In this document: positions 1 to 64,000 of the stretch, one piece after another
Layout: the number at the start of each line of letters is the position of its first letter
Numbering within the stretch: the first letter of the stretch is position 1
Assembly: GCA_018267315.1 (NCBI GenBank)
Contig: JAFDYS010000035.1
Location: 1 to 64,000 of the forward strand
Length of the DNA: 64,000 nt
Direction: 5' to 3'
Source: Bacteroidota bacterium
GTDB taxonomy: Bacteria > Bacteroidota > Bacteroidia > Chitinophagales > UBA10324
The notes under the pieces: generated by a model
Seen by the model: the letters and a program-made list of their open reading frames with translations, nothing else
The model's database searches: none
What the model was told of the DNA's origin: nothing
Made by a program: the position numbers and the translations under genes

Positions 1-309
1 ATCAGTACGTGTTTTGCTTTCATACAGCATTGGTTTATGAATACAAAATTTAAACAATGCCGGCTGAAAATCTATGATACCTGTCAAATCTTTTAAGAAC
101 TTTTATGAGCAGGGGCAGAGCATGACAACGATCAGCATGGTAGCCGAGAATCAGCCACGCTTAACCACTGACATATTTGTTTCACCTGAAAACTGAATGT
201 CAAATCGACAGCTGATATTCTGCAGAGGAGATTTGTGTTCGAATATCGTCAGAGATAGACTCCGGCAACTTCATCTGGCGTCTGAAAACGAATTCACTCG
301 CAGACGCTT
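1..309. other. Intergenic left edge, no gene recognised
   Basis: No convincing reading frame or known RNA was found here. It lies downstream of the minus-strand T9SS gene. The only structure noted is a 7-bp inverted repeat (GCGTCTG at 278-284, CAGACGC at 301-307) just past that gene's stop codon. It has no T-run, so it is at best a weak terminator or stability hairpin. Confidence 0.4.
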
Positions 310-1299
310 TCACCGTTGCACCAAAAACTTCCCTGTAAAAAATTTCTTCTCATCATAATTCAGCGAGTAGAAATACAACCCATCAGCGCCGAGTTGCGCA
401 ACAGGAATTTTTAGTTGAGAAGAATGAAGATTGCTTTCATTCATCACTTGCCGACCGCTTGAGTTGTAAATAGTGATAGAGAATTTTTCATTGGGAAAAT
501 TGGTGAGATCAAAAGTGAGGAAGTCGGTGGCGGGGTTGGGGAAAATGGACAGATTGGCTTCATCTGAAATTGAATTCGTCGAAGTAAGATTAACGACTGT
601 AATCATCAAAGGCACATATTCAGTTCCAATAAGAGCACCCAACCTGTATTCCCTGATTAGAATAGCTAACGCGTAATTGCCTTCTGCCTCCGGCATATTC
701 CAAACAAGTTCTCCTGTAAATCCATCAATAGTAATTGAGTTAGTCGCAGGAGGAGTGAAATAGTCATTAGCTAAATATGGAACGAGGAAAAAGGCAAGAC
801 TATCGCCATCGGGATCATATGCATTTGGATTGAACACGTAGGGCTGTTGTGTAGTTGCAGTGTCTGTGAGTGGAATCAAAATAACGGGTGAGTTGTCATA
901 GCCAAAAAAAGCTGGATCAAGAACGCGAAGTGTATCTTCAATGTAAAGCGACTGCTGTGATGAGGAAGGAATATTTGCAATGCCATCCATGAGGTAATGA
1001 GCTGAAACACTAATTAGGTAAGTTCCTTCACCTGGATATGTATGATTACCGAATGAAAACTCACTGTAGCAGATCGAACCGATTTGCGGGAGTCCATTAT
1101 TTTCAATCGTGTCATTTGTACCATCACCAAGTGTAACTACAATAAATGATACTGAGGAATCATTGCTATAAATATCTGCGGTGAAGCTGAATGTAAATCC
1201 GCTTACATGTGTGAACTTGAGATAACCACTACGAAGGCTTTGAGAGGAAGCATTGATGATTGAACTGATTATCAGCAAAGACAAAAGAATTTTTTTCAT
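310..1299 (-). CDS. T9SS-sorted secreted protein, unknown function
   Basis: Predicted secreted or surface protein of 329 aa with no recognised catalytic domain. The frame stays open to a TTG at 1320, but the ATG at 1299 places the signal peptide (MKKILLSLLIISSI, then a polar region) at the N-terminus, so it is preferred. The middle has cadherin/Ig-like character, with a DPDGDSLAF motif followed by a GFTGELVW strand near residue 190, a pattern seen in Bacteroidota adhesion proteins. The last ~75 residues are a type A sorting domain: FPNPATDFLTFDL, a beta-rich stretch, and a basic end GKFLVQR. In this family the domain directs export by T9SS and is usually cleaved. Cargo function is unknown. 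It ends 55 bp downstream of the cyclase gene on the same strand. Confidence 0.85.
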   Translation of the reverse strand: MKKILLSLLIISSIINASSQSLRSGYLKFTHVSGFTFSFTADIYSNDSSVSFIVVTLGDGTNDTIENNGLPQIGSICYSEFSFGNHTYPGEGTYLISVSAHYLMDGIANIPSSSQQSLYIEDTLRVLDPAFFGYDNSPVILIPLTDTATTQQPYVFNPNAYDPDGDSLAFFLVPYLANDYFTPPATNSITIDGFTGELVWNMPEAEGNYALAILIREYRLGALIGTEYVPLMITVVNLTSTNSISDEANLSIFPNPATDFLTFDLTNFPNEKFSITIYNSSGRQVMNESNLHSSQLKIPVAQLGADGLYFYSLNYDEKKFFTGKFLVQR

Positions 1300-1354
1300 C
1301 TCTGAAAAATTCTTTTCCAAATTAAAACAATTCCCGCTAAGGACTAAGGACTTT

Positions 1355-3310
1355 CTACTTGCTGCTTTTTTCCTTCACCGGCAACCCCAGCTTCTTCCTC
1401 GATTCGACCACATGCTCATCGTACCAAACGGGTTTCATCATAATCGTACCGTAAAACTGGAGCAGCCACAATCCTCTTTTCTCTAAGCTGTGATCATATG
1501 CTTCGTAAAATTTTTCCATCTCGCCGATGTTCACACAGATGAGTGCAATGGCAAAATCGAGATGGACTTCGGGCATTTGCTTCATCATCATTTCGAGCTT
1601 CGAAACGATTTCCATCGCCTTTTCTTTTCCACCAAGCTGAGTGTAAACAAACGCCATGGCCATCAGCACGAGCGGAAAATCACCCGTGAGTTTATAGGTT
1701 TCCTGAATTTCTTCCAATGCGCGTTGCGGTATGCCGCTGAGTGCCAGTGCGTATGCATGAATGTTGCGCGAGACGAGATTGTACGGATCAATCAGCAGTG
1801 CCTCTTCGCTTAGCTTCAGAGCTTCTTTCGTTTTTCCCGCAAAAAGAAAATGCCGTGCTGCTTCGCCGAGGTTGTTCGCTGAAAGCGGATCGAGCTGATA
1901 ACATTTCTGCGCATGTTCCAATGCTTTCTCCGTGTTATTGAAGAGCACATAATACTCCGCGGCCATCAACTGCGAGACCGGATCATTCGGGTTTATCTCC
2001 AATGCCTTCATCAGCATTTCCAATCCCTCTTTCCACTCCCAGCCATACAACTTCAGGAAACTCATCACCGACAATGCGAATGGACTCTGCTGATCGTTCT
2101 TCAAGGCCTTTGCGGCATATTCGTTTGCAAGCGTGAAAGCATCCATCGCATTCATCTGTCCGGTTTGTCCCATGAAGGAATAGGTCATGGAGAGGTAAGC
2201 ATTCGCATTGGTGAAGTTGGGATCAAGGTCGGCGGCTTCTTTAAATGAGTCGAGCGCAAGACGACGCTGCTGCGGATCAGCGCGGTCCCAAAGTTGTGTG
2301 CCCCGCAAATATTTTTTGTACGCTTCGAGATTTTCAGTGGGTGCTTTTGCAAGCTGCGACTGATGCTGTTCAGTAGTCAGATTCGCGCGCAGTTTGTTGG
2401 CGATGGAGCGCGCGATGTCATCTTGTATTTCAAAAATGTCTTCGAGCGAGCGGTCGTACGTTTCACTCCAGAAATGATAACCGTCGGCGGCGTTGATCAA
2501 CTGCGCTGTAACACGGATTTTATTTCCTGCTTTGCGAACGCTGCCTTCGATAATTTTCTGGACATTTAGTTTCGCAGCGATCTCGCGCACATCTTCATTC
2601 TTTCCTTTGAAAGCAAAGGCCGACGTGCGCGACGTCACCTGCAGTCCGTCCACTTTGGCCAGTACGTTAATGAGTTCTTCCGTCATACCATCACAGAAGA
2701 ATTCATTTTCAGGATCTGAACTCAGTGAAGCAAATGGCAGCACAGCAAGTGAGTTGAGCGTCTGTTTCACTTTGCCTTTCACTTCTTCTCTCGACGGCAC
2801 CACGATGCCGGGATTGGAAACCGCGTACACCTGCATCGGGTGCTGCACATTTTTCAATTCGAAATAGCCGAGCGGTTTCGCATCAATGTCATGCTGATTT
2901 TTTATCTCCTCAAAAAGCTTTTCGGAAATGAAAACAGCGCCGGGAACCGCGAGTGTTTCAATCCGCGACGCAATATTCACACTGTCGCCATAAATTCCTG
3001 TGTCATCGAACATCACGTCGCCGATGTGGATCCCGATGCGCACATCAATTTTGGGTTCCTGAAGATTCAGTGTTTGAATTTCGATGGCGCTCTTTACTGC
3101 ATTCAGGGCTGAAGTGAAAATGCTGAGGGTGCCATCGCCGTAATACATCAGCAGCTTGCCCTCATACTTCTCCATCGAATCTTCCAGAATTTTTTTGCCG
3201 CGGTCGCGCTTCTGAATAGCGAGTTGCTCATTCTGCTGCATCAAGGCCGTATAGCCCACCATGTCGGTGAACATAATGGCTGCAAGCTGGCGTTGGGATT
3301 GTGGTGGCAC
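1355..3310 (-). CDS. Class III cyclase domain + TolB-like domain + TPRs (paralogue A)
   Basis: A 651-aa cytoplasmic protein. Residues 8-165 are a class III nucleotide cyclase catalytic domain: metal Asp16 (FTDMVG) and Asp59 (YYGDG), and the Asn112/Arg116 pair (VNIASR). The position that is Lys in adenylate cyclases (three residues before GD) is Met55, and the partner Asp/Thr position is Gly105, so substrate specificity is unclear. Residues ~187-310 resemble the FlgO/TolB-like domain (LAVLPFASLSSDPENEFF), usually paired with TPRs. Residues ~325-640 are TPRs. The start is GTG at 3310. It is closely related to the three tandem copies at 23.8-29.8 kb but stands alone here. Nothing in the sequence shows whether it makes cAMP, cGMP or nothing. 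Confidence 0.85.
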   Translation of the reverse strand: MPPQSQRQLAAIMFTDMVGYTALMQQNEQLAIQKRDRGKKILEDSMEKYEGKLLMYYGDGTLSIFTSALNAVKSAIEIQTLNLQEPKIDVRIGIHIGDVMFDDTGIYGDSVNIASRIETLAVPGAVFISEKLFEEIKNQHDIDAKPLGYFELKNVQHPMQVYAVSNPGIVVPSREEVKGKVKQTLNSLAVLPFASLSSDPENEFFCDGMTEELINVLAKVDGLQVTSRTSAFAFKGKNEDVREIAAKLNVQKIIEGSVRKAGNKIRVTAQLINAADGYHFWSETYDRSLEDIFEIQDDIARSIANKLRANLTTEQHQSQLAKAPTENLEAYKKYLRGTQLWDRADPQQRRLALDSFKEAADLDPNFTNANAYLSMTYSFMGQTGQMNAMDAFTLANEYAAKALKNDQQSPFALSVMSFLKLYGWEWKEGLEMLMKALEINPNDPVSQLMAAEYYVLFNNTEKALEHAQKCYQLDPLSANNLGEAARHFLFAGKTKEALKLSEEALLIDPYNLVSRNIHAYALALSGIPQRALEEIQETYKLTGDFPLVLMAMAFVYTQLGGKEKAMEIVSKLEMMMKQMPEVHLDFAIALICVNIGEMEKFYEAYDHSLEKRGLWLLQFYGTIMMKPVWYDEHVVESRKKLGLPVKEKSSK

Positions 3311-3383
3311 GGAGTAAAGATAAAACAGTGGAGATTTTGATAAGCCGAAGGCGATCTTGCCAGAAGTATATTTTAACTATCTC

Positions 3384-3410
3384 AAAATTGAAAGTGTCAC
3401 ATTCAATTTT
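3384..3410. promoter_or_regulatory. Perfect 9-bp inverted repeat upstream of paralogue A
   Basis: Arms AAAATTGAA (3384-3392) and TTCAATTTT (3402-3410) surround a 9-bp spacer, about 75-100 bp upstream of the GTG of the cyclase gene. The AT-rich symmetric layout suits a dimeric regulator's operator. It overlaps the end of a small truncated ORF, so it could also act as a hairpin after that ORF. Function is inferred from position only. Confidence 0.3.
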
Positions 3411-3513
3411 CAAGGTTCAGCTTTTGAAGGTAATCACTTCTTCTTCGCCATACTGCTCTTAATCTGTTAAGGGATTCGAGGATGTGGTCAGAAAGTTCTT
3501 CGTTGAAAGCCAT
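3403..3513 (-). pseudogene. 36-codon ORF resembling a TfoX-family N-terminus, probably truncated
   Basis: An ATG at 3513, four bases after the stop of the upstream membrane-protein gene, opens a 36-codon frame. Its start MAFNEELSD closely matches the TfoX-like protein elsewhere in this window (MAYNEQLAD at 21752). Similarity then fades into an arginine-rich tail and a TGA at 3403. This suggests a decayed or frameshifted TfoX-family gene, or a chance small ORF. The spacing to the upstream gene suggests it was once cotranscribed with it. Confidence 0.3.
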
Positions 3514-3516
3514 GGG

Positions 3517-4107
3517 TTATTCGGATTTGATTCTTGCAGATTGACGCCAGATGAAAATTCCCCATAAGAGATGCACGAAATTCATCAGCATGTATCCGAA
3601 AAAGGAAATTTCATCCATGGTATTATACTCCCGGTAACCGGAATAGTACAGCATCAGCGGAATGATCATTGAAACAATAAAGAGCAGCGGCAGGAAACGG
3701 AGCCACCTGGGAATATCATTGTAAGAAAGAAGGAGAAGAACTGCCGGCACCATGAGTGCCGTGGCAGAAGTATAGATGTCGTAAATCTTTTCATATTCTT
3801 CAGTAGTAAATTGTCTGATCTCAAAAAAAATAACCAGCCCGATACCGTTGGCTATGGCATACATGGCGAACCCTCCGGATGGCAGCGTTCTTTTTTCTTC
3901 TGTGAGTTTCATGCCCATGATGGTGGAAGAAAAAATGATGAGCGATGTGGCAAGCGACTGCAGGATGAGTGTGGTCCTGCTATAGTGCGGCGGATTCTGG
4001 GACATATCAACCGGAAAAAAAAGCGCGAGAATATTCAGGAAGAAACTGATTGCGAAGCCCGCGGCAATGATTTTCAAAACGAGTTTTTGGCTTTCGTGAT
4101 GTTGCAT
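3517..4107 (-). CDS. Hypothetical polytopic membrane protein
   Basis: A 196-aa protein with about six hydrophobic segments, for example LKIIAAGFAISFFLNILALF near the start, TTLILQSLATSLIIF around residue 50, and PAVLLLLS and LLFIVSMIIPLML in the second half. Connecting loops are short and the tail is basic. It has no motif that I recognise. It is on the minus strand, divergent from the amidase gene by ~130 bp. Membrane location is clear; function is not. Confidence 0.65.
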   Translation of the reverse strand: MQHHESQKLVLKIIAAGFAISFFLNILALFFPVDMSQNPPHYSRTTLILQSLATSLIIFSSTIMGMKLTEEKRTLPSGGFAMYAIANGIGLVIFFEIRQFTTEEYEKIYDIYTSATALMVPAVLLLLSYNDIPRWLRFLPLLFIVSMIIPLMLYYSGYREYNTMDEISFFGYMLMNFVHLLWGIFIWRQSARIKSE

Positions 4108-4213
4108 GAGTGGAAGTATTTTGCCCGAAAAGTTCCGGTCAAATATCGCAAACAGTTTTGCTGTAAGACATCGCGAATAATCACTCCCCGAATCTATACT
4201 TTTATCTCCCTGC

Positions 4214-4221
4214 TATTTTTG
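4214..4221 (+). promoter_or_regulatory. Possible Bacteroidota -7 promoter box (amidase)
   Basis: TATTTTTG matches the Bacteroidota -7 consensus TAnnTTTG and lies 15 bp upstream of the amidase ATG. No clear TTTG -33 box is seen at the usual 19-21 bp distance, so this is only a candidate. Confidence 0.35.
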
Positions 4222-4236
4222 TACAAACTCTCCATT

Positions 4237-5856
4237 ATGAAAACCCGAACAAAAAAAATTCTTAAGTGGACCGGAATAATTTTCGGAAGCATCATTGTGA
4301 TCATTATTGCGCTCGGTGCTTATATCTTTTCCATCATTCCCAAACCGCTGGGAAAAATTCCGGAGTTGCAGCATGAGTTGTTTACCAAACCTGCATCACC
4401 GTCACCCGTCACTGATTCCTTACTCTACAAATCAGCCACCGAACTGGCTGCCATGATCCGCAATCACCAGGCCACCTCGGCTGAGATCGTTACCACTTAC
4501 ATCAACAACATCAAAAACAACAACTATAAATACAATGCACTCGTGTGGTTGTTTGAAGCGGATGCACTGCGCGAGGCGCGCCGCTGCGATTCATTACTGG
4601 CGGACGGAACCATTCTTGGTCCGCTGCACGGCGTGCCCATGACGGTGAAGGAAGTGTATTTCATCAAAGGAAAATACAGCACCCTCAATGCGAAAGAAAT
4701 CGGTGGGTTCATGCCGGACTACAATCAAAAGATCGTTGAGCAGTTGAAGAAGTCCGGTGCCGTAATCATCGGTACCACCAATGTTCCCTACATGTTGCTC
4801 GACTATCAAACGTATGGTGACATCTATCCGCCTGCCAGCAATCCATACGACACCTCCTGTACGCCCGGAGGCAGCACCGGTGGTGGAGCCGCGGCTCTTG
4901 CCGCGGGTTTCACACCGCTTGAAGTGGGAAGTGATATGGGTGGAAGTGTTCGTTGCCCGTCTGCCTTCTGCGGATTGTACGGGCTTAAAACAACAGAGAA
5001 AGCGCTTGATCTGTGGGATATGGAATACCCCGGAATGAAATCCGAAATGAAGTATGCTTCACTCGCTGTATGTGGTCCGCTGGCGCGGAATCCTGAGGAC
5101 CTGGAGTTACTATGGAATGTGCTGCGCCAGACTCCAAATGCCGTGCTGCCTCCGTTCAGTTATGATTTTGATACGGCTAAATCATTGAATCAATATCGGG
5201 TGGCCTGGAACGATAAATGGGTTTTCGGCAATGATTCACTGCGTGCATCAGCGGACATCCGCGAAAAGCTTACGGCACTTATTGATTCACTTCAGCACCA
5301 TGGGGTAACCACTGAAAAAACTTCACCTCAAACGTATGAGAAGAACCTGCAGCTCTTCTTTGCAGAACTGTGTGCGTTGCAGTCCAGCAGCCAGCCGTGG
5401 ATTATCCGCCAACTGATGATGCCTTCGTTCAAAAAACTGGATGACGGGAAAATCGACAAACATCTGGCGTGGCAACTCATGAGCACCATGAGCCCGGCCT
5501 TATGGGATTCAACCCTGGCGCTGAAAAAATCACTCGTTACCGAGTGGGATCACTTCCTCACCGATCACGATTTCTTCATCTGTCCTGTGATGCTCACCGA
5601 TGCTTTCAAGAAATGCGAACGCGGCACATCGTTAATGGTGGATGGTCAGGAAATTTTTTACTGGAACAATGGCGCCTTCTGTCTTTCATTCAATGCGCTG
5701 GGTTACCCTTCCATAGTGATTCCTCTCGGCCTCGATAAAGAAGGACTTCCCGTGGGCGTGCAGGTGGTGGGTAAATATTTTTCAGAACCGAAACTCATTG
5801 CCTTTGCAAAACAACTGGAGGGAATAACACCCGGTTTCATCAAGCCGAAAAGCTAA
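4237..5856 (+). CDS. Membrane-anchored amidase signature family enzyme
   Basis: A 539-aa amidase-family hydrolase, expected to cleave C-N amide bonds; the substrate cannot be told from sequence. The Ser-cisSer-Lys triad is visible: Lys in PMTVKEV, the glycine-rich GGSTGGG loop (GGSTGG in place of the commoner GGSSGG), and the nucleophile Ser in GSDMGGSVRCP. The long open frame extends far upstream, but ATG 4237 begins a basic, hydrophobic anchor (ILKWTGIIFGSIIVIIIALG) and follows a plausible promoter box, so it is chosen. The anchor suggests periplasmic display. The cytochrome c gene follows after 67 bp and starts with a very similar anchor, so the two may be coexpressed. Fatty-acid-amide or peptide-amide activity are alternatives. 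Confidence 0.88.
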   Translation: MKTRTKKILKWTGIIFGSIIVIIIALGAYIFSIIPKPLGKIPELQHELFTKPASPSPVTDSLLYKSATELAAMIRNHQATSAEIVTTYINNIKNNNYKYNALVWLFEADALREARRCDSLLADGTILGPLHGVPMTVKEVYFIKGKYSTLNAKEIGGFMPDYNQKIVEQLKKSGAVIIGTTNVPYMLLDYQTYGDIYPPASNPYDTSCTPGGSTGGGAAALAAGFTPLEVGSDMGGSVRCPSAFCGLYGLKTTEKALDLWDMEYPGMKSEMKYASLAVCGPLARNPEDLELLWNVLRQTPNAVLPPFSYDFDTAKSLNQYRVAWNDKWVFGNDSLRASADIREKLTALIDSLQHHGVTTEKTSPQTYEKNLQLFFAELCALQSSSQPWIIRQLMMPSFKKLDDGKIDKHLAWQLMSTMSPALWDSTLALKKSLVTEWDHFLTDHDFFICPVMLTDAFKKCERGTSLMVDGQEIFYWNNGAFCLSFNALGYPSIVIPLGLDKEGLPVGVQVVGKYFSEPKLIAFAKQLEGITPGFIKPKS

Positions 5857-5923
5857 AGGAACTCGGCGCCTGTTGCACAGAATCACACGACTGCTTACTT
5901 TTCGTTCAACAAACCTCTCCGCA

Positions 5924-6928
5924 ATGAAGACTTTTCTCAAAATCCTGAAGTGGATCGGCATCCTGCTGCTGATCGCAGTGCTCGGCATATTCATCTCCGG
6001 TTACGTGCTGTACAACAAGAAATACACGGCACCATACCCTGACATTCGGGCCTCGACAGACAGCGCCGTGATTGCACATGGCAAGCATCTCGTTTACTAC
6101 AGTGCGCATTGTGTGGATTGCCATTTTAAGCCCGGTGACTCGCTGGGTGCGGTGAATGGAGAAGAGGTGGGATTGGCCGGCGGAGCATTTCCATTTGTAT
6201 TTCCCGGAGGAAAATTTTATTCAGCCAATATTTCAAGCGATCCCGAATTCGGAATCGGTAATATTCCTGATTCCGCGCTGGCCCGCGCATTTCGTTATGG
6301 GGTGAAACCCGATGGCAGCGTTCTTGCTCCGTTTATGGAAATGCAAAACCTGAGTGATGAAGATCTCACGGCCATCATCTCATTCCTGAGAACCCTGCCT
6401 CCGGTGAAGTACAAGGTTCCCGATAATGAATTGAATCTTTTGGGAAAAGCGATCATGGCCTTCTTCATTCGTCCTGAAGGACCTAAAGGCACGCCACCGA
6501 AGGAAATGAAACCCGACACTACTGTAGCTTACGGCGAATACCTGGTGACGGTGGTGAGCAACTGCAAGGGATGCCATACTTACCGTAATCCGAATACGGG
6601 AGCGTATGAAGGAGAACTACTCGCCGGCGGTCCCTTTGAGCCGGTGCATGGCGATCCTACCAAAATGATTGTAACACCCAACCTCACTCCCGATCCGGAA
6701 ACGGGTCACATCTATCACTGGGACTACAACCAGTTCAGGACACGGTTTACCCAGGGAGTTTTAGTAAAAGAAACGGTGATGCCCTGGGGTTCTTTCAAAC
6801 ATCTTGACAGCATTGAAGTAAAGGCCATCTGGAAGTACCTGCACACCGTACCGCCGGTGCACAAAGTGTGCAGCCCGCCGGTTCAGGATATCAAGGATTG
6901 GGATAAGGTCGCTAAAGGCGAATCGTAG
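5924..6928 (+). CDS. Membrane-anchored diheme cytochrome c
   Basis: A 334-aa c-type cytochrome anchored by an N-terminal segment (ILKWIGILLLIAVLGIFI). Two heme-binding CxxCH motifs are present: CVDCH at residues 63-67 and CKGCH near residue 213, each opening a cytochrome c fold, with Met-containing stretches that could supply the second axial ligand. An upstream in-frame TTG exists, but the ATG at 5924 gives the better N-terminus. Such proteins carry electrons in the periplasm, often for alcohol/sugar dehydrogenases or terminal oxidases; no partner dehydrogenase is adjacent. It converges with the response-regulator gene with a one-base gap. Confidence 0.88.
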   Translation: MKTFLKILKWIGILLLIAVLGIFISGYVLYNKKYTAPYPDIRASTDSAVIAHGKHLVYYSAHCVDCHFKPGDSLGAVNGEEVGLAGGAFPFVFPGGKFYSANISSDPEFGIGNIPDSALARAFRYGVKPDGSVLAPFMEMQNLSDEDLTAIISFLRTLPPVKYKVPDNELNLLGKAIMAFFIRPEGPKGTPPKEMKPDTTVAYGEYLVTVVSNCKGCHTYRNPNTGAYEGELLAGGPFEPVHGDPTKMIVTPNLTPDPETGHIYHWDYNQFRTRFTQGVLVKETVMPWGSFKHLDSIEVKAIWKYLHTVPPVHKVCSPPVQDIKDWDKVAKGES

Positions 6929-6929
6929 T

Positions 6930-7706
6930 TCACCGGTTGAGCCATTGCTTGAATGCGGCCGCACGCTCGCGGCTTACGTAGAGGTCATGGTTGTTCGCAT
7001 TCTTCACCTTCACTTTCAGCTTGCCGTTGAGGTGTGTTCTGATGTCTTCAATGGCATCAAATGCTGCCAGGTATTGACGGTTGAGCCGGAAAAATTTCTG
7101 CGGGTCAAGCTGCGGTTCCAGTTCGTCGAGTGACTCTTCCACCGAAAATTTTTTTCCGTCGCCGGTCAGCAACATCGTGAGCTTCTCTTCCGTGTAGAAA
7201 AATAAAATGTTGTTGACTGAAACCGGCTCGAGCCGGTCACCGAGCCGCACCAAAAACCGGCTTCTAAAACCTGACGGCCATTGCTGCAGCATCTCCGTGA
7301 TGCGCGCGAAGGTATCCGCTGGCGGCAGCAAGGGTTGCAGTGCGTACTGCGATTTAAATTTTGAAAGCGCCTGCTTCAGCTCTTGCTCATCAATGGGCTT
7401 GAGCAGGTAATCCACGCTGTTCAGCTTAAATGCCTTGAGCGCATACTCATCATATGCCGTGGTGAAAATAACGGGGCACTTTACAGTCGTTTGCTGAAAA
7501 ATATCGAAGCACATACCGTCACTCAGCTGAATATCGAACAGTGCCAGATCCGGCGATTCAGATTGCGAAAACCATTTCACCGCTGCACGCACACTGTCCA
7601 AGGTAGCCACTATCTCTGCATCGGGCTCCAGGGTGTTCAGCATTTTCTTCAGGCGCTCTGCAGCAAGCGGTTCATCTTCTATGATCAGCAGCTTCAGATT
7701 TGTCAT
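6930..7706 (-). CDS. LytTR-family response regulator
   Basis: A 258-aa regulator. Residues 1-120 form a receiver domain (IIEDEPLAAERL; phosphoacceptor Asp in LALFDIQLSDG; FTTAYDEYALKAF; Lys in LLKPI). Residues ~155-256 form a LytTR DNA-binding domain (FLVRLGDRLEPV, FFRLNRQYL, LYVSRERAAAFKQWL). LytTR domains usually bind paired direct repeats. The gene starts 10 bp after the stop of the sensor kinase gene, so the two form a two-component system transcribed with the TonB receptor. A candidate site with two 11-bp direct repeats lies upstream of that receptor (11199-11230). Confidence 0.93.
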   Translation of the reverse strand: MTNLKLLIIEDEPLAAERLKKMLNTLEPDAEIVATLDSVRAAVKWFSQSESPDLALFDIQLSDGMCFDIFQQTTVKCPVIFTTAYDEYALKAFKLNSVDYLLKPIDEQELKQALSKFKSQYALQPLLPPADTFARITEMLQQWPSGFRSRFLVRLGDRLEPVSVNNILFFYTEEKLTMLLTGDGKKFSVEESLDELEPQLDPQKFFRLNRQYLAAFDAIEDIRTHLNGKLKVKVKNANNHDLYVSRERAAAFKQWLNR

Positions 7707-7716
7707 GGTTGAATCT

Positions 7717-8742
7717 TCAATTGATCAATGGAATCTTCACTTCAAATTCCTTTTCATGCTCGGTGATCACCACCGGTCTTTCGGTAAGCGCTCCGCAGCG
7801 GCTGACCACATTCGGTAATCCGATGCCGGTGGATGGCTGCATCATTTTTTTTCGCTGCAGGGTGTTGCGAACGCTTACGTAATCATTCCCGATCATCTCA
7901 ATGCTGATCGCCAACGGGTTTTCGGCCGATGCCTCATTGTGTTTGACGGCATTTTCCACCAGCGTAAGTAATCCCTGCGTGATGATTTGCCGGTGATGAA
8001 AGGCCTGAGGCACATCAATATGAAAGCGAAGGTTATCCCCGAAACGCGTCTTCTGCAGGAAGAGAAAAGCGTTTACCACGTCCAGTTCATTTCCTAATTC
8101 AATGGTGGCACTGTCAGAGTGCTGCAGCGCGTAACGAAACACCCTGGAAAGTTTCTGAACAAAATCAGTGGCCTTCGCCGGATTTTCAGGAATGAGTGCT
8201 GAGAGCGTGTTGAGTGAATTAAAAAGGAAATGAGGATTCACCTGATTCTTCAGCGACTCATATTCACTCCTGAGCACCTGCTGCTTCATTTGCTCGGCTT
8301 TGAGCTCACTGCTTTTCCACTGCTTCACAAATTCTGACACAGCATAGACGGAGGACACCAGCAGCGTAACCAGCATGGAGAATACGGAATAGAGAAAATA
8401 ATTTTCCAGCGGCACCTGTACTTCGGGAAAAACCAACTCATAAATTCTGAATGCAATGATGATAATAACCACTGCATACGCAGCCGCAAAAACGTAATTC
8501 AGCATCAGCCGGCGGATGGGATGCTCATTCCACGAGATGCGGAAGCCCAACAGGTAATCAATCAGCTTGCTACCGCCCCAGGTGGCGCCGCAAATCACCG
8601 CGACCATCACCACATCGCCGATGCGCTGCGCCGGTGTGCAGTTTTTGTTCGTGACCAATCCCAGTGCCGAAGCCAGCACCACCACCGATATAAAACCGAT
8701 GATGGTGTAGCGACTCGGGTTGAATCTGTTCACGGCGACCAT
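7717..8742 (-). CDS. LytS/YehU-type sensor histidine kinase
   Basis: A 341-aa membrane kinase. Four hydrophobic segments occupy residues ~14-135, followed by a short coiled linker and the His_kinase (PF06580-type) domain with phospho-acceptor His in NPHFLFNSLN. The ATP-binding region has the N box (LVENAVKHNE) and a G box (TGIGLPNV). It has no large periplasmic sensor domain, so the signal is probably sensed in the membrane or through a partner. It sits 36 bp downstream of the TonB-dependent receptor stop and 10 bp upstream of the LytTR regulator, all on the minus strand. Assignment is firm; the stimulus is unknown. Confidence 0.92.
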   Translation of the reverse strand: MVAVNRFNPSRYTIIGFISVVVLASALGLVTNKNCTPAQRIGDVVMVAVICGATWGGSKLIDYLLGFRISWNEHPIRRLMLNYVFAAAYAVVIIIIAFRIYELVFPEVQVPLENYFLYSVFSMLVTLLVSSVYAVSEFVKQWKSSELKAEQMKQQVLRSEYESLKNQVNPHFLFNSLNTLSALIPENPAKATDFVQKLSRVFRYALQHSDSATIELGNELDVVNAFLFLQKTRFGDNLRFHIDVPQAFHHRQIITQGLLTLVENAVKHNEASAENPLAISIEMIGNDYVSVRNTLQRKKMMQPSTGIGLPNVVSRCGALTERPVVITEHEKEFEVKIPLIN

Positions 8743-8778
8743 TCTTTCTATTGCAAGGTAAGTGGCGGATTAATTATC

Positions 8779-11139
8779 TCAGAAGTTCATCCGGAACATG
8801 GGTACCGGAAAGAATCCCTGCTGGTAATTGGTAATCACTTTCTGCTGATAAATATCGTACGACTGGTCGAAAACATTTTTATGGTTTGTCAGATTCTGCA
8901 GTTCGAGTGCGAATTCCATAGATGCTTTCTTCAGGTTTTTCTTGAAATAAAATTTGGCATCGCACCGCAGATACGGATCCTGTTTCTCGGTGAACGCCTT
9001 CGATTCGTCATACACCGTCTGATGCTGCGCCTCGGATGCTTCCACATCTATCGGGGTAAGGTACTTGCCGCCGCTGGTGGAGAATTTTACATCCAGCCCG
9101 ACTGCATTGTGATGCCTGCCCACTTCAAATTCCTTTCCTCCCAGTACATTGAAAACATATTGCGTGTTGAATGCGGTATTGCGTTCCACGCCATCGCTCC
9201 CTTTGTATTTCGAATCGAAGAGTGAGGCCGTGAGCAGAAAATAGTAGCCCATGCTCAGGTATTTCTCTGCCGTGATTTCCACGCCATAGTTTCTGCCGGT
9301 ACCTTTATTGATCAAACTGTCGGTGAAGTCAGGAGCAAAGTCAGCTCCGCTGTTTAATATGGAATAAGAACTCGGATGTGATTCCACCGGCACATTAAAC
9401 AGGTGCTGGTAATACGCTTCGGTCTTCACATGAAAATCCTGGCTGAATGAATGGTCGTAGGAAAGCACGAATTGGTGAGAGCGCGTGAAGCCCATGTCCT
9501 GATTCGTTCTGACGGAACCGTTTTCCACCGGCGTTTCAATGGCATAGCTGGTAATTTGCTGCATGCGGCTTTCCAGCCCGTAGCCAATACCGAGCTGATC
9601 CTTCGGCGAAACCTGATAGGTGAAGCCCGCGCGCGGATCGAGGGCGAATGATTCGCTGAGTGAAAAATACAGCAGGTTGATACCGCCTTTGAACGTCAGC
9701 TTGTCATTGAACCGGTGCTTCCACTGCGTATAGGCCTGCGGCAGGGCGGCCTCATCCTGCAAGTCAATGCGCGTGATGTGTGTGATGCCGTCGTCAATCT
9801 TTTCATTGAAGAGGTTGAAGGAATAGTAATCAATGGTAAGCCCGCTGTTAATCACATTGCGGCGGTCGAACTTATGGCTGAGATCATACACGAGCGAGTA
9901 TATGGTTTGCGCAAAAGAGCCGTTACCCGACGGCAATTCTTCAAACGTGATATAACTGATGGAATCGCCATGGAAATTCTGATCAACGTGGGAAACGCCG
10001 AGTGTCAGTTTTGAAAATGTTTTTTCACTTAGGTTGTTTTCAATACTCACCCCGGCAATACCCGTTTTGTAATCCACGATGGTATTGGTAAAACGGCTGC
10101 CGTAAAAATCAAGTTTGGTGGTGTCGGTTTCATTGCCCAGAAAACTCACGTCGCTTTTTCCTGCGAGGCCAAATACGCTGATGCTTCCGTTCTTAAAAGG
10201 AAAATGAAGTTTGAAATTCAAATCCTGGTAATCAGGGGTGGCGCTGCCGGTGCCGAAATCAATGTTGAGTTGCTGAAACAAACCAAGGGTGGAATAGCGG
10301 TAATCAACCAGGAAAGATGATTTGGAATTTTTGCTGATGGGGCCTTCGGCCAACGCTTCGAGTCCGTTGAAGCCGATCTGTCCGAGAAATTCATAATGCT
10401 CATTGTTGCCGTTGCGCAGCCGCACATCAAACACGCCGCTGAGGGCATTGCCATACTGCGCCGGAAAAGCACTGGTGAGAAAATCGGATTTGGCCAGCGT
10501 GTTATTGTTAAGCATGCTCACCGGGCCGCCGGTGGAATTGATGGCGCCAAAGTGATTGGGATTGGGAATGTTTAATCCCTCGAGCTGCCATAACAGTCCT
10601 CCCGGTGAATTCCCGCGAATCACAATATCGTTCCGGGAATCATTCGCACTGCTCACCCCTGCAAAGTTGGCCGCCATGCGCGACGGATCACCCAGACTGC
10701 CGGCGTATCGCTCGGTTTCTTCCACATTGAAACTGCGGGCACTCACCACCGTCATGTCATTGTTTGTAACGGTGCGGTCTTTGGTGCGATCGTACTGAAT
10801 CACCACTTCCTGCAAGTCCTTTACATTTTCTTTCAGCGAAATATTCAGCACCACTTCTTTACCTGAAGTAACTTCCACGTTGGGGATCAAGCTGCTTTCA
10901 TACCCCATGTAAGAAACGTTTACATCATAGCGGCCTACCGGCACATGGCTGAGGCGGAAGGCGCCGTCTTCATCCGTGGTATTGCCGGTCTTTAGCGCCG
11001 GAATCTGCACCACGGCGCCTACGAGCGGCTGTTGGGAATCTACATCGGTAATGACACCGCGAACGGTTTGCGTAAAATCCTGGGCGCTGGCAAGAGCGGC
11101 ATGCAGCACCAGGAAAGAAATAAGGAGGACTGATTTCAT
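8779..11139 (-). CDS. TonB-dependent receptor with carboxypeptidase-like regulatory domain
   Basis: A 786-aa outer-membrane receptor. It has a signal peptide (LLISFLVLHAALASAQ), a carboxypeptidase-regulatory-like beta-sandwich at ~22-105 (VRGVITDVDSQQPLVGAVV ... GAFRLSHVPVGRYDVNVSYMGY), a plug domain at ~110-240 (YAGSLGDPSRMAANFAGV, DIVIRGNSPGGLLW), and a beta-barrel to the C-terminus ending in an aromatic FRMNF. Such receptors import substrates too large or scarce for porins. No SusD partner is adjacent, which argues against a classical polysaccharide system. It heads an operon with the LytS kinase and LytTR regulator, suggesting that the two-component system controls this receptor. The substrate is unknown. 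Confidence 0.93.
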   Translation of the reverse strand: MKSVLLISFLVLHAALASAQDFTQTVRGVITDVDSQQPLVGAVVQIPALKTGNTTDEDGAFRLSHVPVGRYDVNVSYMGYESSLIPNVEVTSGKEVVLNISLKENVKDLQEVVIQYDRTKDRTVTNNDMTVVSARSFNVEETERYAGSLGDPSRMAANFAGVSSANDSRNDIVIRGNSPGGLLWQLEGLNIPNPNHFGAINSTGGPVSMLNNNTLAKSDFLTSAFPAQYGNALSGVFDVRLRNGNNEHYEFLGQIGFNGLEALAEGPISKNSKSSFLVDYRYSTLGLFQQLNIDFGTGSATPDYQDLNFKLHFPFKNGSISVFGLAGKSDVSFLGNETDTTKLDFYGSRFTNTIVDYKTGIAGVSIENNLSEKTFSKLTLGVSHVDQNFHGDSISYITFEELPSGNGSFAQTIYSLVYDLSHKFDRRNVINSGLTIDYYSFNLFNEKIDDGITHITRIDLQDEAALPQAYTQWKHRFNDKLTFKGGINLLYFSLSESFALDPRAGFTYQVSPKDQLGIGYGLESRMQQITSYAIETPVENGSVRTNQDMGFTRSHQFVLSYDHSFSQDFHVKTEAYYQHLFNVPVESHPSSYSILNSGADFAPDFTDSLINKGTGRNYGVEITAEKYLSMGYYFLLTASLFDSKYKGSDGVERNTAFNTQYVFNVLGGKEFEVGRHHNAVGLDVKFSTSGGKYLTPIDVEASEAQHQTVYDESKAFTEKQDPYLRCDAKFYFKKNLKKASMEFALELQNLTNHKNVFDQSYDIYQQKVITNYQQGFFPVPMFRMNF

Positions 11140-11198
11140 GTGTTATTGTTTTAGGCGTCAAAGGTGAAGGCGCCCCGCCTGGAAACACGGACTATTCC

Positions 11199-11230
11199 GA
11201 TGAAGCGTACAATGGGACGGATGAAGCGTA
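11199..11230. promoter_or_regulatory. Paired 11-bp direct repeats, candidate LytTR operator
   Basis: GATGAAGCGTA occurs at 11199-11209 and again at 11220-11230, a period of exactly 21 bp or two helical turns. The first copy is 60 bp upstream of the TonB receptor start and 90 bp upstream of the divergent epimerase start. LytTR regulators (AgrA, ComE, AlgR types) bind paired ~9-bp direct repeats with about this period, and a LytTR regulator is in the receptor operon. Binding itself is inference. Confidence 0.5.
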
Positions 11231-11291
11231 GCCTTACGGAGAATTATTGCAATCGCCTTACCCATACCTTCGCAGCATAATCCATTTCTTT

Positions 11292-12269
11292 ATGAAATAC
11301 TTCCTCACCGGCGCCACGGGTTTTCTCGGTGGTGTGCTCGCCCGACAGCTTCGCGAAGCGCATCATGAAGTGATCGCTGTTGTTCGCAATCCTGAAAAAG
11401 CAGGGAAGCTGAAATCACTCGGTGTGACCGTGGTGAAAGGCGACGTGACCGACAAAGAAAGCATGCGCGAAGCCATGCGCGGCTGCGACGGCGTGTTTCA
11501 TGTGGCGGGTTGGTACAAGGTGGGTGTAAGGGATAAATCAGAAGGAAGAAGAATCAATGTGGACGGCACACGCCATGTTCTCGAACTGATGAAAGAGCTG
11601 CACATTCCCAAAGGCATTTACACGAGCACGCTGGCGATCAACAGCGACACGCACGGCGCTGTGCATGACGAGACCTTTCATTTTACCGGAAAGCACATCA
11701 GTGAATACGACCGCACGAAAGCCGAAGCGCATGACGTGGCGCTGCAGTTCATCCAAGAAGGATTGCCACTCGTGATCGCGATGCCGGGCCTGATCTACGG
11801 ACCCGACGGCACCTCGCTGAGTGATGAAGCGTGGCGGCTGTACCTGAAAAAGAAACTGCCCATGGTGGGCGGCGGCAGCGGCTACTGCTGGGGACATGTG
11901 GAAGACATTGCGCATGCGCACCTCCTCGCCATGGAGAAAGCCGCCCCCGGCTCCACCTACATCATCTGCGGACCGAAGCACACGTTTGATGAAGCATTCG
12001 ACATGGCGAAAAAAATCACAGGCATAGGCAAGCCCCTGCAGATACCGCCGGTGATGATGAAGTTCTCCGCCTTCCTGGTTTCCCTCATTGAATGGCTCAT
12101 CCCCATGCCGGAGATGTATGCCGCTGAAACCCTGCGCGTGAGCGCCGGCGTCACCTACTACGGCGACAACAGCAAAGCCCGCCGCGACCTCGGCTATAAC
12201 CCCCGCCCGCTGGAAGAGGGTTTGAGGGAGACGCTGGAGTATGAAGCTGGGAAGATGAAGAAGAAATGA
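11292..12269 (+). CDS. NAD(P)-dependent epimerase/3-beta-HSD-like SDR
   Basis: A 325-aa extended short-chain dehydrogenase/reductase. The N-terminal Rossmann motif GATGFLGG binds NAD(P), and the catalytic Tyr-x3-Lys is YDRTK near residue 140. An in-frame upstream start exists at 11247, but ATG 11292 (MKYFLTGATG) begins directly at the Rossmann strand, as is normal for the family. Members act on nucleotide sugars, flavonoid-like compounds or steroids, so the substrate is not predictable. It is divergent from the TonB receptor and shares the region with the candidate LytTR repeats. Confidence 0.88.
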   Translation: MKYFLTGATGFLGGVLARQLREAHHEVIAVVRNPEKAGKLKSLGVTVVKGDVTDKESMREAMRGCDGVFHVAGWYKVGVRDKSEGRRINVDGTRHVLELMKELHIPKGIYTSTLAINSDTHGAVHDETFHFTGKHISEYDRTKAEAHDVALQFIQEGLPLVIAMPGLIYGPDGTSLSDEAWRLYLKKKLPMVGGGSGYCWGHVEDIAHAHLLAMEKAAPGSTYIICGPKHTFDEAFDMAKKITGIGKPLQIPPVMMKFSAFLVSLIEWLIPMPEMYAAETLRVSAGVTYYGDNSKARRDLGYNPRPLEEGLRETLEYEAGKMKKK

Positions 12270-12360
12270 AGTGCTTGGTTGAGTGAGGGGGATTGGGGAG
12301 ATTTGGCAAGTTAAAAGAAGGAATAGATGATGCTTGCATCAGGAAGGGTATGACTATAAT

Positions 12361-12368
12361 TATCTTTG
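12361..12368 (+). promoter_or_regulatory. Possible -7 promoter box for the ImmA/IrrE gene
   Basis: TATCTTTG fits the Bacteroidota TAnnTTTG consensus and lies only 8 bp before the GTG at 12376. If used, the transcript would be almost leaderless for that start, or the ATG at 12406 would be the real start. No strong -33 TTTG is at the expected distance. Confidence 0.35.
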
Positions 12369-12375
12369 AAACAAA

Positions 12376-13503
12376 GTGAGAACGGAATTAAACATAAACG
12401 CAAACATGATTACATGGGCAATAGCCCGTGCAGGATATGATTTGCATGAGTTTGTCGCAAAAGTTCCGAGAGTTGGCCAATGGATTAAGGGAGAAAAAAA
12501 ACCAACCGTAAAGCAGTTGGAAATATTTTCCAGGAAAGTGCATTTGCCTTTCGGCTATTTGTTTTTGCCATACCCACCCGAAGAAAAATTACCGATACCA
12601 TTTTTCAGAACCAACAATCCGCAACCTACCAATGTCAGCGTAAATGTTTACGATACCATTTTGCTGATGCAACAACGGCAGGATTGGTTGAGAGAATATT
12701 TGAAGGACAACGATTTCAAACCAATTTCTTTTGTCGGAAAATTTCGTAACCAAGCCAATGTTGCTGCAATAGTTTCTGACATAAGAAACACTTTGGGCCT
12801 GCAGGAAAATTGGGCAAGCCAGTGCGACACATGGACAGATGCGTTGGAAAAACTCACTCATAAAATTGAGGAGACAGGAATTATTTCCGTGTTCAACGGA
12901 GTAGTTGAAAACAACACCAGCCGACCTATTAGTGTTGACGAGTGCAGAGGATTTGTTTTGGTTGATGACTTTGCTCCATTTATGTTTATTAATAACAGCG
13001 ATGGCAAAGCAGCACAGATGTTTACCATTGTGCATGAGTTGGCCCATATATGGACAGGTGAAAGTGCAGGGTTTGATTTCAGAAAACTAAGACCAGCCGA
13101 TAACCCGATTGAAATTCTTTGCGATAAAGTAGCTGCTGAATTTTTGGTTCCGAAAAATACTTTCAATGAAGTGTGGCAGCGAAACCCACAGATAAAATAT
13201 TGTTCCCGATTTTTTAAAGTCAGTGAAATTGTTATTGCAAGAAGGGCTTTAGACACTGGAAAAATTTCTTTGCAGGAGTTTTACAATTTCTATGATGAAT
13301 ACATAAATAGAGAATTTATCAAGAAAGAAAATCAGGCAGGTGGCGGAGATTTTTATGCGACCACTAAAAAAAGATTAAGCATGACATTCGCTGCACATGT
13401 GAACAATGCCGTGAAGGCGGGAAAACTTTTGTATCGTGATGCTTATCGTTTAACCAGTTTGAAAGGTGACACCTATCAAACATTTTTTACACAACATTTT
13501 TGA
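12376..13503 (+). CDS. XRE-like/ImmA-IrrE family metallopeptidase
   Basis: A 375-aa protein with an N-terminal helix-turn-helix-like region (~8-65) and a C-terminal ImmA/IrrE (DUF955/COG2856) Zn-peptidase domain. The zinc motif HELAH is at residues 220-224 and the distal acidic ligand is probably Glu in KVAAEFLVP. Family members cleave repressors in phage, ICE and stress systems, or act as the antitoxin-like half of toxin-antitoxin pairs. GTG 12376 preserves the usual N-terminus (RTELNINANMITWARA-like); ATG 12406 is the alternative. The DUF4411 gene starts 7 bp after its stop. The pair is bordered by the RAYT/repeat island, suggesting mobility. Confidence 0.87.
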   Translation: MRTELNINANMITWAIARAGYDLHEFVAKVPRVGQWIKGEKKPTVKQLEIFSRKVHLPFGYLFLPYPPEEKLPIPFFRTNNPQPTNVSVNVYDTILLMQQRQDWLREYLKDNDFKPISFVGKFRNQANVAAIVSDIRNTLGLQENWASQCDTWTDALEKLTHKIEETGIISVFNGVVENNTSRPISVDECRGFVLVDDFAPFMFINNSDGKAAQMFTIVHELAHIWTGESAGFDFRKLRPADNPIEILCDKVAAEFLVPKNTFNEVWQRNPQIKYCSRFFKVSEIVIARRALDTGKISLQEFYNFYDEYINREFIKKENQAGGGDFYATTKKRLSMTFAAHVNNAVKAGKLLYRDAYRLTSLKGDTYQTFFTQHF

Positions 13504-13509
13504 ACTATC

Positions 13510-14010
13510 ATGAACATTTATGTTGTGGATAGCAATTTTTTCATTGAAGCGCACAGGACAACCTACCCTCTTGATGTGGCTCACAGTTTTTGGAATAAAG
13601 TAAAACTGTTAGCTGATGATGGAAAAATTATCAGCATTGACAAAGTGAAAAAAGAAATTTACGACCATGAGGATGCTCTAAAAACTTGGTGTGTAAATAA
13701 TTTGCCTCAGGACTTTTTCAAAGACACAACACAGGTAATGGCTACATACGGACAAGTAGCTGCATGGGCAGCATCACGAAGCGGACATTATTTGCCAAAT
13801 GCACTTGCAGAGTTTTTAAATGCTGATGAAGCAGATGCGCATATTGTCGCTTATGCTTTGGCAGACAATGCGAATCGAATTGTAACAACACAGGAAATCA
13901 GCGAACCGAGCCGAAGAAACAAAGTCAAAATTCCAGAAGCATGTATTGCACTTGGAGTTCAGTATTGCAATACAATTGAAATGTTTAGACAACTTGGAGA
14001 AACATTCTGA
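13510..14010 (+). CDS. DUF4411 family PIN-like protein, probable toxin
   Basis: A 166-aa protein of the DUF4411 type, related to PIN nucleases. The N-terminus MNIYVVDSNFFIEAH has the first acidic PIN residue (Asp7), with others in KKEIYDHED (Glu, ~49) and NADEADAHIVAYA (Asp, ~112-116); the end has a TTQE stretch typical of the last PIN strand. DUF4411 genes are often found next to ImmA/IrrE-XRE genes, as here, and such pairs are predicted toxin-antitoxin modules. Ribonuclease activity is inferred from the fold, not shown. A two-hairpin repeat module begins ~20 bp after the stop. Confidence 0.82.
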   Translation: MNIYVVDSNFFIEAHRTTYPLDVAHSFWNKVKLLADDGKIISIDKVKKEIYDHEDALKTWCVNNLPQDFFKDTTQVMATYGQVAAWAASRSGHYLPNALAEFLNADEADAHIVAYALADNANRIVTTQEISEPSRRNKVKIPEACIALGVQYCNTIEMFRQLGETF

Positions 14011-14031
14011 CAATGGGTAATTCCCCCCCCT

Positions 14032-14077
14032 CGTCCTCGTCTGTGACGAGGATGCCATTGTTCAGCATTTGCAATGC
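14032..14077. repeat. Two-hairpin palindromic module 1
   Basis: Hairpin one (14035-14051) has arms CCTCGTC/GACGAGG around a TGT loop. After 13 bp, hairpin two (14065-14077) has arms GCATT/AATGC around TGC. A C-run precedes the module. The same design (hairpin, 13-bp spacer starting ATG, hairpin) recurs at 15358 and 15669. It lies immediately upstream of the first RAYT gene. Confidence 0.75.
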
Positions 14078-14115
14078 GAATTGGACTGTTAACTTTGATA
14101 GATACTCATCTTACG

Positions 14116-14670
14116 GTGTCCGGCGACAGATACACAATAACTGATCAACAAGGCATTTATTTTCTCACGTTTACAGTAGTTGACTGGCTGAACGTTTTCA
14201 CCCGCAGAAGTTACAAGGATACAATTGTTGATTCGCTGAATTACTGTATTGCTCAAAAAGGATTGATTGTTTACAATTGGTGTCTGATGAGTAATCATCT
14301 GCACCTGATTGCATCTGCAAAGGAAGATGCAAAACTTTCTGACATCATTCGTGATTTTAAAAAATTCACGGCAAAGAAGATCATTGAGCAAATACAACAG
14401 GAAGGCGAAAGCAGAAAAGAATGGTTGCTGAAACATTTCGAATACGCAGGGAAGTATGATAAACGAATTAAGCAATACAAGTTTTGGAGAGAAGATAATC
14501 ATGCCCTCTACTTACATCCAACTGAAACAAAAATAATCGACCAAAAAGTTGACTATATCCACAACAATCCAGTTGTGGAAGGAATTGTTGAATCACCTGA
14601 AGAATATCTGTATAGTTCGGCAATAGATTATGCCGGGGAAAAAGGATTGGTGAATATTGTTAGAATGTGA
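14116..14670 (+). CDS. REP-associated Y1 (RAYT/IS200-like) transposase 1
   Basis: A Y1 (HUH) single-strand transposase of the REP-associated type. The metal-binding HLH is in SNHLHLI, the nucleophilic Tyr in DYIHNNPV, and the C-terminal signature is SSAIDYAGEKG. The frame opens at ATG 14074 inside a palindromic repeat, but those first 14 residues have no counterpart in the two sister proteins. GTG 14116 gives 185 aa, close to the 182 aa of the others, so I prefer it with moderate confidence. RAYTs are usually domesticated single genes that mobilise or maintain short palindromes. Palindromes with TGT/TGC loops lie upstream and an ACA-loop one lies downstream. Confidence 0.85.
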   Translation: MSGDRYTITDQQGIYFLTFTVVDWLNVFTRRSYKDTIVDSLNYCIAQKGLIVYNWCLMSNHLHLIASAKEDAKLSDIIRDFKKFTAKKIIEQIQQEGESRKEWLLKHFEYAGKYDKRIKQYKFWREDNHALYLHPTETKIIDQKVDYIHNNPVVEGIVESPEEYLYSSAIDYAGEKGLVNIVRM

Positions 14671-14679
14671 TCATTACAA

Positions 14680-14694
14680 ATCGTTACAAACGAT
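14680..14694. repeat. Single hairpin with ACA loop
   Basis: Arms ATCGTT/AACGAT around ACA, 10 bp after the stop of RAYT 1. The loop orientation is opposite to that of the hairpins upstream of the gene, so the gene is bracketed by repeats in inverted orientation. It could double as a transcription stop. Confidence 0.55.
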
Positions 14695-14713
14695 TATCCA
14701 TTTCATCCTCGTT

Positions 14714-14764
14714 AGTCCGGATTTGTAATCCGGACTGATTGAGCCGCGGAATTTGCAATTCCGC
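14714..14764. repeat. Two-hairpin palindromic module 2
   Basis: Hairpin one (14714-14736) has perfect 10-bp arms starting AGTCCGGATT around TGT; hairpin two (14746-14764) has arms GCGGAATT/AATTCCGC around TGC, after a 9-bp spacer. It precedes RAYT 2. An exact inverted copy of hairpin one is at 15772-15794. Confidence 0.8.
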
Positions 14765-14795
14765 AATTGCTACCTTCAATTCCAAACCACCATCC

Positions 14796-15344
14796 ATGGG
14801 ATTCAAATATAAAGCGGATAATCCTGAAGGCATTTACTTCACAACATCTACCATCGTTCAGTGGATTGATTTGTTCACCCGAAAAGAATTACAGGAGGTT
14901 GTCATTGATTCGCTCAATTACTGCCAGCAGGCAAAAGGACTAATAATCTTCGCATGGAGCCTGATGCCAAGTCACCTTCATCTTATTGCTGCTGCAAAAG
15001 GCAAGAATTCCTTATCAGATATTATGAGAGACTTCAAGAAACACACTTCAAAAAAATTGGTGAAGACTATTGAAGAAATTAATGAGAGCAGAAGCAGTTG
15101 GCTCATGAGCGCGTTTGAATTTGCAGGCAGGCCTGATCGTAAAATCAAAGACTTTAAAGTTTGGCAAGATGGTTTTCATCCTGAAGAATTGATTACAAAT
15201 CGATTCATAGATCAGAAGCTGGATTACGTACATAATAATGCGGTTGTGGCAGGATTTGTAAATGAACCTCATCATTATGCATTGAGTTCGGCGATTGACT
15301 ATGCAGGTGGCAAAGGAATAGTTGATATAACCTTTTTAGAATGA
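14796..15344 (+). CDS. REP-associated Y1 transposase 2
   Basis: A 182-aa RAYT of the same subfamily as the genes at 14116 and 57150. HLH lies in PSHLHLI, the nucleophilic Tyr in LDYVHNNAV, and the family ending is SSAIDYAGGKG. The open frame begins at a TTG inside the upstream repeat, but ATG 14796 (MGFKYKADNPEG) aligns with the start of the 57150 protein and gives the same length. TGT/TGC-loop hairpins lie upstream and ACA/GCA-loop hairpins downstream, an inverted arrangement expected of a RAYT with cognate repeats. There are no canonical IS ends or target duplications. Confidence 0.88.
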   Translation: MGFKYKADNPEGIYFTTSTIVQWIDLFTRKELQEVVIDSLNYCQQAKGLIIFAWSLMPSHLHLIAAAKGKNSLSDIMRDFKKHTSKKLVKTIEEINESRSSWLMSAFEFAGRPDRKIKDFKVWQDGFHPEELITNRFIDQKLDYVHNNAVVAGFVNEPHHYALSSAIDYAGGKGIVDITFLE

Positions 15345-15357
15345 TCAATGCGTTTAA

Positions 15358-15404
15358 TGGATTACAAATCCAATGGCTCAACAGATCGGGATTGCAAATC
15401 CCGA
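15358..15404. repeat. Two-hairpin palindromic module 3 (inverted orientation)
   Basis: Hairpin one (15358-15372) has arms TGGATT/AATCCA around ACA; after a 13-bp spacer (15373-15385, beginning ATG), hairpin two (15386-15404) has arms TCGGGATT/AATCCCGA around GCA. It follows the stop of RAYT 2 and its loops are the reverse complement of those upstream. Confidence 0.78.
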
Positions 15405-15645
15405 CCAACGGGGGGTTTGGTTCTGGCAAAAAATGAAAAGTGAAAATGCTTGCAAGAAGCTTGATAAATACATTCAGATTCGCGGAAATATTGCGCATAG
15501 ACGCAAGCATCACGAGAAGATTAGTAAACATGCAGGGAGCGATTTTTTAAATCATGTGTTTTATTTATGTAAGAAAACCGATAATGAAATATCATCTCAT
15601 CTAGAAATTGTAACTGGCATGCGACCCTGGCAATTAGTCAGCTAA
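15373..15645 (+). pseudogene. HEPN (RiboL-PSP-type) domain fragment
   Basis: A 90-codon frame whose first ~15 codons are read from repeat module 3. Similarity to a HEPN domain begins only around WFWQKMKSENACKKLDKYI, so it looks like the 3' end of a longer gene cut off by repeat or RAYT activity. The catalytic-type motif R-x4-H of HEPN ribonucleases is present as RGNIAH (residues 37-42). Full-length RiboL-PSP HEPN proteins are about twice this size or more. ATG 15433 could give a short product, but function is doubtful. The family call rests on motif recognition. Confidence 0.5.
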
Positions 15646-15668
15646 GTCACGCCTCCCTCCCCTCTCGT

Positions 15669-15713
15669 CCTCGTCTGTGACGAGGATGCAATTGAAGCCG
15701 CATTTGTAATGCG
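15669..15713. repeat. Two-hairpin palindromic module 4
   Basis: The first hairpin (15669-15685), arms CCTCGTC/GACGAGG around TGT, is identical to the first hairpin of module 1. After 13 bp the second hairpin (15699-15713) has arms CGCATT/AATGCG around TGT. A pyrimidine-rich, C-rich run precedes it, as in module 1. Confidence 0.78.
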
Positions 15714-15771
15714 AGTGTGTGAGCATTCCCGACCTGCTAAGAAATCAGATTTCAAAGCTGATCATTCAAAA

Positions 15772-15794
15772 AGTCCGGATTACAAATCCGGACT
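15772..15794. repeat. 10-bp-arm hairpin, inverted copy of 14714
   Basis: Arms starting AGTCCGGATT close around ACA. It is the exact reverse complement of 14714-14736, so these two copies bracket RAYT 2, the HEPN stump and module 4 as inverted repeats about 1 kb apart. It lies 18 bp beyond the 3' end of the minus-strand gene at 15812. Confidence 0.75.
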
Positions 15795-15811
15795 AGCGTG
15801 AGTTTCTTAAT

Positions 15812-16456
15812 TTAATTTTTGGTTCCATCCCTTTTTAGTCGCCTGTTGAGTTCGGCTGATATCTCTTCCATTGTTTGCATCCATATCTGTCGCACCTGCT
15901 CTTTTTGTTCTTTTCTCAGCAAACTGTCGTCAACGAAGGTTTTGAACTCGTGGATTTCGCCTTCTTCATGATACTTGCCTAAACCAATGCCGCCAAGGAG
16001 CGAGCAGAAAAGCTGTTGCTTGCCCTCTTCCATTGGAAAATAACAGGGAAGCATGATGATGTTCTTCCTGAAAAAATGTTTTACCAGATCTTCAGGTTTT
16101 TCAATCGCTATTTTTCCTCGCTCTTTGTAACGCTTGAAGAAGTGAGTATTGAAATGCATTAGTCTTTCCGTGCCGAATCCAAAGAGGAAATGCGAAGCGG
16201 TGACACCCGTGTCATCATAAGAAACAAGATAGGGAATGGTGGTGATGTTGCCTTTTTTACATTCGATGGTAATGCGCCAGTTGTTTTTGCTTAGCGTAGT
16301 GCACATGATGGTTTCGGCAAAATCCTTTTTTCCGGTGCGCATCCATTTTGATCGGTAGGTTACTTCAATAGCTTTCAGCATGCCATTAATCTCACTCTCG
16401 TAATCGGCAACGAGCGCTTTCCTGATTTCCTGCAATTTCATTGACGGAACTATCAT
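15812..16456 (-). CDS. Hypothetical protein of the accessory island
   Basis: A soluble protein of about 214 aa that I do not recognise. It has no signal peptide or membrane segment. The C-terminal ~40 residues are highly charged (SLLRKEQKEQVRQIW, ELNRRLKRDG). A central HFNTHFFKRYKERG stretch and an N-terminal KLQEIRKALVADYESEI helix are the most distinctive parts. Starts at ATG 16456 or ATG 16441 are both plausible. It is bracketed by palindromic repeats on both sides, suggesting acquired or mobilised DNA. Confidence 0.6.
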   Translation of the reverse strand: MIVPSMKLQEIRKALVADYESEINGMLKAIEVTYRSKWMRTGKKDFAETIMCTTLSKNNWRITIECKKGNITTIPYLVSYDDTGVTASHFLFGFGTERLMHFNTHFFKRYKERGKIAIEKPEDLVKHFFRKNIIMLPCYFPMEEGKQQLFCSLLGGIGLGKYHEEGEIHEFKTFVDDSLLRKEQKEQVRQIWMQTMEEISAELNRRLKRDGTKN

Positions 16457-16522
16457 ACCGTGCAAGTGATTTCAGGAAAGCTAATGTAAGGAATTGCGAA
16501 TCCAATTAGTCCCCCCTCTCGT

Positions 16523-16562
16523 CCTCGTCTCCCGCTGAAATTGCGGGACAGGTGTGACGAGG
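16523..16562. repeat. CCTCGTC hairpin interrupted by a second hairpin
   Basis: The arms CCTCGTC (16523-16529) and GACGAGG (16556-16562) and the TGT loop (16553-16555) are the same as in modules 1 and 4, and the flanks match too. However, 23 extra bases sit between the left arm and the loop. The insert carries its own hairpin, TCCCGC (16530-16535) with GCGGGA (16543-16548). Confidence 0.7.
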
Positions 16563-16587
16563 ATGCCATTATTCATCATTCCTCCGC

Positions 16588-16670
16588 AGTTGTGTCTCTC
16601 GAAGAGGATACGGCGTCGTTAATATGCGCCGTGTCGGCAACCTTCGGAAGCCAGACACGGCTACGGTGAA
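16588..16670. repeat. Long direct repeat, copy A
   Basis: An ~83-bp unit whose last 43 bases match copy B (17263-17344) with one difference; the first 40 are diverged but alignable. It begins near AGTTGTGTCT and ends with AGACACGGCT then ACGGTGAA. These outer parts are largely complementary, so the unit can fold as one long stem with inner hairpins. Copies A and B flank the small secreted-protein gene. Confidence 0.75.
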
Positions 16671-16799
16671 GCAGTAAAGTTTTGCGAACTATGTTGAAGG
16701 TCAGGGGATGAGCAACGGCAGTCAATGGATCTTCAAAGCAATACTTACAATAAATTTGTTCCAATGCCGATGTTGGCAGAAAAATAATTCAGTCCTCAC

Positions 16800-17234
16800 A
16801 TGGCTTCATCAGCAGTATCTGAAATGCGACCAATGCCTGCGCCCGTATTGAATGCACCACGTTTTGGGTTTGTCGTTGTGTCCTTAGTCATCCTGACCTC
16901 GCCTGCCTATTCGCAATCAGAGCAGCGGTTTCCTGATGTAGTTAGGGTAAAGGTTGAAGTGGCGGAGTCAGGCGTCTTCAATTTCGATGTTACCGTTTCT
17001 TCGCCGTACGATACTCCCTCCCGGTATGCTGACGGCTTCCGCGTTTCAACGATGGAAGGGAAGGTGCTTGGTGAACGGAAACTGATGCATGATCATCAAA
17101 CCGAGCAACCGTTTACCCGTGATCTTTATTCGGTAAAGATTCCGGAAGGGATCAAAAAGGTGGTAGTGCAGGCCCGCGATCAGAAGTACGGCTACGGTGG
17201 AAAGACTGTCGAGGTCATGCTTCCGGGGCGGTGA
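16800..17234 (+). CDS. Small secreted protein of a widespread uncharacterised family
   Basis: A 144-aa protein. A hydrophobic segment with a likely signal-peptidase site (FVVVSLVILTSPAYSQS) ends around residue 40, so the mature protein would be ~105 aa and periplasmic. The mature part is a small beta-rich domain with conserved-looking motifs RYADGF, VLGERKL, EQPFTR and the end VVVQARDQKYGYGG. I associate these with an uncharacterised family common in Proteobacteria. The N-terminus is unusually long before the signal core, and ATG 16824 or 16833 could be the real start. Long direct repeats on both sides suggest a mobile cassette. Confidence 0.75.
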   Translation: MASSAVSEMRPMPAPVLNAPRFGFVVVSLVILTSPAYSQSEQRFPDVVRVKVEVAESGVFNFDVTVSSPYDTPSRYADGFRVSTMEGKVLGERKLMHDHQTEQPFTRDLYSVKIPEGIKKVVVQARDQKYGYGGKTVEVMLPGR

Positions 17235-17262
17235 GGCAATACCTTCCTCCCTCTTCCTCCCC

Positions 17263-17344
17263 AGCCGTGTCTCGCGCAGCGGACACGGCGCGAATAGTTC
17301 CGCCGTGCCGGCAACCTTCGGAAGCCAGACACGGCTACGGTGAA
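17263..17344. repeat. Long direct repeat, copy B
   Basis: The second copy of the unit at 16588-16670, same orientation, ~30 bp after the stop codon of the enclosed gene. Here the ends are perfect: AGCCGTGTCT at 17263 pairs with AGACACGGCT near its right end. Internal CCGTGTC/GACACGG and GGCG/CGCC pairs form further stems. It may also act as a terminator-like structure. Confidence 0.75.
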
Positions 17345-17588
17345 AAGAAATAATAGTCCTCAACTGCTGCTTGACCCCCCATCAAAACGGTAAAGTGCCC
17401 ACTCTGAGGCGGCTATTACAAAACCACCGCTCTGCTGCTGTACGTGCTGAATCATGCCCTCCTCTGATTTGCCTCATGTATTATTGAATCTTTTAAGAGA
17501 AAACTTTGCACCGGTGATATCTCTCTGCATAATTCCCTCCGGGTTGCAGGGAATATGAACGCACGCGGAATATCAAACATTGGACACC

Positions 17589-18092
17589 ATGGCATTTGAA
17601 ATTGTTCTCAGTTTGCTCACCACACTCTCTCTGCTGGCTGCAGGAATTTTCGCCGGCTTGCAGATTCGCCAGTTAATGCGGCAACGGTCGCGGGAATACT
17701 CCATGCAGTTGCTGCATTCCTTTCAGACACCCGAGTTTCAGGAAGCCGTTACGATTGTGGCTGATATTCCTGAAGGCATGAGCAAGAAGGAGCTGGAGAA
17801 TCATCTCGGAGCCAGGATGACTTCCATGCTCGTCATGTTCGGAACGTTTGAGGCGCTGGGAGTTCTGGTAAAAAGGGGTGAAATCTCTATTGACCTGGTG
17901 GAGGATTTTTTCAGTGGGGTGGTCATTCTCGCCTGGAGGAAGTTCAAAAATTACATTCTTGAACTACGGGAAAATGGCCACCGGCCAACTTATTACGAGT
18001 GGTTTCAATGGCTCGATGAACAAATTGAAAAGCGCGAAGCAAAGGAACCCGCCATTCCTGCACACCTTGCCTTTCGCGACTGGGAGAGCTGA
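17589..18092 (+). CDS. DUF4760-like membrane-anchored protein
   Basis: A 167-aa protein with one N-terminal transmembrane helix (VLSLLTTLSLLAAGIFAGL) followed by a basic RQLMRQRSREYSMQLL stretch and a helical cytoplasmic domain. The pattern ALGVLVKRGEISIDLVEDFF and the ending WFQWLDEQI resemble the DUF4760 family, whose function is unknown. The frame also opens at a TTG at 17580, but ATG 17589 is preferred. It stands alone between repeat-rich spacers at the right edge of the island. Confidence 0.7.
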   Translation: MAFEIVLSLLTTLSLLAAGIFAGLQIRQLMRQRSREYSMQLLHSFQTPEFQEAVTIVADIPEGMSKKELENHLGARMTSMLVMFGTFEALGVLVKRGEISIDLVEDFFSGVVILAWRKFKNYILELRENGHRPTYYEWFQWLDEQIEKREAKEPAIPAHLAFRDWES

Positions 18093-18166
18093 TTTCCCGT
18101 TTTGGAAATTCAGTTGCAGCGAATATTTGTGTGTCGCAGTTGCCGTCGTTTGAATCAGCAAGTACT

Positions 18167-18185
18167 CTTCCCCTGCAAGGGGAAG
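18167..18185. repeat. Hairpin with GCA loop
   Basis: Perfect 8-bp arms CTTCCCCT/AGGGGAAG around GCA. It has the same design as the island hairpins (variable arms, loop TGT/TGC or complement) and is ~75 bp after the stop of the preceding gene. Confidence 0.55.
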
Positions 18186-18299
18186 TCCGCGAAGGGGGAT
18201 GGGGTGATTGACTTCACTTCGTGATTTCTTTATTGCAAAAAAATCATCCGTTTGCATCAAACAGATCCCTCACATCACCACCCTCCACTTTCATTTCAT

Positions 18300-18307
18300 T
18301 AGTTTTG
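18300..18307 (+). promoter_or_regulatory. Possible -7 promoter box for the MscS gene
   Basis: TAGTTTTG matches TAnnTTTG, 21 bp upstream of the ATG. No TTTG is present at the ideal -33 distance, so the assignment is tentative. Confidence 0.35.
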
Positions 18308-18328
18308 TGACTTCAAAAATTAAATTCT

Positions 18329-19147
18329 ATGGATAAAGCGCAGCAATACACAGCAGCATTTACCAATTGGCTCTTCACATATGGACCCAAAATGCTGGGA
18401 GCGCTCATTGTCTTCGTCGTCGGTTTGTATCTGACCAACTGGATCGGAAGACTCGTCACGCGTGCGGTGAGCCGCAGAAACCTGGACGTATCTCTGCAAT
18501 CATTCCTCGGAAGCATTGTGAGTGTCGGCCTGAAGATATTGCTGCTGATCACCGTCGCGGGCATGCTCGGTATTCAAACCACCTCGTTCGTTGCTGTGAT
18601 TGGTGCGCTGGGTCTTGCGGTAGGTCTCGCATTGCAGGGTTCGCTCGCCAACTTTGCCGGCGGAGTTTTATTGCTCGTGTTTAAACCGTTCAAGGTCGGC
18701 GACCTCATTGAATCGAACGGTCAAACGGGCAATGTACAGTCCATTCAGATCTTCAATACCACCCTGCTTACACCCGAAAATAAAACGGTGATCCTGGCGA
18801 ATGGAGCCGTGTCAAACAATACCATCATCAACTACAGCAAACACGGAAACCTGCGGGTGGACATTACTATGGCCATCGCTCCGGACGGTGACGTGGAAAA
18901 AGCACGCAGCGTGGCTCTGCAGACCATGCAATCAAACCGGTTTGTACTGAAAGAACCGGCACCTTCAGTGAATGTGATCAAAGTGGGTGATGGCATGATT
19001 ACGCTGGCTATACGTCCTTATGCCACTCCGGCTGATTACTGGGATGCATTTTTTACTGTGCAGGAAGAAGTGCGAGCTGCCTTTGACAGGAATCAAATCG
19101 CGGGTCCCACACCTACGAGGATTATCATCAATAAACAGCCGGCTTAG
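18329..19147 (+). CDS. Small-conductance mechanosensitive channel, MscS family
   Basis: A 272-aa channel close in length to E. coli MscS. Three transmembrane segments occupy residues ~18-110; the pore-lining TM3 is the Gly/Ala-rich GALGLAVGLALQGSLANFAG. The cytoplasmic MscS beta domain follows (VGDLIESNGQTGNVQSIQIF, NTTLLTPENKTVILANG), and then the C-terminal cage domain. It would release solutes on hypo-osmotic shock from the inner membrane. It is monocistronic, with a structured intergenic region downstream. Confidence 0.93.
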   Translation: MDKAQQYTAAFTNWLFTYGPKMLGALIVFVVGLYLTNWIGRLVTRAVSRRNLDVSLQSFLGSIVSVGLKILLLITVAGMLGIQTTSFVAVIGALGLAVGLALQGSLANFAGGVLLLVFKPFKVGDLIESNGQTGNVQSIQIFNTTLLTPENKTVILANGAVSNNTIINYSKHGNLRVDITMAIAPDGDVEKARSVALQTMQSNRFVLKEPAPSVNVIKVGDGMITLAIRPYATPADYWDAFFTVQEEVRAAFDRNQIAGPTPTRIIINKQPA

Positions 19148-19209
19148 GGTATTCACTGCAGAGTGCTCAGTAAACGCTCCGTCGATACATCATCCTCATG
19201 CTTTGAGGA

Positions 19210-19228
19210 GCCGGATTTAACATCCGGC
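19210..19228. repeat. Palindrome GCCGGAT/ATCCGGC
   Basis: 7-bp arms around TTAAC, 62 bp after the MscS stop. The arm resembles the GGATT-type island hairpins, but the five-base loop differs, so it is either a diverged member or an unrelated hairpin. Confidence 0.45.
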
Positions 19229-19293
19229 ATTGCTTCTTCTTGTGCTTAGCGGCTTTTGTAACCACATCCTGCCGGGATTCCTGCGTGGTATAA

Positions 19294-19459
19294 ACGTATC
19301 TGTCCGATAAGATACGTGATAAATTTCACGAAGGCAATCCTGATTCATCATATTTTATATCCCAACGCCCTTAGAACTTCATGGAAAGTTTCTGCCATGA
19401 AGATGAAATTTCTTCCATTGCCGTCCTCACCTGGCAAACAGCAGGAGGACGGCTTTTTT
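19294..19459 (+). ncRNA. Candidate structured leader or small RNA
   Basis: This stretch carries, in order, a perfect 8-bp hairpin (ACGTATCT/AGATACGT, 19294-19317), a competing pairing CGTGA/TCACG (19315-19330) that shares bases with the first, an 8-bp hairpin (CTTCATGG/CCATGAAG, 19377-19402), and a strong terminator (19420-19459). It ends 62 bp before the T9SS protease gene. Mutually exclusive stems followed by a terminator suit an attenuator; a free-standing small RNA is equally possible. It matches no riboswitch class that I know. Confidence 0.4.
19420..19459 (+). terminator. Rho-independent terminator
   Basis: Perfect 9-bp arms GCCGTCCTC (19420-19428) and GAGGACGGC (19445-19453) with a 16-base loop, followed by six T (19454-19459). 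It is 270 bp past MscS and just upstream of the protease gene, so it ends either an intergenic transcript or a leader. Confidence 0.75.
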
Positions 19460-19521
19460 CAAATGATACGCCTCCCGCTAATCCAGCCATTGAATTTTAT
19501 AATAGGTAAAACCTGATCACC

Positions 19522-21615
19522 ATGAAAAAGAACATCACCCGAATCAGCATCCTGTTGTTCCTGCTGCTTATTGCTCCGCGAGTTGCTTTTACGCAAATGG
19601 AATGGAAGCAGACATGCGGAATTGTGCAACCTCCGACAACACATCTGCTCAAGCCGGATACTACCGTTAACGGCGATTCTGTCATCATCATCCCAACGGT
19701 GTTCCACATACTCACAGAGGGTGGAGCAGAGAATGTTTCAAAGACTCAAATTTTTTACGCGTTGCAGTTTTTGAATCAGGACTTCAATCGCCAGAACCCT
19801 GACACGATTGGTATTCCAGAAGTATTTCAACAGTTGCGCGGTAATCCGAAGGTTGAGTTCCGGCTGGCGCGGCTCGATCCGCAAGGCAACTGCACCGATG
19901 GCATTGAAAGAATCTATACACCACTCACTGGTACTTATGATAACTTTCTTCAATTGCAGCCCAATTTTTCCTGGGACCACACGCGTTACCTCAACATCTA
20001 TGTGATGAAGTGGATTGACTATCAAAATAGTCCCCTGTACACCGGGATCAGTTACCTTGCTCCTGTCGACAGTGGTCAAAATTTACCTGCACAATGGGAT
20101 GCTTTAGCTGTCGTCTATGGGGAAGGTAATGACCTTCATGGGATACCCCCGGAATCTCCAAATCATCTACTCGGACATGAAATGGGACATTACCTTGGAT
20201 TGCAGCACATCTTTGGTATTGGAGCAGGTTGCTTTGATGATGATTACGTTTTTGATACCCCGTTACAAGATTCACCCAGCAATGGCTGCCCTGATTTCCC
20301 TCACATCAGTTGTATCAATGGCCCTAATGGGGATATGTTCAACAACTTGATGGATTACTCTGCTTGCACCAGCATGTTCAGCGAAGGACAGGTGGATCGC
20401 ATGAGAACGTGTCTTGCACAAAATGAATGGCGCACAGGATACTGGACACAGGCCAACCTTGCGGCAACAGGTGTTGATACTGAACTACCCGTTTGTGCCA
20501 ATCCTCCTGTCGCTGATTTTGGTTATGGCAATTATGCCGGATGGTTGTGCGCGGGTCAACCGATTCAGTTTTACGAGGCGGCTTCTGTTAATGCCACCTC
20601 TTATCAATGGGAATTTTCCGGAGGCATTCCCTCAACATCATCAGATGCTTTCGCGTCAGTTGTTTTTGCTGATACCGGTTTGCATAGTGTGAGATTGGTC
20701 GCAGGCAACAGCTTTGGAATGGATACGATTGAGAAGATGATCAGGATTAAGCCGGCAGAAGTTTATTACACCTTCAACATAAATTCCATGACGGAATCGT
20801 TTGAAGATCCTGTATTCAATCAGCAGATTCCTCAATGGATTTTAGGAGGTAAAGAATGGTCGGTGACGAATCTTGCCGCATATTCCGGTGCTAATTCTAT
20901 AAGGTTAGACAGTGGATTCAAATACTTCAGTGTTTTCTTCACTCATACTTTTGATCTGAGTCAAATTCCCGGCCCGGGACGTAAACTCGTGTTTCAGGTG
21001 GCATGTGGTTTAAGCAACGCGGGCTCCATTACCGGTGGTCTGCGTGTTACCTGGAAAAGGCCGTGTGTGTATGAACGCCAGATAATGTCAGGTGATAGCA
21101 ACGGTGGTGCCGAATGCGGAGCTCTCCATGCAGGAGACGCATTACTGCCTGATGAATTAAAAACAGCCACAACCAATGCCGCTTTCATCCCGAACAGCAG
21201 CCAATGGAAAACAATCACGCTCGAGATACCGGATACACTCACAGGTGAAATTCAGATTGGTTTTGACTGGGGAAGTTTCACGGTGACTAATAAACTCAAA
21301 GGGCTCTACCTGGATGACATCAGGTTGATTTCCGGAAACACCGGCATTGCAGGTAATGCTTCGGGAATTCATTTGAACGTTTTTCCTAACCCTGGCTTTG
21401 AGTCAATCACTTTCGACCTCGGAAATTTTACTGCATCACAGCCGGAAATTTTCATTTACAACTCAACCGGGGTGGTGCTCAAACATTTCTCCTCACTGCA
21501 TTCAACACTGCTTCAAATTCCTGTTGATGAAATCGGCAGTGATGGAATGTATTTCTATACAATGAGGACGAATGATCAGCAATTCTTGGCGGGGAAATTT
21601 ATTATCCAACGATAG
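19522..21615 (+). CDS. T9SS-secreted M43-like (pappalysin) metalloprotease
   Basis: A 697-aa secreted protease. It has a signal peptide (ISILLFLLLIAPRVAFTQ), then a catalytic domain at ~50-310 with the extended zinc motif HEMGHYLGLQH and a Met-turn (NNLMDYSAC), typical of the M43 cytophagalysin/pappalysin group. A PKD-like domain is at ~330-415 (CAGQPIQFYEAAS, TGLHSVRLVAGN), then a jelly-roll-like region, and a C-terminal sorting domain (NVFPNPGFESITFDL ... GKFIIQR). Extracellular protein degradation is the likely role. A structured leader with a terminator precedes it, so expression may be attenuated. Confidence 0.9.
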   Translation: MKKNITRISILLFLLLIAPRVAFTQMEWKQTCGIVQPPTTHLLKPDTTVNGDSVIIIPTVFHILTEGGAENVSKTQIFYALQFLNQDFNRQNPDTIGIPEVFQQLRGNPKVEFRLARLDPQGNCTDGIERIYTPLTGTYDNFLQLQPNFSWDHTRYLNIYVMKWIDYQNSPLYTGISYLAPVDSGQNLPAQWDALAVVYGEGNDLHGIPPESPNHLLGHEMGHYLGLQHIFGIGAGCFDDDYVFDTPLQDSPSNGCPDFPHISCINGPNGDMFNNLMDYSACTSMFSEGQVDRMRTCLAQNEWRTGYWTQANLAATGVDTELPVCANPPVADFGYGNYAGWLCAGQPIQFYEAASVNATSYQWEFSGGIPSTSSDAFASVVFADTGLHSVRLVAGNSFGMDTIEKMIRIKPAEVYYTFNINSMTESFEDPVFNQQIPQWILGGKEWSVTNLAAYSGANSIRLDSGFKYFSVFFTHTFDLSQIPGPGRKLVFQVACGLSNAGSITGGLRVTWKRPCVYERQIMSGDSNGGAECGALHAGDALLPDELKTATTNAAFIPNSSQWKTITLEIPDTLTGEIQIGFDWGSFTVTNKLKGLYLDDIRLISGNTGIAGNASGIHLNVFPNPGFESITFDLGNFTASQPEIFIYNSTGVVLKHFSSLHSTLLQIPVDEIGSDGMYFYTMRTNDQQFLAGKFIIQR

Positions 21616-21627
21616 CATCGCTCATTA

Positions 21628-21660
21628 ATTAGCATAACAAATGCTATTGCAAATGCTAAT
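21628..21660. repeat. Inverted repeat after the protease gene
   Basis: Arms ATTAGCAT (21628-21635) and ATGCTAAT (21653-21660), with an alternative inner pair AGCAT/ATGCT (21631-21645). It lies 13 bp after the stop codon. There is no T-run, so it is a weak terminator or another small palindrome. Confidence 0.45.
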
Positions 21661-21751
21661 CTAGACGGCGCACCTTCTTCCTCCACATCTTCCATGGCAT
21701 AATGCAACAGGCATTTCATTTCCGTAGCTTGCAGCAACAAATTTCTGAATC

Positions 21752-22108
21752 ATGGCCTACAATGAACAGCTTGCCGACCGTACCAGAGAACTGATTGCCC
21801 TTACACATAAAAAAGTGGAAGAGAAAAAAATGTTCGGCGGACTGTGCTTTATGGTGAACGAAAAGATGTGTGTAGGCGTGGAGAAAGACCGCATGATGGT
21901 ACGCTTCGATCCCGCAAGGGAAGACGAAGTGCTTCAGCAGGAAGGCGCTCAACCGATGAACTTCACAGGTAAAGTAATGAGGGGTTATGCCTTTGTGGAT
22001 GCCTCTGCCCTTAAAACGAAAAAACAATTACAGTACTGGGTCACCCTCGCGCTGGAGTTCAACAAGAAAGCGAAAGCTTCTAAGAAACCTGCCAAGCGCG
22101 GCAGGTAA
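21752..22108 (+). CDS. TfoX/Sxy N-terminal domain protein
   Basis: A 118-aa protein made of a single TfoX N-terminal domain (MAYNEQLADRTRELI, KKMFGGLCFMVNEKMCVGV, MRGYAFVDASAL) plus a Lys/Arg-rich tail. The TfoX C-terminal domain of proteobacterial competence regulators is absent, as is common for short stand-alone homologues. Role is unknown; a competence function should not be assumed. A possible broken relative lies at 3403-3513. Confidence 0.85.
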   Translation: MAYNEQLADRTRELIALTHKKVEEKKMFGGLCFMVNEKMCVGVEKDRMMVRFDPAREDEVLQQEGAQPMNFTGKVMRGYAFVDASALKTKKQLQYWVTLALEFNKKAKASKKPAKRGR

Positions 22109-22206
22109 CGCATGCGGACGCATAAATCAGAATAGGTGTTCCTGATACGCTCACTCAACAGGATAATGCAATAACCCGAACTGCCTATCTTTACTAAGTA
22201 CTTCTT

Positions 22207-23298
22207 ATGCCTGAAACAGCCACCATTTACATTCCCGATATCAGCGGCTTCACTGAATTCATCACAAAGACAGAAGTAGAACACAGTTCGCGTATCATTA
22301 ATCAATTACTGGAGGCGATCATTCAGTCTATGTCCGGTGACTTTGTAGTTTCGGAAGTGGAAGGCGATGCAGTGCTTCTTTACAAAAAGGGAAATCCGCC
22401 CACCATGAAGGAGATGATTGAGCAAAGCACGAAAACCTTCAAGGCCTTTCATGGCGTGCTGAAAGAGAATGCAGGGTCGTCCCTCTGCCAGTGTAATGCC
22501 TGCACCGGTGCGCGCAACCTCACGCTCAAGTTTGTGCTCCACTACGGAACGATAGCAGAGATCAGTGTCTCCAATTTTCTGAAAGCATCCGGCGTGGATA
22601 TGGTGATTGCGCATCGTCTTCTTAAAAACAGCGTGCCGCTGAACGAATACATTCTTGCATCCGCCAATTACGTGAAGCACGCTGATCATTCAGATTCAGA
22701 TGCGGCGCTACGCTGGGTGGATGCCAAAGATGAATATCCATCCATCGGCGTGGTGGAATATCGCTTCGCTTCCCTGAGCCCGTTGAAAGGAGAGCTTGCC
22801 CCGTTGAGAGAACATCAGGGCGCGCCGCTCAGCTTTGATGCGAATGATACCGTGGAAACGTACATTGACATAAACTCCCATTTTATTGATGTGCATGAAT
22901 GCCTGATTGATCTGAGTGTGCGTCATCATTTCGTGGAAGGAATCAGGCATACGCACGGTCCCGAAGTTCCCATGGTGAACTGCTGCTACTTCTGTGTTTT
23001 TGATGAAGGAAAGGCCGAAATCATTCCGCGGTATATTACCAAACAAGGTGAAGAGATCATTTATCAGGAGCAGGTAAACTTTCCGGAGCTTGATTTTTTC
23101 GCACTCTATGAATACAACGTGAAAGCGACCGGTACGAATAGCTGCCGGGTCACCTGGCGGGTTTCACCTCAGCCCAACCATCCATTTTCTGAAAACGCAA
23201 AAAAATTACTGATACATAACCTGCAAACCAATCCGCAGCGGCTGAAGGAATATTGCGAATCAAATTTCCCGGGACTGAAAGCTGTGGGCAAAGAATAG
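22207..23298 (+). CDS. DUF2652 protein with a cyclase-like N-terminal domain
   Basis: A 363-aa soluble protein. Residues 1-180 match DUF2652 and line up with class III cyclases: IPDISGFTEF (Asp11) with FTDMVGYTAL, VEGDAVLLY (Asp54) with YYGDGTLSIF, LHYGT with IHIGD, and VIAHR (Arg137) with NIASR. Both metal Asp are kept but the catalytic Asn is Val133, so activity is doubtful. The Lys position is Glu50. A CQCNACTG cysteine cluster at ~94-101 is a small insertion. The C-terminal ~150 residues look like an SRPBCC/START-type ligand-binding domain. The first-domain relation is my own motif alignment. It is just upstream of the cyclase cluster. Confidence 0.75.
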   Translation: MPETATIYIPDISGFTEFITKTEVEHSSRIINQLLEAIIQSMSGDFVVSEVEGDAVLLYKKGNPPTMKEMIEQSTKTFKAFHGVLKENAGSSLCQCNACTGARNLTLKFVLHYGTIAEISVSNFLKASGVDMVIAHRLLKNSVPLNEYILASANYVKHADHSDSDAALRWVDAKDEYPSIGVVEYRFASLSPLKGELAPLREHQGAPLSFDANDTVETYIDINSHFIDVHECLIDLSVRHHFVEGIRHTHGPEVPMVNCCYFCVFDEGKAEIIPRYITKQGEEIIYQEQVNFPELDFFALYEYNVKATGTNSCRVTWRVSPQPNHPFSENAKKLLIHNLQTNPQRLKEYCESNFPGLKAVGKE

Positions 23299-23310
23299 AA
23301 TCCCCTGCCA

Positions 23311-23709
23311 TCATGGCGCCTTCTTAGGCAGCCACATCACACCGGTAACGATGATGATGAGGTGAATGATGATAAACGGAATGTAATCAGCCGTGCTGTA
23401 TCCGCGCGTCATCCAGATGGCATCGGCTGCAATGCCGCGGAATACTTCTGCAAAAATTACGGTGAGCATCAGCAGGCGGCTTTGTGCCGGCGTGTGCGAT
23501 GCATATACGCACATGCCGCCGAGCACGCCGAATTCGAAAATGAAAACCATCCACGCATCAGAAAATGCCTTGAGCGTGTCATCATTTACCGGTGGCGGGA
23601 GCGTGCCACGGATGATGCTGTTGTCAAAAAACAAAGCATAAAGATTCATGCAAGTAAGCAGCAGGTAAAAAACACCGACGACGATGAGCCACCATTTTGT
23701 CTTTTTCAT
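23311..23709 (-). CDS. Small four-helix membrane protein
   Basis: A 132/133-aa protein with four hydrophobic segments: WWLIVVGVFYLLLTCMNLYAL, AWMVFIFEFGVLGGMCVYA, LLMLTVIFAEVFRGIAADA and FIIIHLIIIVTGVMWL. It resembles small BphX-like membrane proteins; this is tentative. ATG 23709 is chosen over an upstream TTG. It converges with the DUF2652 gene (12-bp gap) and lies downstream of the cyclase array on the same strand. Confidence 0.65.
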   Translation of the reverse strand: MKKTKWWLIVVGVFYLLLTCMNLYALFFDNSIIRGTLPPPVNDDTLKAFSDAWMVFIFEFGVLGGMCVYASHTPAQSRLLMLTVIFAEVFRGIAADAIWMTRGYSTADYIPFIIIHLIIIVTGVMWLPKKAP

Positions 23710-23759
23710 TTCCAATCAATTTTTTAAATCATTTGCAGGTCAGTGGCAACACATGCAGG

Positions 23760-25691
23760 TTATCCCGGCAACCCGTACTTCATTCGCGTTTGTTTGATGT
23801 GTTCATTTTGAAACAGTCCAATACCGGCAAAACTCCCATAGAGTTGCAAGGCAAAGAGGGAACGGGCGGCAATGGCTTCATCAAAAAGTTTTCTGAACCG
23901 CTCTTCCTCTCCACAGGCCAGGCACACGATGGAAAGAAGCATTCCCGTTTCGGGATCGGGTGAAGCGGCATAAAATGCTTCGAACTTCTGAAGTATTTCG
24001 CGCAGCTTCTCCCCGTTCGCCTGTATGCTGTAAACAAAAGTGAGCCCGAGCAACACATAAGGGTGATCGCCGGCCAGTTTGTGATTTCCCTCAATGATGC
24101 GGGCAGCGGTTTCAATATCACCTTCGCCGAGACTTACATAGGCGATCATTTGCTTGGCCAGGAAGTTATTCGGATTCAACTCCAGTGAACGGTTGAGATA
24201 CGTTTGTGCCATCGTGAAGTCGGTCAGCCCCAGCAACGCTCTGCCCGCTTCGGCAAGCGTTCTTGGATTCATGGGGTCCACGTCCACCATGCGCTGCGCC
24301 ATCACCTTCGTTTGATCAAACTGAAGCATCAGGTTGTAGTACTCGCACAGCCAGAAATAAGTGAGCGGTTCGCTGGGATTAATTGATATGGCCTGTTGCA
24401 GCAAATCAAAAGCTCCCTGCCAATCCCACTGGTTGAACTTCATCATAGCCATGGCAGTAAGGGCTTTGGGGTTGCGCGGTTGTGCGCGCATGGCTTCCTG
24501 AGCGTGATAAGCAAATCGTTTCTTCGATTCCTGGGGAGATATGTCGGGAACCAATCCGGGAAAAACATAAATGTTTGCCAGCACGGCATGCGCATTGGCA
24601 AAGTCAGGATCCATCTCCACGGCTTCATGAAGTAATTGGATCGCCTGTGCTTTCACTTCCGGGTTGATATTGTCCCAGTCGTAAGCGCCTTTGAGATACT
24701 TCTTGTATGCTTCGAGATTCTGGGTGGGGGCTTCGGCAATTTCTGAAGTGTGTTGCTGTTCGCTCAGATTTGTTCTCAGCTTGTTGGCAATGGCGCGAGC
24801 AATTTCATCCTGCACATCAAAAATATCTTCGAGCATTCTGTCGTACGTCGCACTCCAAAAGTGATAACCATCGGCGGCATTGATCAACTGCGCCGTCACG
24901 CGGATTTTATTTCCCGCTTTGCGCACGCTGCCTTCAATCACTTTCTGCACGTTGAGTTTGGCCGCAATCTCCCGCACATCTTCATTCTTCCCTTTAAAAG
25001 CGAATGCCGAAGTACGCGAGGTCACCTGCAGGCCATCAACTTGTGCGAGCACATTGATGAGTTCTTCCGTCATGCCGTCGCAGAAGAATTCATTTTCCGG
25101 ATCAGAACTCAATGAAGCGAAAGGAAGCACCGCAATTCCGTTGAGCGTAGTTTTCGTTTTGCCTTTCAGATCTTCTCTCGAAGGAATCACCAGCCCGGGA
25201 TTGGTGATGGCATACACCTGCATCGGCTGCTTCACATTTTTCAGTTCGAAATAGCCGAGGGCTTTGGTGGAAATGCCTTCCGTGTTCTTCACTTCATCAA
25301 AGAGTTTTTCTGAAATGAAAACACCGCCGGGCGTGGCCAGTGATTCAATGCGCGAAGCCACGTTCACGCTGTCGCCATAGATACCGTTTTCATCCGTCAT
25401 CACATCGCCGGTGTGGATGCCAATGCGCACATCAATTTTGGGTTCGGAAAGAAACTGCGTCTGCATTTCAATGGCAGCACGCACGGCACTGAGTCCACTG
25501 GTGAACAAACTCATGGTTCCGTCGCCATAGTACTGCAGCAACTTGCCATCGTATTTGGCCAGTGCATCTTCGAAAATTTTTTTCGAACGGTCGCGCTTCT
25601 GAATGGCCAGCGTTTCATTCTGCTGCATCAAGGCGGTGTAACCGACCATATCGGTGAACATGATGGCTGCGAGTTGGCGGGTCGTTCCCAT
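23760..25691 (-). CDS. Class III cyclase domain + TolB-like domain + TPRs (paralogue B)
   Basis: A 643-aa paralogue of the 1355 gene. The catalytic domain has metal Asp14 and Asp57 and Asn110/Arg114, with Gln53 at the Lys position and Gly103 at the partner position. The TolB-like domain spans ~180-305 (IAVLPFASLSSDPENEFF), and TPRs run from ~320 to ~620. It is the last of three tandem copies transcribed leftwards. A 28-codon mini-ORF ends immediately before its ATG (stop TAA at 25692-25694, start at 25691), so its translation may be coupled. This copy and the 1355 copy share long runs with each other (for example the whole TolB-like domain), showing recent duplication or gene conversion. Confidence 0.87.
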   Translation of the reverse strand: MGTTRQLAAIMFTDMVGYTALMQQNETLAIQKRDRSKKIFEDALAKYDGKLLQYYGDGTMSLFTSGLSAVRAAIEMQTQFLSEPKIDVRIGIHTGDVMTDENGIYGDSVNVASRIESLATPGGVFISEKLFDEVKNTEGISTKALGYFELKNVKQPMQVYAITNPGLVIPSREDLKGKTKTTLNGIAVLPFASLSSDPENEFFCDGMTEELINVLAQVDGLQVTSRTSAFAFKGKNEDVREIAAKLNVQKVIEGSVRKAGNKIRVTAQLINAADGYHFWSATYDRMLEDIFDVQDEIARAIANKLRTNLSEQQHTSEIAEAPTQNLEAYKKYLKGAYDWDNINPEVKAQAIQLLHEAVEMDPDFANAHAVLANIYVFPGLVPDISPQESKKRFAYHAQEAMRAQPRNPKALTAMAMMKFNQWDWQGAFDLLQQAISINPSEPLTYFWLCEYYNLMLQFDQTKVMAQRMVDVDPMNPRTLAEAGRALLGLTDFTMAQTYLNRSLELNPNNFLAKQMIAYVSLGEGDIETAARIIEGNHKLAGDHPYVLLGLTFVYSIQANGEKLREILQKFEAFYAASPDPETGMLLSIVCLACGEEERFRKLFDEAIAARSLFALQLYGSFAGIGLFQNEHIKQTRMKYGLPG

Positions 25692-25778
25692 TTATGCAAG
25701 AAGTGTTAATTCAGTGAACCCGCCTTCGTTCCTCCGGCGGATAAGCATGATGGCGGCGAGCTGACGGGTGACGGACAT
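25692..25778 (-). CDS. 28-codon leader ORF resembling a modified cyclase N-terminus
   Basis: The frame starts with ATG 25778 and reads MSVTRQLAAIM, the same as the cyclase start (MGTTRQLAAIM). Nine codons (LIRRRNEGG) follow, then FTE, where the cyclase has FTD, and a short divergent tail to a TAA that directly abuts the downstream ATG. A second leader with the same plan is at 29761-29880. It may be a coupled leader peptide or a duplication scar. Confidence 0.5.
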   Translation of the reverse strand: MSVTRQLAAIMLIRRRNEGGFTELTLLA

Positions 25779-25848
25779 GGCTGAAAGTTACAAGATGAAC
25801 AATGGGGAAGTAACAATTTCTATCAGCTAAAAAAATCCTTAATATCTA

Positions 25849-27816
25849 CTAGCCGGCTTGGGAATCGGCGTTCCTGATCTGGTCGCCTTTCACCGGCAGT
25901 CCCAGTTTCCTCCTTGATTCCTGCACGTGGTTATCAAACCAGGCATCTCGCATAAATTCACTGTCATACGTCTGCAACAGGTACAGTGATTTCTTCTGCA
26001 TGCCTTCATCGTAGTATGTATAAAATTTTCCCATTTCACCGGCCAGTAAGGCACAGAGAGCCAATACAAATTCCAGGTTTGACGACGACTTCTCATTGTG
26101 CATTCTTTCAAACTTTTCCAAAAACTCCCTGGCCTTGTCTGTTTCTCCCCGGCGGTTTCGTACATAAGCCAGGGCCAGCAACACAAACGGCAAATCGCCG
26201 GCTAACCCGCGGCTATCCTCCGCCATCTGCAACGCCTGATCGTATTCACCTTTCTGGGTTAGTGCCAGTACTTTGGCGTTGCGTGAAACGAGACTGAGTG
26301 AATCTACCTGAAGGGCGGTATCTGCTGCTCTCATCGCTTCATCAACATGCCCGAGAAATGCATAGTACCGGGCTGCCTGACCCACGGTAACAGCAGAAAG
26401 CGGATCCAGCCGCAGCATCAGCCCGGCATCTTCCAATATGGATTCCTCCTCCATGAAAATAATGTTGTATTCGCAAAAAAGATGCAGCACCTGTGGATTG
26501 TTCGGGTTCAGTTGCCTGGCCTTTTTCATGAGCAACCGGCACTCATCAAATTCCCAGGCATGCAGCTTGAGCATGCTGATGGCCGTCAGCGCATTTGTAT
26601 TCTGCGGATCGAGTTCCATTGCCCGCGCCGCATACGTGCGCGCTCTTTCCATGGACTCAGCCACCGGCGCCTGTCCCGATTGAGCAAAGAAGGAGTGAAT
26701 GTATGAAAGCAGGGCCCAGGCATCGGCCATGCCGGCATCCAACTCCGTCACTTCCTGAAGCAGTTCAATGGCGCGTTTCCGGTCTTCCAGCGAGGTGCGG
26801 TTGAAGAACTGCACGGCCTGCAGGTACTTTTTGTATGCTTCGAGATTTTGTGTGGAAGCTTTTGCCAGTTGTGACGTATGCTGTGCGGCATTCAGATTCT
26901 CGCGCATCTTGTTGGCGATGGCTCTTGCAATATCATCCTGCACGGCGAAGATGTCTTCAAGGGAACGATCATACGTCTCACTCCAGAGGTGATAGCCGTC
27001 CGCTGCATTGATGAGCTGGGCGGTGATGCGCACCTTGTTGCCTGCTTTGCGCACGCTGCCCTCCAGTATTTTCTGCACGTTCAGTTTGGCGGCGATCTCC
27101 CTCACATCTTCGTTCTTTCCTTTGAAGGCGAAAGAAGAGGTCCGTGATGTGACCTGCAGTCCGTCCACTTTCGCCAGCACATTCAGCAACTCTTCGGTGA
27201 TGCCATCGCAGAAAAATTCATTTTCCGGATCAGAACTGAGTGATGAAAAAGGCAGCACGGCAATCGAATTCAGCGTCTGCTTCACCTTGCCCTTCACTTC
27301 TTCCCTTGACGGAACCACGATGCCCGGGGCAGAAACCGCATACACATTCACCGGTTGCAACACATTCTTCAACTCAAAATAGCCGAGCGGTTTTGCCTCT
27401 ATGCTTTGGTTGCGGATTTCTTCATGCAGCTTTTCGGAGATGAACACCGCGCCCGGCGTGGCCAGCGACTCGATGCGTGATGCGATATTCACACTGTCGC
27501 CGTAAATTCCGGTTTCATCAAACATCACATCGCCGAGGTGCATGCCGATGCGCATGTCAATCACTTCGCTCTGCCGGTTGAGGGTTTGAATCTCAATCGC
27601 ACACCGTACGGCTTCCAGCGCACTGGTGAAAATGCTGAGCGAGCCATCGCCGTAGTTCATCAGCAACTTGCCCTGATGTGCCGAAAGACTGTTTTCAAAA
27701 ATCCTGTAGCTTCTGTCTTTTACCTGCTTGGCGAGTGTTTCATTCTGCTGCATCAATGCCGTATAGCCCACCATATCGGTGAACATGATCGCAGCGAGTT
27801 GACGGGTGGCGGGCAT
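25849..27816 (-). CDS. Class III cyclase domain + TolB-like domain + TPRs (paralogue C)
   Basis: A 655-aa middle member of the tandem array. Metal Asp14 and Asp57 and Asn110/Arg114 are present, with Met53 in the Lys position (LLMNYGDG) and Gly103 at the partner site. The TolB-like domain spans ~185-305 and TPRs ~320-630. The upstream gene ends only 15 bp before its ATG, so it is probably cotranscribed with paralogue D, and unlike B and D it has no leader ORF. The TPR region differs much more among the copies than the catalytic and TolB-like parts, suggesting different partners. Confidence 0.87.
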   Translation of the reverse strand: MPATRQLAAIMFTDMVGYTALMQQNETLAKQVKDRSYRIFENSLSAHQGKLLMNYGDGSLSIFTSALEAVRCAIEIQTLNRQSEVIDMRIGMHLGDVMFDETGIYGDSVNIASRIESLATPGAVFISEKLHEEIRNQSIEAKPLGYFELKNVLQPVNVYAVSAPGIVVPSREEVKGKVKQTLNSIAVLPFSSLSSDPENEFFCDGITEELLNVLAKVDGLQVTSRTSSFAFKGKNEDVREIAAKLNVQKILEGSVRKAGNKVRITAQLINAADGYHLWSETYDRSLEDIFAVQDDIARAIANKMRENLNAAQHTSQLAKASTQNLEAYKKYLQAVQFFNRTSLEDRKRAIELLQEVTELDAGMADAWALLSYIHSFFAQSGQAPVAESMERARTYAARAMELDPQNTNALTAISMLKLHAWEFDECRLLMKKARQLNPNNPQVLHLFCEYNIIFMEEESILEDAGLMLRLDPLSAVTVGQAARYYAFLGHVDEAMRAADTALQVDSLSLVSRNAKVLALTQKGEYDQALQMAEDSRGLAGDLPFVLLALAYVRNRRGETDKAREFLEKFERMHNEKSSSNLEFVLALCALLAGEMGKFYTYYDEGMQKKSLYLLQTYDSEFMRDAWFDNHVQESRRKLGLPVKGDQIRNADSQAG

Positions 27817-27831
27817 TTGCGAGAATTCAAT

Positions 27832-29760
27832 TCAAAGATTCATTTTCTTTTTCGCTTCACCATACCGGGGATCGGATCTCAATCCCTCATACACCGGAGA
27901 GCTGATCATGTAAGGTATCATTTCTTCACGCTTATCAATTGACTTGAAAAGATATTCGAAACACTTTTCATTGTCACCGATACCATGCCACGCCAGACAG
28001 AGATCTGAGTATTTGGCTACCTCAGGATGCAGGCGCTGAAATTCTTCGAGCTGCTTCATCAGGCCCACGGCTTCTTCCTTCTTTCCAAGTTTCCCCGTGC
28101 CATAAACAAGATACGATAATGATAGCGCAGAACCGCCAGACATTTCATTGGATTGCTTAATTACCTGATACGCCTCGTTCCAGTTTCCCTTCAGGCCAAT
28201 CGAAAATCCTTTGATGGCAAGCGCATACCAGTTGCCGGGTGTTACTTCAAGTTGCATGTCTGACAGGCGTATCACATCATCATACCGTTCTTCATAAAAA
28301 TAGGCGATACCCAGCGAGCGCGCCACTGACATGGATAGGGGATCTTGCTGCCAGGCCTTTTCAAAAGCCATCACTGAATTTTCGGGCTCGTTTATGATCA
28401 GGTAATAATAGCCGAGTACCCAATAGGCCTCTGCTGCTCCGGGGTTGAGTTCCATAGCCCTCATCAACGAGCGGTAAGCATCCTGCCATTTCCATTCAAA
28501 GAACAAGTAGGCAATGCTGCGTGCCACATGAGCCTGGGCGAGGGACGGATCCAATTCGAGCGCGCGGTTGCTGTACTCCACCACGCGCGCATACGCTTCA
28601 GGTCCCGGTATGGCGCCCACACTTCCCAGCATGGCATAAATACCGGCCAACATCGGAAGCGGCAATGCGAAATGAGGATCAAGGGCGATGGCTTGTTCAT
28701 AACATTCAATCGCCCGGTACATTTCTTCCGGCGTCTCTTTGTTCTGAAAGAATTTTCCTTTCAGAAATAGCGAATAGGCCTCAAGATTCAGCGTGCCGGT
28801 TTTCACGAGTGGTTCATTCTTCTGTGATAGGAAGAGTTTTGCCCGCAATTTATTTGCGATGATCCTGCTGATTTCATCCTGTACCTCAAAAATGTCAGTG
28901 AGGTCGCGGTCATACGTTTCGCTCCAGATATGAAAGCCGTCAGCGGCATTGATCAGCTGCGCGGTGATGCGCACTCGGTTACCGGCCCGCCGCACGCTAC
29001 CTTCAAGAATCTTATCGACGTTTAAACGAGAAGCGATGTCACGAATGTCCTGTTGCTTGCCTTTGAATGCAAATGAGGATGTGCGTGACGTGACCCGTAA
29101 ACCTTCCACCGCCGTAAGTGCATTCAATAATTCTTCAGTGATTCCGTCGCTGAAATATTCATTGTCCGCTTCACCACTGAGGTTAGTGAAGGGAAGCACG
29201 GCCAGCGAATTGACGGGCTGTTTCGTTTTACCCTCTATCTCGTGGCGTGACGGAACAGCCAATCCTTCATTCGCAATGGCGAAAACGCGGAGGGGTTGTT
29301 GCACATTTTTCACTTCAAAAAATCCGACCTCGTGCGTGAGAATGTTTTTCTGGTTGCGGATGTCGTCATACACTTTTTCAGAAATGAAAATGCCGCCGGG
29401 AACAGCCAACGTTTCAATGCGCGAAGCCACATTCACCCCATCGCCGTAGATACCGCTTTCATCAAACACCACATCGCCGCTATGAATGCCGATGCGCAAT
29501 TCCACCCGTGGTGACTTCATCAGTTCCTGCTGAATGCTGATGGCGCAGTTCACTGAATCGAGCGTTGAGTTGAAAATGCTCAGTGTACCGTCTCCGTAGT
29601 ATTGCAAAATGCGCCCGTGAAACTGCTCTACGAATTTGTCAAAGGCCTGCTTGTGCCGCAATTGATTGGCGCGCGCCAGCGCCTCATCAGTTTGCATGAG
29701 TGCGGTGTAACCCACCATATCGGTGAACATGATTGCGGCGAGTTGCCTGGTCGTTCCCAT
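27832..29760 (-). CDS. Class III cyclase domain + TolB-like domain + TPRs (paralogue D)
   Basis: A 642-aa first gene of the tandem array. Metal Asp14 and Asp57 and Asn110/Arg114 are intact, with Gln53 at the Lys position (ILQYYGDG) and Gly103 at the partner site. The TolB-like domain (LAVLPFTNLSGEADNEYFSDG) is the most diverged of the four, and the TPRs carry clear repeats (ALPLPMLAGIYAMLG, AEAYWVLGYYYL). A 39-codon leader ORF ends with TAG directly before this ATG. Divergent from the nine-GAF hybrid kinase across ~0.4 kb, so shared regulation is possible. Confidence 0.87.
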   Translation of the reverse strand: MGTTRQLAAIMFTDMVGYTALMQTDEALARANQLRHKQAFDKFVEQFHGRILQYYGDGTLSIFNSTLDSVNCAISIQQELMKSPRVELRIGIHSGDVVFDESGIYGDGVNVASRIETLAVPGGIFISEKVYDDIRNQKNILTHEVGFFEVKNVQQPLRVFAIANEGLAVPSRHEIEGKTKQPVNSLAVLPFTNLSGEADNEYFSDGITEELLNALTAVEGLRVTSRTSSFAFKGKQQDIRDIASRLNVDKILEGSVRRAGNRVRITAQLINAADGFHIWSETYDRDLTDIFEVQDEISRIIANKLRAKLFLSQKNEPLVKTGTLNLEAYSLFLKGKFFQNKETPEEMYRAIECYEQAIALDPHFALPLPMLAGIYAMLGSVGAIPGPEAYARVVEYSNRALELDPSLAQAHVARSIAYLFFEWKWQDAYRSLMRAMELNPGAAEAYWVLGYYYLIINEPENSVMAFEKAWQQDPLSMSVARSLGIAYFYEERYDDVIRLSDMQLEVTPGNWYALAIKGFSIGLKGNWNEAYQVIKQSNEMSGGSALSLSYLVYGTGKLGKKEEAVGLMKQLEEFQRLHPEVAKYSDLCLAWHGIGDNEKCFEYLFKSIDKREEMIPYMISSPVYEGLRSDPRYGEAKKKMNL

Positions 29761-29880
29761 CTAATAAAGAAATGCTTTTTCGGTGAACCCGCCTTCGTTC
29801 CACCAATGGGCAGTCATGATGCCAGCAAATTGCCTGGTGATCAGTAGCGGTTCGATGATGCAAAGAAAAGAAAGCGCCAT
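29761..29880 (-). CDS. 39-codon leader ORF, second copy of the modified cyclase N-terminus
   Basis: The frame starts at ATG 29880. Residues 14-20 read ITRQFAG, then IM, nine codons (TAHWWNEGG), FTE, a short tail and TAG at 29761-29763, directly abutting the ATG of paralogue D. The nine-codon insert is in the same place and of the same length as in the leader at 25692-25778 and shares its last four residues and 16 of its last 17 bases. That argues for common descent rather than chance. Confidence 0.5.
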   Translation of the reverse strand: MALSFLCIIEPLLITRQFAGIMTAHWWNEGGFTEKAFLY

Positions 29881-30176
29881 GGCACTACTCTTAGTTATTT
29901 CCTGCGCGCTCCGCTGCGTCTTTTTTGCCGGATCCGCTGCGCGCGGGAATGAATCAGGCAGCTTAAAATCAAAACGAGAACTGAAGCGTCACCGCATTTG
30001 CCTATTGCCTGTTTCAATTCATCGACCAGTCAGAACTATTACCCGCAGCTTTATGGAGTTTTGCATACATTTCGAGACTTTATAGCACCAAACCAACGAA
30101 CCAAAGCACCCCGTAAAACAGGTACGCCTGATCTGTTTTACCCAAGCCCTATCTGTTGAATCAAAATGCCATTGAC
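29881..30176. other. Intergenic region between the cyclase array and the hybrid kinase
   Basis: No gene was found. Two structures are visible: a GC-rich stem, CCTGCGCGC (29901-29909) pairing with GCGCGCGGG (29939-29947) with one G-T pair and a T-run within the loop, and the 9-bp inverted repeat at 30113-30141. Promoters for both divergent transcription units should lie here, but I cannot place them confidently. Confidence 0.5.
30113..30141. promoter_or_regulatory. 9-bp inverted repeat upstream of the hybrid kinase
   Basis: GTAAAACAG (30113-30121) and CTGTTTTAC (30133-30141) are perfect complements across an 11-base spacer, ending 35 bp before the ATG at 30177. It could be an operator for a dimeric regulator or a 5'-UTR hairpin. 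Only position and symmetry support this. Confidence 0.35.
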
Positions 30177-33100
30177 ATGACTGAAGAAGCCGCACGAATA
30201 GCAGAACTCGAAAAACTTTTGGCCAAACAAACGGCGCTGTTAAATCATCGCGACGAAGAATTGGCTGTGATCAAGAGTGTGCAGGAGGCCCTTGTAAGGG
30301 AAATGGATATGCAGAGCATTTATGAACTGGTGGGCGAAAAAATCAGGGAAATATTCAGCGCGCAGGTTATTGATATCGTAACATATGACAAGAAGGCCAA
30401 TTTGCTTCACGACAAATACGCTTACGAAAAAGGAGACCGGACCCTGGTAGGAACCTGGGAACCTACCGGGTTCAGAAAACATGTTGCTGAAACCGGCCAA
30501 CTCCTCGTCATCAATAAAAATCTTGAAAAGAAAGCGGCTGAATTCAATAGCAAATTATTGAGTGGTGAAATGCCTAAATCGGCTGTTTTTGTGCCGCTCA
30601 TTTCCGGAACGGCAGTAAAAGGAATGATCAGTCTGCAGAACCTGGATCACGAAGATGCCTTCCCGGATTCTGATGTAAACCTGCTCGTCACACTTGCCAA
30701 CAGCATGACTGTCGCGCTGGAAAGCGCGCGGCGCTTCGATGAAACCAACCGCCTGCTGAAAGAAACCGAGCAGCGCAACGCCGAGCTCGCCGTAATCAAC
30801 AGCGTGCAGGAAAGTCTGGTGGCGCGAATGAATATTGAAGGGATCTATGAACTGGTTGGTGAAAAAATCAGGGAGATTTTTGATGCGCAGGTGATTGACA
30901 TCGTGATGTACGACAAGAGCGTCAACCTGATCACCGACCGGTATTCCTACGAAAAAGGTGACCGCACCTTACTGGGACCCCGCGAGCCGAAAGGATTCCG
31001 GCGGCACGTGATTGAAACCGGTCAGTTGCTTGTGCATAATGAAAACGTGGCGCAGGCCATACGGGACTTCAATAACGAAGTGCTCATCGGGGCCGCCCCC
31101 AAGTCGCAGGTATATGTGCCCATGATTGCCGGCGGAGAGGTGAAGGGAGTGATCAGCTTGCAGAATCTCGATCACGAGCACGCATTCTCACCTTCCGATG
31201 TGAACCTGATTACCACGCTGGCAAACAGCATGAGCGTGGCTTTGGAAAGCGCCCGCCTCTTTGACGAAACGAGTCGCCTGCTGAAGGAAACGGAACAGCG
31301 AAATGCCGAGCTGGCGGTGATCAACAGCGTACAGGAAAGCCTGGTGGCTAAGAGAGACATGCAGGGGATTTATGAACTGGTGGGAGAAAAGATCCGTGAA
31401 ATTTTTGACGCACAGGTCATTGATATCGTCACCTTCGACAAGCGCTCCAATCTCATCAGAGATGTTTATGCCAATGAGAAAGGCGACCGGACCCTCCTCG
31501 GGCCACGTGAACCGAAAGGATTCAGGAAGCATGTAATCCACACGCGACAGGTACTCCTGCACAATGAAAACGTCGAGCGCGCCATGCGTGAATTCGGCAA
31601 TGAAATTCTCATAGGGGAAAGCCCCAAATCTCAGGTGTACGTTCCACTGATTGCCGGCAATGAAGTAAAGGGAATCATCAGCCTTCAGAATCTGGATCAT
31701 GAGCATGCCTTCTCCGAATCGCACGTGAGTCTGCTCACCACGTTGGCAAACAGCATGAGTGTAGCGCTGGAAAGCGCCCGCCTTTTTGATGAAACAAATC
31801 GCCTGCTCAAAGAAACCGAGCAGCGAACAGCCGAACTGTCAGTGATAAACAGCGTACAGGAAGGGCTGGCGAAAGAACTCGACATCCAGGGCATTTATGA
31901 ATTGGTGGGAGAAAAGATGCGACAGATTTTCAACGCACAGGTGATTGACATCGTTACCTATGATAAAACCACCAATCTCATTGAGGATCGTTATACCTAC
32001 GAGAAAGGTGACCGCGCCTTGCTGGCTCCCCGCCCGCTGAAAGGATTCCGCAAGCATGTGATTGAAACGGGAAAAACACTCGTCATTAACCGGGATCTTG
32101 ATTCTCAAAGAGCCAAATACGACCAGTCCGTTATTGTAGGTAAGGGCGCAAAATCACTGGTGATGGTTCCCATGATCGCGGGTGGTGAGGCAACAGGTGT
32201 TATCAGTCTGCAGAACCTCGATCAGGAGCATGCTTTCCCTGATTCCGATGTGAACCTTCTCACCACGCTTGCAAACAGCATGAGTGTGGCGCTTCAAAAT
32301 GCAAGACTGTTTGATGAAACCACCCGGCTGCTGAAAGAAACCGAACAGCGCACAGCAGAGCTGGCGGTCATTAACAGCGTGCAGGAAGGGCTGGCAAAAG
32401 AACTCGATATGCAGGCCATCTACGATCTCGTGGGAAACAAGATCAGAGATGTATTCAGCGCGCAGGTTGTCATCATTGCTGACCTTAACCAGGATACCAA
32501 AACGGAACATTTCAAGTACCTCATCGAAAAAGGAGAGCGTTATTACCTGGAGCCCCGGCCTTATGACAAACTGAGGCAACACCTGATTGACACGAGGGAG
32601 AAAATTCTGATCAGCTCCGATTTCACACGGGCAGCGGAAGAATTTGGCATGAAGGTGCTGCCCGGAACAGAGCTTCCAAAATCACTGCTGTTCGTTCCGC
32701 TGATTTCAGGAGAGAAAGTGAAAAGTTATGTGAGTCTTCAGAACGTTGATAACGAGCACGCATTTAACGAGTCCGACGTTCGGTTGCTGGAAACCCTGGC
32801 AAACAGCATGAGCGTGGCGCTGGAGAATGCACGGTTGTTTGATGAAACGACACGACTGCTCAAAGAAACGGAGCAACGCACCGCGGAACTTGCCGTCATC
32901 AACAGTGTGCAGGAAGGACTGGCGAAAGAGTTGCACATTGATGCCATCTACAATCTTGTAGGCGAGAAGCTGAGCGAAGTCATGAATACGCTCGACATTG
33001 ACATCCGGATTTTCTCTCCTGATACCAATCAGACCTTCTATCCTTTCATGATCGATCACGGCGTCCGGATGCAGATTCCACCCCAGCCCATGGGCGGTAT

Positions 33101-36100
33101 TGCGAAGCACGTTTATGAGACGGGAAAGACGCTGCTGATTAATGAAAAATTGGCCGAGCGCATGGCTGAACTCGGGTCGCAGCTGATACCCGGGACGCAG
33201 ATGGAAAAATCATATCTCGCCGTTCCGATCATGGCGGGTGCAGAGGTGATGGGCATGGTGAGCATCAGCAATTATCTCGAAGAGCATGCCTTCACTGATG
33301 CCGAAGTGCGGCTGCTGCAGACGGTGGTATCGGCCATGAGCGTAGCACTGAAGAATGCAAAGCTCTTTGATGAAACGAACCGGTTGCTGAAGGAAACAGA
33401 AGAGCGCAACGCAGAACTTGCCGTAATCACCAGCGTGCAGCAGGGTCTGGCATCCAAGCTCGAGTTTCAGTCCATCATTGATTTGATCGGCGATAAAGTG
33501 ACGGAGATTTTCAACGCGCAGGCCACGTTGATTTCACTATACGATCCATCCACCCGGGAAATCAACCACCGTTACCTGAAAGAGCGCGGGCAAAGATTGT
33601 TCGTCAATAAACCGGTTAGGATTGACCGCTTCCGGCAGCGCGTCGTGGAAACCCGTCAACCGTGGCTCATCAATCAGAATTACCGGCAGATCGCCATGAA
33701 GTTGGGTGAAGAAACGGTGCTGGAAGGCGAAGAGCCCAAGTCGCTGCTGTTTGTTCCCATGATTGTGGGTGATGAAGTAACCGGTACCATCAGTCTTCAG
33801 AATCTCGATATTGAAGACGCCTTCAGCCCTGCCGACGTGCGGCTGCTGCAAACGATTGCCAACAGCATGAGCGTGGCCCTGGAGAATGCGCGCTTGTTTG
33901 ACGAAACCCAGCGGCTGCTGAAAGAAACAGAACAGCGCTCGTCAGAACTGTCAGTCATCAACAGCGTGCAGGAAGGCCTCGTGCGGGAGATGGACATGCA
34001 GGCCATCTACAATCTGGTGGGCAACCGCATTTACCAGTTGTTCGACACACAGTCCGTAGTGATCCGCACGTTTGATTACGAATCAGGAAATGAACACTGG
34101 CGCTATGCCATTGAAAAAGGAGAACGCATTTATATTGAACCGCGGCCGTTAATCTGGGCCAATAAGCGACTCATTGAAACCAAACAGCCCGTGGTCATCA
34201 ATGAAAATTATCTGGAGACAGCGAAGAAATACGGAGGCACCGGCGTGAGCAAGGGGCTGCCACCTAAGTCGGCCATGTTCGTCCCCATGATTGTGGGCGA
34301 CATGGTCAAGGGTTCGGTGAGTTTGCAGAACGTGGATCGTGAAAATGCCTTTACCGAATCAGACCTCCGCCTGCTTACCACGTTGGCCAACAGCATGAGC
34401 GTGGCGCTGGAAAACGCCCGCCTCTTTGATGAAACCTCTCACCTGCTCGCTGAAGCCAAACAGCGCGCATCGGAATTGGGCACAGTAAACAATATCAGCA
34501 GAGCACTTGCTTCACAACTCGATCCGGACGAACTGATAGAGATTGTAGGCGATCAGCTGAAAGAGTTGTTCAATGCCAACATCGTCTATCTCGCCCTACT
34601 TAACAAGAAAACCAACATGATTCATTTCCCTTACCAGTATGGTGATGACAACATTCCCATGAAATTAGGTGAGGGACTCACTTCCCGGATCATTCTAAGC
34701 AAAGAACCACTTCTCATTAATAAAGATGTGCAGGAAATGCGGGCTAAGCTGGGCGTACAAAAAATGGGAGTGCCCGCGGCTTCCTACCTCGGTGTGCCCA
34801 TTCCGGTGGGCGATGAAATCATCGGTGTACTCAGCGTGCAGAGTACGGAAGAGGAAAACAAATTCAACGAAAATGATCTGCGGTTGCTGACGACCATCGC
34901 ATCCTCAGTAGGCGTGGCGCTGAGCAATGCGCGGCTCTTCGAAGAGGCCCAGAAATCAAAGATGGAAGCAGAAGCAGCGAGCAAAGCGGCCGAAAAAGCG
35001 AATGAAGCCAAGAGTGCATTCCTTTCCACCGTTAGCCATGAGCTGAGAACGCCGCTCACCTCGGTGCTTGGCTTCACCAAAATCATCAGGAAAAGGTTGG
35101 ATGATAAAATCTTTCCTGCCGTGAGTCAGAGTGATCCCAAAATTGTAAAAGTGATCAGCCAGATTTCTGAAAACCTCAACGTGGTGATTTCAGAAGGCGA
35201 GCGCCTGACCAACCTGATCAACGATGTGCTCGATCTCGCAAAAATTGAAGCAGGCAAAATGGAGTGGAATCTCGAAAGCGTTTCCATCAATGAAATTGCC
35301 GAGCGCGCCCTGGCAGCCACCACTGCATTGTTTGAGCAGAAACACTTAAAGCTGATCCGCCATATTGATGCTGATCTGCCGAACATTTCCGGCGACCGCG
35401 ACAAACTCATACAGGTGATCATCAACCTTATTTCCAATGCGGTGAAGTTTACTGACAAGGGATCAGTCACCTGCCGGGTTACCCGTGAAAAGAATGAACT
35501 CGTGGTAAGTGTGTCCGACACCGGAATCGGCATTGCACCCGAAGATTACGCAGCCGTGTTTGAACAATTCAAGCAGGTGGGCACTGATACATTGACCGAC
35601 AAACCCAAAGGGACGGGGCTCGGGCTTCCGATCTGCAAAGAAATCGTAGAACATCACGGCGGACGCATCTGGCTGCAAAGTGAAGTGGGCAAAGGCAGCA
35701 CGTTTTCATTTGCCTTGCCGATTGAAAAATCAGCGGCGCGGCCCGTGCATCTCGATCAGCTGCTAAGTCAGCTGAAAGAACAGGTTGCGTTTTCGAAACT
35801 GAATCTGAAAGGCAAGGAAGCCACCATCCTCATCGTGGATGACGATGACTCCATCCGCTCTCTGTTGTATCAGGAACTCAGCGATGCCGGCTACCTGATT
35901 GAACAGGCCGCAAACGGAAAAGAAGCGTTGGCCCGCGTGAGAGCCAATCGGCCCGATCTCATCATTCTCGACGTGATGATGCCCGAGATGAATGGTTTTG
36001 ATGTGGCGGCCGTGCTGAAGAATGATCCGCAAACCATGGACATTCCCATCATCGTATTGTCTATCGTGCAGGATCGCGCGCGCGGGTTTCGGATCGGGGT

Positions 36101-36419
36101 GGACCGCTATCTCACCAAGCCCATTGACACAGGCGTGCTCTTCTCCGAAATCGGCAGCTTGCTGGAGCAGGGTAAATCGAAAAAAAAGGTGATGATTGTA
36201 GATCAGGACTCAGGCACGGTGAGCACGCTTACTGAAGTGCTCAAAACCAAAGGATATGTAGTGATGGAATCAGACGGCAAAGAGCTCGTTGAAAAAGCGA
36301 TTGCCAACCAGCCGGATATCATCATCATCAACTCTGTCCTGAGCGGTAAGCAGGATATTGTTCAAACCCTGCGCTTTGAAAAAGGATTGGAGAATGTTGT
36401 ATTTCTGGTTTATCAATAG
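30177..36419 (+). CDS. Giant hybrid histidine kinase with nine tandem GAF domains
   Basis: A 2080-aa soluble kinase without transmembrane segments. After a short coiled coil there are nine GAF modules at a period of ~175 aa (523-532 bp), each opening with a version of AVINSVQEGL and closing with LANSMSVALENARLFDET. The ninth is the most diverged. Next are HisKA (phospho-His in STVSHELRTPLTS, ~1621), HATPase_c (NLISNAVKF, DTGIGIAPED, GTGLGLPICKE), a receiver domain (Asp in LIILDVMMPEMNG, ~1932), and a short second receiver in which the acceptor Asp is Asn (IIIINSVLSG). A TTG at 30156 is the alternative start. A CheY-like gene follows by 27 bp and a GAF-cyclase gene after that. GAF ligands are unknown. 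Confidence 0.92.
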   Translation: MTEEAARIAELEKLLAKQTALLNHRDEELAVIKSVQEALVREMDMQSIYELVGEKIREIFSAQVIDIVTYDKKANLLHDKYAYEKGDRTLVGTWEPTGFRKHVAETGQLLVINKNLEKKAAEFNSKLLSGEMPKSAVFVPLISGTAVKGMISLQNLDHEDAFPDSDVNLLVTLANSMTVALESARRFDETNRLLKETEQRNAELAVINSVQESLVARMNIEGIYELVGEKIREIFDAQVIDIVMYDKSVNLITDRYSYEKGDRTLLGPREPKGFRRHVIETGQLLVHNENVAQAIRDFNNEVLIGAAPKSQVYVPMIAGGEVKGVISLQNLDHEHAFSPSDVNLITTLANSMSVALESARLFDETSRLLKETEQRNAELAVINSVQESLVAKRDMQGIYELVGEKIREIFDAQVIDIVTFDKRSNLIRDVYANEKGDRTLLGPREPKGFRKHVIHTRQVLLHNENVERAMREFGNEILIGESPKSQVYVPLIAGNEVKGIISLQNLDHEHAFSESHVSLLTTLANSMSVALESARLFDETNRLLKETEQRTAELSVINSVQEGLAKELDIQGIYELVGEKMRQIFNAQVIDIVTYDKTTNLIEDRYTYEKGDRALLAPRPLKGFRKHVIETGKTLVINRDLDSQRAKYDQSVIVGKGAKSLVMVPMIAGGEATGVISLQNLDQEHAFPDSDVNLLTTLANSMSVALQNARLFDETTRLLKETEQRTAELAVINSVQEGLAKELDMQAIYDLVGNKIRDVFSAQVVIIADLNQDTKTEHFKYLIEKGERYYLEPRPYDKLRQHLIDTREKILISSDFTRAAEEFGMKVLPGTELPKSLLFVPLISGEKVKSYVSLQNVDNEHAFNESDVRLLETLANSMSVALENARLFDETTRLLKETEQRTAELAVINSVQEGLAKELHIDAIYNLVGEKLSEVMNTLDIDIRIFSPDTNQTFYPFMIDHGVRMQIPPQPMGGIAKHVYETGKTLLINEKLAERMAELGSQLIPGTQMEKSYLAVPIMAGAEVMGMVSISNYLEEHAFTDAEVRLLQTVVSAMSVALKNAKLFDETNRLLKETEERNAELAVITSVQQGLASKLEFQSIIDLIGDKVTEIFNAQATLISLYDPSTREINHRYLKERGQRLFVNKPVRIDRFRQRVVETRQPWLINQNYRQIAMKLGEETVLEGEEPKSLLFVPMIVGDEVTGTISLQNLDIEDAFSPADVRLLQTIANSMSVALENARLFDETQRLLKETEQRSSELSVINSVQEGLVREMDMQAIYNLVGNRIYQLFDTQSVVIRTFDYESGNEHWRYAIEKGERIYIEPRPLIWANKRLIETKQPVVINENYLETAKKYGGTGVSKGLPPKSAMFVPMIVGDMVKGSVSLQNVDRENAFTESDLRLLTTLANSMSVALENARLFDETSHLLAEAKQRASELGTVNNISRALASQLDPDELIEIVGDQLKELFNANIVYLALLNKKTNMIHFPYQYGDDNIPMKLGEGLTSRIILSKEPLLINKDVQEMRAKLGVQKMGVPAASYLGVPIPVGDEIIGVLSVQSTEEENKFNENDLRLLTTIASSVGVALSNARLFEEAQKSKMEAEAASKAAEKANEAKSAFLSTVSHELRTPLTSVLGFTKIIRKRLDDKIFPAVSQSDPKIVKVISQISENLNVVISEGERLTNLINDVLDLAKIEAGKMEWNLESVSINEIAERALAATTALFEQKHLKLIRHIDADLPNISGDRDKLIQVIINLISNAVKFTDKGSVTCRVTREKNELVVSVSDTGIGIAPEDYAAVFEQFKQVGTDTLTDKPKGTGLGLPICKEIVEHHGGRIWLQSEVGKGSTFSFALPIEKSAARPVHLDQLLSQLKEQVAFSKLNLKGKEATILIVDDDDSIRSLLYQELSDAGYLIEQAANGKEALARVRANRPDLIILDVMMPEMNGFDVAAVLKNDPQTMDIPIIVLSIVQDRARGFRIGVDRYLTKPIDTGVLFSEIGSLLEQGKSKKKVMIVDQDSGTVSTLTEVLKTKGYVVMESDGKELVEKAIANQPDIIIINSVLSGKQDIVQTLRFEKGLENVVFLVYQ

Positions 36420-36446
36420 AAAACTTTTAAAAGGGATAAGTAAAAA

Positions 36447-36827
36447 ATGGATAAGAAGATTCTGATCGTAGATGATGAGGCGCACATCCGCATGCTGATA
36501 GAGCAAACGCTGGAAGAACTGGAAGACGAAGGCGTGGAATTTCTGACGGCTGACAACGGTGCATCTGCGCTGGAAATCATTCAGGAAGAAAAACCCAGTC
36601 TCGTTTTTCTCGATGTGATGATGCCCAAGATGAATGGCATGGATGTTTGCCAGAAAGTGAAAAAAGAACTGAGCATGCAGGAAGTGTTCATCATTCTGCT
36701 CACCGCTAAAGGACAGGAACTCGACCGGCAGCGCGGGCAGGAAGTGGGAGCCGATGTTTACATGACCAAACCGTTTGATCCGGAAGTATTGCTGCAAAAG
36801 GCACGTCAGGTACTGGGTATTGCCTGA
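36447..36827 (+). CDS. CheY-like single-domain response regulator
   Basis: A 126-aa stand-alone receiver domain: KILIVDDEAHIRML, phospho-Asp in LVFLDVMMPKMNG, Thr in ILLTAKG and Lys in YMTKPFDP. With no output domain, it would pass phosphate or act by protein contact. It lies 27 bp after the nine-GAF kinase and ~65 bp before the GAF-cyclase gene on the same strand, so it is the natural relay between them. Confidence 0.92.
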   Translation: MDKKILIVDDEAHIRMLIEQTLEELEDEGVEFLTADNGASALEIIQEEKPSLVFLDVMMPKMNGMDVCQKVKKELSMQEVFIILLTAKGQELDRQRGQEVGADVYMTKPFDPEVLLQKARQVLGIA

Positions 36828-36892
36828 TCATGGTTCCGGTTGGGCTGCATCAATGATTCCATCTGTACGCAATTCAACAAGAGATTGTCCGC

Positions 36893-38572
36893 ATGTCACA
36901 AGCCACATTAAAGTCACTGTTCGGAAAACGCAGCGAGGTATCTGTATGGCTGCAATCGCTGATGCATGCTATGAACATGGAAATTTGTGTAGAGGACGAT
37001 CAGCACCGGGTTTTGTTCGGTACGTCAGCTGCATCACTGCAGACCACTGAGCCGGTTATACTGGCGGGCGAAGTGGTGGGCTGGGTAAAAGGTGAGCGCC
37101 ATGCAGCCCTCGTGGCACAGTGGCTTTCCATCATGATTCAAAAAGAAGCCGAAAAGAAAAAACTCGGAACGGAAGTATTGGGCATGTACCAGGAACTGAA
37201 TGTCATTTTCAATTTTTCGGAAAAGCTGGCCGAAACAATCGATCCGGATGTGATCGCCAAGATCACGCTGGAACAGGCCATGCATTCCATTCCGTCGCAC
37301 AGCGGCGTCATCGTGCTGTGGAATGCGGAAAGCAATCAACTTATGATTCCTGCTGCTTCCGGTGAACCGCTGTTTAATGAAACTGTGCTTCGCGCCAATG
37401 CGGGACTATTGCTCAAGATCGGGCTAAGCGGCAATTCAGAAATCATGAATGACCTCTCACCGCTGAAGAAGAATGAGATCATCAACGAAGAGGTGCAATC
37501 GGTCATTTACGCAGCCATGAAAGTGAAACACCGCATTATGGGCGCCGTGATTCTTGCCCGAAGAAAAGCCGAGCAGTATACGGCCGCCCATTTGAAGCTG
37601 CTGGTCACACTCGCACTGCAATCTTCCTCCGCCATTGAGAGCGCCCTGCTCTATGAAAAGAATATCCGCGAAGTGCGGGAACGGGAAGAAGCCATTCTCC
37701 GCATTCATGAGGTCACCCAAAAATTCGTTCCGCATGAGTTCATTCATTCCCTTGGCAAAGAAGTGCTCACGGAAGTGAAGCTCGGCGATCAGGTGGAAAA
37801 AATTGTGACCGTGCTGTTTTCTGACATCCGGAATTACACCACGCTCTCTGAAAGCATGACGCCTGAAGAAAATTTCAGCTTCGTTTCTTCATTCAATGAA
37901 CGCATGGGGCCCATCATCCGAAAGCACAACGGATTCATCAACCAATATCTCGGTGATGCCATCATGGCCATTTTTCCGGATCAACCGGGCGATGGCTTGG
38001 CCGCCGCAGTGGAAATGCAGCATGCCGTGCAGGAATTCAATAAAGAACGTCAGCTGCGTCACCAGGCCTCCATACAAATTGGTGTGGGGGTGCACACGGG
38101 TCCGCTCATCATGGGCATCACCGGCGATGAAAAACGAATGGACGCCACCACCATTTCTGATACGGTGAACACGGCATCACGACTGGAAAGTCTCACCAAA
38201 TATTACAAGGCAAGCATCATCCTGAGTGATGAAACGCTGCGGCAAATTGATCGCAGTCCGGATTTTCGTATGCGCAGTTTGGGCAAGGTGCAGGTGAAAG
38301 GGAAACTGGCCCCTGTGGGAATTTACGAATGCTTCAGCGGCAATAAAGAAAGCGATGTGGCTAAAAAGGAAAAGACACTGACTGCATTTAATGAGGGCTT
38401 GTCGGCCTATCTCAGCAAATCGTTTTCCGATGCCATTAGGGCATTTAGCGAAGTCATTGCATTCCATCCTGAGGACCTCACTGCTAAATTCTTTATTGAA
38501 AAAGCCATCGCGTATATCGAGCACGGCGTTCCGGAAGAATGGGCCGGGGTGGAGGAAATGATATACAAGTAA
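36893..38572 (+). CDS. GAF-class III nucleotide cyclase
   Basis: A 559-aa soluble protein. Residues 1-85 are an unassigned sensory-like region, ~95-255 a GAF domain, a short coiled linker follows, then a cyclase catalytic domain at ~300-480 (metal Asp311 in FSDIRNYT and Asp355 in LGDAIM; Asn426/Arg430 in VNTASR). A C-terminal ~75 residues look TPR-like. The Lys position is Gln351, while the partner position is Thr419, as in many bacterial adenylate cyclases. It is third gene of the kinase/receiver/cyclase unit, so phosphorelay control of a cyclic nucleotide signal is likely if it is active. It converges with the membrane cyclase gene. Confidence 0.9.
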   Translation: MSQATLKSLFGKRSEVSVWLQSLMHAMNMEICVEDDQHRVLFGTSAASLQTTEPVILAGEVVGWVKGERHAALVAQWLSIMIQKEAEKKKLGTEVLGMYQELNVIFNFSEKLAETIDPDVIAKITLEQAMHSIPSHSGVIVLWNAESNQLMIPAASGEPLFNETVLRANAGLLLKIGLSGNSEIMNDLSPLKKNEIINEEVQSVIYAAMKVKHRIMGAVILARRKAEQYTAAHLKLLVTLALQSSSAIESALLYEKNIREVREREEAILRIHEVTQKFVPHEFIHSLGKEVLTEVKLGDQVEKIVTVLFSDIRNYTTLSESMTPEENFSFVSSFNERMGPIIRKHNGFINQYLGDAIMAIFPDQPGDGLAAAVEMQHAVQEFNKERQLRHQASIQIGVGVHTGPLIMGITGDEKRMDATTISDTVNTASRLESLTKYYKASIILSDETLRQIDRSPDFRMRSLGKVQVKGKLAPVGIYECFSGNKESDVAKKEKTLTAFNEGLSAYLSKSFSDAIRAFSEVIAFHPEDLTAKFFIEKAIAYIEHGVPEEWAGVEEMIYK

Positions 38573-38648
38573 CTGCATAAACTGCTCCCTGAAAATTGAG
38601 GTACGGCATAGTGCCATGATTCACCGGAAAAGATACCTGCATCAAATT

Positions 38649-39713
38649 TCACCCGCGGCCTTCCTGCACAGTTATAGCGCATAATTCCATTTTTTCTTCT
38701 TTTCCCTTTAGACGCATCGGCCCCATTTTCTCGATCATTAAATGCCGGGTATCATTGAGTGCCCCTATCAACTCAGCCGAAACCAAGAGACTGCGCTTCA
38801 ACACCGAACACGCCGACCTGATGCGGGCTGCCGTGTTGATGGTGTCGCCAAGAAAAGCGATCTCACGCTTAACATCGCCTATTTCACCCACCACCACGTG
38901 ACCCAAATGAATGCCTGCTTTGAATGATGGAATATAGCCGTACCCGACTTCAAACTTTGGCGCCCCGTCCGTCAGCAGTTTGCGGATATCAAAGAAGCAA
39001 CGGACACAATGCTCATGCATAATCCCCGGCTTCTCCCGCCACGTAATCACCATCTCATCACCTACGTATTGATAAATCTCCCCTTTGTTTGCGATGATGG
39101 CCGGCGTGACTCTGAAAAATGTCTCATTGATGAAACGGTGATATTTTTCTGCGCCCAGTTTTTCGGCGATGGTGGTGGAATCATTCAGATCCAGAAACAT
39201 GATGATCCGTTTCTCCGTCACCGGGCGGTGATATTTTCCAAAAATGTAGCTGCGGAATACATTCCCGCCCATGATCCGTGAAATCTGTCTCGCAAAATTG
39301 ATGTACACCATCAGCAGCAACCCGAATAGCAGGTCTTTTGTAAAATCTCCGCCGGTGAAGTAGTCCCTGATGTTACTATGCTGAAACGATTCACTGAAGG
39401 TGCATCCCGTCATCCATTGTTCATGCATTCCTACGATCCAGAAAATGCATCCACCCACCAGCAGAAAGTAGAACATGGTGCGCGCACCAAGCAGTGCACT
39501 GAAACTCCAGCGCTGACCCCGCTTGTTAAAAAAGAACTGCTCCATCGCTGTTCCGGAAAAGCCCACTACGCTTCCCCAGATGAGCCCGATGAAGATGGTG
39601 TGAATGTGAAAATGCATGAGGGACGAAACGAAAGCAATGGACGCCACGGCAAGACTTGAGGAGGTGAGCAGGGCGGATCGGAGATATTTTACTGCAGGAC
39701 TGTTTCCATTCAT
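38649..39713 (-). CDS. Membrane-bound class III cyclase-like protein
   Basis: A 354-aa protein. Four to five transmembrane segments occupy residues ~12-145 (LAVASIAFVSSL, FIGLIWGSVVGF, FYFLLVGGCIFWIV, LLFGLLLMVYIN), followed by a cyclase domain at ~165-350. Metal Asp175 (MFLDLNDST) and Asp219 (YVGDEM) and Asn293/Arg297 (INTAAR) are present; the Lys position is Gln215 and the partner position Ala286. The frame extends to 39791, but ATG 39713 starts directly before the membrane region and is preferred. Convergent with the GAF-cyclase. Substrate use is uncertain because both purine-contact residues differ from canonical enzymes. Confidence 0.85.
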   Translation of the reverse strand: MNGNSPAVKYLRSALLTSSSLAVASIAFVSSLMHFHIHTIFIGLIWGSVVGFSGTAMEQFFFNKRGQRWSFSALLGARTMFYFLLVGGCIFWIVGMHEQWMTGCTFSESFQHSNIRDYFTGGDFTKDLLFGLLLMVYINFARQISRIMGGNVFRSYIFGKYHRPVTEKRIIMFLDLNDSTTIAEKLGAEKYHRFINETFFRVTPAIIANKGEIYQYVGDEMVITWREKPGIMHEHCVRCFFDIRKLLTDGAPKFEVGYGYIPSFKAGIHLGHVVVGEIGDVKREIAFLGDTINTAARIRSACSVLKRSLLVSAELIGALNDTRHLMIEKMGPMRLKGKEEKMELCAITVQEGRG

Positions 39714-39839
39714 GGAATGAAAGTAATAAGCAGTTCGACGCCGATGGCCTGCCCCTTGGCATCCGTCAGGCAGCAACACGATAAAAATCATTCCCTGTCT
39801 CGCCGGCTGCAGCTACTTTTATTGCACATTCTCAGAAAC

Positions 39840-41333
39840 ATGATAACAGCACCGGCGAAAGCAACGCATGAGGAATATTTCTTAAAATTTCGGCAGCACA
39901 TCATCGGTTACGATTGGATGTTTGAAACCCCCTATGGAAAAAAGAAGTTGATCTATGCTGACTGGATTGCCAGCGGCCGTCTGTATCGTCCGATCGAAGA
40001 AAGGATGATCAATGAATTTGGCCCGATGCTCGGCAACACGCACACCGAGACTAACTACACAGGCACGAGTATGACACTGTCCTATCGTGAAGCCCGGCAG
40101 CGGATTAAGACGCACGTGAACGCATCGGAAGAGGATGCCATTCTTCCGGTGGGATCCGGCATGACCGGCGCCGTGGCCAAACTGCAGCGACTGCTCGGAT
40201 TAAAGATGCATGAACAGTGGATGCCCTTCCTGCACGTACCAGAAGCACTGCGGCCGGTGGTATTCATTACACACATGGAGCATCATTCGAATCAGACTTC
40301 TTGGGAAGAATCTTTTTGTGATGTGGTAATCGTGCCGCCGGATGAAGAGGGATTGGTGTCACTGCGGAATTTTGAAGACGCCCTCAACCAGTTCAAACAC
40401 CGACCGGTGAAATATGTTTCCGTGACGGCCGCTTCCAACGTCACGGGCATTGAAACTCCCTATTTCGAAATCGCTGAACTCACGCACCGCCACGGCGGCT
40501 GGTGCTTTGTTGATTTTGCCTGCGCGGCCCCATATGTTGATATGAACATGAATCCGCCGAATCCGCTGCAACGATTAGATGCTGTCTTTTTCTCTCCACA
40601 CAAATTTCTCGGCGGTCCGGGCACACCCGGCATATTGATCTTCAACAACAGCATTTATCACAACCGCGTGCCCGATCAGCCCGGCGGTGGCACCGTGAAA
40701 TGGACGAACCCCTGGGGAGGCCACAGTTTTATTGACTCTATCGAAGACCGTGAAGACGGCGGCACACCGGCATTCATGCAAACCATCAAAGCGGCCTTGT
40801 GTATCGAATTGAAAGATCAAATGGGAACTAAAGACATGCGTGCGCGCGAAGCGTTTCTTGTTCACAAAGTTTTTGATTCTCTGCTCCGGATTCCCAACCT
40901 GCATATACTGGCTTCTCACATTCCGCAGCGGCTGGGGGTGATTTCATTTTACATTGATAATCTTCATTACAACCTCGCCGTAAAATTGCTGAACGACCGC
41001 TATGGCATTCAGGTGAGGGGCGGCTGCTCCTGTGCCGGCACCTATGGTCATTACCTGCTTCATGTTTCACCCGATGTGTCGCGCCGCATCACGGAGAAAA
41101 TTGATCACGGCGATTATTCAGAAAAACCGGGCTGGGTGCGCCTCTCCATTCATCCCACCATGACGGATGAAGAAGCGGATGTTATCGTTGAAGCGATTGA
41201 AACCATTGCACGCGACTTTCGCAAGTGGGAAGGTGATTACAGGTACGACCCGCATACCAATGAATATCATCACCGGGATGAAGACATGAAAAAAAGAGAG
41301 CGACAAATCAGCGAACTGTTTTCTTTGGACTGA
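39840..41333 (+). CDS. Class V aminotransferase / cysteine desulfurase-like PLP enzyme
   Basis: A 497-aa PLP-dependent enzyme. PLP-binding Lys is in FFSPHKFLGGPGTPG, the PLP-nitrogen Asp in CFVDFACAAPY, and a conserved His pair in MEHHSNQTSW. A Cys-rich loop, RGGCSCAGTYGH, sits where group II desulfurases/selenocysteine lyases carry the catalytic Cys, but the family includes many enzymes of unknown reaction. ATG 39840 is used; the longer frame upstream is not supported by similarity. It is divergent from the membrane cyclase gene. Confidence 0.85.
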   Translation: MITAPAKATHEEYFLKFRQHIIGYDWMFETPYGKKKLIYADWIASGRLYRPIEERMINEFGPMLGNTHTETNYTGTSMTLSYREARQRIKTHVNASEEDAILPVGSGMTGAVAKLQRLLGLKMHEQWMPFLHVPEALRPVVFITHMEHHSNQTSWEESFCDVVIVPPDEEGLVSLRNFEDALNQFKHRPVKYVSVTAASNVTGIETPYFEIAELTHRHGGWCFVDFACAAPYVDMNMNPPNPLQRLDAVFFSPHKFLGGPGTPGILIFNNSIYHNRVPDQPGGGTVKWTNPWGGHSFIDSIEDREDGGTPAFMQTIKAALCIELKDQMGTKDMRAREAFLVHKVFDSLLRIPNLHILASHIPQRLGVISFYIDNLHYNLAVKLLNDRYGIQVRGGCSCAGTYGHYLLHVSPDVSRRITEKIDHGDYSEKPGWVRLSIHPTMTDEEADVIVEAIETIARDFRKWEGDYRYDPHTNEYHHRDEDMKKRERQISELFSLD

Positions 41334-41388
41334 GGTATAACACCAGCGCCGCTCTGATTGATTGTGCTTTCTTCGCGATAACTCATCC

Positions 41389-42513
41389 TTAATGTTGCGC
41401 CCGTACGTTGATTACCCTTGAAGTTTCGGATGAGAATCCGGCATTGTCAATGGCTTTCACTAAAATGGTGTGATTCCCCGCCATGATTCCGGTGAATTTG
41501 AATTTATAGGGTGCGGCCAGGTCGCTGAAGCGGAGCACTCCGTCAAGATAAAATTCCACGCGAACTACTGACCCGTCAGGATCTGTTGCAATGGCTGTTG
41601 CAGTAATGTCCGTTGGTTCCGTATAAAAAGGTCCGCCGGAAACCTGCAATGAAATTACAGGTGGTACATTTTGACTTCCCTGCTGGTACAATGTCAATAC
41701 TTCCTGAGAGGTAAGCGGCCGGTTATAGATCCTGATCTCATCCACCACTCCTGCTAAAAATTCAAAATCGGGAGTGTGCGAGTCCCTCGTTTTTCCATAT
41801 CCAAACCAAATATTCTGCAGTTCACCGGAAGGATACATTTTGAAGAATACTTTCGTGAAGGGATCACCATAGTTGTAATTGCGGTCAGTCATTTCCACGC
41901 CGTTCAGATATCCGGTATTGTTTTGACCATAGTCATTCACATGATCTCCCACCATACCCACGAAATGATACCATGTTTCAGGCGTCAGATTCTGGGCCGA
42001 ACTGAAGCACAGGGGAAGCTCCCCGTTTCGTATCCAGGTAAAATAAAGAGTGGAATTCTGCGGATCGTTATGACCGATTTCAATGATGAAGCAATCATCA
42101 TTTCCCGTGGTATCGCTCTTGCCGATATACATAAGCGGCTGAATGGGTTTGCTTCCATTATCCAGTGAATCAGCATACCGGAACCAAATGCTGATGGATC
42201 CTTGCGTCATGTCTCCAAGAACATGTGAATTGATTCCACTGACTTTGGCATAATCATTCACTCCGTCATACTTCAATGCCGAGCCAACCACGCCGGTTAC
42301 CCATGTGGCCCCATACTTCTGCCCCGTGAGTTGGCCGCTGGTTTCATTGTAAAAATATTTCCCCGTTTCCTCATCGAATTTCCAGCACGCCACCAGTCCT
42401 TCATCTAAATATTTTTCAGATACCCCCGTGAGAGTATGATCTTCCACCAATATCTCCTTTTCACAGGATGAAAAAAGAAAAGCCGCAATGGCTAAGCACA
42501 CGATTGTCTTCAT
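41389..42513 (-). CDS. LamG-like and Ig-like domain lipoprotein
   Basis: A 374-aa predicted lipoprotein. Lipobox LFSSC places the lipid-bearing Cys at residue 17. Residues ~30-270 form a LamG/concanavalin-like jelly roll (LVACWKFDEETG, VDEIRIYNRPLTSQEVL), and ~280-372 an Ig-like domain of the Big_7 type (FYTEPTDITATAIATDPDG, VRVEFYLDGV). Such proteins bind glycans or act as adhesins at the outer membrane. The frame extends upstream, but ATG 42513 begins the signal sequence. Ligand unknown. Confidence 0.85.
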   Translation of the reverse strand: MKTIVCLAIAAFLFSSCEKEILVEDHTLTGVSEKYLDEGLVACWKFDEETGKYFYNETSGQLTGQKYGATWVTGVVGSALKYDGVNDYAKVSGINSHVLGDMTQGSISIWFRYADSLDNGSKPIQPLMYIGKSDTTGNDDCFIIEIGHNDPQNSTLYFTWIRNGELPLCFSSAQNLTPETWYHFVGMVGDHVNDYGQNNTGYLNGVEMTDRNYNYGDPFTKVFFKMYPSGELQNIWFGYGKTRDSHTPDFEFLAGVVDEIRIYNRPLTSQEVLTLYQQGSQNVPPVISLQVSGGPFYTEPTDITATAIATDPDGSVVRVEFYLDGVLRFSDLAAPYKFKFTGIMAGNHTILVKAIDNAGFSSETSRVINVRAQH

Positions 42514-42660
42514 GATTCTCTGTTTAATTGAATGGCAAGTTACTTCTGCTGTTACCGCCCTTTTATGATTCTGATGGGCGAAGCAGATGATTTTTGTCGC
42601 CTGTATCCATGAACCATCAGAAGGAGAGTGCCGGTTCGCTGATCTGTTTATCTTCACATC

Positions 42661-43200
42661 ATGTCCAAATCCTCCGTTTTACAGCAATTTGAAAAACTCG
42701 AGCTGTCGAAACGGCAAATACTCTCACAGATTTCATCGCTCGATCCTTCGGTACTGCACTACAGACCGGCGTATAAGAAATGGAGCATTGTGCAGATTCT
42801 CTTTCACCTCAATAGTTCTGAAAGCATCAGTTTAAAGTATATGCAGAAGAAATCGCAGGGCGGAACATCCGTTCCCAAATCAACACCGGTGAATGCGCTG
42901 CGCAGTTTTATTCTCACTGCAGCGCTGCGCACACTCAAATGGAAACGGCCGGCCGTGCTTCCCGAACCGCCGGATCAACCTGACCTGAATGAAGTATTGC
43001 AATCGTGGAATGAAACACGCAGGCAGTTGAAGCAATTACTGCAAAATCTTCCTGACGATATGATGAACAGAAACATCTTCCGCCATCCGGCAGCGGGAAG
43101 GATGAACATCAGCCATGCACTCACCTTTATGCAGGAGCACACTGATCATCACCTGAAGCAAATCAGGGAACGAATTTCCCCCGCGAAAAAAACTTCATAA
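42661..43200 (+). CDS. DinB-like four-helix protein
   Basis: A 179-aa DinB/YfiT-type protein. It has the characteristic KWSIVQILFHLNSSE helix near residue 40 and the C-terminal FMQEHTDHHLKQI helix, supplying the His ligands of the family's metal site. Members include bacillithiol/mycothiol-dependent transferases and many of unknown role. It is followed after 39 bp by the TPR lipoprotein-like gene on the same strand. Confidence 0.85.
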   Translation: MSKSSVLQQFEKLELSKRQILSQISSLDPSVLHYRPAYKKWSIVQILFHLNSSESISLKYMQKKSQGGTSVPKSTPVNALRSFILTAALRTLKWKRPAVLPEPPDQPDLNEVLQSWNETRRQLKQLLQNLPDDMMNRNIFRHPAAGRMNISHALTFMQEHTDHHLKQIRERISPAKKTS

Positions 43201-43239
43201 CTTTTCGGGAACATCCCGCAGACCTAAAACCATCCCCCT

Positions 43240-44877
43240 ATGAAAGCATCCGCTTACCTCTTCCTCTTCCTCATGGTAATCTTCGCCTGGAACTGCAATC
43301 AGCACCCTTCACATGCTGATGAAAAAGTGGAAGGACTGCTCCCCGGCATGGGCAACCTGAGCCATCCCGTTTCCACCAAAAGCGAAGCCGCTCAGCAATT
43401 GTTTAACCAGGGATTCACGCTCATGTACGGCTTCAATCACGAAGAAGCCGTGCGCTCTTTTGAGCAGGCGCTGAAATATGATTCAACCCTGGCAATGGCC
43501 TATTGGGGCATCGCTTTCTGCTATGGATCCAATTACAACTGGCCGGCTGATTTGCATGCCACGCGGCTGGCGAATGAAAACATTAAGAAAGCCCAGGCGC
43601 TTCTCGATCATGCTTCAGATAAAGAGAAGGACTACATCAACACGCTGGCTGTTCGTTATACGGATGATTCCACCGCCGATTTTCATGCACTCGAAGTGAA
43701 ATACAGCGAGGGCATGAAAGCGCTTTCTGAAAAATATCCTGACGATTTAGATGCCCGTTGCCTCTATGCGGAGAGCATGATGAACCTGCACCCATGGGAA
43801 CTGTGGCTGCCCGACGGTACACCGAATGAAAACACGAATGACATCATTGCCGCGCTTCAGTATGTTCTATCCAAAGACTCCATGCATGTAGGCGCCAACC
43901 ACTACTACATACATGCCACGGAAGCATCACCTCATCCTGAACTGGCATTGCCCTGCGCGCGGCGGGTGGCATCGCTGGTTCCCAATGCCGGGCATCTCGT
44001 GCACATGCCCGCGCATGTGTATATGCGCACGGGAGATTATCATGGCGCCAACGAAGCCAATACCATTGCTTCGAATGTGGATTCAGCGTACATCAAACAA
44101 TACAACGTACAGGGCATGTACCCGATGATTTATTACACACACAACCTGCACTTTCTTGCCATCGGCTGTTTATTCTCCGGTCAGTATAAAGAAGCGGAGC
44201 AAAAAGTCGCCGAATGTCTCAATCTCGTTGATCCCATGATGGCCGTCCAGTATCCGTCCATGCAGTTCATTACCGTCACTCCGCTCCAGATCATGGTGGG
44301 TGCCGGTGACTGGGAAGGAATCATGAATTACCCCAAGCCCGATTCCATGCTCAACATCACTTCGGCCATGTGGCACTGGGCGCGTGCCATCGCCTCATTG
44401 GAAAAAGGGGAAATGAAAACGGCGCAATCAGAAGAGAAGGCGTACATGGATATCGTGAAAACCATTCCGCGTGATCAGCTCTATTCACTGGGCACCGTTG
44501 GAACCATCGTGGATGTGGCCTCGAATATCCTTTCAGGAAAAATGAGCGAAAAGAAAAAAGACCTGAAGGCGGCAGAGGAATTTTACAAGAATGCCGTTGT
44601 TGCAGAAAAGAAAGTGCATTACGATGAACCACCTGAATGGATGGTTCCGGCAGCAACGCTGCTCGGCGGATTTTACCTGCGCAATGGAAAATACGCTGAC
44701 GCGGAATCAGCTTTCCGGGAATCACTGCAGATGTATCCGAAAAACGGTGAAGCATTATTCGGCCTGAGTGAAGCGCTGAAGCATCAGAATAAGAATGAGG
44801 AGGCGGCACAAACCCAATCTGCCTATGAAACGGCCTGGAAGCAGGCCGACAAACCCATCACGCTTACTGATCTTTAG
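43240..44877 (+). CDS. Secreted TPR-repeat protein
   Basis: A 545-aa protein with a signal peptide ending FAWNCNQ; Cys19 could be a lipidation site (the -3 residue is Ala, so the lipobox is poor). TPR units are visible at ~50-110 (NQGFTLMYGFNHEEAVRSF, LAMAYWGIAFCYG) and ~470-535 (YPKNGEALFGLSEALKHQN). The middle is helical with conserved-looking HYYIHATEASPHPE and GHLVHMPAHVYMRTGDY, which look like metal-binding His-rich stretches. This architecture is common among uncharacterised Bacteroidota proteins. Confidence 0.82.
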   Translation: MKASAYLFLFLMVIFAWNCNQHPSHADEKVEGLLPGMGNLSHPVSTKSEAAQQLFNQGFTLMYGFNHEEAVRSFEQALKYDSTLAMAYWGIAFCYGSNYNWPADLHATRLANENIKKAQALLDHASDKEKDYINTLAVRYTDDSTADFHALEVKYSEGMKALSEKYPDDLDARCLYAESMMNLHPWELWLPDGTPNENTNDIIAALQYVLSKDSMHVGANHYYIHATEASPHPELALPCARRVASLVPNAGHLVHMPAHVYMRTGDYHGANEANTIASNVDSAYIKQYNVQGMYPMIYYTHNLHFLAIGCLFSGQYKEAEQKVAECLNLVDPMMAVQYPSMQFITVTPLQIMVGAGDWEGIMNYPKPDSMLNITSAMWHWARAIASLEKGEMKTAQSEEKAYMDIVKTIPRDQLYSLGTVGTIVDVASNILSGKMSEKKKDLKAAEEFYKNAVVAEKKVHYDEPPEWMVPAATLLGGFYLRNGKYADAESAFRESLQMYPKNGEALFGLSEALKHQNKNEEAAQTQSAYETAWKQADKPITLTDL

Positions 44878-44909
44878 CCGGTACCTGCCTGAGGTTGACC
44901 GGCAAGCCA

Positions 44910-45878
44910 TCAGGTTTGCGAACCATGCATCTGCAGTGCCGGCGCACGCCGCAGCACCGATGCGGCAATGCTCACCGCAAGAATGCCGATGATGACGGCC
45001 AGTGAGTACTGCACCGGAATTTTGTAGATGTCCACGAGCAACATTTTAAGGCCGACAAATACAAGGATAAAACCCAGACCGATATGCAGGTAGCGGAACA
45101 TCGTCACCAGACCCGCTAATGCGAAGTATAGGGAACGCAATCCGAGTATGGCAAAGATGTTTGAGGTGAAAACGATAAACGGGTTGGACGTAACGGCCAG
45201 TATTGCCGGTATGGAATCAACGGCGAATATCAGATCGGTAAACTCCACCAGCAGCAGCGCGAGAAATAATGGTGTTGCCACCCATTTGCCGTGCTGTTTC
45301 ACCCAAAACTTCTGTCCGTGAAAATCATGCGTCACGGGGAAAAACTTTCTGAACAGCCGGATCACCGGATTCTTTTCCGGATGAACCTTTGTGCCTTTGT
45401 TGACGGCGATTTTTATTCCTGTGAACAGAAGAAACGCTCCGAACACATAAATGATCCAGTGAAACATGCTGATGAGCGTGATGCCCGCCGCAATGAAAAT
45501 GGCGCGCATGATCAGGGCACCGATGATGCCCCAGAAAAGCACGCGGTGCTGATACATAGCCGGAATATGGAAGTAGGAAAAGATGAGCACGATCACAAAA
45601 ATGTTATCGATGCTGAGAGATTTTTCAATGAGGTATCCGGTGAGAAAAGCCAAACCCGCCTCGCGTGATGAATAATTGCTTTCGGGAAATACATCAGTCC
45701 AAAAGAAGAAGATGGCTGCATTGAAAAGCAATGCCAGCCCGATCCAGAAGCCGCTCCACAGCAGGGCTTCCTTCATTTTCACCTCATGCGCCTTGCGGTG
45801 AAACACGCCCAGGTCGAGCGCCAGCATCAGCACCACAAAGCCGGTAAAAAGGATATATGCAATGACTTCTGTGTTCAT
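44910..45878 (-). CDS. TerC/Alx family membrane protein
   Basis: A 322-aa integral membrane protein with about nine transmembrane segments. The TerC-family acidic motifs are present: SLSIDNIFVIV and FTDLIFAVDSIPAIL. Alx/TerC proteins are linked to Mn2+ export and metal or tellurite resistance. No yybP-ykoY (Mn2+) riboswitch is evident in the short leader. The zf-TFIIB gene lies just upstream on the same strand (gap 68 bp). Confidence 0.92.
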   Translation of the reverse strand: MNTEVIAYILFTGFVVLMLALDLGVFHRKAHEVKMKEALLWSGFWIGLALLFNAAIFFFWTDVFPESNYSSREAGLAFLTGYLIEKSLSIDNIFVIVLIFSYFHIPAMYQHRVLFWGIIGALIMRAIFIAAGITLISMFHWIIYVFGAFLLFTGIKIAVNKGTKVHPEKNPVIRLFRKFFPVTHDFHGQKFWVKQHGKWVATPLFLALLLVEFTDLIFAVDSIPAILAVTSNPFIVFTSNIFAILGLRSLYFALAGLVTMFRYLHIGLGFILVFVGLKMLLVDIYKIPVQYSLAVIIGILAVSIAASVLRRAPALQMHGSQT

Positions 45879-45946
45879 CGGTTCATTTTATTATTCATCA
45901 TTTCTAAAACCACAACGCAATCAGCAATAGTGATGGAGTGCAGAAA

Positions 45947-46198
45947 CTAAAAATCAAACAAGTCGCCCAGAAATGACTCGCGCTTCTTGCGCCGGTAATA
46001 TTCGCCCTTATCATGGCCCTGATGGTCGCCGGAAGGGCGCATCGGCCGCTGCGCCTCATCGGCGCCCGCGCTGCGTTCGATGATCTTATCCAATTCCCCG
46101 CGGTCAAGCCATACGCCGCGGCACTGGGGGCAGTAATCAATTTCTACCCCGTGCCGGTCAGTCATCAGCAGGTTCACATTGCAATTGGGACATTTCAT
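45947..46198 (-). CDS. zf-TFIIB domain small protein
   Basis: An 83-aa protein with a single zinc ribbon, CPNC at the N-terminus and CPQC with GVWLDRGELDKII, the zf-TFIIB signature. The tail is charged and ends FLGDLFDF. Role unknown. A different frame over the same DNA is open too, but only this one gives the zinc ribbon. Probably cotranscribed with the TerC gene. Confidence 0.88.
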   Translation of the reverse strand: MKCPNCNVNLLMTDRHGVEIDYCPQCRGVWLDRGELDKIIERSAGADEAQRPMRPSGDHQGHDKGEYYRRKKRESFLGDLFDF

Positions 46199-46447
46199 AG
46201 CTTTTATGATTTAGATATTACACCAGTTTAATGAACTTCCTGAACAATCGGGACGCAAGAAGGTTTTGCGATACTTTTCTCCCGGCGCCGGTTCGCGGCG
46301 TACTACGCTGCTAATCGCCTGCTTGTGATGGCCTTGAATGTTGCGGCAACACCGCTTGAAGAAGTTGATAAAAACCTGTTAAAAAATTCCTGCATTTTTT
46401 TCCTGTTGGGCAACAGGGGTTTTATTTGCCGGTAAAGAAACACCCCG

Positions 46448-47164
46448 GTGAAAAGGATCCGAATCATCAGCGCTTCTCTTGCCCTCTTCTTCCTGCAATC
46501 ATTTTCCGTAATGAACATGGAAAACAAAGCGGGCGATCATGCTGCTCCGGCATCGCCCGCAGCAAGCAGTGAATCGGCTCAGCTTTATGATGAGCTGGAG
46601 CTTCAGGAATGCGGTCTGTCATTACAGGCCTTTCAATCGGCATTAACAGCCATGCACGGCGTTTGGGGCAAACTCACCAATTGCAACCTCATTACAATCG
46701 CCGATTTCAGCAAGCCGAGCAGCAGCAAGCGGTTGTATGTGATTGACCTGAATAACCGCAAAGTGCTGTTCCAATCTTATGTAGCGCACGGAAGAAACTC
46801 CGGTGAAGAGTATGCCACATCATTTTCTGATGAAGCAAGCAGCTACCAAAGCAGTTTGGGTTGCTACATCACCGGCGAAACATACACGGGCAACAACGGC
46901 TATTCGCTTCGTCTCGACGGCGAAGAGCCCGGCTTCAATACACATGCAAGAGACCGCGCCATCGTGATGCACGGCGCCGGTTATGTGAATGAAGAATTCA
47001 TCCGCGAAAACGGACGACTCGGCCGCAGTTTCGGTTGTCCGGCTGTACCCACAGAGCTCGCTCAACCCATCATCAATACCATCAAAGGCGGCACCTGCCT
47101 TTTCATTTATTCTCCCGATAAAAACTACCTCAGCCATTCACCACTACTTAAAGCGGCTATGTAG
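46448..47164 (+). CDS. Murein L,D-transpeptidase catalytic domain protein
   Basis: A 238-aa periplasmic protein starting at GTG 46448, with a signal peptide (IISASLALFFLQSFS). The YkuD_2-type catalytic domain covers ~80-235. The active-site His is in IVMHGAGYV, and the Cys in GRSFGCPAVP, in the family's SxGC context. Enzymes of this group cross-link or anchor peptidoglycan, but many Bacteroidota members are untested. It precedes the OmpH gene by 38 bp on the same strand. Confidence 0.85.
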   Translation: MKRIRIISASLALFFLQSFSVMNMENKAGDHAAPASPAASSESAQLYDELELQECGLSLQAFQSALTAMHGVWGKLTNCNLITIADFSKPSSSKRLYVIDLNNRKVLFQSYVAHGRNSGEEYATSFSDEASSYQSSLGCYITGETYTGNNGYSLRLDGEEPGFNTHARDRAIVMHGAGYVNEEFIRENGRLGRSFGCPAVPTELAQPIINTIKGGTCLFIYSPDKNYLSHSPLLKAAM

Positions 47165-47202
47165 TTAGCTCTTACCGTTACATTTGCGGAAATGCTACGC
47201 AG

Positions 47203-47802
47203 ATGAAAATTGGATTGATCGTTTGGAATGTGTTGCTCACGGCCGGGTTGGGGTACCTGATCTATACAGGAATGAAAGGCGGAACCGGAAAACCCGCTTC
47301 ATCCGCCACCGGCAATACCGTGGTGCAGGATTCAACCGCCGGCGCCGCAATCGCTTTTGTGAATATTGATTCGCTCGAAAAGCGGTACGATCTCTTTTCA
47401 CGCAAGAAGAAAGAGATGGAACAGAAACAGAAATCATCGGAAGATTTGTTCAACCGCAAGATGGATGAGTTTCAGAACGACTATGCCAATGCGCAGCAGA
47501 CCGCTTCCACCATGACGCAATCGCAACTGGAAGAAACCAGCCAGAAACTGCAGCAGAAGCAAATGGAGTTGCAGCAACTGCAGGATAAGCTGCAGAACGA
47601 TTTTCAGAAACAACTGGAAGTAATCAACATGGAGCTACAGGATTCATTAAACTCCTTTATCGAAGATTTCAATGCTGATAAGCACTACGCCTACATTTTA
47701 TCCTACACATTGGGAGGAAGTATTCTCTATGGCGCACCCGCTCTCGACATCACGAATGAAGTGGTGGAAGAGATGAATAGCAGATTGAAAAAAGAGAAGT
47801 GA
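47203..47802 (+). CDS. OmpH/Skp family periplasmic chaperone-like protein
   Basis: A 199-aa protein with an N-terminal membrane segment (IVWNVLLTAGLGYLIYTG) rather than an obvious cleaved signal. Next comes the Skp/OmpH start motif (IAFVNIDSLEKRYDLF) and a long Gln-rich coiled coil at ~65-150 (QKLQQKQMELQQLQDKLQ), then the C-terminal strand. Skp binds unfolded outer-membrane proteins. The gene converges with atpG with no bases between stop codons. Confidence 0.85.
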   Translation: MKIGLIVWNVLLTAGLGYLIYTGMKGGTGKPASSATGNTVVQDSTAGAAIAFVNIDSLEKRYDLFSRKKKEMEQKQKSSEDLFNRKMDEFQNDYANAQQTASTMTQSQLEETSQKLQQKQMELQQLQDKLQNDFQKQLEVINMELQDSLNSFIEDFNADKHYAYILSYTLGGSILYGAPALDITNEVVEEMNSRLKKEK

Positions 47803-48678
47803 TTATCCCTGCAACGCAGCCGCGCCACCTACAATTTCCGAAAGCTCGGTCGTAATGGCCGCCTGGCGCGCGCGATTATATTTGATGGATAGATCGCGCA
47901 ACAATTCCTGAGCATTCTCAGTGGCTTTATCCATGGCCGTCATGCGGGCACCATGCTCGCTCGCATTACTGTCGAGCAACGATTTGAAGAATTGCGTGTT
48001 GAGCACGCGCGGGATCAGGGCATTAACGAGTTCGTCCTGATCGGGCTCAAAGATGTAGTTAATGGATTCTTTCTTCTTGCCGGTATCCGCTTTAGGCACG
48101 GGAAGAAAGCGCTCCACTTTAAAGATTTGCGTGGCCGCATTCTTGAACTGCGCATAAACGATCTCGATCACATCATATTCTCCGTTTTTGTAGGCCTGCA
48201 TCATCCATTCCGATGCCTTGAGCGATTCATCGAAACTGAGGTGATGAAACATCTCAAAGAAATCCGGCTTGATGATGTGTCCGGATCGCTTGAAGGCATC
48301 AAATGCCTTTTTGCCCACCGGCATGATGGTTACCTTTTTACTTTTTGCCTGCGCGTGATATTTCTCTTCGATCAATTGCTTGGCAAGTTTCACGATGTTG
48401 CCGTTGAAGGCGCCGGCCAGGCCGCGGTCAGAGGTCACCGGCACGATGAGTACGTTCTTAATTTCCCTCTCTTTGGCCAGCTCAATATTAATCCCCGATC
48501 CCGAAGCGATGTTGCTCATCACTTCCTGCATCTTGTTGGCATAGGGGCGCATCTTCACAATGCGATCGGTGGCCCTGCGGAGCTTCGAAGCACTCACCAT
48601 CTTCATGGCTTTGGTGATCTGCTGCGTGCTCTGCACGCTCTTCATTCGGTTTCTGACTTCTTTAAGCTGAGCCGGCAT
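47803..48678 (-). CDS. atpG: F-type ATP synthase gamma subunit
   Basis: A 291-aa central-stalk subunit. The N-terminal helix (EVRNRMKSVQSTQQITKAMKMVSASKLR) and C-terminal helix (ALQG-ending, with ATENAQELLRDLSIKYNRARQAAITTEL) form the rotating coiled coil that couples proton flow to catalysis in F1. It is the last gene of the atpBEFHAG run. The beta and epsilon genes do not follow, as is usual in Bacteroidota, where atpD-atpC sits elsewhere. Confidence 0.97.
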   Translation of the reverse strand: MPAQLKEVRNRMKSVQSTQQITKAMKMVSASKLRRATDRIVKMRPYANKMQEVMSNIASGSGINIELAKEREIKNVLIVPVTSDRGLAGAFNGNIVKLAKQLIEEKYHAQAKSKKVTIMPVGKKAFDAFKRSGHIIKPDFFEMFHHLSFDESLKASEWMMQAYKNGEYDVIEIVYAQFKNAATQIFKVERFLPVPKADTGKKKESINYIFEPDQDELVNALIPRVLNTQFFKSLLDSNASEHGARMTAMDKATENAQELLRDLSIKYNRARQAAITTELSEIVGGAAALQG

Positions 48679-48729
48679 GGGTGATGGTTTGTTTCCTTAC
48701 TCTGTTAGTTGCGCAGCAACGGGTTTCGG

Positions 48730-50316
48730 TTATTTCTTTTCAATGTAAGGGGCTTCCAGATCCTTAGCGACTTTACGCAATGTTTCCAGGGAAGCATCGC
48801 TCAGGTTTCCTTTCCGTAAATCTTCCAGCACATCCTTGTGTGAGTTTGTCATTACATCGAGGAAATGTTCTTCAAACTCCTTCACTTTGTTCACCGGAAT
48901 ATTCTGCAACAGCCCCTGGGTACCGAGGTAGATGATGGCAATCTGCTTTTCCACCGGCATCGGGGCAAACTGTTTTTGCTTCAGCACTTCCACGTTGCGC
49001 GCGCCTTTGTCGAGCACGGCTTTGGTGGCGGCATCGAGATCACTTCCGAATTTGGAGAAGGCCTCGAGTTCGCGGTACTGCGCCTGATCGAGCTTGAGCG
49101 TACCGGCAATCTTCTTCATGGATTTGATCTGCGCATTTCCACCTACACGGCTCACCGAGATACCCACGTTGATAGCGGGCCGCACGTTGGAGTTGAAGAG
49201 GTTTGATTCAAGGAAGATCTGACCGTCAGTGATGGAAATCACATTGGTCGGGATGTAAGCGGAAACGTCACCCGCCTGTGTTTCAATGATGGGAAGCGCC
49301 GTCAATGATCCGCCGCCTTTTGCGAGGTGACGAATGCTTTCCGGCAGGTCGTTCATCTGCTTGGCCACATCATCGGCTTCAATCACCTTGGCGGCGCGTT
49401 CCAGTAACCGGGAGTGCAGGTAAAATACGTCTCCGGGATAGGCCTCGCGTCCGGGAGGTCTTCTGAGCAAAAGAGATACCTCACGATAAGAAACGGCTTG
49501 TTTGGAGAGATCATCATAAATGATCAGCGCCGGCCTTCCGGTATCACGGAGGAATTCGCCAATGGCGCATCCGGCAAAGGGAGCATAAAACTGAAGCGGT
49601 GCCGGCTCTGAAGCTGATGCGGCCACGATCACTGTGTAAGGCATCGCTCCTTTTTCTTCCAGTGTCTTTGCCACGTTAGCAATGGTGGATGCTTTTTGTC
49701 CGCAGCCGACGTAAATACAAAACACGGGTTCACCACGCTCATAGAATTCCTTCTGATTGATGATGGTGTCGAGTGCAATGGCCGTTTTGCCGGTTTGGCG
49801 GTCGCCGATGATCAGCTCACGCTGTCCACGACCAATAGGAATCATGGCATCAATGGCTTTGATACCGGTCTGCAGCGGCTCCTTTACCGGTTGCCTGTAG
49901 ATAACACCCGGGGCTTTCCGCTCCAGCGGCATCTCGTACAATTCACCTTCGATAGGACCTTTGCCATCAATGGGCTCGCCGAGTGTGTTCACCACGCGAC
50001 CGATCAGGCCGGCTCCCACGCGGATGGAAGCAATCTTACCGGTGCGCCGCACCGTATCGCCTTCTTTGATTTTTTCTCCGCCGCCCATCAGCACCACGCC
50101 CACATTGTCTTCTTCAAGATTCAGCACAATGGCTTTGGTGCCGTCTTCAAACTCCACCAACTCACCGGATTGGGCATTGGTGAGCCCATACACGCGGGCG
50201 ATACCGTCACCCACCTGCAATACGGTGCCTACTTCTTCGAGCTGCGCCGATGTGGTGAATCCGCTGAGTTGCTGCCTCAGGATCATTGAAATTTCTTCCG
50301 GTCTGATGTCTGCCAT
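48730..50316 (-). CDS. atpA: F-type ATP synthase alpha subunit
   Basis: A 528-aa regulatory nucleotide-binding subunit of F1. The P-loop GDRQTGKTA is near residue 170 and the family signature [14 protein letters not shown] near 365; N-terminal beta-barrel and C-terminal helical domains are complete. Length is normal for the family. It follows atpH by 56 bp and precedes atpG by 51 bp. Confidence 0.98.
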
Positions 50317-50372
50317 GACTATGTCGGTTAAATGTTATCTGTTAATCGTTACTTGTATTTTTATTTACTGGC

Positions 50373-50936
50373 TTAGTATTTCATTTCATATAGGTTCTGG
50401 AGGAACTCTTTCTTGATGAAATACAAGTCATGCCTGATGCTTGCATCAAACTTATTGTCGGCCACCTTCAAAATGAATCCGCCGATAATTTGGGGATCCA
50501 CCTTCTTCTCCAGGTTCACGTGCTTGCCTTTGAAACGCGGCAGGTTGGCAATACGGTTGTATAAATCCATGTACAGCGATTCCTCAATGGGAACGGCTGT
50601 AATGATGCTGGCATTGATGATTCCCTTGATTTCATTGTACTGCTCATCAAATGCCTCACCGATGTCGCGGATCACAAACTCACGTCCTTTGTTAAACACC
50701 AGATCAAAGAACGATTCTGTGAGCGGGCTTACCTGGTTGTGAAACACCGCCCTGAACACCTTTGATTTTTTTGCTCCGCGAATGACGGGCGACGCCATGG
50801 CCCTGTTGAATTCTTCGTTACGGTGCGCGCGCAGAAAATCGATGTCCTTCTTTACTTCATCCAGCTTGTTCGTTTCCACGGCCAGCTGGACCAGCGCTTT
50901 GGCATAACGGTAGGCGACTCTCGGATTTCTGCGCAT
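50373..50936 (-). CDS. atpH: F-type ATP synthase delta subunit
   Basis: A 187-aa peripheral-stalk subunit (OSCP-like). The N-terminal helical bundle starts NPRVAYRYAKALVQLA, and the C-terminal motif KKVDPQIIGGFILKVAD is the OSCP signature. It joins F1 alpha to the b subunits. It starts 14 bp after the atpF stop. Confidence 0.96.
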   Translation of the reverse strand: MRRNPRVAYRYAKALVQLAVETNKLDEVKKDIDFLRAHRNEEFNRAMASPVIRGAKKSKVFRAVFHNQVSPLTESFFDLVFNKGREFVIRDIGEAFDEQYNEIKGIINASIITAVPIEESLYMDLYNRIANLPRFKGKHVNLEKKVDPQIIGGFILKVADNKFDASIRHDLYFIKKEFLQNLYEMKY

Positions 50937-50950
50937 GTTCGGTTACCGGT

Positions 50951-51448
50951 TTAATTGTTTCGGGTAATGTCGTCAGCGAGGCGACGGATGTATTCCTCCT
51001 GCTCCGTTTTGTTTTCGAGTTGTTTGCGCAGCACTTTCTCTGACATTTCCACCACCATCGCACCAATCTGGTTCTTCACATCCACGATGGCTTCCATCTT
51101 GCGGTTTTCAATTTCACGACGGGCATCTTCCGTGATCTTGGCCGCTTCAGCGCCCGCTTTCTCTTTAGCTTCAGTGATGATCTGCTCTTTGATCCGGTTG
51201 GCTTCACCAATGATGGCCATGCGTTCCTGCTTGGCCTGCTGCAGCATTTCCTCGTGTTCGCTCTTGAGCGCATTCATCTCTTCTTTGGTGCGTTCGGCCG
51301 TCTTGAGCGAATCGTCAATCGTTTTTTCACGATCGTCAAGTGCTTTCAGGATGGGCTTCCACGCATACTTGCGAAGCAGGATCAGCACCACCAGAAAGAT
51401 GAGTGTGTTCCAGAAGATGAGGCCGAGGCCCGGCGTGAGTAGTTGCAT
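50951..51448 (-). CDS. atpF: F-type ATP synthase b subunit
   Basis: A 165-aa stator subunit with one N-terminal transmembrane helix (LGLIFWNTLIFLVVLILL) and a long charged right-handed coiled coil rich in Lys/Glu and Ala. Standard length; only one b gene is present, so a homodimeric stator is expected. A 177-bp gap, holding a stem-loop, separates it from atpE. Confidence 0.96.
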   Translation of the reverse strand: MQLLTPGLGLIFWNTLIFLVVLILLRKYAWKPILKALDDREKTIDDSLKTAERTKEEMNALKSEHEEMLQQAKQERMAIIGEANRIKEQIITEAKEKAGAEAAKITEDARREIENRKMEAIVDVKNQIGAMVVEMSEKVLRKQLENKTEQEEYIRRLADDITRNN

Positions 51449-51553
51449 TGTTTTAAGTTTTGAAGTTGATTCCCGGATTGCCGGATGAATGCTGAAAGAA
51501 TCTGCTCATGATTTCCATAACCGGATGTTCCGCTTATAAAGATTCAGGAACAG

Positions 51554-51583
51554 GAGAAGCGCCAAAGGGAAACCCGGCTTCTC
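51554..51583. other. Stem-loop between atpE and atpF
   Basis: GAGAAGC (51554-51560) pairs with GCTTCTC (51577-51583) in the unusually long atpE-atpF gap. Subunit c is needed in many copies, and a hairpin here could stabilise the upstream part of the mRNA or reduce read-through. That role is inference. Confidence 0.35.
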
Positions 51584-51625
51584 GCACCGGTTTGTTTCCT
51601 CGCGGCAACTTCCTTATTCAGTTTC

Positions 51626-51880
51626 TCAGAGGAACAACACGAGAACGCACACCACAATGCCGAAGAGCGCAACCCCTTCCACAAGAGCGGCCGTGATAAA
51701 CATGTTGGTTCTGATGTCGTTCATTGCTTCGGGCTGGCGCGCGATGGATTGCAGCGCATTACCGCCGATAAGACCTACGCCGATACCGGCGCCGATAGCG
51801 GCAAGTCCTGCGCCGATGCCGGCACCCATTTTCGCCGTTCCGTCAGCAGCCAAAAGCAGAATGTCCATTAAGTGAGTCAT
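51626..51880 (-). CDS. atpE: F-type ATP synthase c subunit
   Basis: An 84-aa hairpin of two transmembrane helices. The Gly/Ala-rich first helix (GAGIGAGLAAIGAGIGVGLIGG), the RQPE polar loop, and the ion-binding Glu in ALVEGVALFG are present. The Gln and Glu-Ser/Thr residues of Na+-binding rings are absent, so proton coupling is expected. Confidence 0.96.
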   Translation of the reverse strand: MTHLMDILLLAADGTAKMGAGIGAGLAAIGAGIGVGLIGGNALQSIARQPEAMNDIRTNMFITAALVEGVALFGIVVCVLVLFL

Positions 51881-51945
51881 GATGTGAAGTTTAAGTTGTG
51901 ATTAGTTGTTATTGCGATGATTTGTGAATTGATTTCTTTTCTGAA

Positions 51946-53082
51946 TTAATGATGCTCTGAACCATGATCACTCCCCACAGCCAGTGTTTCACCGATGAAC
52001 AGGGCGGACAGCACCGTGAAGATGTATGCCTGCAGTGCCGTCACCAGCAACTCAAGCAGGTAAATGAAGGTGGCGAACGCCACTGAAAAGATGGATGCGC
52101 CGATTCCCGCAAGCACGCTGAGTGCTGCGAAAATGAAAATGAGCGCAATGAAGGAAAGCACCAGCAGGTGACCGGCCAGCATGTTCGCAAATAGACGAAT
52201 CATGAGTGCGAAGGGTTTTACAATCAGGTTGCTGATAAACTCAATCGGCACCAGGATGAATTTGACTCCGAGCGGAACGCCGGGAGGAGAAACCATGTGC
52301 AGCCAGTAACTCTTGCGGGAGCTGAACATCATGAGAATGAAAGTGAGCACAGCCAGGGTCATGGTTACAGCAATGTTGCCCGTTACGTTGGCAGATCCGG
52401 GAATAAGCCCCATCACGTTATTGATCCAGATGAAGAAGAACAGCGTGAGCAGGTAGGGCAGGTATTTTTTATAGTGTTCGCCCAGCATCGGCTTGGCAAT
52501 TTCATCCCGAACAAAAAGCACAATCACTTCAATAGCCGACTGAATTCCTTTGGGTGCTTTCACGCCATACTTTGAATAATTCCTCGCAACGGAAATAAAA
52601 AGAATGAGCATGAGCGTAAACGCAATGAAAAGCTGCATTACGTTTTTGGTAATCGAGAAGTCATAAAACGTTTTGCCGTCAGTGCGCACGATGTGGTTTT
52701 CTTCATCCAGCGCAAAACCCTTGTACACCTGCGGATGATGGAGTTTGTGAAATGAAAACACATTGAGCCCTACGCCCGGCGTGTAGATTATCACCGGCAG
52801 GCAGATGCTGGCATGCCACTCCGTGCCGTCCTTCCGCGTAAGGGTGAAGAAGTGCCACTCGTGACTGTCCATGATGTGTTCCATGATCATTTCACCGGCA
52901 TTAAATCCGCCTTCTTCATTAGCTGATTCTGCTGCGGCGGCATGTGATGAATCCGAAATTTCAGTGGCTGCAGACTCTTGCGGAATGGCTGCCGGATCAT
53001 CTGTTGAAGCACAAACATGTGCTGTTACCACCCAAGCCAACACAATGGTTGTCAACGCCTTAATCTTTAGTCGAACGGTCAT
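51946..53082 (-). CDS. atpB: F-type ATP synthase a subunit (Bacteroidota type)
   Basis: A 378-aa proton-channel subunit. The essential Arg is in LMIRLFANMLAGH, with a conserved Asn-rich helix (FIWINNVMGLIPGSANVTGN). It has an N-terminal signal-like segment and ~100 extra residues before the first core helix, including an acidic, Ala/Ser-rich stretch and a WHFFTLTR region, as in other Bacteroidota a subunits. ATG 53082 is used; the longer frame upstream lacks support. First gene of the atp run in the window. Confidence 0.94.
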   Translation of the reverse strand: MTVRLKIKALTTIVLAWVVTAHVCASTDDPAAIPQESAATEISDSSHAAAAESANEEGGFNAGEMIMEHIMDSHEWHFFTLTRKDGTEWHASICLPVIIYTPGVGLNVFSFHKLHHPQVYKGFALDEENHIVRTDGKTFYDFSITKNVMQLFIAFTLMLILFISVARNYSKYGVKAPKGIQSAIEVIVLFVRDEIAKPMLGEHYKKYLPYLLTLFFFIWINNVMGLIPGSANVTGNIAVTMTLAVLTFILMMFSSRKSYWLHMVSPPGVPLGVKFILVPIEFISNLIVKPFALMIRLFANMLAGHLLVLSFIALIFIFAALSVLAGIGASIFSVAFATFIYLLELLVTALQAYIFTVLSALFIGETLAVGSDHGSEHH

Positions 53083-53237
53083 GCGGGAATCAGGGGAAGG
53101 GTGATTTTTTAAGCGGTCGCAAAGATAGGTTACGAATGCTGAATATCTAAAGGAGCCATAAAAATTTCTTGAATGAATTATGGAAAGTAAAATCTGAAGC
53201 CATCTATCTGCCATTATTCAAAACAAAAAGGCACATC

Positions 53238-54176
53238 ATGCAAGATAGATTGATCAAAGGAAGCACGGGGTTCATCAGCCGGTTCGGCGCCTGGTTAATC
53301 GGTGATGCCCGGCATTTTCAAATTCTCTTTCTGTCGGTCTTTCTGTTTTATGGCATCAATGTGCTTCGGTGGGAAACAGATGCTGCCACCATCATCGTCA
53401 CTTTTTTCACCTGCCTGATCACACAAGCCATATTCACCGCACTCACAACACAAGATTACCGCTCACTGAAGAGCGCCTTCATTTCTGCCATGAGTTTATG
53501 CCTGATGCTGCGCACCAATTCCGTTTGGGTGATGGCGCTCGCTTCGCTGCTGAGCATTTCATCCAAATTCATCCTGAGAACAAAATTCAGCGACAGGGAA
53601 AGCGCCGCATCAGTGCACAAACACTTCTTCAACCCTACCAACTTCGGCATCATCACCACCCTGCTGATTACAGGCAATGCCTGGATTTCACCGGGACAAT
53701 GGGGCAGCAGCGGCCTCTTTCTCTTCGTAATCGGATTTTTGGGTTTGATGGTGCTGTTGCGGGCGAGGCGGCTTGATACGGCTTTCGCCTTTCTCCTCAC
53801 CTACGGAGGACTTCTTTTCATCCGCAGTGTGGTCGTGCTGGGGTGGGAGATGGATTTCTTCCTGCATCAGCTTTCAAGCGGAACACTGCTGCTCTTTTCA
53901 TTCTTCATGATCACCGATCCGGTTTCCACTCCGTCGCACCCGGCAGCGAGAATCTTATGGGCTTCATTAGCAGGCATGCTCGCTTTCTATCTGGCAAGCT
54001 ATGAGTTTGTGAATGGCGCACCGCTCTGGGCGTTGTTTGTGCTGTCGCCTCTTACCGTATTTCTTGATAAGCTTATTGTCCATTCACCTTTTTCATGGAT
54101 TGCCCGGCAACCTGCTGTTGCACCAAATACACCGTCACGATTCTATTTCCTTTCGAAAATATTTTCTCATCCTTAA
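53238..54176 (+). CDS. RnfD/NqrB-like membrane protein
   Basis: A 312-aa protein with ~9-10 transmembrane segments, of the NQR2/RnfD family. HFFNPTNFGIIT and the ending LLLFSFFMITDPVSTPSHP are the family signatures. The full complex genes (rnfA-G or nqr) are absent, so this is a stand-alone member of unknown redox role. ATG 53238 is preferred over a TTG at 53169. The DUF2330 gene starts 12 bp after its stop, so the two are cotranscribed. Confidence 0.85.
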   Translation: MQDRLIKGSTGFISRFGAWLIGDARHFQILFLSVFLFYGINVLRWETDAATIIVTFFTCLITQAIFTALTTQDYRSLKSAFISAMSLCLMLRTNSVWVMALASLLSISSKFILRTKFSDRESAASVHKHFFNPTNFGIITTLLITGNAWISPGQWGSSGLFLFVIGFLGLMVLLRARRLDTAFAFLLTYGGLLFIRSVVVLGWEMDFFLHQLSSGTLLLFSFFMITDPVSTPSHPAARILWASLAGMLAFYLASYEFVNGAPLWALFVLSPLTVFLDKLIVHSPFSWIARQPAVAPNTPSRFYFLSKIFSHP

Positions 54177-54188
54177 ACCATCCTTGTC

Positions 54189-55808
54189 ATGAAAACACAA
54201 ATCACGATGCACGTAGTGCGACTACGATTACTCGCATTCTTTCTCTTCACTGCCTCCATTTCACTGATCACTTCAGAACCGGCGCGCGCCTTCTGCGGAT
54301 TCTATATAGCCAAAGCCGATGCTACGCTCTTCAACAAAACATCGCAGGTAATCCTCGTGCGCAACGATGACCGCACCACCATCACCATGTCGAGCGACTT
54401 TGAAGGCAATGTAAAAGACTTCGCCATGGTGGTTCCTGTTCCCGTGGTGCTGCAGCGGAATGACATCCGCACCATTTCATCATCGCTCTTCACCACGCTC
54501 GACACGTATTCATCGCCACGACTGGTGGAATACTATGACAACAATCCCTGCGAAACATACCTGATGCTTGATGAAGTGACCTCCATGAAAATGAATGCGG
54601 TTGCGGGAGCTGTCAGGGAAGAAAAGGAAGATGTGTCAAAAGACTATCACGTGAAAATTGAAGCGCAATACACGGTAGATGAATACGACATCCTCATCCT
54701 CTCCGCCGAAGAATCAAACGGGCTTGAGCGCTGGCTGACGGACAACGGCTACAAGATTCCCGCCGGCGCTAAAGAAGTGCTGGAACCGTACATCAACAGC
54801 AACATGAAATTCTTCGTGGTGAAAGTGAACATGGAAGAACTGGATAAGAAGGGAACGAAGATGCTGAGCCCGTTGCAGATTTCTTTCAATTCACCCAAGT
54901 TCATGCTGCCGATCCGGCTTGGTATGGCGAATGCCAAAGGAAGCCAGGACATGATCATCTATGCCTTCTCTCAGAAAGGAAGAATCGAAGCGACGAACTA
55001 CCGCACGGTGAAAGTTCCCACAGGCAACAACATTCCTGAATTCATTCAGCCATGGTTCGGACAGTTTTATGTGGACACTTATCGCAAGCATCGCAAAGAG
55101 GCAGGACAGAATAATGTGTACCTCGAATATGCCTGGAACGTGGGCGCCAATGTGGGCGTGAAGTGCGATCCGTGCAACGGCCCGCCGCCGATGGTGAACG
55201 ACATGCTTACGGCCGGCGTGAACTGGCTCGATCCGAACTGGGGGCAGGGTGATGTGTTCTTCACACGATTGCATGTGACCTATGACCGGAAGAATTTTCC
55301 GCAGGATCTTTTCTTCGAGGAAACACCGAACCGTGAAAACTTCCAGGCGCGGTATGTGATCACGCATCCCGCTTACGGCGACTTCACCTGTGCCGAGGGG
55401 AAAGCTTATGTGAAAACGGTGATGGAAAGAAGAAAGGATGAACTGAACAACCTGGCTCTCCTCACCGGTTGGGATGTATCACCCTATCAGGGTTATCTCT
55501 CCTCCTTCAATCCGTATTACAGCAATACGCAGCCGAAGATCAGAGTGATTCAACCTGAATCACCATCCAGAGATCCTGACCGTCGCCCGAACCATGATCC
55601 GCAGGGCATTGACAAATCCATGATTGATACGAACTCGGTCACGCAGGCCGGTTTCAGTGTGCCGTTCGATGGTGATGATGATAATGGCAACAGTGGTAAT
55701 GCAGGAAATATTTCCGCCGGAGCATTTGCCATACTGATGATTTCTACGCTGCTAATGGCTGTTGCCGCCCGAAGAAAAAAGAAGAAAGCCGTGAGCTATC
55801 ACAAATAG
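54189..55808 (+). CDS. DUF2330 protein with C-terminal membrane anchor
   Basis: A 539-aa exported protein. The signal peptide (LLAFFLFTASISLITS) ends near PARAFCGFYIAKAD, the DUF2330 start. The large domain has paired cysteines (CDPCNGPPPM, NPCETYL). A low-complexity Asp/Gly/Asn linker near the C-terminus precedes a transmembrane helix (AFAILMISTLLMAVAA) and a basic tail, a sortase-like or anchor arrangement. The linked RnfD-like gene suggests redox or membrane-complex work. A second, truncated copy of its 3' end lies at 57761-57919. Confidence 0.85.
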   Translation: MKTQITMHVVRLRLLAFFLFTASISLITSEPARAFCGFYIAKADATLFNKTSQVILVRNDDRTTITMSSDFEGNVKDFAMVVPVPVVLQRNDIRTISSSLFTTLDTYSSPRLVEYYDNNPCETYLMLDEVTSMKMNAVAGAVREEKEDVSKDYHVKIEAQYTVDEYDILILSAEESNGLERWLTDNGYKIPAGAKEVLEPYINSNMKFFVVKVNMEELDKKGTKMLSPLQISFNSPKFMLPIRLGMANAKGSQDMIIYAFSQKGRIEATNYRTVKVPTGNNIPEFIQPWFGQFYVDTYRKHRKEAGQNNVYLEYAWNVGANVGVKCDPCNGPPPMVNDMLTAGVNWLDPNWGQGDVFFTRLHVTYDRKNFPQDLFFEETPNRENFQARYVITHPAYGDFTCAEGKAYVKTVMERRKDELNNLALLTGWDVSPYQGYLSSFNPYYSNTQPKIRVIQPESPSRDPDRRPNHDPQGIDKSMIDTNSVTQAGFSVPFDGDDDNGNSGNAGNISAGAFAILMISTLLMAVAARRKKKKAVSYHK

Positions 55809-55830
55809 CTGACTGGTGCGGTTGACGAAA

Positions 55831-55866
55831 GATGCAGTGTGCAACGCTCATGGTGTACACTGCATC
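55831..55866. repeat. Inverted repeat after the DUF2330 gene
   Basis: GATGCAGTGT and ACACTGCATC (10 bp, 13 with one mismatch) enclose a 16-base spacer, 22 bp past the stop codon. It differs by one base from the copy at 57942-57979, which follows the DUF2330 stump. Confidence 0.7.
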
Positions 55867-55905
55867 CGATACGTTGTAATCAACCGTGTAATCTGTTTCA
55901 TATTA

Positions 55906-56901
55906 TCACCTGACCACCACCAGTTTTCCTTTCTGCATCTCCCGCTGCGGCGGAGTGATCTCATAAAAATACATGCCGGCGGCGAGCTGAGCGGCAGTGA
56001 GTTCATTTGCGTAATTCTCGCTGCGGAAAACCAACTGCCCCAGGGCGTTGTACAGCATAACCTCCGTTTTGGGTGGCAGGTTGCCGATCTGCCAGGTGCT
56101 GTTGCCGTAAGCTGAAAGCAGGTTGGGAATAATGAGCGGCAACACTGGATGCTGATGCGGCAGCCCGGGATCAATCTCTATCTCCGTAATGGTTGTTGAA
56201 TCGCAGTACCATACTGAAAAATCATCAAAGAAGTAATAGGTTTCGCTCCCGATGGTGGGAGGAGGTGAAACCACAGTTTCTTCTCCGCTTCGGAAGTTAC
56301 CGACAATAAAATATTTCTCTCCCCCCTGCGCTATGAATTCTCCGGTGAAAGGCACCCACACCGTATCAAACAGAACATTTCCATAGGGATTTCTTACCTG
56401 AGGCACAAAAGGCAATGGTTCGTATGCACTTGGAGGCATTCTGATGCTATCCTTTGTAAAATATGCACCCAATCCATCTGAAGCATAGTCAACCATATGA
56501 AATTTGAAAGTTGCTCGCTTGAAGTAAAATTCAAAGCAATATTTTCTGCCGGGTTGTAATGGACTTGATAAAGACCCACCAAAATACTCATGCACATCCA
56601 GATCATAACTATACAAGAATTCGCCAACGTTCCCAGAGCCATCCATTGCGCCCACATTACTGTAATAAGGCCCGCTTGTATCAGAATACCATTGCGAAAT
56701 TGAATAGGAGGTTGAGAAATAATCCGGGCTCAATTGAACGGCATACCATGACTTAATGTAGCTGCTCAGTGTAAATTCGGTGCCGATGCCCCCGAATGGT
56801 ATGGTGTCTTCGAAACTCGGATTCAAAACAAGATTTTGCTGACCTTTTCCAATGCAGTAGCACAGCAACGTCAAAACAAGACTAAAGAGTCGCCGTCTCA
56901 T
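55906..56901 (-). CDS. T9SS-sorted secreted protein with carbohydrate-binding-like domain
   Basis: A 331-aa secreted protein. A signal peptide (LFSLVLTLLCYCIGKG) precedes the NLVLNPSFED motif that opens a jelly-roll domain typical of Bacteroidota adhesins and carbohydrate-binding modules, running to ~residue 245. The C-terminal sorting domain (TEVMLYNALGQLVFRS, AAGMYFYEI, GKLVVVR) is intact. The long frame upstream is not supported; ATG 56901 is chosen. A stump of another T9SS C-terminus ends 9 bp upstream, so the two genes were adjacent on the same strand. Confidence 0.85.
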   Translation of the reverse strand: MRRRLFSLVLTLLCYCIGKGQQNLVLNPSFEDTIPFGGIGTEFTLSSYIKSWYAVQLSPDYFSTSYSISQWYSDTSGPYYSNVGAMDGSGNVGEFLYSYDLDVHEYFGGSLSSPLQPGRKYCFEFYFKRATFKFHMVDYASDGLGAYFTKDSIRMPPSAYEPLPFVPQVRNPYGNVLFDTVWVPFTGEFIAQGGEKYFIVGNFRSGEETVVSPPPTIGSETYYFFDDFSVWYCDSTTITEIEIDPGLPHQHPVLPLIIPNLLSAYGNSTWQIGNLPPKTEVMLYNALGQLVFRSENYANELTAAQLAAGMYFYEITPPQREMQKGKLVVVR

Positions 56902-56909
56902 AAGCCAAC

Positions 56910-57054
56910 TCACTGAACAACAATGAACTTCACAAATTCTGTGGAAAGGCCCGGGCACCGGAAACTGCATAAATAGGTGCCTGCTTGTAACGACTGAATG
57001 TCTATCACCAAATTGGTTTGAGTTTCCATAGCATAATCTATGATAGGACGATCC
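56910..57054 (-). pseudogene. T9SS sorting-domain stump
   Basis: The 3' end of a T9SS cargo gene. It reads RPIIDYAMETQTNLVIDIQ..., QAGTYLCS and the basic end KFIVVQ, the classic type A sorting-domain tail. Similarity stops at ~57054, exactly where the left inverted end of the RAYT element begins, so the rest of the gene was lost or displaced. Confidence 0.75.
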
Positions 57055-57103
57055 CTCTGGCGCGCGCATGCCGTATCGCTTTTGTGCAGCGTGCGCGTGC
57101 CCT
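57055..57103. repeat. RAYT 3 left inverted repeat
   Basis: A GC-rich unit with an outer block CTCTGGCGCGCGCATGCCG and inner block GTGCGCGTGCCCT. It abuts the T9SS stump on its outer side and lies 46 bp before the transposase ATG. Confidence 0.75.
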
Positions 57104-57149
57104 TCCGTCGATTTACTTTTGATCTTTCATTGCACATATTAGTCGGATC

Positions 57150-57698
57150 ATGTCAGAAAAGTACAAATTTCTAAACCCCGATGCAATCTATTCAACCACT
57201 TCCACCATCGTTGACTGGATCGATCTGTTCACCCGGAAAGAGTATTGTGAAATCGTTGCAGATTCACTTCGGTATTGTCAGAGGCATAAAGGGTTAGTTA
57301 TTCATGCCTGGTGTCTGATGCCGAGCCACCTTCATCTGATCGTCAGTCGAAGCGGCAAACCATTACTGCCTGAAATCCTGAGAGATTTTAAATCCTACAC
57401 GAATGAGAAATTAATCGGCTGCATGAGCCATATTAACGAAAGCAGGAAGGACTGGCTACTGAGGCATTTTAGTGAAGCGGCGAAGGACATTAAGCGCGTG
57501 GCACATTATAAAATCTGGCAGGATGGCAATCATCCTATTGAGCTGTCAACAAACGAGATGATTGAACAACGCATTCACTATACTCATTTCAACCCCGTCG
57601 AGGCAGGTATAGTAAGTGAGCCCGAATATTATATTTGGAGTTCTGCTATTGACTATGCCGGGGGAAAAGGATTGCTCACTGTTGAGCATTTAGATTAG
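57150..57698 (+). CDS. REP-associated Y1 transposase 3
   Basis: A 182-aa RAYT, same subfamily and length as the 14796 protein. HLH is in PSHLHLIV, the expected Tyr in HYTHFNPVEAG, and the ending SSAIDYAGGKG is shared. The ATG at 57150 lies 46 bp inside the left inverted repeat, and the stop is 5 bp before the right one. Compared with the two island copies it is associated with a different, longer GC-rich palindrome, as expected if each RAYT has its own cognate repeat. Confidence 0.88.
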   Translation: MSEKYKFLNPDAIYSTTSTIVDWIDLFTRKEYCEIVADSLRYCQRHKGLVIHAWCLMPSHLHLIVSRSGKPLLPEILRDFKSYTNEKLIGCMSHINESRKDWLLRHFSEAAKDIKRVAHYKIWQDGNHPIELSTNEMIEQRIHYTHFNPVEAGIVSEPEYYIWSSAIDYAGGKGLLTVEHLD

Positions 57699-57703
57699 AT
57701 AAC

Positions 57704-57753
57704 AGGGCACGCGCACCCTGCGCACCAAGCTCAGCGGCATGCGCGCGCCAGAG
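57704..57753. repeat. RAYT 3 right inverted repeat
   Basis: The reverse-complement partner of 57055-57103, with AGGGCACGCGCAC nearest the gene and CGGCATGCGCGCGCCAGAG at the outer end. The DUF2330 stump resumes a few bases beyond it. Confidence 0.75.
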
Positions 57754-57760
57754 TTGGCAG

Positions 57761-57919
57761 GTGACGCAGTCCGGCTTTGTCACCCCGTTCAATTCTGATG
57801 ATGACGGCAACGGCTCAGGTCCCGGCTCAATGACTATCATGGCCTACGGTACGATGGTTCTTGCATTCCTACTGACCGTGATCGCGGCACTGACAAAAAG
57901 AAAGAAGGCGTTGAGCTGA
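57761..57919 (+). pseudogene. DUF2330 3'-end stump
   Basis: In-frame remnant VTQSGFVTPFNSDDDGN..., a transmembrane helix (MVLAFLLTVIAALT) and tail KRKKALS, ending at TGA 57917-57919. It matches the C-terminus of the intact DUF2330 gene (VTQAGFSVPFDGDDDNGN, helix, RKKKKAVS). The rest of the gene is missing upstream of the RAYT right end. Confidence 0.8.
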
Positions 57920-57941
57920 GCCCTATCATGGTCATGATGGC

Positions 57942-57979
57942 AGATGCAGTGTGCAACGCTCATGGTGCACACTGCATCT
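57942..57979. repeat. Inverted repeat after the DUF2330 stump
   Basis: Perfect 14-bp arms AGATGCAGTGTGCA and TGCACACTGCATCT around ACGCTCATGG, 22 bp after the stump's stop codon. Nearly identical to 55831-55866 in sequence and relative position, so it was duplicated with the gene. Confidence 0.75.
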
Positions 57980-57989
57980 GTGTTTTATT

Positions 57990-59318
57990 GTGAAATCATT
58001 GTTGCCGCATTTCCTTTTTTTCTCCCTTGCTGCTTTCTGTATTACTGCATTTGCACAGGCAGAAACTGAGCCGGCAATGGCAGCATACCTTGATGCAAGA
58101 ACTCTGCAACAACGCATAGAAGCCAGTGAAAAAATTCTGGCGCTTCATCCTTCATTCGATTCTGTTTACGCGCGGCTTCAACAAGGCAGAACATATGATA
58201 ACAATGTGAAACGCGGATTCCTTTGCTGGGATAGGAAAACAGAATCGGGCATACAGCTCTTCGCCCTCATCTTCATTCCCTATGATTACACGCAGGAGAA
58301 AAAATATCCCGTCCGCGTTTTTCTGCACGGCGACATTTCACTCACCGATCCCTATAATGTGTTTCGCTTCATTGACACCACGCTACAGGATTATAAAACG
58401 GTGGAACAGATCAGGATTTACCCATCAGGATATTTCGCTGCGCGGTGGTACTACGATCTGCAATACCGCAACGTGATGCAGCTGATTGATTCGGTGAAAC
58501 AGCAGTACAACGTAGATGAAAACCGCATCTGGCTCGGCGGCGTTTCCGACGGCGGCACGGGCACGTATGCTTTCGCCAACTACAATGTAACACCATACAG
58601 TTGCTTCACACCATACATCGGCAGCGCCGCCGGACTTTTTATTCTCGGGCAGCATCAGGCCTACTTTCTCAATTACAGCAACAAGCCCTTCTTCATCGTC
58701 AATGGCGCATGTGATCGGGTTTTTCCGAAAGAGATTGTGACACCGTGGGTGGATCAAATCCGGCGGCTGAATAAAGATGTTTCCTTTTTCATGCTCGACA
58801 CATTTGGACATACGCTGCGATGGATGCCGTTGCTGAAAGACACGCTCGACCGCTTCATTGCACTGCACCCGAGAAATCCGTTCCCCGATCATCTCATCTG
58901 GCAAACGGAAGATCTTCGCTATAACCGCAATCACTGGGTGGTAATTGAATCCATTGGAGAAACCCGGCATTACGGCAGCGATCTGCAGGATGAAAATCTC
59001 GTGCTCATCAACGGCACCACTCAGTTTGCATTCAAACGCGACAGCGCCTGGGGATTGATCGAAGTGACCCGCGAGGGCAACACCGTTCGTGTAAAAACAA
59101 ACGGCGTGAAATCATTCACGCTGCTGTTCTCGCCGGAGCAATTTGATTTCTCCAAACCGGTTACGGTGTATACGAATGACCTGCTTTCGTTTCAGGGAAT
59201 GCTTGAGAAAAGCATCAGCACCATGCTGAAGTGGCATACCATAGATCAGGACCGAATGATGCTGTTTGCATGTGAACTGACGATCAAAACCGACAAGGTC
59301 TTCAAGCCGCGCAAATAA
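57990..59318 (+). CDS. Secreted alpha/beta hydrolase (esterase-like)
   Basis: A 443-aa exported hydrolase. The chosen start is GTG 57990, giving a good signal peptide (FLFFSLAAFCITAFAQ); the longer frame begins inside the palindrome at 57942 and is rejected. The nucleophile elbow is GGVSDGGTG (G-x-S-x-G-G), an oxyanion-side HGD motif is in VFLHGD, and the likely acid and His are in NGACDRVF and DTFGHTLRW. The C-terminal ~100 residues are a beta-rich accessory domain. PHB-depolymerase/feruloyl-esterase-like enzymes are the nearest guess. Confidence 0.8.
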   Translation: MKSLLPHFLFFSLAAFCITAFAQAETEPAMAAYLDARTLQQRIEASEKILALHPSFDSVYARLQQGRTYDNNVKRGFLCWDRKTESGIQLFALIFIPYDYTQEKKYPVRVFLHGDISLTDPYNVFRFIDTTLQDYKTVEQIRIYPSGYFAARWYYDLQYRNVMQLIDSVKQQYNVDENRIWLGGVSDGGTGTYAFANYNVTPYSCFTPYIGSAAGLFILGQHQAYFLNYSNKPFFIVNGACDRVFPKEIVTPWVDQIRRLNKDVSFFMLDTFGHTLRWMPLLKDTLDRFIALHPRNPFPDHLIWQTEDLRYNRNHWVVIESIGETRHYGSDLQDENLVLINGTTQFAFKRDSAWGLIEVTREGNTVRVKTNGVKSFTLLFSPEQFDFSKPVTVYTNDLLSFQGMLEKSISTMLKWHTIDQDRMMLFACELTIKTDKVFKPRK

Positions 59319-59348
59319 AGTTTCAGTAGTTTTCATCTTGGTTTTGCG

Positions 59349-60617
59349 ATGAGAAATGCGTTGCCACTATTCCTCTTGTCCCTGCTGTTCGTCTGCAACA
59401 GATCAACGGCCCAAAAGAAATATCTGCCCGGGCAGGTAGTGCTCACTTCATTCGACACGCTGAAAGGATTCATTCTCGAAATTCCCGGGCGCATCAACCC
59501 CCAAAAGATTTCTTTCCGGCCAACACTGAATGCAGAACCGGTGGAATACACGCCGCTCACCATTCAGTGGTTCAGTTTCAATGACGGTGACCGGTATGTG
59601 AGTTATATCGGCCCGCTCGAATCATCATCGCTCAACACAAATAATCTCACCTACGATTCAACGCTCACCACTTATAATGATACGCTTTTCATCCGCGCCG
59701 TGCTTATCGGCCGCGCCAGTTTGTATTATGCGCGCGACCGCAATGACCGGATTCATTTGTTCCTGCAAAAGTTCGGCGGCGCCATTGTGGAACTCGGTTA
59801 CAAGAAATATTATGTGGATGAAATTGTAATCGCCAATTACCAGAATAAAATTGTGAAGCGTGCCATCTATGACAACCAACTTTACAAGGGTCAACTCATT
59901 CAGGCCTTCCGGGATTGCCCTTACATCGCTTCCGGTATTACATCAAAGGCATTACCCTATGCGAAGAATGATATTCAGGAATTATTTGAAAGTTACAACC
60001 GGTGCAAGGGAGCGAAGGTGATTTATCATGAACCGAAAGACAATGGAAAAGCAGTATTCACGCTGAACGCCGGGATCAACTTCTGCCGGTTGCAATTCAT
60101 AAGTGAAAGCTATCCGCCGTGGAATGACTATCACTTCAATGGCAGCACGGGCTTCGCCGCCGGTTTCAGTTGCGACTACCTGCTGCCGCGTACGAATGGC
60201 AAGTGGGGATTTTTCAATGAAGCGTCACTGAAGAATTACAAGACGGACGGCTACCATATTACCGAAGAGAATCCGGTGGCACTCGATCTCATTTATTTCA
60301 AAGTGGCCACCATGATTCGCTATTACTTCACCACCGAAAGAAATGACTGGCGGCCGTATTGCGCATTCGGCTTCACCAACAATTTAGCCATCCGCGATGT
60401 GAACCTCGATTACACATCAGATCCCGAAGGCGAACCCATTCTCGAATTTTTCCGCCACTATGAACAGGGGCTCATGATAGCCGCAGGCAGTTACTACAAA
60501 CGATGGAATGCCGAACTGCGCTATGAAACGTCGAACGGCATTTCGGATTACACCTCGCTCCGCTCTCCGATGAAAACGGCATACATCCTTGTGGGGTATA
60601 AGTTGTTTTCGCTGTAG
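59349..60617 (+). CDS. Exported protein with probable outer-membrane beta-barrel
   Basis: A 422-aa protein with a signal peptide (LFLLSLLFVCNRSTAQ). The first ~220 residues are an unassigned domain (GYKKYYVDEIVIANYQN), and residues ~235-422 look like an 8-strand outer-membrane barrel ending in aromatic-rich strands (AYILVGYKLFSL). The end with a terminal hydrophobic residue is typical of OmpA/OmpW-sized barrels. Function unknown. Start is 30 bp after the hydrolase stop, so the two are probably cotranscribed. Confidence 0.7.
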   Translation: MRNALPLFLLSLLFVCNRSTAQKKYLPGQVVLTSFDTLKGFILEIPGRINPQKISFRPTLNAEPVEYTPLTIQWFSFNDGDRYVSYIGPLESSSLNTNNLTYDSTLTTYNDTLFIRAVLIGRASLYYARDRNDRIHLFLQKFGGAIVELGYKKYYVDEIVIANYQNKIVKRAIYDNQLYKGQLIQAFRDCPYIASGITSKALPYAKNDIQELFESYNRCKGAKVIYHEPKDNGKAVFTLNAGINFCRLQFISESYPPWNDYHFNGSTGFAAGFSCDYLLPRTNGKWGFFNEASLKNYKTDGYHITEENPVALDLIYFKVATMIRYYFTTERNDWRPYCAFGFTNNLAIRDVNLDYTSDPEGEPILEFFRHYEQGLMIAAGSYYKRWNAELRYETSNGISDYTSLRSPMKTAYILVGYKLFSL

Positions 60618-60647
60618 AACAGAACGCGCGCCACCTTTGTTTTCATT

Positions 60648-61967
60648 ATGTTCGTGAATGAAGAACCCGGAATGGAAACTTCACTCTACGCAATGAAAAT
60701 GAAAACCCGTAAACAGATCATCGTCATCGGAGGCGGGTTTGCCGGATTGAAAGTGGCACGCTGCCTCAATAACACTTCTTATGATGTGCTTCTGATTGAC
60801 AAAGTGAATCATCATCAGTTTCAGCCGCTCTTCTATCAAGTGGCAACTGCAGGCCTTGAGCCTTCGAACATTTCATTCCCGCTTCGCGGAATTTTTCATC
60901 ATTCGAAAAATGTGAGAATCCGGCTGGCCGAAGTGCAGAAGATTCTTCCCGCTGAAAACAAAATCATCACTACAGACGGCGACTATTCTTTTGACTACCT
61001 TATTCTTGCCGCCGGTGCCGCCACCAATTTTTTCGGAAACAAAAACATCGAACAGTTTGCATTGCCCATGAAATCCACCAGCGACGCGATTGAAATACGG
61101 CAGCGCATTTTGAAAAATTTTGAAAAGGCATTGACAGCACCGCCTGAAGAAGTGCCGGCCCTGCTCAACATTGTGATTGTGGGCGGCGGACCCACCGGCG
61201 TGGAACTGGCCGGTGCCTTGGCGGAGATGAAGAAGCATGTATTATGGAAAGATTACCCCGAAGTGGATTTTTCGAAAATGCACATCATGCTCATTGAAGG
61301 ATCGCCGCGCACGCTGGGCGCCATGAGCGAAGTGGCTTCAGCAAAATCAAAACAGTACCTCGAAGAAATGGGTGTGGAAGTGTGGACGAAAACGACGTTG
61401 ACAGATTATGACGGACATAACGCAACACTTTCTGATGGAAGAATGGTGGCAACCAAAAATCTCATCTGGGCCGCCGGCATCCGCGGCAATGTGATTGACG
61501 GACTGAATGCCGAATTGATTCAGCGCGGCAACCGCATCATAGTGGATCGTTTCAACCGTGTGAAAGGATATGAAAACATTTTCGCCATCGGCGATCTCGC
61601 GTACATGGTAACGCCGAAATATCCGAATGCGCATCCACAGGTGGCGAATGTGGCCATCAACCAGGCGAAGGTGTTGTGTGAAAATTTGAAGCGCCCGGCT
61701 ATAGTGGTTGGTGAGGGCACCAACAACGGCTGGTCGGAATTCGAATACCACGATAAGGGATCACTGGCCACCGTAGGAAAACACAAGGCAGTGGTGGATC
61801 TTCCCTACATAAAATTCCAGGGATTCTTCGCCTGGTTCGTGTGGATGGGATTGCACCTGCTGCTGCTGATGGGCATGAAGAACCGGCTCTTCGTTTTCAT
61901 CAACTGGGTCACTTCCTATTTCTCCAACAACTCCACACTGCGGCTGATCTTTAAGAGAAATACTTAG
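60648..61967 (+). CDS. ndh: Type II NADH:quinone oxidoreductase (NDH-2)
   Basis: A 439-aa flavoprotein of the NDH-2 family. The FAD-binding GGGFAGLKVAR is at the N-terminus, the NAD-binding GGGPTGVELAGAL is near residue 188, and the FAD-contact IFAIGDLAYM is near 317. The C-terminal helix (FVWMGLHLLLLMG) anchors it to the inner membrane, where it passes electrons from NADH to quinone without pumping protons. ATG 60693 (MKMKTRKQIIVIGGG) is an equally good start. ~70% of the length is Rossmann fold, normal for the family. Confidence 0.92.
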   Translation: MFVNEEPGMETSLYAMKMKTRKQIIVIGGGFAGLKVARCLNNTSYDVLLIDKVNHHQFQPLFYQVATAGLEPSNISFPLRGIFHHSKNVRIRLAEVQKILPAENKIITTDGDYSFDYLILAAGAATNFFGNKNIEQFALPMKSTSDAIEIRQRILKNFEKALTAPPEEVPALLNIVIVGGGPTGVELAGALAEMKKHVLWKDYPEVDFSKMHIMLIEGSPRTLGAMSEVASAKSKQYLEEMGVEVWTKTTLTDYDGHNATLSDGRMVATKNLIWAAGIRGNVIDGLNAELIQRGNRIIVDRFNRVKGYENIFAIGDLAYMVTPKYPNAHPQVANVAINQAKVLCENLKRPAIVVGEGTNNGWSEFEYHDKGSLATVGKHKAVVDLPYIKFQGFFAWFVWMGLHLLLLMGMKNRLFVFINWVTSYFSNNSTLRLIFKRNT

Positions 61968-62022
61968 TCTGCCGCAAGCACTACTCATAGTTCTGTCGAT
62001 GTCCGCACTGACCAGTATCAGA

Positions 62023-62047
62023 GGTTGGTGCGGACACCAACCACAGG
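62023..62047. repeat. Palindromic repeat copy 1 flanking a T9SS gene
   Basis: GGTTGGTG and CACCAACC (8-bp arms) around CGGA at 62023-62042, with ACAGG following. The 25-bp unit is an exact reverse complement of 63763-63787. A degraded partner TGTCCGCAC lies at 62000-62008, able to pair with GTGCGGACA at 62028-62036. Confidence 0.8.
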
Positions 62048-62092
62048 ATAAATTCCGCACTGCGATTGATATTCAAGCGGCCGAAGTAATAA

Positions 62093-63712
62093 TTATTTTT
62101 TTGCAAATTTCCCTAACCTTTTATTCCCCATTCTCACCAAATACAATCCCTGCGGCAATGATGAAACATCCATCGTAATTTCTTTGCCTATTACCTTCTC
62201 TTCTTTTACTTTTTCTCCGAGGAGGTTGAAGACGGAGAGCATTCCATTTTGATTAGAAGGAAGAGAAAGGGTGATAGTGGTGGAGGTTGGGTTGGGGAAA
62301 ATGGAAGGATTCACAACTGGATTTCCAAGTGCGGCGACGCTCGTAAATAGTGAATTGATTTTGACAATAAACATATCGTAAGACGGACTGTTTGACAACC
62401 CACAATTATGAGGATGCGGAATTAATGTATCGTTATCAAAGATGTGCTCGCTGCCTCCAAAAAGTAGCCCCAGAAAGTACGTATTGTTGTTTGCATCTGT
62501 TCCGATATCATATCCTCTGTCTCCCGAATGACCATCAACCCCAACTGCCCACGTGCATTCACCTGATGAATCATATTTCGCTAAGTACGCTTTTTCTCCT
62601 AATGGTTCGATCCAAGTATCACCAAATTGTGTATCCCCAATTATACTCCCAGTAATGAAGCAGTCACCATTTCGATTTGAGGAAAGACCGAACGCGTATT
62701 GATTGGCCAATTCACCGCCTGCTTGACGCACCCATTTGCAGTTTCCAGCAGTATCAAACTGAGAAATGTAAATATCAGCCTCACCTGTACTTGTTAATGT
62801 CTCGCAACCAAAATCCAATGTTTCACGGAAGTAACCAGTTAGATAAACATGGTTAAATGTGTCCACATCCACAGCAAGTCCCTGATCATAATCGGTAGAG
62901 CCCAAACTCTTTGCCCAAACCCAGGAACCGGCAGGATCACACTTAGCAAGATAAATATCTTGTTCACCATGACTAGTGATGATATGATTGCCGAAAATAG
63001 CATCATCTAAAAATGCTCCGGTTACATACACCCCATTACTATTATCTACAGCGATATCAAAAACCAATGATGCATCAAATTTTCCGGCCCATTCACAGAT
63101 ACCTGAACTGTCAAAGCACGCAATAAATATTGTATTAAGAGTATCAATCGAGATGTATCCGCAAGAAACATTTACATCAGTGTTCATTCTGCCTGTAATG
63201 AAAACCTTTCCAAATTTTCCTGCAACAACACAATTGTCTTGTGTCCAGCGAAAATGTGTAACCCAAATAAGATCTCCCGTTGCAGAGTATTTTGCTATAA
63301 AACCACTTGCTGAATCAATGATAGTTCCGCCGAAATTTGCACTGTCGCCAATTTGCCCGGCTATGTAAATATTCCCGACATCGTCAACAGAAACTGATTC
63401 ACCCTCATCATCACCCTCTCCACCTGCCGTTTTGATCCATTGTGGCTCACCTTGTGAATTATATTTTACAAGAAAAATATCTCGGTTGCCAACACTACCC
63501 GCCACTTGATTTCCACATATAATCGAATCGCAAAATCCTCCGCAGATGTAAGAATTTCCAATTGAATCCACGGCAATTCGAGGATTCGATCCTGATGTGG
63601 TGCCTGCCTGATTTATCCAATCATAAGTCTGAGCATAGGAGCAAAAACAGTACGCGAACAAAAAAATGATGACGCAAAAAAAAGTGGCGGCAATTGTTTC
63701 AGTCTTCCGCAT
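62093..63712 (-). CDS. SBBP-repeat T9SS-sorted surface protein
   Basis: A 539-aa secreted protein with a signal peptide (FFCVIIFLFAYCFCSYAQ) and about seven ~50-residue beta-propeller-like SBBP repeats, each with a core such as VDVDTFNHVYLTGYF then a Trp-containing strand (GSWVWAKSLGS). The C-terminal sorting domain is intact (IFPNPTSTTITLSLP, LPQGLYLVRMGN, KLGKFAKK-like basic end). Such proteins probably mediate surface adhesion. It sits inside an inverted pair of 25-bp palindromes, one adjacent to a RAYT gene. Confidence 0.87.
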   Translation of the reverse strand: MRKTETIAATFFCVIIFLFAYCFCSYAQTYDWINQAGTTSGSNPRIAVDSIGNSYICGGFCDSIICGNQVAGSVGNRDIFLVKYNSQGEPQWIKTAGGEGDDEGESVSVDDVGNIYIAGQIGDSANFGGTIIDSASGFIAKYSATGDLIWVTHFRWTQDNCVVAGKFGKVFITGRMNTDVNVSCGYISIDTLNTIFIACFDSSGICEWAGKFDASLVFDIAVDNSNGVYVTGAFLDDAIFGNHIITSHGEQDIYLAKCDPAGSWVWAKSLGSTDYDQGLAVDVDTFNHVYLTGYFRETLDFGCETLTSTGEADIYISQFDTAGNCKWVRQAGGELANQYAFGLSSNRNGDCFITGSIIGDTQFGDTWIEPLGEKAYLAKYDSSGECTWAVGVDGHSGDRGYDIGTDANNNTYFLGLLFGGSEHIFDNDTLIPHPHNCGLSNSPSYDMFIVKINSLFTSVAALGNPVVNPSIFPNPTSTTITLSLPSNQNGMLSVFNLLGEKVKEEKVIGKEITMDVSSLPQGLYLVRMGNKRLGKFAKK

Positions 63713-63762
63713 GAATAGTTAAAATCAGATAAAATATAACGCACTACCGATCTTTTTATTTC

Positions 63763-63790
63763 CCTGTGGTTGGTGTCCGCACCAACCACA
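63763..63790. repeat. Palindromic repeat copy 2 next to the edge RAYT
   Basis: The hairpin has perfect 11-bp arms TGTGGTTGGTG (63765-63775) and CACCAACCACA (63780-63790) around TCCG. It is an inverted copy of 62023-62047 and lies 10 bp beyond the stop codon of the RAYT gene at the window edge. Confidence 0.85.
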
Positions 63791-63799
63791 CACTGCAAA

Positions 63800-64000
63800 T
63801 CAAATATACTCCGCATAGTGAGTGATGAAACCAAAATCATCGACATTAAGCAGGTAGAATCTTGCTGAAGAAAATAAATACTTTTCCGGAGAAGACGCTA
63901 ACCTCCATCTCTCCTGACATGGATTCTCGTGAATGTAATCTAGCTTCTGCTCGGCTACCTCTCGAGTATAAATTTCCGCCGCATATGGACGACGTTCCCA
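63800..64000 (-). CDS. C-terminal part of a REP-associated Y1 transposase (cut by window edge)
   Basis: The minus-strand frame to TGA 63800-63802 reads AAEIYTREVAEQKLDYI, HENP and later YLFSSARFYLLN, the C-terminal half of a RAYT: nucleophilic Tyr in KLDYIHENP and the family's SSARFY signature. It differs from the other three (which end SSAIDYAGGKG), so it represents a second RAYT subfamily. The gene runs past the right edge, so its HLH motif and start are not visible. Confidence 0.8.
   Translation of the reverse strand, partial: WERRPYAAEIYTREVAEQKLDYIHENPCQERWRLASSPEKYLFSSARFYLLNVDDFGFITHYAEYI

Follow-up and report, generated by a model that had tools for sequence, protein, structure and literature searches.

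The closest described relatives of the elements reported here are the REPtrons of TnpA-Y1 subclass 2.6 (RAYT group 5), which belong to the Bacteroidetes phylum, carry the motifs HuH, YIH-NP and SS, and have at their flanks atypical secondary structures that lack GT[AG]G, were identified by manual inspection and also occur as copies elsewhere in the genomes (Quentin et al., 2018, PMC6006769). The REPs of group 3 TnpA-REP from Stenotrophomonas and Marinomonas resemble our hairpins in their perfect stems and short loops, and in that single loop bases are essential for their cleavage while stem bases are less important; they differ in carrying GTAG, in having one REP sequence per enzyme, and in their loops, GCT and TTTA (Corneloup et al., 2021, PMC8266576). 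REPINs likewise consist of two inverted halves, form gene-less units and depend on a RAYT (Bertels and Rainey, 2011, PMC3116915), whereas in the elements described below each half holds two hairpins with unlike arms and no fixed long sequence is kept across copies. Finally, TIRYT or TIRtron elements contain RAYT-like genes between inverted repeats, some of them partly self-complementary; in the parts of their description considered here they are defined by the repeat sequence, and neither a loop rule nor a module is given (Di Nocera et al., 2013, PMC3733652).

In this work, we characterized the hairpins that accompany RAYT genes in a window of 64 kb, that is, the whole stretch of DNA analysed, and in related loci of other genomes. 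These Bacteroidota RAYT ends are a REPtron variant in which the loop rule and the two-hairpin ends appear to be new, the atypical flanking structures being already known. The original prediction had stated that no detailed description of such hairpins exists, which overlooks the structures reported by Quentin et al. (2018) and stands as regards the loop rule, the spacing and the module, since a loop rule, a tag, a two-hairpin module and a four-hairpin unit are all absent from the main text of that study; part of these features may be listed in its supplementary table. Across the literature searched, which included the main text of PMC6006769, we came across no earlier account of the loop rule, the two-hairpin end or the four-hairpin unit. 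Taken together, our results indicate that the hairpins probably delimit REPtron-like mobile units that belong to Bacteroidota RAYTs of TnpA-Y1 subclass 2.6; the loop bases and the nearest stem would be read as such and the outer arm as a helix.

RAYT genes of the window and their hairpin ends

Three genes of one protein family score above the cut-off (80) of the curated RAYT model NF047646: RAYT1 (14116-14670, + strand, 87.4 bits), RAYT2 (14796-15344, + strand, 182 aa, 100.6 bits) and RAYT3 (57150-57698, + strand, 92.4 bits), the first two also matching PF01797. With the IS200 model NF033573, their scores (26.1, 33.1 and 18.3 bits, respectively) are all under the cut-off of 55. The start of RAYT1 is placed by the family alignment at a probable GTG at 14116 (MSGDRY...); starting instead from the ATG at 14074 would lengthen the frame and make it overlap the inner hairpin. 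RAYT1 displays the motifs NHLH (HuH), WR and YIHNNP, and RAYT2 SHLH, WQ and YVHNNA; residues H60, H62 and Y144 (RAYT2 numbering), corresponding to the HuH pair and the catalytic tyrosine, are invariant among 24 aligned relatives, and the nearest solved structure is that of E. coli TnpA-REP, 4ER8. In a comparison limited to motifs, SS of the subclass 2.6 set (NH[LIV]H, WQ, YIH[QN]NP, SS) occurs in all and the others vary. The flanks show atypical secondary structures without GT[AG]G, as in subclass 2.6, and searches of the phylum support Bacteroidota for these RAYTs, which appear to fit that subclass.

The left end of RAYT1 comprises a perfect outer hairpin, TCCTCGTC-TGT-GACGAGGA (14034-14052, + strand; 14030-14052 with its 5' tag CTCG), and an inner hairpin, GCATT-TGC-AATGC (14065-14077, + strand), recognized by sequence and folding; as single-stranded DNA, this module folds with a z of -4.2. 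At the right end, the perfect inner hairpin at 14679-14695 (loop ACA) reads AATCGTT-TGT-AACGATT on the - strand, and what is probably a remnant of the outer hairpin (CATCCTCGTT on the + strand) lies at 14704-14713 on the - strand. We infer that the right outer hairpin is interrupted where the RAYT2 unit starts, the final four bases of the remnant doubling as the RAYT2 tag CGTT (14710-14713). The RAYT2 unit opens with the perfect outer hairpin AGTCCGGATT-TGT-AATCCGGACT, with 10-bp arms (14714-14736, + strand), and continues, 9 nt past it, with the perfect inner hairpin GCGGAATT-TGC-AATTCCGC (14746-14764, + strand), giving a single-stranded module with a z of -6.5. Downstream of the gene, sequence and folding define two perfect hairpins read on the - strand: an inner one, TGGATT-TGT-AATCCA (15357-15371, loop ACA), and an outer one, TCGGGATT-TGC-AATCCCGA (15386-15404, loop GCA), whose tag CGTT (-) occupies 15407-15410, provided that the arm is taken as 10 bp long and as including one G-T pair. 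Beyond the RAYT2 unit, AACG and a G-run match the C-run outside the RAYT1 left end, and in the simplest reading the loop of RAYT1's right outer hairpin would harbour the RAYT2 unit.

Hairpins of both types also occur without a gene of their own, namely a RAYT1-type two-hairpin module at 15664-15713 (+ strand; perfect hairpins TCCTCGTC-TGT-GACGAGGA at 15668-15686, with the same arms as at 14034-14052, and CGCATT-TGT-AATGCG at 15699-15713) and a perfect RAYT2-type outer hairpin with 10-bp arms at 15772-15794 (- strand, loop ACA, tag CGCT on the - strand). A RAYT1-type outer hairpin at 16518-16564 (+ strand) is interrupted within its loop by an inserted 22-bp hairpin (CCCGCTGAAATTGCGGGACAGG). Gene-less REPIN-like units were not seen in the 64-kb window.

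Each of the ten palindromes listed in the original prediction was located in the window sequence at its given position. Throughout the window, nine perfect hairpins have arms of at least 8 bp and a 3-nt loop, and in seven the loop is TGT, TGC, ACA or GCA, compared with 0.95 and 0.1, respectively, in dinucleotide shuffles. As predicted, the loops of RAYT2 are TGT/TGC upstream and ACA/GCA downstream, and RAYT1 shows the same arrangement. The spacers had been correctly read as 13 bp (two modules in + orientation and one downstream of RAYT2) and 9 bp; the third 13-bp module, however, has the opposite orientation (TCTGTTGAGCCAT), and the ATG assigned to it is therefore not homologous to the other two. 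The claim that the palindromes share only their centre proved wrong, the loop-proximal arm position being T in 8 of 10 and most of them reading ATT-TGY-AAT.

As for the neighbouring genes, a toxin-antitoxin-like pair formed by an ImmA/IrrE-type peptidase gene (PF06114) and then a DUF4411 PIN-like gene (PF14367) occupies 12376-14010, directly upstream of the RAYT1 unit, and a fragment of a HEPN (RiboL-PSP type) protein lies at 15373-15645, between the RAYT2 unit and the next module.

Loop, anatomy and arm covariation across RAYT loci

The window's three RAYTs and their 80 nearest relatives from other genomes, nearly all Bacteroidota and obtained by scanning one genome per species, constitute a set of 83 loci, in which we counted perfect hairpins whose arms reach at least 7 bp and whose loop has 3 nt, either near the gene (at most 300 bp away) or distal to it (1.5-3.9 kb). 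Their density was 40.5 per 10 kb near the gene versus 1.46 per 10 kb distally, and other loop lengths reached only 0.4-4.5 per 10 kb. The loop was T-N-Y or its reverse complement in 197 of 198 near-gene hairpins, versus 27 of 49 distal ones; any of the four bases can occupy the middle position, and T preceded the loop in 137 of 158 distinct hairpins. The TGT/TGC loop initially proposed is the commonest case of a wider rule. In the direction leading to the gene from outside, 144 hairpins read T-N-Y and 53 the complement, hence most of them face the gene. The predicted association with RAYTs, with opposite orientations at the two flanks and a conserved loop, was borne out by the relatives' loci. 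In an independent draw of phylum genomes with strong RAYT matches, 27 of 30 hairpins followed the loop rule, with at least one such hairpin at only 16 of 29 loci and a module at only 10 of 58 ends; a more distant RAYT set of the same sample displayed 3- or 4-nt loops, many running from T to a pyrimidine. The loop rule and the inverted hairpins flanking RAYTs extend across Bacteroidota.

A typical end starts with an outer hairpin (about 10 bp), followed after a spacer of 7-16 nt by an inner hairpin that is shorter and equally oriented, and then by the gene; the opposite end is its mirror image, and the two ends face each other. Such a two-hairpin module was present at 48 of the 83 loci at one end or more (25 at both), versus 1 of 1078 distal 300-bp windows, with the outer arm longer than the inner one in 61 of 73 modules (61:12). 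Outer arms measure 7-12 bp, most often 10 in the clade with an ATT core, and the loop is usually closed by a T-A pair. In ATT-core hairpins with 10-bp arms, the four bases before the foot are mostly YGYY (CGTT, CGCT, CGTC, TGTT), with G as the third base ahead of it in 66 of 76; the 3' side is not conserved in this way. This tag resembles in position the GTAG of canonical REPs, but it is limited to some clades; as a universal tag, YGYY is ruled out by the independent sample (3 of 27 hairpins), and dispersed Pedobacter copies carry AT[AC]G.

Covariation of the arms was assessed on hairpins chosen by their 9-base core alone, scoring pairing outside the core. Pairs 3-7 were complementary in 58-65% of rows, versus 25-38% expected from the columns, and pairing dropped to background at pair 8, which indicates arms of 10 bp. 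Among tag-bearing rows, which display several pair types per position, 87% of cells were paired, versus 54% after swaps of right arms (maximum 65% in 2000 trials), kinship between rows remaining in this comparison; for Pedobacter inner hairpins, placed via the outer hairpin, the figures were 93% and 59%, kinship again remaining, as it does in the comparison based on the core. Two loci of one genome that are 89% identical (L049 and L054) carry outer arms CCTGCAAGTC/GACTTGCAGG and CGTGCAAGTG/CACTTGCACG, with changes on both sides, and single RAYTs are flanked by differing arms at W1, W2, L059 and L061. The compensatory change expected for the arms was supported, complementarity being retained through double-sided changes. 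Nevertheless, the arms are not free of conservation: the stem sequence next to the loop is kept within each RAYT clade, its four loop-proximal bases following the RAYT tree with 23 label changes, versus 36-44 for shuffled labels. The proposal that structure and loop are under selection and sequence is not finds no support in this wording, given these 4 bp and the unpaired 5' YGYY tag of many outer hairpins. A comparison of all hairpin pairs within loci pooled inner with outer hairpins and gave no information.

Probable mobile units, rival explanations and a possible mode of action

In two pairs of copies within one genome (L049/L054 and L097/L114), similarity is lost just outside the outer hairpins; this unit-like duplication suggests that a RAYT moves together with its hairpins. 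The sequence CTCGTT-TNY-AACGAG occurs in 1-36 copies per genome in eight Pedobacter genomes, whereas among 22 other RAYT genomes it was absent from 16 and had 2-9 copies in the rest (median 0); without any constraint on the loop, four Pedobacter genomes held 107 copies, of which 97 were T-N-Y, with about a quarter expected by chance. Many Pedobacter copies lie in gene-less units of about 100 bp formed by an outer, an inner, a reversed inner and a reversed outer hairpin, which look like two RAYT-unit ends joined, and the inner hairpins within one such unit differ in their arms (L219, L230, L231). The REPIN-like logic that had been suggested is recovered in these inverted units, dispersed in genomes with the cognate RAYT and carrying, as REPINs do, two inverted halves in one unit. 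For the fixed arm CGGATTTGYAATCCG, a RAYT was present in 4 of 7 hairpin-positive genomes versus 46 of 198 phylum genomes overall, the seven positives being too few to decide because arms vary; GGGATTTGYAATCCC yielded few copies and no clear split in 30 RAYT genomes.

Canonical REPs were discarded as a class for these hairpins by tag, the stem foot bearing YGYY, AT[AC]G or CTCG and no GT[AG]G, and by copy number, with the CCTCGTC hairpin occurring 5 times in the genome of the window and one arm sequence up to 36 times in Pedobacter. CGTC-tagged REPs, which combine that tag with a stem of 8-9 bp starting with AT pairs, a loop of 4-5 nt and no transposase, differ in stem and loop, and here a RAYT is attached.

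One could still regard the hairpins as ordinary REPs, with a fixed sequence per RAYT and an apparent freedom of the arms that reflects divergence between REP classes. REP stems do differ between classes (PMC3733652, PMC3686654), and the loop-proximal core is conserved within RAYT clades; the differing arms around one RAYT and inside one gene-less unit, together with the absence of the GT[AG]G tag, make this explanation unlikely. The perfection of the arms might instead be maintained during replication, with no selection by the RAYT, through template-switch correction of imperfect palindromes, a known process in which both arms would change together. We consider this rather improbable, as it leaves unexplained the fixed first and last loop bases, the 3-nt length, the orientation relative to the gene and the tie to RAYTs.

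Transcription terminators or RNA elements of local small genes are the least credible source of the hairpins: the copy at 15794-15772 (-) has a T-run and scores as terminator-like, but terminator-like sites number 2 versus 1.7 expected, the hairpins stand on both sides of genes in mirror orientation, and none matches Rfam. In IS200/IS605 insertion sequences, the hairpins of both ends lie on one strand, whereas the ends described here are inverted, and our proteins fall under the IS200 cut-off and over that for RAYTs. That the hairpins are ends of such insertion sequences is thus very improbable, even though the enzymes share the HuH Y1 catalytic family and the IS608 and ISDra2 transposases contact a loop T (PMC8266576).

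We therefore favour mobile RAYT units whose ends are recognized as folded hairpins. Arms vary yet stay self-complementary while the loop keeps T-N-Y, hence the enzyme probably recognizes the shape and two loop bases. Folded single strands are the substrate of HuH Y1 enzymes. The hairpins may fold when a single strand is exposed during replication; RAYT would then bind the folded hairpin via the loop-proximal stem and the two bases that begin and end the loop, cut near its foot like other HuH Y1 enzymes, and move or copy the whole unit, or a gene-less unit of two facing ends. The arms could drift while remaining paired, and the loop could not, because the outer arm would be read mainly as a double helix. 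Loop-base recognition has a precedent in group 3 TnpA-REP enzymes, which require single bases of the loop; E. coli TnpA-REP has no such requirement (PMC8266576).

A bolder possibility, to which we hold only tentatively, is a loop-addressed element, that is, a two-hairpin fold of which nothing is read but the initial and final base of the loop and a few stem pairs next to it, so that one RAYT would accept many arm sequences. If true, gene-less four-hairpin populations would share a shape and almost no sequence, and would escape sequence-based REPIN searches. REPs and REPINs have so far been defined and searched for by sequence; since RAYT ends across a whole phylum preserve their fold and two positions of the loop and vary along much of the arm, most copies would go unnoticed in surveys of that kind. 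Furthermore, the natural covariation amounts to an existing collection of mutants showing what the enzyme reads, and two-hairpin ends and four-hairpin units offer concrete substrates for studying how RAYTs move DNA.

RAYT3 and other repeats of the genome

RAYT3 is flanked by GC-rich inverted repeats at 57053-57105 and 57704-57756, in which no T-N-Y hairpins are formed, and is closer in look to TIRYT / TIRtron elements. A second copy of RAYT3 with its GC-rich end repeat, 97% identical, is truncated by a contig end (C43:1-504), the similarity beginning at the outer edge of the end repeat.

The hairpins form no abundant family in the window's own genome, where the CCTCGTC hairpin has its 5 copies, three of them in tandem at C1. 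The excess over shuffled controls observed in the 64-kb window was not reproduced in 320 kb of random stretches of this genome, which held no dispersed population of T-N-Y hairpins and no excess of them.

Other elements were observed in the same genome. A RAYT of another type (L121, C1:123317-124310) is flanked by GTTGTTGGTC-TCCC-GACCAACAAC hairpins, and just downstream of it stand three tandem RAYT1-type two-hairpin modules, about 150 bp apart. A further RAYT at the window edge, from 63854 to C28:64327, is flanked by GTGGTTGGTG-type repeats, and GTGGTTGGCG-TCC-CGCCAACCAC has three exact copies elsewhere (C10:45977, C29:74246 and C29:74472). Within the window, an isolated hairpin with neither a RAYT nor a YGYY tag, CTTCCCCT-TGC-AGGGGAAG (18167-18185, - strand), obeys the loop rule. 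A repeated stretch, GTGTCGGCAACCTTCGGAAGCCAGACACGGCTACGGTGAA, and a near copy of it occupy 16590-16680 and 17262-17345, next to two inverted CCGTGTC...GACACGG repeats.

Follow-up and report, generated by a model that had tools for sequence, protein, structure and literature searches.

Two kinds of described system resemble the arrangement that we report here. In stop-start translational coupling and in leader peptides, a small ORF ends directly at the ATG of the next gene and is in frame with it. Gene conversion between bacterial paralogues has been described in M. tuberculosis, where interlocus conversion tracts have a median length of 101 bp (PMC13061034). In the 64-kb window, by which we mean the whole stretch of DNA analysed, two cyclase genes, C1 and C3, are each preceded by a leader mini-ORF that shares features with both systems. 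As in the M. tuberculosis conversions, a short tract of about 100 bp is found in two old paralogues and is absent from their orthologues. In contrast, the C1/C3 tract lies upstream and close to the start, holds an insertion and displaces the start codon; it is a single case, in which conversion is deduced from the sequence. As in leader peptides, the C1 and C3 small ORFs end at the next ATG and in frame, but the leader peptide and its position are not conserved across relatives, and no attenuator-like structure is found. The locus is probably a further example of a known process, in which paralogues copy from each other.

The genes C3, C2 and C1 form a head-to-tail series on the minus strand, and each encodes a class III cyclase catalytic domain (PF00211) with TPR repeats after it. 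C3 occupies positions 27832-29760 (642 aa, ATG at 29760), C2 positions 25849-27816 (655 aa, beginning 15 nt past the C3 stop) and C1 positions 23760-25691 (643 aa, ATG at 25691). A fourth cyclase, C4, is found near 3300-1355 and a fifth on a separate contig of the same genome. Among these five cyclases a leader mini-ORF is present only at C1 and C3, with none at C2, C4 or the fifth gene. The C1 leader (25692-25778, minus strand, 28 aa) translates as MSVTRQLAAIM-LIRRRNEGG-FTELTLLA and ends in a TAA that abuts the C1 ATG. Its TRQLAAIM copy lies at 25746-25769 and the insert LIRRRNEGG at 25719-25745, both on the minus strand. The C3 leader (29761-29880, minus strand, 39 aa) reads MALSFLCIIEPLLITRQFAGIM-TAHWWNEGG-FTEKAFLY and ends in a TAG against the C3 ATG, with the TRQFAGIM copy at 29815-29838 and the insert TAHWWNEGG at 29788-29814, again on the minus strand. 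Both leaders are in frame with their own cyclase, whose TRQ follows that of the leader at a period of 87 nt. The layout given in the first-pass annotation, namely TRQ(L/F)A(A/G)IM, nine codons ending in NEGG, then FTE and a stop directly against the ATG, agrees with the translations in every detail, as does its observation that both inserts are 27 nt long and share 16 of their last 17 bases.

The likeness of the two leaders is beyond chance. They align with a score of 52, where the maximum in 2000 dinucleotide shuffles was 31, and a BLAST search of the genome with one leader finds the other at E 1.2e-5, or at E 2.2e-9 with the cyclase start added to the query; with either leader, nothing besides the other was clearly above chance in the genome. 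The two are 69% identical over 78 nt, with 24 differences, and their homology starts with the TRQ copy. Ahead of that copy the C1 and C3 regions show no similarity (up1 vs up3, p 0.58). Within the leaders there is an identical run of 19 bases, third positions included, which exceeds the length expected from random placement (p 0.0065, a post hoc test on one pair) and hints at constraint or at a second conversion. The FTE of the leaders also resembles the FTD of the cyclases in frame: TTCACCGA, a match picked by eye and post hoc, agrees at 8 of 8 bases in C3 (p 0.0005) and at 7 of 8 in C1 (p 0.009), which is suggestive, and past those 8 bases the leaders are without similarity to the cyclase.

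The leaders are confined to this lineage. Close cyclases were found in three of the 16 genomes of the family (this genome and two relatives, G003 and G004) and, at the cut-off used, in 12 of 395 genomes of the class, this one included. Of the 30 cyclase loci with a readable core, C1 and C3 alone have another TRQLAAIM-like stretch in the 400 nt upstream. When the class was searched for the leader pattern, the leaders of C1 and C3 were recovered along with a single additional site; in translation that site has no cyclase start preceded by a leader. In the gene tree C1 joins G3_C7 (100/100) and C3 joins G3_C4b (100/99), and neither of these direct orthologues in G003 has a leader. Since C1 and C3 each pair with their own G003 orthologue, they are older than the split from G003, and outside the tract the tree contradicts the sharing of the leader, as the orthologues of both genes are without it. 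The leader is then most simply younger than that split. Because the division of C1 from C3 predates the separation of the genera and the orthologues are leaderless, the leader most likely arose once and was later copied between the two genes. Inheritance from a common ancestor would require several separate losses, in G3_C7, G3_C4b, C2, C4 and G3_C4a, as well as the conservation of DNA that otherwise evolves freely; loss in G003 is nevertheless conceivable, because it is the only relative that carries both orthologues.

We consider it probable that a single recombination product, found at both genes, accounts for the two leaders and that it spread between C1 and C3 by gene conversion or unequal recombination. 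A segment made of a TRQLAAIM remnant, 54 nt with NEGG and the stop (here called X), and ATGGGAACG, which encodes MGT, may have arisen before one cyclase start and may then have been copied to the other gene by either of these routes, anchored in the TRQLAAIM homology of the near-identical coding start TRQLAAIMFTDMVGYT. The recombination would have placed X followed by ATGGGAACG behind the old start. The original start would thus have been pushed upstream in each gene to remain as a short dead ORF, and each cyclase would now begin at the new ATG of MGTTRQ. This agrees with the suggestion in the first-pass annotation of a repeated structural scar of duplication, which gains support in that no orthologue has a leader and the homology runs from TRQLAAIM copy to TRQLAAIM copy. 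The TRQLAAIM copy of the C1 leader is likely the displaced original start, a fit that concerns few bases: it matches the real start of G3_C7 at 22 of 24 nt, against 19 of 24 for the present start of C1.

The coding starts carry a further trace of the tract. C1 and C3 share 41% amino acid identity, with a codon identity of 0.44 at shared residues. They are more alike inside the tract, that is in the leader and codons 1-20, than in the rest: codons 1-20 are identical at 54 of 60 nt (90%) and codons 21-40 at 27 of 60 (45%), and codon identity in the coding part of the tract is 12/17 compared with 101/239 outside (p 0.04). This contrast is weak evidence by itself because strong conservation of the first codons is common to all the paralogues, and another C1/C3 segment reaches a codon identity of 0.70. 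C1 and C3 have the same MGT codons, ATGGGAACG, which none of the other five paralogues and orthologues compared shares. Other origins for the segment were considered. A simple local tandem duplication of X and the start was rejected, as X is not found a second time ahead of the leader TRQ (p 0.63 and 0.60). A remnant of an upstream cyclase deleted in frame was also rejected, given that the cyclase C-termini (KKKMNL, KLGLPV...) are unlike FTE(L/K)xxLx in a comparison by eye only. The native 5' region of C3 is a further candidate for X, with a weak similarity to the region upstream of G3_C4b (p 0.03, one of several comparisons).

The leaders are real, restricted to the lineage and probably a recombination scar without dedicated function. 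The functional reading, in which the mini-ORFs are translated and the ribosomes that terminate on them start again at the adjoining cyclase ATG, seems unlikely to us, even though the abutment is exact at both genes and no other of the 48 ORF starts of the window has one. The first-pass annotation took the abutment in both as a hint of coupling; the abutment itself stands, but since the leaders are homologous the pair amounts to a single inherited coincidence, expected at about 5% by chance, and not to two independent ones. Both frames are open and both stops are kept despite the 24 differences, yet frame and stop would survive neutral change with a chance of 17-30%. The codon changes in the insert (1 synonymous, 9 non-synonymous) are as under neutrality, so that no purifying selection on the insert peptide is seen. 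The main cyclase ATGs have no A at -3 or at -6 and might need help, but the leader ATGs also have poor start contexts, with G at -3. Adenines at -3 and -6 promote initiation in Flavobacterium johnsoniae, a relative within the Bacteroidota (PMC6847099). With A at -3 missing from both ATGs, the contexts give the leader no advantage, but they do not rule out its coupling to a main start that is weak. Conservation across relatives or coding selection, which support a coupled leader ORF without strictly defining one, were not found here, and C2 and C4 manage without a leader. It had been proposed that coupling would be refuted by mini-ORFs absent or out of frame in relatives, together with mutations that leave the cyclases unaffected; the search of related genomes finds the mini-ORFs absent. 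Our literature search turned up no account of a leader ORF in front of cyclases of this kind. An RNA attenuator was rejected, as the predicted fold of the leaders does not exceed that of shuffles (z 1.98 and 0.36). A broader proposal, that a lineage-specific control element born from a recombined coding start couples the translation of the two cyclases and was spread by conversion because it is useful, we regard as quite improbable.

The conserved block GGAACGAAGGCGGGTTCAC could also be a nucleic-acid signal common to both genes, such as an operator, an sRNA site or part of a promoter. We hold this to be very unlikely: the 19 identical bases with their third positions speak for it, but the run-length test is the post hoc one on a single pair given above, the fold lies within the shuffles, and no good match to a Bacteroidota-type promoter was seen. 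Two exact copies of the block GG(N)GGAACGAAGGCGG occur in the 3.6-Mb genome, and its near copies with up to 3 mismatches (54+64, against 79+97 for the reversed control pattern) show no excess. The same scarcity makes it scarcely credible that a dispersed REP/MITE-like repeat, mobilised for example by the IS200-like transposases of the window, was inserted in the cyclase starts. By eye, a CCGCC/GGCGG hairpin is possible in the C1 insert, but its arm is not retained in C3, and a REP-like repeat requires many copies, where only two are present. The 22-position pattern GAACGAAGGCGGGTTCACNGAA, with 21 bases specified, has a single match among the GTDB genome contigs of 84,980 species; it lies in an actinobacterium and is probably due to chance. 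Transposase relatives that could serve such a repeat are present in the window: IS200-like (Y1_Tnp) proteins of the small stand-alone type lie on the plus strand at 14074-14670 and, adjacent, 14796-15344, and a weaker one on the same strand at 57150-57698 scores just under the curated cut-off.

If the leaders are best read as a copied scar, the locus is an example of paralogue copying that moves a start codon and leaves a short upstream ORF resembling a regulatory leader. It also warns that stop-start abutment alone is insufficient to infer coupling. Should the leader be functional, it would show how an upstream ORF can arise out of the coding start of the gene behind it.

Further observations concern the surroundings of the cyclases. 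The neighbours of C4 (region 1355-3274 and 3517-6928) resemble those of G3_C7 at its G003 locus (C7, L070), with a small MQHHES membrane protein and an MKT.LKILKW.GI gene common to both. As the tree pairs G3_C7 with C1, this likeness suggests rearrangement within the cyclase set. Divergent from C3, on the plus strand at 30177-36419, lies a gene for a 2080-aa sensor protein with putative near-repeat GAF-like units in large number, followed by putative histidine kinase and receiver domains. Downstream of it are a response regulator and a GAF-cyclase (36447-38572).
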